A stretch of DNA of 29,743 nt from a virus (IMGVR_UViG_3300032083_003670:1-29743), one strand, 5' to 3'. Positions 1 to 29,743 are shown, counted from the first letter of the stretch. Translations and numbers: made by a program. Notes: a model not told the origin generated them from the letters alone.

Positions 1-72
1 AACGAAAGAGATGTCTGCGTTCAAACAGCAATCAAAGGCGGCTGGGAAACTGTGCGAGGTATAAAAGTATGA
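1..72 (+). CDS. C-terminal fragment of an unidentified upstream gene
   Basis: Frame 1 is open from the left edge of the window and gives 23 residues ending VRGIKV before a TGA stop at 70-72. The stop overlaps the ATG of the next gene in an ATGA arrangement, the same tight coupling seen through the rest of the cassette, so this is probably the tail of a real gene in the same operon. The fragment is too short to assign a family. By position it is likely another sugar-pathway gene, which is inference only. Confidence 0.6.
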   Translation, partial: NERDVCVQTAIKGGWETVRGIKV

Positions 73-1064
73 TTTTATTAAGTTTTGGAACTAGACCAGA
101 GTGGATTAAGATTAAGCCATTGCTAGACCAAATGGACGGCAACATTCCATACCGCCTCCTCTTTACAGGTCAGCACACAGACCTGCTCTCAAAAGTAGGC
201 GAGGACATAGATTTAATAAAGTTAGAGATCAAGGACGGTCCAAACCGACTTGACTCTATCGTGAGTTCCGTTATGAACTTGGAAGAGATTTTTGAGGGCA
301 TAACCTCTGTTTTAGTACAGGGAGATACGACCTCTGCTTTCTCTATTGCTCTTGCTGCTTTTCACAGGAGGATTAAAGTAATCCATCTGGAAGCAGGCTT
401 AAGAACATACGACAAGAACCAACCATATCCAGAGGAATTTAATCGACAAGCCATTTCTAGGATTGCCGACGTTCATCTTTGCCCAACAACAATGTCGAAA
501 GACTTTTTAAAAAACGAAACAACTCAAGGCAGAGTAGAAGTCGTAGGTAATACTGTGTTGGATAATCTGCGAGGGATAGAAACTGAGTATACAAACAAAG
601 TCATTGTAACGATGCATCGCAGAGAAAACCACCACAACATGGATGAATGGTTTAAAGCTATTGATAAGATTGCCGAAGCCAACAAAAACTTGGAGTTTAT
701 TATTCCTCTGCATCCAAATCCTAACGTCCAAAAGCACAAGCATTTGCTAAAAAACCTTAAAATCGTTGAGCCAGTAGAGTATAATGAGTTCATAAAGTTG
801 CTGGCTAAAACAAGGCTCGTTATCACTGATTCTGGCGGCTTACAAGAGGAAACTTCTTTTCTAAAAAAGAAATGTATTGTATGCCGAAAGAAAACAGAAA
901 GACTTGAAGGTGTCGGCACTTTTGCTTTAATGTGTCTTGAACCAGAGGATTTGGAAGGTCTTTTCAATCAAGTCAACACAGATCATATACCTGTTGGAGA
1001 CTGCCCCTATGGAGACGGATACGCTGCTGAAAAAGTGTATGAGGTCTTAAAGGATGAAGTTTGA
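69..1064 (+). CDS. wecB: UDP-N-acetylglucosamine 2-epimerase (non-hydrolysing, WecB family)
   Basis: Interconverts UDP-GlcNAc and UDP-ManNAc in the cytoplasm, an entry step for ManNAc-derived surface sugars. The 331-residue protein carries the family signatures in order: GTRPE at 7-11 followed by K14/K16, QGDTTS at 84-89 (catalytic-type Asp86), HLEAGLR at 106-112, PEEFNR at 121-126, HRREN at 183-187, HPNP at 215-218 and DSGGLQEE at 254-261. It is somewhat shorter than the usual 360-380 residues, the difference being in loops and the C-terminus, but no key motif is missing. It starts inside the stop of the upstream gene and overlaps the next gene by 11 bases. Family assignment is secure. The exact product (UDP-ManNAc rather than a related 2-epimer) is inferred. 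Confidence 0.93.
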   Translation: MILLSFGTRPEWIKIKPLLDQMDGNIPYRLLFTGQHTDLLSKVGEDIDLIKLEIKDGPNRLDSIVSSVMNLEEIFEGITSVLVQGDTTSAFSIALAAFHRRIKVIHLEAGLRTYDKNQPYPEEFNRQAISRIADVHLCPTTMSKDFLKNETTQGRVEVVGNTVLDNLRGIETEYTNKVIVTMHRRENHHNMDEWFKAIDKIAEANKNLEFIIPLHPNPNVQKHKHLLKNLKIVEPVEYNEFIKLLAKTRLVITDSGGLQEETSFLKKKCIVCRKKTERLEGVGTFALMCLEPEDLEGLFNQVNTDHIPVGDCPYGDGYAAEKVYEVLKDEV

Positions 1065-1866
1065 AGAAGATTTTAATAATTCTTTCTTTCTGTTTTTAGA
1101 TAAAATAAAAAAAAGAGAAAACTTTGCTTTCGTCAGATTTTCAGACGGAGAGCTAGACATTCTACAAAATTACTACGTAGAATTAAGTGCGAATAAGGTC
1201 CAAAGAGGCGAGGAAGTTTTATCGCAAGCTCCTTATCCCACAGAAGATCACAAAGTCTTTGATCCGACGATTCATCAAGAAAGCAGGAATAAGCTTTTAG
1301 AATCATTTAGATTTAGAAGTAAAAATTATTTTAAAGGAATGAGTTGCCCTTGCTGCGTACCAGAACACAGAGTAAGAGAGATGCTCGAACTTCATGGAGA
1401 AGGCGACGAGGAACATGTTTGCTGGGCAAACCAATTTGTAAATTCTAATTTCCCTTACTTCGTCAATCATATGATAAAGGAAATTGAAAGAAGAGAAGAC
1501 ATTATACTAATAGCTAATGAATCAGTACAGGTCGACAACGCAAGTCTAAAGATTAAAAAGTTCTTCCCAGTTGGCTATAATTGTTTTGCTAATGATCTTC
1601 ATTTAGTTGAAGAAATAGGGCAGTTTATAAAAGAAAACAATATTCAAAATCACTTGTTTTTGTTTTCTGCTGCTTCATTGTCGGAAGTTCTTATTTATGA
1701 GCTTTACAAGAAATTTCCGAACAACACATATCTTGATGTGGGAACAACATTACACAAGCAGCTTGGCTTAAACATTGCTAGAGATTATTTAAAGGCTTTT
1801 TATAACGGTATACCAAATTATGATCTTTATAAAAAATGTATACACCCACTAGCGGTCAACAAATGA
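1054..1866 (+). CDS. GT-D fold glycosyltransferase-like protein (DUF1792-like)
   Basis: This 270-residue protein has an N-terminal RFSDGELDIL segment, with a DGE triplet at residues 31-33. That matches the DXE metal-binding motif of the GT-D glycosyltransferase fold (the former DUF1792 domain), where R-F-[GS]-D-G-E is the hallmark. The C-terminal part has a Rossmann-like pattern (LFLFSAASLSEVLIYELY, then NTYLDVGTTLH) that is also typical of the family. An unusual CPCC cysteine cluster lies near residue 100. It probably transfers a hexose in assembly of the cassette's glycan; donor and acceptor cannot be read. It overlaps both neighbours, and its TGA stop lies in the ATGA of the acyltransferase start at 1863. 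Confidence 0.72.
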   Translation: MKFEEDFNNSFFLFLDKIKKRENFAFVRFSDGELDILQNYYVELSANKVQRGEEVLSQAPYPTEDHKVFDPTIHQESRNKLLESFRFRSKNYFKGMSCPCCVPEHRVREMLELHGEGDEEHVCWANQFVNSNFPYFVNHMIKEIERREDIILIANESVQVDNASLKIKKFFPVGYNCFANDLHLVEEIGQFIKENNIQNHLFLFSAASLSEVLIYELYKKFPNNTYLDVGTTLHKQLGLNIARDYLKAFYNGIPNYDLYKKCIHPLAVNK

Positions 1867-2675
1867 AAAACATCAAAGTTAAAAATTTAATTTTAGGAAA
1901 GAACGTTGTTATTGAGCCAAGTGTTATTATAAGAGGAATTAACGGCGAGGCTGAAAATGTCATAATTGGAGATAATACATACATAGGTCATGATACTCAA
2001 ATTATTTGTGATAACTTTAAAATAGGGGATTATGGAAAATTACATAACCACGGATACGTGCATGGGTATAACCCTTGTTCAATAGGTCACAACGCTTGGG
2101 TTGGGCAAAACACAATAATTGACAGTATAGGAGGTACCACAATTGGCGATAATTGTGGTATCGGAGCCCACTCGCAATTGTGGAGTCACATTAAATACGG
2201 GGACACCTTAGAGGGCTGTAGATTTCTATCAGACTCGCCTTTAAATATTGGGAGAGATGTGTGGTTTGTTGGGCACTGTATTGTTTCCCCAATTACGGCA
2301 GAAGACAAGTCAATGGCATTGGTTGGATCTGTTGTAACAAGAGACATGAAACAAAATCACATTTACGCTGGATCACCAGCAAAAGACATAACAGATAAGG
2401 CTGGAAACCAATTTAAGCCGGTAACTACCAAGGAAAAATACGAAAAAATGTGCTTGTATTTAGAAGAGTTTGAGAGTATAATTGGAACTAAGAATCATGA
2501 CATTATAGTTGTTAGAAATCAGAACGAATTTGTCGACAATAAAAGTTGTTTTTCGGTTTCTAATAGAGTTTATACAAAGAATTTAACAGAATTAGAACAA
2601 AAATTTATGAACTTTCTATTACCAGAAAAAGCTAAATTCGTTCCATGGGGAGAGCAAGTTAATCATGCTACATAA
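1863..2675 (+). CDS. Left-handed beta-helix (hexapeptide-repeat) acyltransferase
   Basis: Residues about 8-185 consist of hexapeptide repeats of the LbH acyltransferase type (for example NVIIGDNTYIGHDT, CSIGHNAWVGQNTIID, TTIGDNCGIGAHS), followed by an ALVGSVVTRDM turn and an IYAGSPAKDI end. This is the pattern of WbbJ/MaoA/NeuD-like sugar O- or N-acetyltransferases. About 80 residues beyond the helix are unassigned. An in-frame ATG at 1836 is possible, but the ATG at 1863 is preferred because it forms an ATGA overlap with the previous stop and starts directly before the first repeat. It sits just upstream of a DegT aminotransferase, so acylation of an amino sugar made by that enzyme is a reasonable inference. 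Confidence 0.88.
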   Translation: MKNIKVKNLILGKNVVIEPSVIIRGINGEAENVIIGDNTYIGHDTQIICDNFKIGDYGKLHNHGYVHGYNPCSIGHNAWVGQNTIIDSIGGTTIGDNCGIGAHSQLWSHIKYGDTLEGCRFLSDSPLNIGRDVWFVGHCIVSPITAEDKSMALVGSVVTRDMKQNHIYAGSPAKDITDKAGNQFKPVTTKEKYEKMCLYLEEFESIIGTKNHDIIVVRNQNEFVDNKSCFSVSNRVYTKNLTELEQKFMNFLLPEKAKFVPWGEQVNHAT

Positions 2676-3285
2676 TCCATACAAAGTAGTTCAAATGTTT
2701 GAGGAAGAAGTTGCTCATTATACAGGCGCTCCCTATGCCGTATCTGTGAATAGTTGCACCAATGCTTTATTCTTGGCTTGCAAGTGGCACAATGTACAAG
2801 ATAAGGAAGTGCTAATTCCAAACAGAACCTATCTTTCGCCCCCTCAATCAATTATACAGGCAGGCGGAAAACTAGTATTCGAGGACATTGAGTGGCAAGG
2901 AATTTATCAACTGAAACCATTCCCTATTTACGATGCAGCAAAGAGATTAACTTCGAAAATGTATATACCCGGAACAATGATGTGTTTATCATTTCACATT
3001 AAAAAGCACCTTAAGATTGGAAAGGGGGGCATGATTTTGCTTGATAACATCGAAGCAGTAAAGTGGCTAAAAGCGCGACGTTATGAAGGAAGAACTGACG
3101 GAATGAGATACCACGAAGACTTTATCGATGAAGAGGGGTGGAACATGTACATGACACCAGAACAAGCTGCAAGGGGGTTAACTCTTATGCAGAACTACCC
3201 GGAGCACATGCCTGACATCCCCGAGAATCCCCCGTATCGCGACCTCACAGGGTTTGATCTTTTTAAGCATATAGAGGTAAGATGA
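2665..3285 (+). CDS. Compact DegT/DnrJ/EryC1/StrS-family PLP aminotransferase
   Basis: The family makes amino sugars by transamination of a 3-keto or 4-keto NDP-sugar. The sequence shows NSCTNAL at 29-35 (phosphate-binding Ser/Thr region), IYDAAKR at 88-94 (Asp90 at the place of the Asp that contacts the PLP pyridine), and SFHIKKHLKIGKGG at 109-122. In that last motif Lys114 lines up with the Schiff-base lysine of the usual SFHxxKxLxxGEGG. At 206 residues it is little over half the usual 360-400, having lost much of the large-domain middle and the C-terminal small domain. The reading frame is intact and the catalytic landmarks are kept, so it looks like a deliberately short phage version rather than a broken gene. 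A GGGGAGAG sequence ahead of the ATG is a good ribosome site. Confidence 0.82.
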   Translation: MLHNPYKVVQMFEEEVAHYTGAPYAVSVNSCTNALFLACKWHNVQDKEVLIPNRTYLSPPQSIIQAGGKLVFEDIEWQGIYQLKPFPIYDAAKRLTSKMYIPGTMMCLSFHIKKHLKIGKGGMILLDNIEAVKWLKARRYEGRTDGMRYHEDFIDEEGWNMYMTPEQAARGLTLMQNYPEHMPDIPENPPYRDLTGFDLFKHIEVR

Positions 3286-4016
3286 AAAATGTATGTTTGG
3301 TAATAAATACTTATTCAAAGTATTCTGATTTGTGGTCAATGTTTTTTAATAAACTAGACGAGCATTTGCCCGAAATTAAAAGGTATGTGTTTGTAGATAA
3401 GGATTTACCAGACAGAAATTCAACTACCTTTAATTATAATACAGAAGATAAATTTAGAACTCAATTCTTAGGTTGTATTAAGGAAGTAAAAGAAAAATAC
3501 TGTATTTTCATTTCAGAGGACTACATCTTATTTGACAAGCCTAGGCTAGATTTAATCAAAGAATACATTCAAGTTTTGGAAAAAAATCAAAACCTTACTT
3601 TCATAAGGTTTGCTAAAGGAATTGATTTTGGAGAGCCAAAATATAAGAATTATCAAAATCTGTATGAGTTATCCAGCGCATTTCCTTATTTCTATTCTCA
3701 AACAGCTTGCCTGTGGAAGACTAGAGATTTAGAGAAGATTTTTGAAACAACACCAGACTCGCACATTGCGGGAACAGACATGTCTCAGCAGTTTGAAATT
3801 TTAGCAAGCCAAACTTGTAGAGATTTGGACATCCGAGGGCTTTTTTGTCATCATGGAGAGCCAAAACGGGGTGAGCATCATCATGACTCAAAAGTATTTC
3901 CATACATAGCGACAGCATTAGTTAAAGGAAAATGGAATTTAAGCGAGTATGAAAAAGAATTAAAACCACTTCTAGAAGAGTATAAGATAGATGTGCAGAA
4001 AAGGGGAGTAGTTTAA
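3282..4016 (+). CDS. Glycosyltransferase-like protein (probable GT-A type)
   Basis: The start CLVINTYSKYSDLWSMFFNKL, and ISEDYILF at residues 77-84 after alternating strands, look like a GT-A nucleotide-diphospho-sugar transferase. The S-E-D acidic site would take the place of DXD. His-rich text near residues 190-201 (FCHHGEP and GEHHHDSKVFPY) might be in the acceptor or metal site. The 244-residue protein has no signal peptide or membrane segment. GAGGT stands immediately before the ATG, which overlaps the preceding stop by four bases. I recognise the fold pattern rather than a defined family, so the activity is a moderate-confidence inference supported by neighbours on both sides that are sugar enzymes. 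Confidence 0.62.
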   Translation: MKNVCLVINTYSKYSDLWSMFFNKLDEHLPEIKRYVFVDKDLPDRNSTTFNYNTEDKFRTQFLGCIKEVKEKYCIFISEDYILFDKPRLDLIKEYIQVLEKNQNLTFIRFAKGIDFGEPKYKNYQNLYELSSAFPYFYSQTACLWKTRDLEKIFETTPDSHIAGTDMSQQFEILASQTCRDLDIRGLFCHHGEPKRGEHHHDSKVFPYIATALVKGKWNLSEYEKELKPLLEEYKIDVQKRGVV

Positions 4017-4969
4017 TGTTGATTTTGGGAGATCTTTCTGGAGAAGTACCAGATACTAACTCTTATCATTGGAATTTGGACCAGCTATCAGACGACTCGA
4101 ACCAAGAATCTGTCTTAATGTACGGCTATAATTCATCCCAGAATAAAGATTTTCATGAAAGGTGTTCCTCTTTTGAAAGAAAGATTTACTTTAATAACTG
4201 GGCACCATGCGAGTATGCTCAATTTAAAGATCACAATAATAAAAATGCGTTTAATTATGATGAAAATTTTAATGAAATCTACTCTATCTGTCCGTATACT
4301 AGTGAGTGGTTAAATTCAAAAAATTTAGGAAGAAAATACAAAGAGATTTTTTATCCTTATAATAAGAAAATTATTCCACTTAACTTTGAAAAAGAGTACG
4401 ATGTGATTTACCATGGAGGACTCCACGGAGAAGAGCACATTGACTGCCTCGAAGTGATGATGAGTTACAATTATCGTTATTGTAGTATGTCTAATCACAT
4501 TAATTCGACAACCAGAGCTTTTTTGCCTTATGCAACAAACACAAATTTGCAATTTCAAGATAAGATTAATTTAGTTGCAAAAACAAAGATATCAGTGTGT
4601 TATAACTTGGTACACGTAAACCCAGAGCATGTACCGGCTATAAGATCTTACGATGGGTGGAGCGAGAATTATGCATTTAGCCAAGTGGGTCAATGGAATG
4701 TGATGCCTCAATTTAAAACTAGGATGCATGAAGCTGCTATTTCAAAAACACTCAATTTAGTTATGAAAGATGATTGGAACGTTGCGGAAAGATATTATAC
4801 TGAGAATGAGGATTTTATCTATTTTGAAAACAAAAAAGATTTAAGAAATAAGATTAATGATGTTTTAAATAATTGGCAAGATTATGAGAAAATCATAGAC
4901 AATGCTTATAATAAAGCTATCAATTATACAACTGAAAAGTTTGTTGAAAAAATAAGGAATGACAAATGA
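4016..4969 (+). CDS. GT-B-like glycosyltransferase (CgeB/Glyco_trans_1 type C-terminus)
   Basis: The C-terminal third has the layout of CgeB-like and group 1 glycosyltransferases. KTRMHEAAISKTLNLVMKD, at roughly residues 234-252, matches the R-x-x-E-A-x-x-x-x-x-x-x-L nucleotide-sugar-binding helix. It is followed by YYTENEDFIYFENKKDLRNK and a run of helices. A YDVIYHGGLHGE segment near residue 130 could be the start of the second Rossmann domain. The N-terminal 120 residues are divergent. The ATG overlaps the preceding TAA by one base, and the stop overlaps the next ATG in ATGA. Base composition is lower in G+C than in the flanking genes. Substrates are not readable. Confidence 0.66.
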   Translation: MLILGDLSGEVPDTNSYHWNLDQLSDDSNQESVLMYGYNSSQNKDFHERCSSFERKIYFNNWAPCEYAQFKDHNNKNAFNYDENFNEIYSICPYTSEWLNSKNLGRKYKEIFYPYNKKIIPLNFEKEYDVIYHGGLHGEEHIDCLEVMMSYNYRYCSMSNHINSTTRAFLPYATNTNLQFQDKINLVAKTKISVCYNLVHVNPEHVPAIRSYDGWSENYAFSQVGQWNVMPQFKTRMHEAAISKTLNLVMKDDWNVAERYYTENEDFIYFENKKDLRNKINDVLNNWQDYEKIIDNAYNKAINYTTEKFVEKIRNDK

Positions 4970-6174
4970 GATGTAGATCATGCAATTCTGACTCTCTGGA
5001 ATTGATTTTAGACCTTGGAAATCAACCTTGGTGTAATGATTTTTTATCTGAGGACCGCATAGGTAAAGAGGAGATTTACCCATTGAGATTGAATCACTGC
5101 ACAGACTGCGGACTCCTCCAATTAGACCACACAGTGCCCAAAGAGACTATGTTCGGAGACCATTGTTATCTCTCAGGAATGACTCAGACTCTAAAAAATC
5201 ACTTTTATGACGTGGCTGATGAGAATGTTAAACAGTTTGAAATACAACCAAGTGATTTAGTGGTTGACATTGGTGGCAATGACGGCACACAACTACAACA
5301 GTATCAAAAGTGTGGAATCGAAAACGTTTTAAATGTCGAGTGTGCCGAAAGGGTTTCGGAAATTTCTAGAGAAAATGGAGTAAAAACAATAACAGAATAT
5401 TTCAATAAGGAATGTGTAAAGGACCACATTGGAGAAAAGACTGTAAAACTTTTTAATGCATCTGGGGTATTTTTTCATTTAGAAGAATTGCACAGTGTAA
5501 TCGACGGAATCAAGCTAGCATTGAGGGACGATGGTGTCTTGATAGTTCAGTTTATGTATGCAGGTACGATGGTGGAAAAATTAAACTTTGACACAATCTA
5601 TCACGAGCACCTTTGTTATTATACAATGGGAAGCCTGAACAATCTTGTGGCACCATATGGTCTAGAGATTTTTGACGCTTATTACTCTGAAATCCACAGC
5701 GGATCAATCATTGCTAAGATTACTCATAAGGGCGGCAAACTTGATAAAAAAACAAGTAGGTATCAAGAATTGTTGGAGAAAGACAAGAAATACACGCCTG
5801 AGTCTTTTAAAGATTTTGCTGACAAAGTTCGAAAACAAAGATCTTCTCTTAAGGATCTTTTAGAACAGCTTAAAAGCAGTGGCAAGACGATTTATGCCTA
5901 TGGCGCTCCTGCAAAGGGCAACACTCTTCTGAATTATTTTGGCATTAGTGCCTCTCTTGTTGATAAGGCGGTTGAGATTAATGAAATGAAAATCGGTAAT
6001 TTTCTACCTCAGTCTCACATACCCATTACAAGAGAGATAAAAGAGGATAGACCAGATTACTACCTTCTTCTGTCTCATAATTTTGCTGATGAGATTATTA
6101 ATAAAAATAAAGACATAATTGAAAATGGAACAAAATTTATTATTCCATTTCCACAAATTCAAATTGTTGGTTAA
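4966..6174 (+). CDS. NDP-sugar C-methyltransferase (NovU/TylC3-like)
   Basis: Transfers a methyl group from SAM to a carbon of a keto NDP-sugar, giving a branched sugar. The 402-residue protein is full length and shows all three family parts. There is an N-terminal zinc site with C3, C6, C45 and C48 (CRSC and CTDC pairs). A Rossmann SAM domain with VVDIGGNDGTQL near residues 99-110 is followed by the diagnostic YHEHLCYY at about 212-219, which supplies active-site His/Tyr. The C-terminal C-methyltransferase domain has YAYGAPAKGNTLLNYF. A keto substrate would be supplied by the RmlB-like dehydratase at 11390-12346. Family assignment is secure; the methylated carbon is not determined. Confidence 0.93.
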   Translation: MRCRSCNSDSLELILDLGNQPWCNDFLSEDRIGKEEIYPLRLNHCTDCGLLQLDHTVPKETMFGDHCYLSGMTQTLKNHFYDVADENVKQFEIQPSDLVVDIGGNDGTQLQQYQKCGIENVLNVECAERVSEISRENGVKTITEYFNKECVKDHIGEKTVKLFNASGVFFHLEELHSVIDGIKLALRDDGVLIVQFMYAGTMVEKLNFDTIYHEHLCYYTMGSLNNLVAPYGLEIFDAYYSEIHSGSIIAKITHKGGKLDKKTSRYQELLEKDKKYTPESFKDFADKVRKQRSSLKDLLEQLKSSGKTIYAYGAPAKGNTLLNYFGISASLVDKAVEINEMKIGNFLPQSHIPITREIKEDRPDYYLLLSHNFADEIINKNKDIIENGTKFIIPFPQIQIVG

Positions 6175-6176
6175 AA

Positions 6177-7085
6177 ATGAAAGTATTAATCACGGGCGCA
6201 ACTGGATTTTTGGGTCGCCATTTAACAAAAAAGATTGAATCTTTGGGTTGGGAAATTAATATTTCTAATTCAAAAGTTGCAAATTTAAATAAAATAGAAA
6301 ACTTATTTCAATACAATGAAATAAAATTTGATTACATTTTTCATTTGGCAGCAGTAACTAAGGCTGGAGATTATTGCCTTAAACACCCCGGAGATCAGTG
6401 GGTTGCAAATCAAATAATCAATACAAACATCCTAAATTACTGGAAAGACCATCAGCCACAAGCAAAGATGGTATGTATGGGTACTAGCTGTTCATACGCG
6501 CCGGGATTGGTTATGAGCGAGGGTAATTATCTCCTAGGAGAACCTGAGCCCAGTCTGTATACGTATGCTATGACAAAAAGAATGCTGCTTGTTGGTCTCG
6601 AATCTTTACAGAAACAATATGGACTAAAGTGGTTATACTTTATACCATCGACCCTGTATGGACCAGATTTTGAACTTGATGACAATCATTTCATATTTGA
6701 TTTTATAAGAAATTGTTATAATGCAAAATACAACGATGATGATTTTACTCTATGGGGAGATGGAGAACAGAGGAGAGAGCTAATCTATGTCAATGACGCC
6801 ATTGATGCTATGATAAATCTCCTAGGAGAGGACAATCAGATCTTTAACTTAGGCTCTGGGCAAGATAATGCGATAAATGAGTTTGCACAGATTGTGTGTA
6901 GCGCATATGACTATGATTTTTCTTTAGTAAAACACGACCTTTCAAAGTATGTTGGCGTTAAGGAAAAAAAGATTTGTACTGAAAAGACAACAAAATCTTT
7001 GAAAGGCAAGGATTTTATCAAAACTTCTCTTGACGAAGGGATTAAAAATAGTATACAATACTTTATAAAAGAGGTGACAAAATGA
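6177..7085 (+). CDS. Extended SDR, GDP-L-fucose synthase-like epimerase/reductase
   Basis: Extended short-chain dehydrogenase acting on a nucleotide sugar. GATGFLG at 7-13 is the dinucleotide-binding loop, FHLAAV at 55-60 and SCSYAP at 104-109 follow, and the catalytic pair is Y130-x-x-x-K134 in YTYAMTK. The stretch after it (FIPSTLYGPDF, then LWGDGEQRRELIYVNDA) closely resembles GDP-L-fucose synthase (WcaG/GMER), which epimerises and reduces GDP-4-keto-6-deoxymannose. No GDP-mannose dehydratase is visible in the window, so the true substrate could be another 4-keto sugar. It starts two bases after the previous stop. The gene contains two copies of a 12-base palindrome (6530-6541 and 6818-6829). 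Confidence 0.87.
   Translation: MKVLITGATGFLGRHLTKKIESLGWEINISNSKVANLNKIENLFQYNEIKFDYIFHLAAVTKAGDYCLKHPGDQWVANQIINTNILNYWKDHQPQAKMVCMGTSCSYAPGLVMSEGNYLLGEPEPSLYTYAMTKRMLLVGLESLQKQYGLKWLYFIPSTLYGPDFELDDNHFIFDFIRNCYNAKYNDDDFTLWGDGEQRRELIYVNDAIDAMINLLGEDNQIFNLGSGQDNAINEFAQIVCSAYDYDFSLVKHDLSKYVGVKEKKICTEKTTKSLKGKDFIKTSLDEGIKNSIQYFIKEVTK
6530..6541. repeat. 12-base perfect palindrome, copy 1
   Basis: TCTCCTAGGAGA is a perfect palindrome lying inside the SDR gene, where it encodes part of Leu-Leu-Gly-Glu. An identical copy is at 6818-6829 in the same gene and the same reading frame. It may be no more than repeated use of the same codons. Confidence 0.6.
6818..6829. repeat. 12-base perfect palindrome, copy 2
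   Basis: Identical to the palindrome at 6530-6541, with a start-to-start distance of 288 bases, and again covering a Leu-Leu-Gly-Glu stretch. No other feature is attached to it. Confidence 0.6.
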
Positions 7086-7486
7086 GCAAGCGTAAATATT
7101 TGCCAACATTATCGGAGTTAGTTGACAGGCTTTCAATTTCACAACTGAAAGAGGTCTTCATATCTGACCATAAAGAGGAATACTCTCAAGAAATAGCAGA
7201 CATAATTCACGACATTCAACTGTGTATAGACGAGCAGGGTGGCAAGATTACCGCTGAAACAATAAGGGCAATTGTTGTTTTATCTCAAATGAATTTGCAC
7301 ATCTGGCATAACGAGTCAAATTATCGCAAAGGAATCAAGGACGGCAATGACCTTGAATTAACACACGGTCTCAATGGAATTAGAAACACTGCCAAAAATA
7401 AAATTCAAGAAGTTGTTGGCGGCAGAAAAGATTATAAAATTGACTGCCTCGCCGCAGACTTTAAAGACTGGGAAATTAGCTGGTAA
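7082..7486 (+). CDS. Small helical protein, DUF4254-like, unknown function
   Basis: A 134-residue soluble, mostly helical protein. The segment NLHIWHNE at 71-78, followed by R82 and then IRN at 100-102 near a second helical block, resembles DUF4254, a family that travels with LPS and surface-sugar genes. The N-terminal LPTLSELVDRLSISQLKEV is a strongly patterned amphipathic helix pair. No catalytic motif can be named. GAGGTG precedes the start, the ATG overlaps the previous stop (ATGA), and its own stop overlaps the ATG of the HldE-type kinase. It is therefore probably translated with the epimerase and kinase and may serve the same pathway. The DUF4254 link is by eye and only moderately sure. 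Confidence 0.8.
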   Translation: MSKRKYLPTLSELVDRLSISQLKEVFISDHKEEYSQEIADIIHDIQLCIDEQGGKITAETIRAIVVLSQMNLHIWHNESNYRKGIKDGNDLELTHGLNGIRNTAKNKIQEVVGGRKDYKIDCLAADFKDWEISW

Positions 7487-8238
7487 TGAAAGTCTTGGTG
7501 GTTGGAGACGCATGTGAGGACATGTATGTTTATGGCACTAGTACCCGCATGGCTCCCGAAGCCCCCGTGCCTGTTTTTGTAGAGAAGTATTCCAAATCAA
7601 ATGGTGGGATGGCTTTAAATGTTTACAATAACATAAAGGCTCTTGGCATAGATTGTCAAATCGTACACAATAAAGAACAGATTAAAAAAATAAGATACGT
7701 AGATTATCCAACTAATCATCTTTTTATTAGAATTGATTCGGATGAAAGCAAGATTGATAGGATAGATAAGAAGTTTCTAGAAAAAGATTTCTTATTGAGC
7801 TATGATGCTGTTGTCATTTCTGATTATGATAAAGGATTTTTATCAGAAGAAGACATAGAAAAAATTTGCTATTATCACCCTCTTACTTTTATGGATACTA
7901 AGAAAAAGCTTGGAAGGTGGTCCGAAGATTGTAAGTGGATAAAGATTAACACGCCTGAATACGATTTTACTAAAGAACAAATTAGTGATCGAATGTATTT
8001 GTATGAGGATAGACTAATAGTTACAATGGGATCCCACGGATGCAGATACAAAGATAAGACATACCCAGTTAACAAAGTGGAAATAAAAGATTTATCTGGA
8101 GCAGGAGATACCTTTCTAGCTGGGTTTGTGACCAAATACTTGCAAACAAAAGACGTTGACGAGTCATTAAGCTTTGCCAACAAGTGTGCTACAATAGTTG
8201 TGCAACAAAAGGGAGTTAATGTGATCCATGGAATTTAA
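7486..8238 (+). CDS. PfkB-family sugar kinase, HldE/RfaE N-domain type (heptose-7-phosphate kinase-like)
   Basis: Resembles the kinase half of HldE, which phosphorylates D-glycero-D-manno-heptose 7-phosphate at C1. VVGDACEDMYVYG opens the first strand, PEAPVPV at 24-30 is the HldE-type substrate loop, and GGMALNV at 40-46 matches the GGAANV motif. ISDYDKG lies at 111-117. The PfkB signature DLSGAGDTFLAGF at 202-214 holds the catalytic-base Asp208. At 250 residues it is shorter than the 310-320 residues of the bacterial kinase domain; the loss is spread through the lid and middle. The matching nucleotidyltransferase is a separate gene at 9431-9835, so the bacterial fusion is split here. A different seven- or six-carbon substrate is possible. 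Confidence 0.86.
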   Translation: MKVLVVGDACEDMYVYGTSTRMAPEAPVPVFVEKYSKSNGGMALNVYNNIKALGIDCQIVHNKEQIKKIRYVDYPTNHLFIRIDSDESKIDRIDKKFLEKDFLLSYDAVVISDYDKGFLSEEDIEKICYYHPLTFMDTKKKLGRWSEDCKWIKINTPEYDFTKEQISDRMYLYEDRLIVTMGSHGCRYKDKTYPVNKVEIKDLSGAGDTFLAGFVTKYLQTKDVDESLSFANKCATIVVQQKGVNVIHGI

Positions 8239-8518
8239 AGAATATTACAAATACTATCTAACACTACATCAAAATAAGTGGAATAGGAGGCTTCACGCTC
8301 TGGGGCAGATAGCAACACTTTCATTTATTGCCTTATCTACCCAAGAACAACAGTGGTTTCTATTATTGTGGGCACCATTTATTATCTACCCATTCGCTTG
8401 GTCTGGACATTTCTTTTTCGAAAAGAATAAGCCAGCAGCTTGGTCGAAGCCATTGTGGGCGAAGGCATGTGATTGGCTAATGTTGAGGGACATGATTACT
8501 GGAAAGGTAGAAAGATAA
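8228..8518 (+). CDS. Mpo1-like (DUF962/YGL010w) small membrane protein
   Basis: A 96-residue protein with the DUF962/Mpo1 pattern: YLTLHQNKWNRRLHALG (residues 11-26), two hydrophobic stretches at about 25-37 and 43-60, FAWSGHFFFEKNKPAAW (56-72) and PLWAKACDWLM. Yeast Mpo1 is an Fe(II)-dependent dioxygenase in alpha-oxidation of 2-hydroxy fatty acids. The histidines H14, H23 and H61 seen here are at the places conserved in that family, so an intact metal site is plausible. The length is near the short bacterial form. It overlaps the kinase stop by 11 bases, and its TAA shares a base with the ATG of the next SDR. A lipid-modifying role beside sugar genes is inference; activity in this phage is unknown. 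Confidence 0.85.
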   Translation: MEFKEYYKYYLTLHQNKWNRRLHALGQIATLSFIALSTQEQQWFLLLWAPFIIYPFAWSGHFFFEKNKPAAWSKPLWAKACDWLMLRDMITGKVER

Positions 8519-9444
8519 TGAAGATTTTAATTACAGGCGGCGCTGGATACATCGGCAGTGAATTGGTGGGTTATTTAATCGATAAGCACCAGATTTATGT
8601 TGTGGATAATTTGCTTTATGATAAGACTTCTCTTTTAAGATATGTCAATCATCCAAACTTTCACTTTGAAAAAGCGGATGTAAGAGATCACTCTGTATTA
8701 GAAAGATACATGAAAGAGTGCGACGTTGTAATTCCGCTTGCTGCTTTAGTTGGATTTCCTTTGTGCGATAGACGCCCCCAAGAGGCAATTGATGTTAACT
8801 ATGGCGCTTGCGAATGGGTTGCTAAAAACAAATCAAAAGATCAAATGGTGGTCTATCCTTGTACCAACTCAGGATACGGATCTAGTATCGGTGGAAAAGT
8901 TATCACCGAAGAAGACCCGCTTAATCCTATTTCTCTGTATGGTAAAACAAAAGTGGATGCCGAAGCCATTTTTAGAGAAACTGAAAACTGTACAACTTTT
9001 AGGCTAGCTACAGTATTTGGACCCTCCACTAGAGCAAGGACTGACTTATTAGTAAACAATTTTGTTTTGAAAGCCATTAGAGATAGGGTCCTCGTACTTT
9101 ATGAATGCGAGTTTATGAGAAACTATGTTCACATTTGGGATGTGTGCAAAGCATTCACTCAGGTTATTGAAAACTGGGATACGTTCAAGAATGATACCTA
9201 CAATGTTGGCAACGACATCATTAACATGAACAAACTCCAATTGGCAGAAACTATTAAAAAATACACTCCATTGGAAATCATCAAGGCTGAGTTTACTTCA
9301 GACCCAGATAAGCGAGACTACGTTGTAAGTAGTCAAAAAATCTATGATAAAGGCTATTCCTGCGACTATGACTTGGACGATGGAATCAAGCAGATGATCA
9401 AAGTATACAACCTAATCGATGAGCCTTGGTATGCAAACTACTAA
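8518..9444 (+). CDS. Extended SDR NAD-dependent epimerase/dehydratase
   Basis: Nucleotide-sugar epimerase or dehydratase of the extended SDR group, 308 residues. GGAGYIG at 7-13 binds NAD, VIPLAALVG at 71-79 follows the second Rossmann half, CTNSGYG at 115-121 takes the place of the usual S-S-x-x-V-Y-G, and the catalytic pair is Y141-x-x-x-K145 in YGKTK. The FMRNYVHIWDVCKAF and YNVGND motifs complete the substrate domain. An ATG at 8473 in frame would add 15 residues deep inside the previous gene. The ATG at 8518 is chosen because it shares a base with the upstream TAA and begins at the Rossmann strand. With HldE-type genes on both sides it might play the part of HldD, but the sequence alone does not show this. 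Confidence 0.86.
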   Translation: MKILITGGAGYIGSELVGYLIDKHQIYVVDNLLYDKTSLLRYVNHPNFHFEKADVRDHSVLERYMKECDVVIPLAALVGFPLCDRRPQEAIDVNYGACEWVAKNKSKDQMVVYPCTNSGYGSSIGGKVITEEDPLNPISLYGKTKVDAEAIFRETENCTTFRLATVFGPSTRARTDLLVNNFVLKAIRDRVLVLYECEFMRNYVHIWDVCKAFTQVIENWDTFKNDTYNVGNDIINMNKLQLAETIKKYTPLEIIKAEFTSDPDKRDYVVSSQKIYDKGYSCDYDLDDGIKQMIKVYNLIDEPWYANY

Positions 9445-9835
9445 CATCTGGGTAAATGGATGCTTCGACATTTTACATCGAGGTCACATAGAATTATTAA
9501 AGTTTGCTAAATCACAAGGTGATACCTTGACAATCGGCATCGACACCGATGAGAGAGTTAAGAAATCCAAAGGACCATCCAGACCCTTTAACAATACAGA
9601 AGATAGAAAATGTTTTTTAGAGGCGATTAGATATGTTGACAGGGTTGTTACCTATGGATCTAACGAAGAGTTAGAAAAGCATCTAGTAGATAATAACATC
9701 GATGTGATGATCATTGGTTCAGATTGGAAAGGAAAAACCGTTGTAGGAGAAAAACTAGTGAAAAAATTAGTTTTTTTTGATAGAATAGGAACATACTCAA
9801 CAACGAGAATTTTAGAAAATGAAATACGTATTTGA
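9431..9835 (+). CDS. HldE C-domain/RfaE2-type nucleotidyltransferase
   Basis: Resembles the nucleotidyltransferase half of HldE, which activates heptose-1-phosphate with a nucleotide, and related glycerol-3-phosphate cytidylyltransferases. WVNGCFDILHRGH at 7-19 has the HxGH motif (H16-H19) that binds the NTP phosphates. GIDTDERVKKSKGPSRP, then IIGSDWKGKTVVG and YSTTRIL (the place of the ISTT/ISTS motif), match the family along the full 134 residues. The ATG at 9431 has a weak GAG seven bases upstream. An ATG at 9419 would add four residues and cannot be excluded. It overlaps the SDR upstream and the HAD gene downstream. Nucleotide and sugar specificity are inferred. Confidence 0.9.
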   Translation: MQTTNIWVNGCFDILHRGHIELLKFAKSQGDTLTIGIDTDERVKKSKGPSRPFNNTEDRKCFLEAIRYVDRVVTYGSNEELEKHLVDNNIDVMIIGSDWKGKTVVGEKLVKKLVFFDRIGTYSTTRILENEIRI

Positions 9836-10154
9836 CATTGACGGCACAATTTGCGACAAAAATAACAATGATGATTATGATAAGTGCTTCCCTTATTTGG
9901 GAAGAATAGGTTTGATCAATAAGCTTTACGACGAGGGTAATGTGATTGTTTTTCATACTGCCCGAGGGATGGGAAGGCACAACAATAACGCACAATTAGC
10001 AATCCAAGAGTTTTATGCTTTGACAGAACAACAGTTGAAAGAGTGGGGCGCTAAGTATCATCAGTTGATTTTGGGCAAACCAAGCGGCGACATTTACATA
10101 GACGATAAGGGGATTAAAGATGGAGACTTCTTTGCCAATGAAATTTGTTCCTAA
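9819..10154 (+). CDS. Small HAD-superfamily phosphatase
   Basis: A minimal 111-residue HAD hydrolase that removes phosphate from small metabolites. Motif I is FDIDGTIC with nucleophile Asp6 and acid/base Asp8, motif II is HTARG at 46-50, motif III Lys87 lies in LGKPSGD, and motif IV is YIDD with Asp95/Asp96. No cap domain is present. Between an HldE-type nucleotidyltransferase and a cupin it could do the GmhB step (removal of the C7 phosphate of heptose bisphosphate), although GmhB itself is larger and has a zinc site not seen here. It overlaps the gene before by 17 bases and the one after by 17-35. Confidence 0.88.
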   Translation: MKYVFDIDGTICDKNNNDDYDKCFPYLGRIGLINKLYDEGNVIVFHTARGMGRHNNNAQLAIQEFYALTEQQLKEWGAKYHQLILGKPSGDIYIDDKGIKDGDFFANEICS

Positions 10155-10479
10155 AGGCTGGGGCTTTGAAAAGTGGATTGTAAACAATGAAGAGTATTGC
10201 GGTAAATTGCTTTACTTTGTGAAAGGCAAGAGATGCTCTTGGCATTATCATGAATTGAAAGACGAAGTATTCTACATCCAGTCGGGCAAGATTTTGGTTA
10301 AGTATTCTGATGGCGATGATCTTGAGGCAGCGGAAGAGCTTATCCTTGAAAGGGGCGATAACTTTCATGTATATAGGGGTCTTAGGCATCAAATGATTGC
10401 ATTGGAAGATACAGAACTGTTTGAATTTTCAACACAACACTTTGACAGCGATAGTTATAGAATACATAAGGGAAATTAA
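10120..10479 (+). CDS. Cupin-domain protein (sugar isomerase/epimerase-like)
   Basis: A single cupin barrel of 119 residues. Cupin motif 1 is seen as SWHYHELKDEVFYIQSGK, with the His-x-His and Glu metal ligands, and motif 2 as ERGDNFHVYRGLRHQM with the final His. The family includes mannose-6-phosphate isomerase-like and sugar-binding regulators. In sugar clusters such proteins often isomerise or epimerise keto sugars, but no specific reaction can be read. The ATG at 10120 has AAGGGG seven bases upstream. The ATG at 10138, directly before KFVPKGWGFEKW, is an alternative and loses only six residues. It lies 17-35 bases within the HAD gene's end. Confidence 0.85.
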   Translation: METSLPMKFVPKGWGFEKWIVNNEEYCGKLLYFVKGKRCSWHYHELKDEVFYIQSGKILVKYSDGDDLEAAEELILERGDNFHVYRGLRHQMIALEDTELFEFSTQHFDSDSYRIHKGN

Positions 10480-10480
10480 A

Positions 10481-11389
10481 ATGATTAAAAACTTTCTGAA
10501 CGTCTCTCTTGAGACTGACCACCCTCACCCATTAACTTCTCCAGATTATTATGATCCAGCAGGAAGCATACAAGACAATAGCACTTGTCAGTATTTTATA
10601 TGGGAATTGGACACACTTTTTTTAGGATCTCCGTATAGGCTTCTTGATTTTGGATGCGCTGGAGGACAATTTGTTGTTGATGTATATAACAAAGGCTATC
10701 CTTGGTACGCTGCTGGGATAGAAGGTGGTAATATCCACGCCCCAATGGATGAGGAATTTGAAAACGAGATTGACACGGACACTATCGGCACCTTAAGTAG
10801 AGCCAGAGGATACGATAATTGGCGAACCTATAAAAATAAATGCCTTTTCAATGCAGACTTATCAAAGCCATTTAAGATTTACAAACACAATCTAGAGCTT
10901 CCCGTAGGTCAGCACCAACTATATCATTTGGGAGATGATTACGACGATGGTAAACAAGAAATGAAATTTGATGTTGTCACGTCTTGGGAGTTCTTAGAGC
11001 ACCCTCATCCAGATGAAATTGGCGGCATCTTAAAGAACATGAACAAACACCTGAAAATGAACGGAATTGCCTTGGGGACAATAAATCTTAGCCCCGGAGA
11101 ACATCATAGGTGTATTAAGACTATTGAAGAGTGGGATTTTATTTTTAGACAACACGGGTTTGAGATTGTTGAAAACAACAGAAGCCCTTGGAATTTATCA
11201 GCCCCTCATATGTTTCCGTTTAGAACAACCCCTAGAACAAATGTGCCACACATTTATGGAGGAGTGATGCCCTTTCAACCAACTTCGACCTATAATGCAA
11301 TGTCAAAATTTTCCGTAGACCCGGAAAGGCTCACAGAAGAGGGAAAAAATTATGCATATTTTTATGTTAAAGTAAGAGAGTGTGACTAA
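10481..11389 (+). CDS. SAM-dependent methyltransferase (class I)
   Basis: A Rossmann methyltransferase of 302 residues. LLDFGCAGGQF at 54-64 is motif I for SAM, followed by an acidic residue (E81) at the end of the second strand. FDVVTSWEFLEHPHPDE at about 163-179 is the post-motif region typical of Methyltransf_11/23 proteins acting on sugars or small molecules. The N-terminal 50 residues and the C-terminal Pro-rich section (PFRTTPRTNVPHIYGG) are not assigned. An upstream in-frame ATG at 10397 would lie in the cupin gene. The ATG at 10481, one base past the cupin stop, is much more likely. It probably O- or N-methylates a cassette sugar (inference). Confidence 0.85.
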   Translation: MIKNFLNVSLETDHPHPLTSPDYYDPAGSIQDNSTCQYFIWELDTLFLGSPYRLLDFGCAGGQFVVDVYNKGYPWYAAGIEGGNIHAPMDEEFENEIDTDTIGTLSRARGYDNWRTYKNKCLFNADLSKPFKIYKHNLELPVGQHQLYHLGDDYDDGKQEMKFDVVTSWEFLEHPHPDEIGGILKNMNKHLKMNGIALGTINLSPGEHHRCIKTIEEWDFIFRQHGFEIVENNRSPWNLSAPHMFPFRTTPRTNVPHIYGGVMPFQPTSTYNAMSKFSVDPERLTEEGKNYAYFYVKVRECD

Positions 11390-12346
11390 ATGAAGCTAGT
11401 TGTAATCACAGGCTGCTTGGGATTTATTGGCTCTCATGTCGTCAATAAGTGCCTAGGTATGGGCTGGAAGGTGTACGGCATTGACAGCCAAACATATGCT
11501 GCAAATGCCCAACTGATTAAAACGTTCAAAGCACATTACAAAAAAAACTTTACCTTTATCGATGCAGACATCGCAGACTTGAAAAGGCTTCCTGATTGTG
11601 ATTACGTTATAAACATTGCTGCGGAGACTCATGTAGGAAATAGCATTATTGACAGCAAAGAATTCCTTAGATCAAACATCGACGGAGTTTATAATTTGTT
11701 AGAATTGATAAGAGCAAAGCCCAGCAATGTTGATCGCAGACCAATCTTGTTTCACTTTAGCACTGATGAAGTTTATGGAGACATTGAAGCTGGAGAACAC
11801 ACGGAGGACGACTTGGTTAACCCAAGCAATCCTTATTCTGCTTCCAAAGCAGCGGCTGATATGCTGGTAAAAGCTTGGTCTAGAACGTATGGATTAGAAT
11901 ACATCATCTTACGACCAACCAACAACTATGGATCCTATCAGTATCCAGAGAAGCTAGTGCCATTATCGGTTAAAGCATTAATGAGGGGTAAAAAGATTAG
12001 ACTCCACGATGAGGGCTTACCTATACGCAACTGGCTACACGCTGAAGATACGGCATCTGCGGTCATAAGTATCATAAATAGTGGAAAAACCAATGAAACT
12101 TATAACGTTGCTGGGGGCTTTGAGCAGGAAAACAGAGAGACAGTCAAAAAAGTCATTGAGGTCTTTCACGGGCCCGAGGTGAATTGGAAAGATTATGTAG
12201 ATCTTGGCTTTAGGCGAGAGGGTCAAGACGTAAGATACGCCTTGAACGACGACAAACTACGTGCGTTAGGCTGGAAACCACAAAAAGTATTTAACGAAGA
12301 GATAGAAAAAGTGGTACAATTTTATAAAGATAACTTTAAATGGTAG
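11390..12346 (+). CDS. NDP-glucose 4,6-dehydratase-like SDR (RmlB family)
   Basis: Makes a 4-keto-6-deoxy sugar from an NDP-hexose, the branch point for deoxy, amino and C-methyl sugars. The 318-residue protein has the glycine loop as GCLGFIG at 8-14 (a Cys-Leu where Gly-Ala is usual), FSTDEVYGD with the RmlB-specific T125-D126-E127 triad, Y149-x-x-x-K153 in NPYSASK, RPTNNYGSYQYPEKLVP, and RNWLHAEDTASA. The usual SHVDRSI segment reads THVGNSI here, with the Asp changed to Gly. No sugar-1-phosphate thymidylyltransferase (RmlA) is in the window, so the NDP may come from the host. Its product would suit the DegT and C-methyltransferase enzymes of the same operon. Confidence 0.91.
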   Translation: MKLVVITGCLGFIGSHVVNKCLGMGWKVYGIDSQTYAANAQLIKTFKAHYKKNFTFIDADIADLKRLPDCDYVINIAAETHVGNSIIDSKEFLRSNIDGVYNLLELIRAKPSNVDRRPILFHFSTDEVYGDIEAGEHTEDDLVNPSNPYSASKAAADMLVKAWSRTYGLEYIILRPTNNYGSYQYPEKLVPLSVKALMRGKKIRLHDEGLPIRNWLHAEDTASAVISIINSGKTNETYNVAGGFEQENRETVKKVIEVFHGPEVNWKDYVDLGFRREGQDVRYALNDDKLRALGWKPQKVFNEEIEKVVQFYKDNFKW

Positions 12347-12349
12347 GAG
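12345..12349 (+). promoter_or_regulatory. Shine-Dalgarno site that sets the start at 12355
   Basis: AGGAG ends five bases before the ATG at 12355. This favours that codon over the upstream in-frame ATG at 12340, which overlaps the dehydratase end. Confidence 0.65.
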
Positions 12350-12354
12350 AAACT

Positions 12355-12558
12355 ATGAAACTTTCAAAACAAGCAATGGGGTCACTTATGATGGCTCTAC
12401 AAAAGAGCCTCTTAGAACAAAGCGACATTACTGAGACACTAGAAAAAATGGATTTTGTTCCAGCGGCGGATCAAGAAGGTGCAGAAGCTGAACTGTATGT
12501 GAAAAATCCACCCTTGGTTAAATTTGGCAATGAAGGTATTGAAGAAGAGGGTGAATAA
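12355..12558 (+). CDS. Small conserved phage protein, unknown function
   Basis: A 67-residue acidic protein beginning with an amphipathic helix (LSKQAMGSLMMALQKSLLEQ), then an ITETLEKMDF segment and a VKNPPLVKF strand. I associate this layout with small conserved proteins of T4-like marine phages but cannot name a function. It is the first gene after the sugar cassette and has the best ribosome site of the region. It lies close to the gp55-type sigma factor, so a role such as the T4 late co-activator gp33 could be considered. However, no gp33 motif or clamp-binding C-terminus is visible. Confidence 0.75.
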   Translation: MKLSKQAMGSLMMALQKSLLEQSDITETLEKMDFVPAADQEGAEAELYVKNPPLVKFGNEGIEEEGE

Positions 12559-12800
12559 TGCCAAGTTATGTGTATGAATGTTCAGATTGCAGGGAGATCA
12601 TAGAGGTTTTTCATTCAATGAGTGATGAAAAGACTGATTGTGAAACTTGTGGGGCAGAAAATACACTAAACAAAATACCAGAAGTGCCGATTTATGTAAA
12701 AAAGAAGACTGCTGGAAAAGTTGTAAAAGAACACATCGAAGATGCCAAGCAACAAATTCGTGAAGAAAAAAGAAGCATGAGCAAGGAATACAAACGTTGA
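12558..12800 (+). CDS. FmdB-type zinc-ribbon protein
   Basis: MPSYVYECSDC followed by CETCG gives a four-cysteine zinc ribbon (C8, C11, C28, C31) of the FmdB regulatory-protein type, in which M-P-x-Y-x-Y-x-C is the typical opening. The rest of the 80 residues is a charged helix rich in Lys and Glu, which could bind nucleic acid or protein. The ATG overlaps the previous TAA by one base. Such small ribbons are common in phages near transcription or virion genes; the partner is unknown. Confidence 0.87.
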   Translation: MPSYVYECSDCREIIEVFHSMSDEKTDCETCGAENTLNKIPEVPIYVKKKTAGKVVKEHIEDAKQQIREEKRSMSKEYKR

Positions 12801-13099
12801 ATTTAATTATTTTCTTTTTAGTGGTCTCGGTAAGCATTAATGCATTGTTGATTTGGTACATCAGGAAAATGCTAACTAAGCTACTCTATGTTTCAGACAG
12901 CATAGGGTCCCTGCTAGTATCAGCTAGTAATTTCTCTAAGCATCTAGATGGTTTGCATTCTATGGAGATGTATTACGGCGATGAGACTCTCGGCTCCTTG
13001 ATTGAACACTCAAAGCAAGTAATGGAAGAGATAAAAGAATTTGAAGACATTTACGCTCTAACCAATGAAGGCTTGGAAGAGGCTGAAGAACAAGAATAA
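12797..13099 (+). CDS. Single-pass membrane protein, TTG start
   Basis: A 100-residue protein with one N-terminal transmembrane helix (about residues 3-22), a short basic stretch (IRKM), then a cytoplasm-style helical acidic tail containing MEMYYGDETLGSLIEHS and ending in Glu-rich text. The start is TTG at 12797 in a TTGA overlap with the upstream TGA. The first in-frame ATG would remove the whole membrane helix, which argues for TTG. The orientation, with basic residues after the helix, suggests the C-terminus inside the cell. Function unknown; the gene is tightly coupled to gp55 (one-base overlap). Confidence 0.78.
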   Translation: MNLIIFFLVVSVSINALLIWYIRKMLTKLLYVSDSIGSLLVSASNFSKHLDGLHSMEMYYGDETLGSLIEHSKQVMEEIKEFEDIYALTNEGLEEAEEQE

Positions 13100-13782
13100 T
13101 GGCAAAAGCAAGAAAAAAGAATCTATATTTTACCAAGGATCATGAAAATGCAATAATAGCGTATGCAAAGACTGACGACATAAAAATAAGAACGGAGTTA
13201 TACATAGAGTGGATAGCTCCTGCTTTTAATGAGATGGTCGACAAGATTATTTACACCTACAAATTTACATCCCTTCCAAATATTGACGTTCTCAAAGATG
13301 AGTGCAAGATTTGGCTCACTACAATCTTGGATAAATATGACCCAAGCAAAGGCTCCAAAGCCTTCTCTTACTTCTCAGTTATCACTAAAAATTGGTTTAT
13401 TCACAAAGTTAAGAGAACCAGTCTAGAAAACAAAAGGGAAGTCCAATTAGACAAAATACCAAAGAATGTGGAAATTAGACAGTTTACTGTTGTCAATGAG
13501 TACGAATCCAAGAGGCTGGAAAAGGAATTTTGGATGAATTTTTGGGAAGAGGTTAACTCTTGGGAAACAACCAACATGAAACCAAATGAAGAGAAGGTTT
13601 ATGAAGCAATTAGGCTCATCTTTTCCAATCCAGACCGAATAGATATCTTCAATAAAAAAGCAATCTACTTTTACATCCGAGAGATCACAGGTCTCAATAC
13701 AAAACAGGTCGTAAATAACTTAAATAAAATGCGTGTGAAGTATAGAGTATTTAAAAAGAAGTGGGACAAAGGCGATTTGTAA
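13099..13782 (+). CDS. 55: Late-transcription sigma factor, T4 gp55-like
   Basis: Directs host RNA polymerase to phage late promoters; in T4, gp55 acts with gp33 and the gp45 clamp. The 227-residue protein opens with YFTKDHENAIIAY, has an NEMVDKIIYTYKF helix, and then a sigma region 2-like core with KGSKAFSYFSVITKNWFI at about 84-101, the best-conserved gp55 segment. The C-terminal VFKKKWDKGDL is basic and ends in Asp-Leu; whether it binds a clamp as in T4 cannot be told. It is longer than T4 gp55 (185 residues), with an extra C-terminal helical region. It sits between the sugar cassette and the baseplate genes that it would be expected to switch on. Confidence 0.9.
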   Translation: MAKARKKNLYFTKDHENAIIAYAKTDDIKIRTELYIEWIAPAFNEMVDKIIYTYKFTSLPNIDVLKDECKIWLTTILDKYDPSKGSKAFSYFSVITKNWFIHKVKRTSLENKREVQLDKIPKNVEIRQFTVVNEYESKRLEKEFWMNFWEEVNSWETTNMKPNEEKVYEAIRLIFSNPDRIDIFNKKAIYFYIREITGLNTKQVVNNLNKMRVKYRVFKKKWDKGDL

Positions 13783-13798
13783 TACTTTTTTGCTCTTC

Positions 13799-13807
13799 AA
13801 CTATTTA
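13799..13807 (+). promoter_or_regulatory. Candidate promoter element AACTATTTA
   Basis: AACTATTTA lies in the 32-base gap after the sigma gene. The same nine bases occur at 27271-27279 ahead of gp6, in another intergenic gap. The sharing suggests a recognition element, but two copies in AT-rich DNA are weak evidence. Confidence 0.3.
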
Positions 13808-13814
13808 TTTTATT

Positions 13815-14105
13815 ATGAAAGACTTAGAATCATACATCGACGAAGCAATCAAAAACATAAGAAGTGATCGCGCCATCACTACTGCACTCCTTATGGAATT
13901 GATGGAATACATTAAAAAGGAAGAGGGGAGACGAGAGACAGTTGGCACCATCGCCGCCAAATATGTTGAAACACTCCAGAGATCAAACGAACAGCTTGTT
14001 AAAATTAGCGGTCTTATTCAAAAAAAGGCTGGGACCGAACAAGGTCTTACAGAAGAAGATAAAAGCGAATTGTTTGATCTTATAAAAGATTCCTCTAACA
14101 AGTAA
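13815..14105 (+). CDS. Small helical phage protein, unknown function
   Basis: A 96-residue, largely helical charged protein (LESYIDEAIKNI at the start, YVETLQRSNEQLVKISGLIQ in the middle, DKSELFDLIK at the end) with no membrane segment. The in-frame ATG at 13761 would overlap the sigma gene and add an unlike, hydrophobic stretch, so the ATG at 13815 is preferred. The repeated heptad-like pattern suggests a coiled coil and oligomer. It precedes the tail-hub genes by two bases, so a virion-assembly or packaging role is possible. I do not recognise a family with any confidence. Confidence 0.75.
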   Translation: MKDLESYIDEAIKNIRSDRAITTALLMELMEYIKKEEGRRETVGTIAAKYVETLQRSNEQLVKISGLIQKKAGTEQGLTEEDKSELFDLIKDSSNK

Positions 14106-14107
14106 AA

Positions 14108-15472
14108 ATGTCAAAATCATTATTGGACATTCTAAATGTTGGTCATGGGGTTCTGAACCCTGACCACAATTCTATAACTGGGCAAAATTTTACAACCCCT
14201 GTAACTGATTTCTTTTCATCCCTTCAAAAAACTATAAACTTAGTCAATCAATCAAAGACAGGTGGAATAAACGGACCAATGGTTGGAATCTGTCTAAGAG
14301 ACGAGGGAAGAGTTTCTGAATCTGGCTGGATAGACGAGACCTGTTGGGCAGCCGTCTCTACACAAATAGTAGAGGAGGGGTCCGAGCTTGATTTGACACA
14401 GGTCAGAGTGAGGGTTCCCGAACTTCATCCCATGCTTGACATCCCAAAAGATTTGCCAAGCAGATTCGTAACAGACAAAAATCACGACATTATAAACCAG
14501 TACCCTGTATTTGTGTCACAATTTCCTACTCCAGCACCAGTTGCAGGAGACTTGGTTTGGATAGATTTTCAAGATAGAGAGAATCGAAAAGGTCCAATTT
14601 TTTTAGGAGTTGCTGAAGCTAATTCGTATTCTGCTACTAGCACTGGTGAAGAATCAGAGCCAAAAGAAGAATTTAAAGGTAGGAAAAAGAAAAAGACAAA
14701 AATCAATGGAAGGTCAAGTGATACAAAGTCAAGAGTTTTTGTTGTGGGAGATTCAAACACAAAACCAATGACGTTACCGCGTGGCGCATTCGAGCAATTT
14801 TATAGAGCCCAAGTCAGCGTAGGGGACTTATTTCAAAAAGCAAAAAACGGAGGAGGTTGGGGTAGCATTTTGAATTCTTGCATAATAGGATTAGAAAAGC
14901 AAGTTGGCGGATTTCAAAACGGGGACAAACTTATAATAGGGTCTATGGGGGGTAATGAATCATGGGGATCTCTATTTTTACTAAGCAAGCCAATCGGAGA
15001 AAACAGGACTCCGCTGGCAGTAGGCGGAAAGTTTTCTAAAGGATCTGGATATACGGATTCACATTTCGAATCTATCATGATTACAAATCAGTCCTACGAG
15101 GACACATCGCTGTTGTACTCTGCTGGCGGCAAAGGTATAAAAAAAGAAAGCGATGGCTATAAATCATTTTCTAATTCGAAGTCTTTAAAAAAGATTACAG
15201 ACAAGTTGTTAGAAATGGAACTTATAGGTGTGAAAATAATAATCTTTGGACCTCCAATTGGTGGAGACCCAAAGAGGTATCTAGATAGAACTTTTTTGGA
15301 TCAATTACAACAACAGTGGTTCGATGATAATGGAATTCAATACGTTAGCGTAATGGAAGCTTCAAAAGATTTAATTCCAAACAAGGATGATGTTCACTAT
15401 GGAAGAAGGGGATCATCTGGATACATAGAATACTTTGACAAACTATTGTCTTCAAAACTACAGAATTTTTAA
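14108..15472 (+). CDS. Baseplate hub protein: gp5-like OB domain fused to SGNH/GDSL hydrolase
   Basis: A 454-residue two-part protein. Residues 1-175 form a hub domain shared with the next gene: an N-terminal SLLDILN helix, WIDETCWAAVSTQIVEEGSE, VRVPELHPMLDIP, then QYPVFVSQFP and VAGDLVWIDFQDRENRKGPI, which look like the OB fold of T4 gp5. A Lys-rich linker (about 188-204) follows. Residues 209-454 form an SGNH esterase: block I FVVGDSNT with Ser216, block III GGN at 281-283, and block V DDVHYG with D427 and H430. SGNH enzymes deacetylate or cut esters on sugars or peptidoglycan. A tail-tip enzyme acting on host envelope during entry is inferred. The T4 beta-helix spike and lysozyme domain are absent. 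Confidence 0.85.
   Translation: MSKSLLDILNVGHGVLNPDHNSITGQNFTTPVTDFFSSLQKTINLVNQSKTGGINGPMVGICLRDEGRVSESGWIDETCWAAVSTQIVEEGSELDLTQVRVRVPELHPMLDIPKDLPSRFVTDKNHDIINQYPVFVSQFPTPAPVAGDLVWIDFQDRENRKGPIFLGVAEANSYSATSTGEESEPKEEFKGRKKKKTKINGRSSDTKSRVFVVGDSNTKPMTLPRGAFEQFYRAQVSVGDLFQKAKNGGGWGSILNSCIIGLEKQVGGFQNGDKLIIGSMGGNESWGSLFLLSKPIGENRTPLAVGGKFSKGSGYTDSHFESIMITNQSYEDTSLLYSAGGKGIKKESDGYKSFSNSKSLKKITDKLLEMELIGVKIIIFGPPIGGDPKRYLDRTFLDQLQQQWFDDNGIQYVSVMEASKDLIPNKDDVHYGRRGSSGYIEYFDKLLSSKLQNF
14345..14376 (+). repeat. 32-base direct repeat shared by hub paralogues, copy 1
   Basis: These 32 bases are identical to 15724-15755 in the next gene. They lie in the shared hub domain, upstream of the 64-base identical block. 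Confidence 0.9.
14461..14524 (+). repeat. 64-base direct repeat shared by hub paralogues, copy 1
   Basis: All 64 bases equal 15840-15903 in the next gene, wobble positions included, and encode residues around RFVTDKNHDIINQYPVFVSQ. Flanking codons differ, so identity stops sharply. Confidence 0.93.
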
Positions 15473-15486
15473 CGGAGAAAGATAAA

Positions 15487-16797
15487 ATGGCAAAATCATT
15501 ACTAGACATTCTAAATACGGGGTATGGGGTTTTAAACCCAGAACACGTATCTCTATCTGGAAAAAATTATAATAAAAAAGAATCTGGTTTTTTTGATCTT
15601 GCAGTTGGAACCATAACTAATGTTATGGCACACTCAAAGGCAGCTACAAAGGGACCAATGGTTGGCATTTGTCTAAGGAACGAAGGCAGAGTTTCGGAAT
15701 CTGGCTGGATAGATGAAACATGCTGGGCAGCCGTCTCTACACAAATAGTAGAGGAAGGTTCAGAAATGGACCTTGTTCAAATCAGAGTTAGAGTGCCTGA
15801 ACTCCATGGAATGCTCGACATTCCAAAAGATTTGCCAAACAGATTCGTAACAGACAAAAATCACGACATTATAAACCAGTACCCTGTATTTGTGTCACAA
15901 TTTTCTTCGGTAATGGAACCAGTCGCGGGAGATTTAGTTTGGATAACCTTTCAGAACAAGGACTCACAACAAGGGGGTATTTTCTTGGGAGTTGCTGAAG
16001 CTAATTCATATTCCGCCAATAGCACTGGGGAAGAAGATAATTCTTCTGGGGCTTTTAAGCGGGGAAGAAAGGTAGCAAAAACTGGAGGCACAAAAACAAG
16101 CCCAGAAAGTGATAGGTACAAATTTGGCTTACGTTACAGGAATGAAAATCTCTTCACGGGAATGTTTCCTCCCGGTATTTCGGAGGAGGAATTTAAAAAC
16201 CGTTTGCCGTCTGGTTTTTTTAAAAACAATGGCGTTGGCACCACGGAAACCTATTATGATTTGGCTAAAAAAGCAATTCAAGATCACTCCCCCAACATGC
16301 CAATGGCTTTACTCGTTGCCTTAATTCAAACTGAATCAAATTTTAATCACCGAGCCACAAGTCGTGCTTCAAACAAAGCAACTAGTTTATTAAAAAAACA
16401 GCCATACAATTTTAAATATAAAAATGATCCTAGATTTGGTGACATTGGGGCAAAAGGTCTGGGTCAATTTATGAACGTAACTAGCGGCTATCAAGTATCT
16501 CAAAAATTTGGTGGTCCTGTTGATAATGGGGTATTCGGAAGTTTGCTACACGACCCTTTTAAGCCAAAGGATAATATCCCAGCGACAGTCAAATTAATGC
16601 ATAGGCTTATAAAGAAAAGATACAACAATGATCCTGTAACAGGATTACATGCTTATAATGCTGGTCGGGGAAACACTCCTGCCGCTGGAACTAAAATTTC
16701 TGATAAATGGGTAAATCCAAGATACTCTGAGAAAATCTTGCGTTATTACCATCACTATCAAACTGGGGAAGTACACGAAAAAATGCCAACAAAATAA
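15487..16797 (+). CDS. Baseplate hub protein: gp5-like OB domain fused to lytic transglycosylase (SLT)
   Basis: The paralogue of the gene before it, 436 residues. Residues 1-176 repeat the hub domain almost residue by residue (ICLRNEGRVSESGWIDETCW, VRVPELHGMLDIP and QYPVFVSQF). After a basic linker comes a soluble-lytic-transglycosylase domain: catalytic-type Glu283 in ALIQTESNF, GAKGLGQFM at 321-329, and HAYNAGRGN at 388-396 with Tyr389. SLT enzymes cleave the glycan strand of peptidoglycan between MurNAc and GlcNAc, as T4 gp5 lysozyme does by hydrolysis during tail entry. GGAGA eight bases before the ATG is a good ribosome site. This is the likelier functional equivalent of gp5; the SGNH paralogue would be a partner or an alternative. 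Confidence 0.9.
   Translation: MAKSLLDILNTGYGVLNPEHVSLSGKNYNKKESGFFDLAVGTITNVMAHSKAATKGPMVGICLRNEGRVSESGWIDETCWAAVSTQIVEEGSEMDLVQIRVRVPELHGMLDIPKDLPNRFVTDKNHDIINQYPVFVSQFSSVMEPVAGDLVWITFQNKDSQQGGIFLGVAEANSYSANSTGEEDNSSGAFKRGRKVAKTGGTKTSPESDRYKFGLRYRNENLFTGMFPPGISEEEFKNRLPSGFFKNNGVGTTETYYDLAKKAIQDHSPNMPMALLVALIQTESNFNHRATSRASNKATSLLKKQPYNFKYKNDPRFGDIGAKGLGQFMNVTSGYQVSQKFGGPVDNGVFGSLLHDPFKPKDNIPATVKLMHRLIKKRYNNDPVTGLHAYNAGRGNTPAAGTKISDKWVNPRYSEKILRYYHHYQTGEVHEKMPTK
15724..15755 (+). repeat. 32-base direct repeat shared by hub paralogues, copy 2
   Basis: Identical to 14345-14376 in the preceding paralogue. Confidence 0.9.
15840..15903 (+). repeat. 64-base direct repeat shared by hub paralogues, copy 2
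   Basis: Identical to 14461-14524. The start-to-start distance of 1379 bases spans one whole gene, so recombination between copies would delete or exchange the C-terminal enzyme domain. Confidence 0.93.
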
Positions 16798-16879
16798 AAA
16801 CAACAAAAAATTTAATAATAAAGTTAATTATTGTTAAAGTAGAGATAATTATAGGCAATCTAAAGGAAATTGTAAATTA
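16798..16879 (+). other. 82-base AT-rich intergenic gap with weak inverted repeat
   Basis: This is the longest gap in the window. AATAAT and ATTATT around a seven-base loop, with AACAA and TTGTT further out, could form a weak AT-only hairpin, but there is no GC stem or clear T-run to call a terminator. AAGGAAA near 16864 is the ribosome site of the next gene. A promoter may lie here, but I see no element I can defend. Confidence 0.35.
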
Positions 16880-17884
16880 ATGACCACAAAAGATTATATA
16901 AAAATTAAAGACATTAGATCCTTCAAAGTCAGAAAGGCTGAGAGAGATGCTAGAGCGTCTGTCGACTTTGCCATGGAAAGAATGGGAGAAGATGCCAAAT
17001 TTAAGTTTAGAGGCATAGGCGGTCGTCTATCTCCTGAGTTTGTTCCAAAATTTAATGAGTCAGAGAGCGAAAAAGTTCTTCAAGGAAGGGGAACAAATGC
17101 GTGGATTGTTCTAGGAAAAGATAGACCCCAAGGTACAGCTTCCGGATATGGAGGCATCGGTGCAGACAGGTGCGGAGCAATCGATCTATGTGTGGGTCGG
17201 TTAAGTATTCTGGGTGACAAGGGGGCAAACCCTTCTCAATTTTCAACTGATGTTTTGGATTTGGACGCGACCTTGAATAACGATGGCAAAGCCGATAATG
17301 ATTTTGTTGCAGACGCCGCAAGGATTTACATTTCTGAAAGAACTAGGATTGATGAAAACTTTGGTATAGCAGTTGGAAAAGCTGGCTCCACGCCCGGACT
17401 ATCCGCAATAGGTATTAAAGCAGATCAAGTTAGGTTGATGGCTAGAGAGGGAATAAAATTAATAACCAGACCAGATGAAAGAAACTCTAAAGATGGAAAC
17501 GCTGATGTTGTTATGGGTATTGACCTTATAGCAGGAAATGATGACTCTGACTTGCAGCCCCTTGTCAAGGGAAAGAATCTGGAAAAACTACTATTGTACA
17601 TGGCACAGGACACTTCAAATCTTGCATCGATGATACATTCTTTGACCATTTCTGTTATTGCCTTGGAGAGTATGTTAGCAGCACATACCCATACAAATGC
17701 AGCCGGTCCAACATTACCATCTATTGAGTTGGGTGTTTTTACGGCAAATTCAACAATTAAAAAAACATGTTTAGACATTCCATCACATTATAAGAAAGTC
17801 ATGGAGAACATAACTGCTGAAATAGAATTTTTAAAACCCTATGGGGCGCAGTACATTAATAGTAGATCTAACCATACAAATTAA
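16880..17884 (+). CDS. Probable tail spike/central baseplate structural protein
   Basis: A 334-residue protein. The middle has a repeated strand pattern, with ARIYISERTRIDENFGIAV near 147-165 and GIKADQVRLMAREGIKLITR near 178-197, resembling the trimeric beta-helix of phage spikes and VgrG tips (strand, turn, and A-D-x-V-R/G-I-K type repeats). An HTH (His-x-His) at 269-271 in AAHTHTNAAG recalls the iron-binding H-x-H of P2 gpV-type spike tips, although about 60 residues of mostly helical sequence follow it here. Two hub paralogues lacking a spike lie just before it, so this gene may supply the separate spike. The start is preceded by AAGGAAA. The structural role is fairly sure by context; the spike identity is inference. 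Confidence 0.7.
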   Translation: MTTKDYIKIKDIRSFKVRKAERDARASVDFAMERMGEDAKFKFRGIGGRLSPEFVPKFNESESEKVLQGRGTNAWIVLGKDRPQGTASGYGGIGADRCGAIDLCVGRLSILGDKGANPSQFSTDVLDLDATLNNDGKADNDFVADAARIYISERTRIDENFGIAVGKAGSTPGLSAIGIKADQVRLMAREGIKLITRPDERNSKDGNADVVMGIDLIAGNDDSDLQPLVKGKNLEKLLLYMAQDTSNLASMIHSLTISVIALESMLAAHTHTNAAGPTLPSIELGVFTANSTIKKTCLDIPSHYKKVMENITAEIEFLKPYGAQYINSRSNHTN

Positions 17885-17888
17885 ATTT

Positions 17889-17892
17889 GAGG
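17889..17892 (+). promoter_or_regulatory. Shine-Dalgarno site of the giant structural gene
   Basis: GAGG eight bases before the ATG at 17901 supports that start for the 8.9-kb gene. Confidence 0.6.
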
Positions 17893-17900
17893 TAAAATAA

Positions 17901-20900
17901 ATGGCTCTTAAACCACCAATAACTCCCCTTAAACTCGCCGTGAAGCAGTTTGACGAAAAGGGAAAATCACAAGTCGATTCGTCGCAAATTGGTGATGAGT
18001 TCTATTTTAAAAACACTCCTCCAAATTCATCTGAAATAACAGCTATCTCTTCTGTTAACATCCGTATGCCATTTTATCGCAATTCGGCAAATAGTATAGA
18101 AAACTCCGTGTCCTTTGAAAATTTATACAGAGAAGGGGATAGTGATAAAGTTGCCAACATCCTTGTTAAGGGCGGCGCAATAAATAAGGCATTAAAATAC
18201 TCTTTATTGTACAATTATTTTGGCTACCCTGTGGCGAACATAACATCAGATTCCAATAATTTATCTGAAAGCCCGGAAAGCGCGGACACTTATCAGTTTA
18301 CAACACAAAACAAATATGACTACAAGCCATACTTGTATGGATACGCATACAGTAAAATTAATAATGATAATGCCAACCTTTATACAACCTATAGAGCAGC
18401 GGGTATACCAACAAGACAAGTTTATCAATTAGGCAGGATAGGTCAATTGCCTGATTTCGGCAGTATTAGCAATAAAGACGACCTAAAGTTGGCTTATGAA
18501 AATAATACTTATAAAAGTTTTCAAGACCTAGATAATGACGGAGGATTCAATGGAGAATTAAATTATAAAATTTTTCAACAAATCCATGGATCCTATGAGG
18601 GTCCATCCCCCATAGGTGGCGGATTGCTTGAGCAGACGTATGTTGACATCATTGGATTCTCTCCAGAGGCATCGTTCTTCGCATCACATAATAACAATGG
18701 ATCATTATACATTTATAAGCCACAAAAACCTTTGGGTGAAAACATAGACAATGGAAAGCTTTTAGGGTCGTTTAAGGGCGACTCCATCTCTCTTCCGCTA
18801 TCTGTGGCATCAGGGGAGATGCTCTCCAATTATGATGAAAGTCAAATTTTGGAACTCGTTAAGGGCGGAGATGCTGGAGTACCATCAATTCAAGATGCAC
18901 AGCAAAAATTGTTTGGAAGCACATCTAATCAGGATAGTTCAAATTATAGCGCATTCTTAGATGCAGTCATGTGGAAGAAGTTTTCAAACCCTATCAATAA
19001 AACTTATTGTAGGGCTTGGCTACCATCATTTCAAGGCACAAGATTTGGATCATTTGGGCTAACCAATGATTCTTATGGACCGGATCCGCAAATTGTTGAA
19101 GGCGGAGCCGGTACCGGATTAACTTTTGGGCAAGACTATCAGTATAGTCAAGTTTCTCAAATGATAAACCACAACTTAACATGGAAAGGAAACTATAATT
19201 ACGACATTGATACACTAGGTATGATCTTGGGTCAATATGGCGCGACAGGCTGGTATGAATACATTAACCAAGAAGGTTTGGTAAACGAACTGGATATAGA
19301 AAATCAAAGCATAAATGGCACCCCAGATGACTTCTTAAAACAATCTTACGATAAGTTTTCTAAAGAAAATTTGGCGTCGATGTATAAGATAATCCCCGGA
19401 AGCAAAGTTTTAAATAGTGGGACAAATTCTGGAAATCAAAATGAAGTTAGTTATTATGTTGCCAATCCCGCTAGAACACTAAACAAAATTATGCCCTATG
19501 TTATGAAGTACATAACAGAAGTTGTGCCAAGTTTTACCACCGCTGGGGCGGCGGACGAGTGGAAATCTGGAGATGGTGCTCTTGACAACAATTTAAACAC
19601 ATCAGATGTAATTAGCAAATTAAAAACATCAATAGAGCCGTCCGACCTCTTAAGGAAATTTAGATTCTCAACAGAGGACATGACAGAATACGATAATTCT
19701 GACGTTAAAGGTTCTCTAGGATATACACACCGTGTCGGAGATCTGGGAAAATCAGGAGAAGAATTAGGCTTAAACCAAGCAAGAAACAGACTCACTATTG
19801 CTACACCATCAATCTCGCAGAGAGAATATTTGACCCAAGGTTCAATCGGTGGAGGCACGGGCGATTATCCAGCTTTGATTGAAAGCTACTATTCTTATGT
19901 CGATTATTTACCTTTTGATAAAAACTTTACGTATAATTATTATTCTCCAAAAGACAATGGGGGCTTTCGTTTTTTAGCTGACAATCTGGTTGTTAATCTA
20001 GCTAACAATAAGTCAAATGGTTCTAGCGAATTTGCGATGGCATCAACTTTCTCGCTATTCCTACTGTCACAAATGTATTTAAAGTTGCCACCCTATTATT
20101 ATAAATCTCAAGACATTGAGGGGTATTATGCGAACTCTATTTTAGAATCTGGCACCTCCGCCCATGGCGGCGTTGAGATGAAGATTAAAGTATCTAATAA
20201 GTGGCTCAACATGGATGAATCTGATGGGATCATAATCACCGATACACAGATGGAACCCGGTAAGAAAAATGTATACGGCGGGAGTGCTATTAATTATTTG
20301 GCTCAATCTTTATACACCGATGGATTTAAGGGCAATGATGCTAGGAAAGAATTGACTAGCTTAACAAACTTGTCTGGCGAGGGGACAAATTATGGATTCT
20401 TGGGCTTAGGGTCATTAACATTCCCACCAAGCCTATACCCAGAATTTGCAAATGAAAACCCAGCTATAGCATTGTGGCAATCAGAGGAAATTTCCGCTTA
20501 TTGGGATAACCCCCCGGACGAGATAGGACCTTACGGGAAAGAAATTTCAGTCGAAGTTAAAGGGCAGTCCGATCTAACTTTTCCAGTGTGGAACTATTCT
20601 GGAAAAGATCTAGACAACATTAACTGGAAAACAATTTCTGAATATGAAGACAAGGTAGAAGATTTACAATCAGCTATTAATGAAAATTCTCAGATAGGTC
20701 AAGTAATAAATTATGGAATTCCAGAATGGGTAAGGGGGCTACGAATTTATCCAACACTGGATTCTGAAACCACTATAACAAACCTACAACAATCAGAGTT
20801 CTATGATGATGGTGCCTCTGTTGTCGCTGCTATGAACCAAGCACCAGTTGTAGAGGGGAGCGGCGAGGGCACCATCCTAAGAAACTATAAAACCTCAAAC

Positions 20901-23900
20901 TCAAAAAACATTAAAGATAAAATAATTTCTGGTGTTAAATTTGTAATCGAGCCAACCATACACGAATCTTCTGAAATGCCAGTTATACAGGGCATCGGAG
21001 ATAATTCTGTCGAAAATTTCTATGGGGAACACAAATCTTATGCTGAATTAAAATATGCCGTAGAGATCGACATCGACGAAAGAAAGCTCTTAATGGACAT
21101 GGCTTCTCAAGGAATAATTGCTTTTGCTGGAAATCTTGGAGACTATGAAGATCTTGGGTTTGACATAGAAGAGTTGTTATATAAATCAAATGGTAACGTG
21201 GTATCACCCTCTTTAGCAGATGCCTATGAACAATTGACTGATGGTTTTTCAACAATTTCTGGTTATGATTTTAGTAAGTTTCCCTCATTAGTATCTCCGG
21301 GAACCCCTGCACTTTGTGGAACAGACGCCCCCCAAGATGTTAAATCTAAGGCTCAGGGAATCAAGAGTACCACAAATGATCCCTTTGTCTGCACAAGTTA
21401 TGTTTGCTTAAACGAAACTGGCGCTCCATCGGTCGCTTTAAAATCTTCTCCGGGAACCAAGTCTGGCAACATGGGCTATTTAGCTGACAAAACTATTGTC
21501 AAAGTCTTAAAAGAATGGGTTAACGGAAAAGGAGAATTCAACAAAGTTCATGTTACAGACACTAACAGCCCACTTAGTGGATCAACCGGGTACATCTCCC
21601 CTGAAGTTTTAAAATCTATTCGATTCTCTTCTGAAGAGCCAATCTTCTTTGAGGAAAGATTTTCTCTACCTCTAGCTGAGACAATCGTACAGATGAGCAG
21701 TGAGATGGCAAAAGCCTTAAATCCTAGTTGGTGGAAAATTCCTCAAAACTCTATTGCTGAAACATCAGAACCCTACTTACATTTAGAAGCCGGAGAGTAT
21801 CACTATCCTGTTACACTAGATACCGAGTGTATAATAGACGAAGAGGACTTTGAAAAACAAAAGTTACAAGCAAAAAAGAAAGGATTAGTAGAATTATTTA
21901 ACTACTATGATAAGGATTACAACGAATCAGACATAGAAAATTTTATACAAACTTATCTAGCAGTAAGAATTGATGATGATGGGTATTATGTGGACTCAAG
22001 ACCCGGAGCCAAAGTCATGATGTTGCTTAAAGTGGGGGGAGTATACCTAAATGCAATCCCAACAAACACACAAAGCTTGGAAAATTTAAAAAATGCCGCA
22101 ACAAAAGTGATTTCTTTAAACACCAATTGGTACCAGCTACATTTGCAGCAAGCAGTATATGCTTTGAATAAGTTATACCTAGACATGTATTCATCCGAAT
22201 ACACAGTTCCGGGATTCAACTTTTTTAAGGAATCAAAAAGATTATCCAGTGTCCCTCTTACTTTGAAAAAAGTATTAGCAGCGAATGGTTATGAAACTAA
22301 CCCATCTGAAGAGAATGTTTTTAATTTAGGATTCAATGATGCCTATGAGTTGATTTACATTTCTTATAAAGAGAAGGGTAAAAATGAAAAACTAATGAAC
22401 CTAGGTTTTAACCACCTTAAAAACTCAGAACCGTTTGTATTTCCCTATACGATGAGTCTGCTGTATCATCACAGACAATTAAAAAATCCACTTCTAAAGT
22501 GGCAAATTATTTTCAAAGAATGGCTCCCTGTGCCTAGACCTAAGATAATTCTAAAGGAAGCTGGAGATGGGGACTTTCCAATCTCCAAATGTTCCCCATG
22601 GATGAACTGGGTCTCTCCCTCCTTATCTAAGCTTTGGGACAACGCATTGGGTCAATTAAGTGAAGCTCTAGATCTGGATCCGCGATACGATTTGGGCGCA
22701 TTTCAATTTAATCTATTGCAATATTTCCCCCCATGTCCGCGACCTGCTGCGGGAAGAGGTCCCGGTTATTTGAACTTTGTTAGTCAAATAAATGGGCAAT
22801 CACAGATTTATACAGAAAAAGAATTAGTTGAAGGCATGTCCAACGAAATAAACAAAGTTGGAGAATACGTTGGAGATTGGCTTTCATCAGGCGAGGCTTT
22901 AAAAGACGTTCAGTCAAAAATCTTTGACATGGACGACTTATATACATATGTATTGAACTACATAACACCCGAGCTTCTATACAGCAAGATTTGCAAATGC
23001 TTTTTAGACTTGATGGATGTTGATGACATAAGCGTCCCAAACTTAGAAATTAATGCAACAGGCGGATCTGGCGGGCTAACGTTAAACCCTGATTCTGTTG
23101 GTAAGAACCCAAAAGAAATGCTCGACATTCAAGGACCAGAAATGTCGACTAGCTTTTTAGATGAAGATGGAAATTATAAGGAATGGAAAGATTGGGACCG
23201 GACAGCTATTAGTGCAGAAGATCTTTTCTGCTCATTTTGCTTTAGAATGCCAAGCGTATTTCTCAGATTACCATCTACAGACATCTTGGCAGAACTTATC
23301 AACGCACTGAAGGCAGCTTTGGAATTCGCTCTAGCTCAAATTTTAATGCAATTGGTCGCATCCTTGCTTGAAATTTTATTAACATGCCCAGAGCTTCAGT
23401 GTGGTCCGGAAGAAAATGTTGGACGAGTTCAAGATTTTGGTGCATTAAACCTCTCAGACTTGATGGGTGATGTTGATTTTGATAAGTGTGGATTATTGAT
23501 AGATGGAAAGTTTATTACACAAGAAAAAGTTGATCAAATGCTGATTGAGATATCAAATAGTCTGACAACTACCGAGGTTTTAGGTCTTATCGAAGGTAAT
23601 GCTTCAAGTGTTGTAATTAAAACAGCAAATCAGGTTATCAATAAATACCCGAACATAAGATCAGCTATACCAAATCCTGCAATGATAGAAGATTTTTTCT
23701 TATGTGCTGGTTCTAAAATTGATCCAAATTTCTTAGATCAGATTCTCGATGATACAGCAGAATCCTTTCAAGACCCCACAGTATGCAGCAACATTCTGGA
23801 GGAAACAAAACAGAAACTTCTTGATAAGTGCGGAACTTTGCCCAATGCGATAGAAGTAGCAAATAAGGCTTTGAATCACGACATCAATAAGTATAAAGAA

Positions 23901-26825
23901 ATAGCAAGAATAATCAGGGAGAATGACGATCTTTCAAATCAACTCCCCCCGTTATTTACAGATGGCAAAGGCGCACAAAGTATTTTATCTGGCATTAAGT
24001 TTGATACATTAGATTTTGCATTAGATAACGTAATTGATAATTTATCAATTCCTATTGAAACACAACTAAACATTGATTGTAATAACTTTTTTAATCCTCT
24101 GTCTAATAGGTTTGTAAAAGATAACGGCGGAGCTTCCCTGTATGATCTTGATGTTAGAGATTTCTTGCTTTGGAGAGGCTTCGGCGATGATGACAGCAGC
24201 AACACTTTGGCGGGGCTTGTGACTCCTGATGAAGTGACTCCCATAGACTCGATTGTAAATAATGTTGCAGAATACGTAAAATCTGGAGAATTTCAATTCA
24301 CATTACAAGCTCCCGAACTACAAGCCACAATTAAAATGAATCCCCCGCAAACAAAAGATGGAGAATTAATCTACACCAACAACCTGACACTGTTTGCTCA
24401 GAGACCACCAGTTGGATCCAATGAGGGCAATACAATACAATTTAATTTATCTTCGAAAGAATTTGCTCCTGACATCAAGGAGTTTTTAGAAAAAAATGAG
24501 ATAGAGCTTTATAGCAACCAGATACCAGAGCAAGTTCAGGTTTTTGCTGCCCTAATGTCTAAGTCTGGTGGTATTTCTGACTTTTTATCAAAAGATGCAT
24601 TGGCAGAATTTTATTCAATAGTGCTGTCTTCCTTAACAAATGGAATTGGAAATACTCTAAGAGATACAAACATTTTGGAAACCTACAGTGTTAAGCCCAC
24701 AGACAAAGTAACATTGTTTGATAATAAGGGTCTTGGGCAAGTTCTCTCTATAGCGGCAGCACCTTTTCTCATAGCAGACTCATCGCTGGACAAGTTTATC
24801 GACGAGTTTTACCCAGTATTAACGAGAAACGCCATAGAAGATACGGACTTGACAACGTTGCCTGCCACCCAAGCCAAGAATAATCCATATTCTTCTGGAA
24901 TTGTTGATTTTGAAGAGATGAAGAGGGTCATTAAAAACAACTATGACTTCTCTAGAGAAGCAGATCAAACATCTGACTCCATTCAAATGCCCCAAAAGGC
25001 GTTTTTAAATGGGCTTGTGCATGGATTCATGCAAATTTTTGCTGGTGAAGTATTCGCGAAGGCTTGTTATTACTTGCCTTATTTTCCTCATGAGGTATTT
25101 TCTTCTAATTCTGAGCTATTAATTGAATACATCTTTGATGTCTTCGAGACAAATTGGCTTAATACAGCACAACAAGAAGAATTTAAACCTATTTGGAAAT
25201 CAACTGTATGCAGGCTAGTAGCAGAGAAAGCCGAATTCGTACCAGACAGTGATTCTGATAAACTGCCTCGCCTTCCGGGAGAAGTTGGAAGTGAATTTGC
25301 CGCCCCAACAGAAATAAAAGGGTCAATTTATGACATGAATTTGGGCATACCTGTTAGAATTGAAAATTGGAAGGATGCTACCAAGTATTTTATTAGACAA
25401 GGCTATGAGGGTCCATTAAGATTTATTAAGAATAAAATACAAGGAAACAAATTAAAGACAGGCAGTTTTGTCAACAATGAGGCTAACCCGTTTGATTTCA
25501 TGGCTTTTAAGTCTTTAAAGCAAATACATCATAGAAATTTAAACTTTGAAACAGAGCAGGGGTATAACTGGGTTCCATCTTCAATTTCAAAAGAGGACCA
25601 ATTTAAAACAGGAAGATTTTTCATACAATATTATTATGAACTAGAAGAGTTGGACAAATTTGTCACCCCCGATGCAGACAGCGGAGAGGTTAATGAACTT
25701 TTTAATGTGCAGTTTGTAAACAGAACACCAGACTTGAAAGGAAAAATAAGCCCCCAACAATTTGTTAATTTAATAAACCAACTAATACCTCCCGGAGGAA
25801 ATTCTCAAATGGGGTTTGGTTATGATAATAAATTTAAATCTAAAAAAATAAAAGATTTTTTCAAGTCCATTAAAATAGGGTTGAGGTTTTGTTATGGATT
25901 GAGGCATTACAATACAATTTCTGATGCTGAACAAGAAGGTATAAATGACTACGATAAAGTAAAAGATTCAATTGATTTCTTAGTAAAAGAATATCAAAAA
26001 GCACTAGACTCTGTAGCGTTAACCGAGGCAATTGATGAATCAATAGAGGGAGAGTTCACAGAAGATCAACAAAAGAATGCCGACCTTATTTATGATTTTA
26101 CTAACTTTATTAGAAGAGAAAAGTCATTTGTAATCTTTGAAAATGTTGGGACTAAATATGATCTAGATAGTTCCGATCCTTCTGAGCCATTTGAAATAGA
26201 TGGAAAAGAGGGCGAGTTTGTTACTCAAGGCATTTCTGGGACAAATTTGGAATTTTTGGAAGAAGAGCTTTTTGAAGCGTTTTATCAAAGCGAAACAGGA
26301 GACAATCCATCCGGGACCGTTTTCGGCTATGCGATAGATAAGTTAATAGAAAAAACCGGAGCAAAAGTCAGCTTTGTATTTCCGATTATCTCTAGGAGCG
26401 AAGACGTTACAGATGATAAAGCATTTAATAAGAAGCTTTATAATGTGGCAGAATCTTATGAGGGGAATGAATTAGAAAGAATTCTAGATTTTTTCGAGAG
26501 ACCAACCGGAGTATCTAAGACTCAAAAGCTTTTGGAATCAATAGCAATGTCAGAAGAATACAGAGCTATGTTTAGTTACGTGATTCCGGTCCCCGAGATC
26601 ATTAATTTATATTTAATCTTCTTTAATTTGATTCTTGATACAGACAAAGAAGTTTTAAAATCATTTAAATTAAGCAAAGATGTTATGGCTTCTTTAATTG
26701 AGTCTAATTACTCTCTGAGGGGGAAAGATGCCTATAAGAACGTTCCCAAGTCAATAGAAAACATGGGAGGTCCTAAAGGAATTGCTCAGAGCTTCTCTTC
26801 TAATTCGAACTTTAACAAAAAATAA
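17901..26825 (+). CDS. Giant (2974-aa) baseplate-associated structural protein
   Basis: One uninterrupted reading frame fills 30 percent of the window. Residues 1-1100 are rich in Asn, Ser, Tyr and Gly with short strands, like extended virion proteins. Residues about 1162-1237 look like a bacterial SH3 domain (SVALKSSPGTKSGNMGYL ending in GYISPEVL), a fold that often binds cell-wall peptides. A Cys-containing centre (KCSPW, YFPPCPRP, KICKCF, LFCSFCF) leads to a 34-residue hydrophobic helix at about 1795-1828. The remainder is mostly helical and acidic. No signal peptide, protease site or tape-measure-like heptad run was seen. Position between hub/spike and gp25/gp6 makes it a baseplate or tail-tip component. 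It might do the work of missing wedge proteins such as gp7 or gp53 (inference). No family name can be given. Confidence 0.9.
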   Translation: MALKPPITPLKLAVKQFDEKGKSQVDSSQIGDEFYFKNTPPNSSEITAISSVNIRMPFYRNSANSIENSVSFENLYREGDSDKVANILVKGGAINKALKYSLLYNYFGYPVANITSDSNNLSESPESADTYQFTTQNKYDYKPYLYGYAYSKINNDNANLYTTYRAAGIPTRQVYQLGRIGQLPDFGSISNKDDLKLAYENNTYKSFQDLDNDGGFNGELNYKIFQQIHGSYEGPSPIGGGLLEQTYVDIIGFSPEASFFASHNNNGSLYIYKPQKPLGENIDNGKLLGSFKGDSISLPLSVASGEMLSNYDESQILELVKGGDAGVPSIQDAQQKLFGSTSNQDSSNYSAFLDAVMWKKFSNPINKTYCRAWLPSFQGTRFGSFGLTNDSYGPDPQIVEGGAGTGLTFGQDYQYSQVSQMINHNLTWKGNYNYDIDTLGMILGQYGATGWYEYINQEGLVNELDIENQSINGTPDDFLKQSYDKFSKENLASMYKIIPGSKVLNSGTNSGNQNEVSYYVANPARTLNKIMPYVMKYITEVVPSFTTAGAADEWKSGDGALDNNLNTSDVISKLKTSIEPSDLLRKFRFSTEDMTEYDNSDVKGSLGYTHRVGDLGKSGEELGLNQARNRLTIATPSISQREYLTQGSIGGGTGDYPALIESYYSYVDYLPFDKNFTYNYYSPKDNGGFRFLADNLVVNLANNKSNGSSEFAMASTFSLFLLSQMYLKLPPYYYKSQDIEGYYANSILESGTSAHGGVEMKIKVSNKWLNMDESDGIIITDTQMEPGKKNVYGGSAINYLAQSLYTDGFKGNDARKELTSLTNLSGEGTNYGFLGLGSLTFPPSLYPEFANENPAIALWQSEEISAYWDNPPDEIGPYGKEISVEVKGQSDLTFPVWNYSGKDLDNINWKTISEYEDKVEDLQSAINENSQIGQVINYGIPEWVRGLRIYPTLDSETTITNLQQSEFYDDGASVVAAMNQAPVVEGSGEGTILRNYKTSNSKNIKDKIISGVKFVIEPTIHESSEMPVIQGIGDNSVENFYGEHKSYAELKYAVEIDIDERKLLMDMASQGIIAFAGNLGDYEDLGFDIEELLYKSNGNVVSPSLADAYEQLTDGFSTISGYDFSKFPSLVSPGTPALCGTDAPQDVKSKAQGIKSTTNDPFVCTSYVCLNETGAPSVALKSSPGTKSGNMGYLADKTIVKVLKEWVNGKGEFNKVHVTDTNSPLSGSTGYISPEVLKSIRFSSEEPIFFEERFSLPLAETIVQMSSEMAKALNPSWWKIPQNSIAETSEPYLHLEAGEYHYPVTLDTECIIDEEDFEKQKLQAKKKGLVELFNYYDKDYNESDIENFIQTYLAVRIDDDGYYVDSRPGAKVMMLLKVGGVYLNAIPTNTQSLENLKNAATKVISLNTNWYQLHLQQAVYALNKLYLDMYSSEYTVPGFNFFKESKRLSSVPLTLKKVLAANGYETNPSEENVFNLGFNDAYELIYISYKEKGKNEKLMNLGFNHLKNSEPFVFPYTMSLLYHHRQLKNPLLKWQIIFKEWLPVPRPKIILKEAGDGDFPISKCSPWMNWVSPSLSKLWDNALGQLSEALDLDPRYDLGAFQFNLLQYFPPCPRPAAGRGPGYLNFVSQINGQSQIYTEKELVEGMSNEINKVGEYVGDWLSSGEALKDVQSKIFDMDDLYTYVLNYITPELLYSKICKCFLDLMDVDDISVPNLEINATGGSGGLTLNPDSVGKNPKEMLDIQGPEMSTSFLDEDGNYKEWKDWDRTAISAEDLFCSFCFRMPSVFLRLPSTDILAELINALKAALEFALAQILMQLVASLLEILLTCPELQCGPEENVGRVQDFGALNLSDLMGDVDFDKCGLLIDGKFITQEKVDQMLIEISNSLTTTEVLGLIEGNASSVVIKTANQVINKYPNIRSAIPNPAMIEDFFLCAGSKIDPNFLDQILDDTAESFQDPTVCSNILEETKQKLLDKCGTLPNAIEVANKALNHDINKYKEIARIIRENDDLSNQLPPLFTDGKGAQSILSGIKFDTLDFALDNVIDNLSIPIETQLNIDCNNFFNPLSNRFVKDNGGASLYDLDVRDFLLWRGFGDDDSSNTLAGLVTPDEVTPIDSIVNNVAEYVKSGEFQFTLQAPELQATIKMNPPQTKDGELIYTNNLTLFAQRPPVGSNEGNTIQFNLSSKEFAPDIKEFLEKNEIELYSNQIPEQVQVFAALMSKSGGISDFLSKDALAEFYSIVLSSLTNGIGNTLRDTNILETYSVKPTDKVTLFDNKGLGQVLSIAAAPFLIADSSLDKFIDEFYPVLTRNAIEDTDLTTLPATQAKNNPYSSGIVDFEEMKRVIKNNYDFSREADQTSDSIQMPQKAFLNGLVHGFMQIFAGEVFAKACYYLPYFPHEVFSSNSELLIEYIFDVFETNWLNTAQQEEFKPIWKSTVCRLVAEKAEFVPDSDSDKLPRLPGEVGSEFAAPTEIKGSIYDMNLGIPVRIENWKDATKYFIRQGYEGPLRFIKNKIQGNKLKTGSFVNNEANPFDFMAFKSLKQIHHRNLNFETEQGYNWVPSSISKEDQFKTGRFFIQYYYELEELDKFVTPDADSGEVNELFNVQFVNRTPDLKGKISPQQFVNLINQLIPPGGNSQMGFGYDNKFKSKKIKDFFKSIKIGLRFCYGLRHYNTISDAEQEGINDYDKVKDSIDFLVKEYQKALDSVALTEAIDESIEGEFTEDQQKNADLIYDFTNFIRREKSFVIFENVGTKYDLDSSDPSEPFEIDGKEGEFVTQGISGTNLEFLEEELFEAFYQSETGDNPSGTVFGYAIDKLIEKTGAKVSFVFPIISRSEDVTDDKAFNKKLYNVAESYEGNELERILDFFERPTGVSKTQKLLESIAMSEEYRAMFSYVIPVPEIINLYLIFFNLILDTDKEVLKSFKLSKDVMASLIESNYSLRGKDAYKNVPKSIENMGGPKGIAQSFSSNSNFNKK

Positions 26826-26828
26826 ATA
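26821..26828 (+). promoter_or_regulatory. Candidate T4-like late promoter -10 (AATAAATA)
   Basis: AATAAATA differs at one base from the T4 late promoter TATAAATA. Counting as in T4, transcription would begin near 26834, leaving the AAGGA ribosome site at 26839-26843 within the leader of gp25. It overlaps the stop of the giant gene. A gp55-like sigma factor is encoded in the same window. Confidence 0.45.
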
Positions 26829-26853
26829 AAACACAACGAAGGAAAACAAAAAC

Positions 26854-27243
26854 ATGCCAAACTACTCTCCAAAATTGCCTTTGGCTTTTGATGAAAAAGG
26901 CGGTTACAAAATGATGAATACGCTGGGGGATGTTATAAAGCAGAATCTGAAGTCCCTTGTTTTAACAATGCCGGGAGAAAGAATAATGATGCCAAATTTT
27001 GGAGCAGGAGTTTATCAATACTTTTTTGAGCCAATGCACCCATCATTGTTTAGAAAAATAAGGGCAGATGTAATTAGGCAGGTTGGTAGCTACATGCCTT
27101 TTATCCAAATACAGGCAATAGATTTCCTTACCAGCGATGTAGACTTATCCCTATCGGATACTACAGTCAGAATAGTTATAAAATACTCAGTACCATCTTT
27201 TAATACTAATGATGTTCTGAATCTACAAGTAAATTATGGTTAA
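26854..27243 (+). CDS. 25: Baseplate wedge protein, T4 gp25-like
   Basis: A 129-residue protein with the gp25/lysozyme-like fold signature: NTLGDVIKQNLKSLVLTMPGER at the N-terminal third (PGER at 40-43), MPNFGAGVYQYFFEP after it, and the VRIVIKYSVP strand near the end. The length matches T4 gp25 (132 residues). In T4 and in R-type systems it is the sheath initiator of the wedge, sitting where the first sheath ring attaches. It is followed after 60 bases by gp6, its physical partner in the wedge. Confidence 0.92.
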   Translation: MPNYSPKLPLAFDEKGGYKMMNTLGDVIKQNLKSLVLTMPGERIMMPNFGAGVYQYFFEPMHPSLFRKIRADVIRQVGSYMPFIQIQAIDFLTSDVDLSLSDTTVRIVIKYSVPSFNTNDVLNLQVNYG

Positions 27244-27270
27244 AATAAAAGTATTTGATTTGCGTTATGT

Positions 27271-27279
27271 AACTATTTA
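27271..27279 (+). promoter_or_regulatory. Candidate promoter element AACTATTTA, second copy
   Basis: Same nine bases as 13799-13807. Here it lies 24 bases before the gp6 start and beside the AATAAATA at 27281-27288. Confidence 0.3.
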
Positions 27280-27280
27280 G

Positions 27281-27288
27281 AATAAATA
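27281..27288 (+). promoter_or_regulatory. Candidate late promoter -10 (AATAAATA) before gp6
   Basis: Identical octamer to 26821-26828. With T4 spacing the transcript would start near 27294, at the last base of the ribosome site, which argues against it being a normal promoter. The adjoining AACTATTTA may be the real element. Confidence 0.3.
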
Positions 27289-27294
27289 AGGGAG
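27289..27294 (+). promoter_or_regulatory. Shine-Dalgarno site for the TTG start of gp6
   Basis: AGGGAG is nine bases before the TTG at 27304. It supports that non-ATG start, since the next in-frame ATG is about 50 codons inside the conserved gp6 domain. Confidence 0.65.
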
Positions 27295-27303
27295 ACTTTA
27301 AAA

Positions 27304-29115
27304 TTGTCTAGACAGAATGAAAAAGAAAAAAAGGTTCCAATAAGATACACAAGCAGAGATTTTAATACAATCAAGACTGACCTTGTTGAGTACGCAAAAA
27401 GATATTATCCTGATACTTATCAGGATTTTAGCGAAGCATCATTCGGATCTCTTATGTTAGATACTGTTGCTTATGTTGGCGACATGCTATCTTACTATCT
27501 TGATTATCAAGCGAATGAATCCTTTTTGGATACATCTATAGAAGTAAAGAACATAATAAAACTCTCCAAGCAGCTTGGATATAAACAAAAAGGAGCACCT
27601 TCCTCTACTGGTATAGTGACTTTTTATGCCAGCATACCAGCATCCTCTGAGGGCATCGGCGCAGATTTAAATTATGCACCAGTATTACGTAGGGGTGCAA
27701 TTTTCACTTCAAACGGAGGCGCATCATACACTTTAGCAGATGATGTAGATTTTTCAAATTTTCAAAATGAAATGGTCGTATCTCAAGTTGACTCTACAAC
27801 TGGGTCGCCAACTAGGTACGCATTAAGAACGTATGGTAGAGTTGTTTCTGGTAAATTAGCTATACAAAAGATACAAGTACAGAACTTTCAAAGATATCCT
27901 AGATTTAAAATCGATTCATCAAATGTTAGTGAAATTATCTCGATTACAGATTCTCAAGGGCGTGTATTTTATGAGGTTGATAATCTGGCACAAGATGTTA
28001 TCTATAAGCAAATTTTAAACATGGAATCTGACAAAAACCAAGTCCCATTTCTCATTAAGCCCGTATCTGTATCCAGAAGGTACATTATTGAGCACGAGTA
28101 TGGAGAAACATTTATACAGTTTGGTCATGGTGATGAAAACTCCTCAACAAAGAATGATGTCATAGATACAACAAAGTTAGCTTTAGACATGCATGGCAGA
28201 GACTACATAACTGACAAAGCTTTTGATCCGTCAAAGTTAATTTCAACAGACAAAATGGGAATAGCTCCGTCGAACACCACTCTGACTGTTGTATACAGAA
28301 CAAATACTGCAAACAATGTTAATGCTTCGACAAATTCCCTAACAAACATAGCAAATCAAGAGTTTTCTTTTTCAAATCCCGCCTCTCTTAGTGCTAGAGA
28401 GATAGATAATGTTGTAAATTCTGTAGAATTCATTAATGAAACTCCAATTACTGGTGGCGATAGAATAAATTCTACCGATGACATAAAAAACTTGGCTTAT
28501 GGATCTTTCAGTTCTCAAAACAGGGCGGTTACAAGGGAAGATTACGTAACGTTAGCTTACATGATGCCCGCTCAGTTTGGATCTCTTAGTAAAGTTCAGG
28601 TCATAAGGGATAACTCTTCTTTTAGAAGAAATTTGAACATTCATGTTTTGTCAAAAGATAAGGAAGGTTCCTATACAATAGCGCCACAGTCTATAAAAAA
28701 TAATTTAAAATCATGGCTGTCTAGATATAAAATGATTAATGATACTGTGGACATTTTGGATACAAAAATAATAAATTTGGGAATAGAATTCACAGTTGTT
28801 GGCGAGAACGGTTTTAATAAAAATCAAACCTTGCAACTATGTGTATCAAAAATAATTAATGAATTTGTAAATAGAAATACTGAAATAGGAGAGTCGTTGA
28901 GGATCGGAGACATTTTTAGAGTTTTAAAAAATGTCGATAGCGTATTGGATGTGGTAGAGGTTAAATTTGTTAACAAATTCGGAAGCCAGTATTCTAGTAT
29001 TTCTTATGATGTTTTACAAAACAGTTCAGCAGACGGAAGGCTATTAGAGGCACCAGAAGATGGTATTTTTGAATTTAAGTTTCCTTCTTCTGATATAGTG
29101 GGGACAGTTTTATAA
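27304..29115 (+). CDS. 6: Baseplate wedge protein, T4 gp6-like
   Basis: A 603-residue wedge protein (T4 gp6 has 660). The N-terminus contains YTSRDFNTIKTDL, EASFGSLMLDTVAYVGDM and YYLDYQANESFLDT, the strongest gp6/BaseplateJ-like signature. VTREDYVTLAYMM and the MINDTVDI region belong to the C-terminal dimerisation part. In T4, gp6 dimers form the ring that holds the wedges together and bind gp25, gp53 and gp7. Translation starts at TTG; no ATG exists before residue 51. The gene follows gp25 as in many T4-like phages, and its stop overlaps the next ATG by one base. Confidence 0.94.
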   Translation: MSRQNEKEKKVPIRYTSRDFNTIKTDLVEYAKRYYPDTYQDFSEASFGSLMLDTVAYVGDMLSYYLDYQANESFLDTSIEVKNIIKLSKQLGYKQKGAPSSTGIVTFYASIPASSEGIGADLNYAPVLRRGAIFTSNGGASYTLADDVDFSNFQNEMVVSQVDSTTGSPTRYALRTYGRVVSGKLAIQKIQVQNFQRYPRFKIDSSNVSEIISITDSQGRVFYEVDNLAQDVIYKQILNMESDKNQVPFLIKPVSVSRRYIIEHEYGETFIQFGHGDENSSTKNDVIDTTKLALDMHGRDYITDKAFDPSKLISTDKMGIAPSNTTLTVVYRTNTANNVNASTNSLTNIANQEFSFSNPASLSAREIDNVVNSVEFINETPITGGDRINSTDDIKNLAYGSFSSQNRAVTREDYVTLAYMMPAQFGSLSKVQVIRDNSSFRRNLNIHVLSKDKEGSYTIAPQSIKNNLKSWLSRYKMINDTVDILDTKIINLGIEFTVVGENGFNKNQTLQLCVSKIINEFVNRNTEIGESLRIGDIFRVLKNVDSVLDVVEVKFVNKFGSQYSSISYDVLQNSSADGRLLEAPEDGIFEFKFPSSDIVGTVL

Positions 29116-29743
29116 TGGCTATTAAAAGATACATTGCAACATCAGACAACACGATCACGAATGCATTTCAAATGGATTTGCAGACTAGGGGCACCGGATC
29201 AAACATGGGTGCAGCAGACGTACTCGAAGCATTTTACATTTATGGACAAGTAAGCTCCTCTGCCGGTACAACTGCTGAAAAATCAAGAATTCTTGTTCAA
29301 TTTGATATTGACAAGATGAATCAAGACAGGACCAACGGTCTTATTCCTGCTAGCGGTAGTGTTGATTGGTATTTAAACCTTTACAATGCGCCGCATACCT
29401 TTACCACGCCAAAAGATTTTAAAATGGTTGTCAAAGTTTGCTCCGGGTCTTGGCAGGAAGGTACAGGTTTGGATTTGGATAATTACACCGATCAGACTTA
29501 TGAGGGAACTGGATCAAACTGGGTAAGAAAAGGCGCAGCAGGCGATGGAAATTCTACTTGGTTGACTGAGGGTGGAGATTTCGCTGAAAGCCATCTATCT
29601 CCAACGTATACCGTTTCTTTTATCGACGGAACAGAAGATTTATCAGTAGACATTAGTAACATTGTTGAAGACTGGTTAGCAGGAGGCGTTGCCGCCTCCG
29701 GTGTAATAATTGCAGACGAATCAGGTACGGTACCGGACGATTA
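29115..29743 (+). CDS. Virion structural protein, jelly-roll/DNRLRE-like (partial, cut by window end)
   Basis: The frame opens at an ATG that shares a base with the gp6 stop and is still open at the window edge, giving over 200 residues. It begins MAIKRYIATSDNTITNAF and includes LQTRGTGSNMGAADVLEAF, SRILVQFDIDKM, YNAPHTFTTPKDF and EDLSVDISNIVEDWLAGG. This is the layout of DNRLRE-type beta-sandwich proteins: paired strands, a Trp-Glu-Glu-Gly turn (SWQEGTGLDLDNYTD) and an I-x-x-x-V-x-x-W helix-like closing motif. In marine T4-like phages such proteins are called virion structural proteins and sit near gp6. A fibre or baseplate-surface role is likely, but the C-terminus is not in view. Confidence 0.85.
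   Translation, partial: MAIKRYIATSDNTITNAFQMDLQTRGTGSNMGAADVLEAFYIYGQVSSSAGTTAEKSRILVQFDIDKMNQDRTNGLIPASGSVDWYLNLYNAPHTFTTPKDFKMVVKVCSGSWQEGTGLDLDNYTDQTYEGTGSNWVRKGAAGDGNSTWLTEGGDFAESHLSPTYTVSFIDGTEDLSVDISNIVEDWLAGGVAASGVIIADESGTVPDD

What the first reader, a model, noticed from the sequence alone, without database searches (positions are those of the whole stretch)
14108..16797. Tandem hub paralogues carrying different enzymes: SGNH hydrolase and lytic transglycosylase
Two adjacent genes share a roughly 175-residue gp5-like hub domain but end in unrelated enzymes: SGNH (Ser216, N283, D427-x-x-H430) and SLT (Glu283). T4 has one hub protein, gp5, with one lysozyme. Either the two form a mixed hub giving both de-esterification of envelope sugar or peptidoglycan and glycan cleavage, or they are alternatives of which one is used per virion. 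O-acetylated peptidoglycan resists muramidases, so pairing an esterase with a glycan cutter would make biochemical sense.
Basis: partly seen in the sequence, partly recalled or inferred. Interest (0 to 1): 0.8.

Follow-up and report, generated by a model that had tools for sequence, protein, structure and literature searches.

The report
Twin phage hub proteins, different wall-cutters
This uncultured phage appears to arm its cell-puncturing tip with two sister hub proteins that share a mounting domain but carry different enzymes, one predicted to strip chemical decorations from a bacterial envelope polymer and one that cuts the cell-wall chain, and unrelated phages have repeatedly evolved the same pairing.

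Summary
Genes 14108-15472 and 15487-16797 share a 199-residue N-terminus (70% identical; 84% over the folded part) and then diverge completely: SGNH hydrolase versus SLT lytic transglycosylase. The shared part folds as an OB domain; T4 gp5, VgrG and the P1 spike are among its best structural matches. They sit in a conserved T4-type baseplate block (late sigma, ~100-aa protein, hub slot, HxH spike, giant protein, gp25, gp6).

Going beyond the finding, I collected about 117 distinct hub slots. The slot is an exchangeable enzyme mount (M15, M23, M74, amidase, GH24, SLT, muramidase, SGNH and others). OB paralogues carrying different enzymes arose at least about nine times, and six of those lineages pair SGNH with a glycan cutter. 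Other phages fuse muramidase and SGNH on one OB, which argues for joint use rather than one per virion. The wider hub SGNH group is closest to peptidoglycan O-acetylesterase Ape1 and PatB; the window's own SGNH is a divergent member supported by motifs and fold only.

Best reading: both enzymes ride one hub, and SGNH removes O-acetyl groups that would block the transglycosylase. The mixed trimer and the substrate are untested. I call it a new variant of a known kind.

The parts
14108..15472 (+). hub paralogue A (454 aa): N-terminal arm, gp5-type OB domain, Lys-rich linker, SGNH hydrolase domain
14273..14647 (+). OB domain of paralogue A (residues 56-180)
   Evidence: 84% identical to paralogue B; AF2 pLDDT about 90
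14732..15469 (+). SGNH domain (residues 209-454)
   Evidence: motifs, L219 relative E=1e-20, Foldseek PatB 3.9e-3, VIA Z 7.6-9.3 to SGNH enzymes
14753..14755 (+). predicted nucleophile Ser216 (GDS)
   Evidence: Ser invariant in the hub SGNH alignment
14954..14956 (+). predicted oxyanion-hole Asn283 (GGN)
15386..15397 (+). D427-x-x-H430, predicted catalytic Asp/His block
   Evidence: His invariant in the hub SGNH alignment
15487..16797 (+). hub paralogue B (436 aa): same arm and OB domain, SLT lytic transglycosylase domain
15652..16026 (+). OB domain of paralogue B (residues 56-180)
   Evidence: AF2 model, pLDDT about 90 at residues 101-170; VIA Z 7.0 P1 spike, 6.6 VgrG1, 6.3 T4 gp5
16291..16680 (+). 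SLT domain (residues 269-398), predicted catalytic Glu283 at 16333-16335
   Evidence: PF01464 8.1e-13
16880..17884 (+). separate spike-like protein (334 aa) with the HTH (HxH) motif near its C-terminal third; the gp5C-like part that T4 keeps in the same polypeptide
   Evidence: conserved directly after the hub slot in all complete loci; HxH nearly invariant
13761..14105 (+). small protein that always precedes the hub slot (family start probably near 13815)
13099..13782 (+). T4 gp55-like late sigma factor, upstream boundary of the block
   Evidence: phrog_234 1.2e-3
17901..26825 (+). giant 2974-aa structural-type protein, no family match
26854..27243 (+). baseplate wedge gp25
   Evidence: PF04965 8.9e-12
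27304..29115 (+). baseplate wedge gp6-like
   Evidence: phrog_219 7.9e-23

Best explanation
The two genes are duplicated hub (gp5*-type) subunits of a contractile tail. Each mounts one cell-envelope enzyme on the same OB docking domain, next to a separately encoded spike protein. Both are built into the same tail tip, probably as a mixed OB ring (A2B or AB2 around the three-fold axis). When the tail contracts, SGNH de-esterifies the wall polymer, most likely the 6-O-acetyl groups of MurNAc. That frees the C6 hydroxyl which a lytic transglycosylase needs, and SLT then cuts the glycan so that the tube can pass. Shown here: paralogy, genomic position, enzyme identity by sequence or fold, and recurrence of the pairing. 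Inferred: co-assembly in one virion, mixed trimer, substrate, order of action.
For: Shared domain, unrelated C-termini. Conserved slot between the sigma/small-protein pair and the spike in about 117 distinct loci, with variable wall-enzyme cargo. OB paralogues with different enzymes in window, L018, L030, L046, L178/L179, L183, L212/L252, L243, L257; paralogues cluster by locus or by a pair of close loci, so duplication recurred. SGNH sits beside a glycan cutter in 9 of 10 SGNH loci versus 20 of 107 others (Fisher 1e-5). Two new distinct loci found with the glycosidase profile (L252, L257) both carry an SGNH paralogue. Single-chain fusions OB-muramidase-SGNH (L175) and OB-muramidase-SGNH-M15 (L304). 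Wider hub SGNH profile: best PDB hit Ape1 4k3u 1.8e-8, then TesA, DUF459 and PatB. Window's own SGNH model: top Foldseek hit PatB. Literature: O-acetylation inhibits lytic transglycosylases (PMC1199599); Neisseria LtgA (GH23, as SLT) and Ape1 form a complex and stimulate each other (PMC7083599).
Against: No virion proteomics or enzymology. The window SGNH and L219 form a divergent subgroup: a profile of the other eight hub SGNHs scores the window only 0.027 and their own two-sequence profile finds no PDB chain. In L219 the SGNH partner is an amidase, not a glycan cutter. With phylogeny the SGNH-glycosidase association points one way but is underpowered (about 3.5 concordant, 0 discordant pairs). 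SGNH enzymes act on many esters. Most hub slots manage with a single gene.
Confidence: 0.55

Rival explanations
1. Layered penetration: both enzymes ride on one hub, but the SGNH works outside the wall (O-antigen, capsule or lipid ester) and the SLT on peptidoglycan.
For: SGNH folds cover acetylxylan esterases, sialate esterases and lysophospholipases, all near the window model; TesA is the second hit of the hub SGNH profile; phage SGNH domains are known from tail fibres and depolymerases (PMC11058221, PMC9862828); in L219 the partner is an amidase.
Against: SGNH sits with a glycan cutter in 9 of 10 loci and is fused between muramidase and M15 in L304; the best profile hit is Ape1; position at the hub rather than on a fibre.
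Confidence: 0.22
2. Stacked or unequal assembly: the paralogues form two homotrimeric rings, or one is the structural ring and the other a substoichiometric passenger; same virion, but no mixed trimer.
For: Some loci add a second wall enzyme without any OB domain (L196, L220, L236), so a one-OB ring with extra passengers exists in this group.
Against: The window OB domains are 84% identical in the folded part, under purifying selection, so there is little room for different neighbours; VgrG proteins with different C-termini are reported as heterotrimers in T6SS (PMC8668125).
Confidence: 0.15
3. Alternatives: only one of the two is used per virion, for example for different hosts.
For: The hub cargo turns over very fast between close relatives (sigma 88-93% identical, cargo unrelated), so a switch is conceivable.
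Against: Single-chain fusions of the same two activities (L175, L304) make joint delivery the working state elsewhere; the L178/L179 and L212/L252 pairs each keep both paralogues with their cargo after divergence; both window genes carry an upstream AG-rich stretch and lie 14 bases apart; no inversion or switch was looked for or seen.
Confidence: 0.06
4. The SGNH domain is an inactive remnant or a binding module.
For: Divergent; middle of the model (residues 284-356) has low confidence.
Against: Ser, Asn and His of the motif blocks are kept in a relative only 29% identical.
Confidence: 0.02

Closest known systems
T4 gp5 (baseplate hub and tail lysozyme)
   Same: OB domain at the tail tip with one C-terminal wall enzyme, followed by a spike; same baseplate neighbourhood (gp25, gp6, late sigma)
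   Different: T4 has one gp5 with OB, lysozyme and beta-helix in one precursor; here the spike is a separate gene and the OB-enzyme gene is duplicated with two different enzymes
'Evolved' VgrG proteins and mixed VgrG spikes of T6SS
   Same: OB-bearing spike subunits with different C-terminal effector domains, several paralogues in one machine, reported heterotrimers (PMC8668125)
   Different: Here it is a phage hub, the cargo is wall-degrading, and the spike is encoded apart; heterotrimers not shown
Ape1/PatB SGNH enzymes acting on peptidoglycan O-acetyl groups, and the LtgA-Ape1 complex of Neisseria
   Same: SGNH esterase paired with a GH23-type lytic transglycosylase (PMC7083599); hub SGNH profile hits Ape1 and PatB
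   Different: Phage-borne, delivered on the tail tip; substrate of the phage enzyme unknown; window member divergent
Flavobacterium phage immuto, Microcystis phage Mel-JY01 and uncultured phage LR756508
   Same: Nearest named phages by sigma and gp6, same gene block
   Different: One hub/spike protein in the slot with an HxH-like tail and no recognised enzyme paralogues; Mel-JY01 has a separate chitinase-like gene
Cyanophage S-CAM7 hub proteins
   Same: The GH104-like glycosidase found beside hub SGNH also occurs there, in the 'late control gene D' hub protein
   Different: The enzyme sits on the gpD-type protein, not on an OB paralogue

Membership tests
gp5-type baseplate hub | N-terminal OB fold of the gp5/VgrG class | tested here: met
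   OB model: T4 gp5 1k28_A Z 6.3, 82 residues, 26% identity; VgrG1 Z 6.6; P1 spike Z 7.0; viral library hit named Gp5/Vgr OB-fold. Z is tied with unrelated OB folds, so this is fold-level only
gp5-type baseplate hub | lies in a T4-type baseplate gene block | tested here: met
   late sigma, gp25 and gp6 neighbours, conserved order
gp5-type baseplate hub | C-terminal beta-helix spike in the same polypeptide | tested here: not met
   spike-like protein is a separate gene 16880-17884; no structure predicted for it
gp5-type baseplate hub | trimer bound to a gp27-like hub in the virion | not testable with these tools
   needs complex prediction, MS or cryo-EM
SGNH hydrolase superfamily | Ser (GDS), Gly, Asn (GxN) and Asp-x-x-His blocks in order | tested here: inconclusive
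   Ser216, Asn283, Asp427, His430 present and conserved in L219; the Gly of block II was not assigned
SGNH hydrolase superfamily | SGNH three-layer fold | tested here: met
   Foldseek top rows PatB and rhamnogalacturonan acetylesterase; VIA Z 9.3-7.2, nearly all SGNH enzymes; moderate model confidence
Ape1-type peptidoglycan O-acetylesterase | closest sequence similarity to Ape1 | tested here: inconclusive
   wider hub SGNH profile yes (4k3u 1.8e-8); window plus L219 alone no PDB hit
Ape1-type peptidoglycan O-acetylesterase | de-O-acetylation of peptidoglycan | not testable with these tools
   enzyme assay needed
GH23/SLT lytic transglycosylase | SLT domain with catalytic Glu | tested here: met
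   PF01464 8.1e-13, above cut-off; Glu283 in QTESNF
GH104 (lambda R type), for the recurrent partner in relatives | sequence relation to lambda endolysin R | tested here: inconclusive
   hhalign E 5.6e-4 over GRYQ...WASLP for a single comparison, hmmsearch 0.019; phrog_90 endolysin; no PDB hit

The most novel reading that the evidence does not exclude
A phage counterpart of the mixed VgrG spike: in this large group of marine-type phages the hub ring is a heteromeric multi-tool, built from two or three OB paralogues (or one OB with several fused enzymes). SGNH-transglycosylase pairs evolved convergently because hosts O-acetylate their peptidoglycan, which makes wall O-acetylation a defence that acts against phage entry.
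Probability: 0.4. Interest if true: 0.85.

Novelty: new variant of a known kind. Interest (0 to 1): 0.74.

Why it matters
Textbook tail tips carry one hub protein with one lysozyme. If two or three OB paralogues with different enzymes share one hub, a phage puncturing device breaks a three-fold rule that has been assumed since T4, as T6SS spikes do. It would also make testable whether peptidoglycan O-acetylation is a barrier to phage entry that phages overcome by bringing a de-acetylase, and it offers natural esterase-plus-lytic-enzyme pairs. I found no paper describing such tandem hub paralogues in the open library searched, which does not exclude one elsewhere.

Tried and rejected
Annotated phage records: no tblastn match of hub A, one 30% match of the SLT part. 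Viral-contig scans with hub B alone, the OB pair or the SGNH part alone found nothing; the sigma and spike profiles worked instead. Considered whether the ~1300-aa hubs (L014, L016, L032, L037) are three fused OB copies: no internal repeats by self-BLAST, rejected; they carry several enzymes on one OB. Considered chance motif matches for SGNH: rejected because of L219 and the fold. VIA rows list mostly SGNH for the full model, so the OB domain was folded alone. Spike profile against PDB gave only E>0.5 rows. GH104 label kept as 'like' only. Phylogenetic sign test not significant. The Fisher test treats related contigs as independent, and retrieval was seeded on a few spikes, so its p value is optimistic. 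Co-evolution/gene conversion between L178 and L179 paralogues was suggested by raw identities but not supported by the tree, which groups by cargo. L299 (1487 aa) carries an SGNH match, but no hub OB, sigma or spike was found beside it, so it was not counted. L296 is cut at the contig end.

Full report
OBSERVATION. They share residues 1-199 at 70% identity, and nothing significant aligns after that. The folded part (56-180) is 84% identical, and in residues 56-138 silent-only codon differences outnumber replacements 24 to 6. The second gene ends in an SLT domain well above the Pfam cut-off. The first gene has the SGNH blocks GDS216, GGN283 and D427-x-x-H430 but is missed by Pfam and PHROGs.

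CONTEXT. The window is a 29,743-base IMG/VR record with no host genome. The neighbours are a late sigma factor, a ~100-aa protein, the two hubs, a 334-aa protein with an HTH (HxH) motif, a 2974-aa protein, gp25 and gp6. The nearest named phages by gp6 and sigma are Flavobacterium phage immuto, Microcystis phage Mel-JY01 and the uncultured phage LR756508. They have the same block with a single hub/spike-like protein and no enzyme paralogues. T4 makes OB, lysozyme and spike as one gp5 precursor; here the spike-like part is its own gene. I did not predict the spike's structure, and its profile hits no solved structure, so 'spike' rests on position, the HxH motif and conservation.

A VARIABLE ENZYME MOUNT. 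Profiles of the sigma factor and of the spike brought in about 117 distinct loci with the same order. Between the small protein and the spike lies a hub slot. Its N-terminal part is the OB domain and its C-terminal cargo varies: M15/VanY, M23, M74, Amidase_2, DUF2272, Phage_lysozyme (GH24), Phage_lysozyme2, SLT, N-acetylmuramidase, GH19-like, SGNH, and in one case a phosphatase-like domain. Among the closest relatives of the window (L006-L010) the sigma factor is 88-93% identical and the small protein 79-91%, but the OB is only 37-46%, the spike 42-57%, and the cargo is unrelated. The puncturing apparatus therefore changes much faster than the genes just upstream.

TANDEM PARALOGUES RECUR. OB paralogues that share 38-70% of their N-terminal ~175-215 residues and then diverge are found in: window (SGNH, SLT); L018 (amidase, M15, a third SleB-like by eye); L030 (phosphatase-like, lysozyme2); L046 (lysozyme2-like, GH104-like, SGNH); L178 and L179 (SGNH, GH104-like); L183 (M23, and a second whose M15-like cargo is by eye only and not found by Pfam); L212 and L252 (SGNH, GH104-like); L243 (GH104-like, SGNH); L257 (M23, GH104-like, SGNH). 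In an OB tree the paralogues group by locus with full support in seven loci, and as close-locus quartets in the other two (L212/L252 starred; L178/L179 89/99, not starred). This means at least about nine duplications, or concerted evolution. Within the two quartets the paralogues group by cargo, so both members were kept with their cargo after the phages diverged. The GH104-like cargo of L178 and L212 is 70% identical while their OB domains are only 22-31% identical, which shows that cargo moves between hub backbones.

SGNH GOES WITH WALL CUTTERS. Ten slots in the first set carry SGNH. Nine also carry a glycan cutter, and the tenth (L219) carries SGNH with an amidase on one chain. Glycan cutters occur in 20 of the 107 slots without SGNH (Fisher p=1e-5). 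That test ignores relatedness. The tree-aware version never goes the other way but is underpowered. SGNH presence needs at least 8 changes on the spike tree. A later scan with the GH104-like profile found two further distinct hub loci, L252 and L257, and both have an SGNH paralogue; L012/L013 and L200 have the GH104-like domain without SGNH. Muramidase and SGNH are fused on one OB in L175, and muramidase, SGNH and M15 in L304/L305. These fusions are the strongest argument that the activities are delivered together rather than as alternatives.

WHAT THE SGNH MAY DO. A profile of ten hub SGNH domains hits, in order, Ape1 (4k3u, 1.8e-8), TesA, a DUF459 protein and PatB. Ape1 and PatB act on peptidoglycan O-acetyl groups. 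This result is driven by the larger subgroup. The window and L219 form a divergent pair (29% identical, E=1e-20) that the rest recognises only weakly and that alone finds no solved structure. For the window itself the case is motif blocks plus fold: Foldseek ranks PatB first (3.9e-3), and VIA gives Z 8.2 to PatB and 7.6 to Ape1, among many other SGNH esterases up to Z 9.3. Fold alone does not show substrate. O-acetylation of MurNAc at C6 inhibits lytic transglycosylases (PMC1199599). In Neisseria the transglycosylase LtgA, of the same GH23 type as the window's SLT, binds Ape1 and each stimulates the other (PMC7083599). The pairing in the window therefore has a known biochemical counterpart.

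OB DOMAIN. Folded alone (mean pLDDT 76.5, about 90 in residues 101-170), its best second-look matches are the P1 baseplate (Z 7.0), VgrG1 (6.6) and T4 gp5 (6.3, 26% identity over 82 residues), tied with unrelated OB folds. In the viral library it matches several phage proteins of 440-785 residues and a named Gp5/Vgr OB protein. Together with gene position this makes the gp5-type assignment solid at family-resemblance level. Oligomeric state was not tested.

MECHANISM. The best reading is a hub carrying both enzymes, SGNH removing ester groups that would block SLT, SLT then cutting the glycan. Mixed rings are plausible because the docking domains are nearly identical and because VgrG proteins with different tails are reported as heterotrimers in T6SS (PMC8668125). 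Stacked homotrimers or passengers remain possible, since some loci add OB-less enzymes (L196, L220, L236). Confidence by step: hub subunits with two enzymes 0.85; both in one virion 0.7; SGNH acts on peptidoglycan O-acetyl 0.5; mixed trimer 0.4.

NOVELTY. Each part is known in kind (gp5 hub, SGNH, SLT, several VgrGs in one machine). The tandem, convergent, exchangeable phage hub set was not found in the papers searched. I class it as a new variant of a known kind.

Noticed in passing
L030:10958-12451: A hub paralogue carries a dual-specificity-phosphatase-like domain (HCTHGADRTG, PF00782 2.7e-4) beside a tail-lysozyme paralogue; an odd cargo for a tail tip.
   Followed up: no
L016:10901-14875, L207, L215, L233, L239, L032, L037: Single 1200-1560-aa hubs carry an alpha/beta-hydrolase-like domain (GHSNGG in L016), in most of them fused with an M15-type peptidase on one OB: a possible second route to esterase plus wall cutter.
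   Followed up: partly
L180:468-2964 (also L302, L306) versus L304/L305: The muramidase-SGNH-M15 hub is split by a frame break in L180; intact single-ORF copies exist in related contigs.
   Followed up: partly
window 13099-17884: Conservation with the closest relatives falls from about 90% (sigma, small protein) to about 40-50% at the hub and spike: the puncturing apparatus diversifies abruptly.
   Followed up: partly
window 17901-26825: A 2974-aa protein with no PHROG match; counterparts of 600-3000 aa sit at the same place in relatives.
   Followed up: no
window 6177-7085, 8473-9444, 11390-12346: Three nucleotide-sugar epimerase-like genes (phrog_540) upstream of the baseplate block.
   Followed up: no
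L247:4239-6137 (Synechococcus phage S-CAM7): The GH104-like glycosidase also sits in the cyanophage 'late control gene D' protein; the neighbouring protein annotated as hub and tail lysozyme shows no obvious lysozyme domain by eye.
   Followed up: no
BFVD A0A1B1IUR3 and A0A1B1IUR4: Consecutive accessions of 456 and 472 residues both match the hub OB model: perhaps a tandem hub pair in a public record.
   Followed up: no
L018:10941-15220, L046:1262-5186, L257:4041-8045: Loci with exactly three OB paralogues, each with a different C-terminus, inviting a one-of-each trimer; loci with more than three were not seen.
   Followed up: partly
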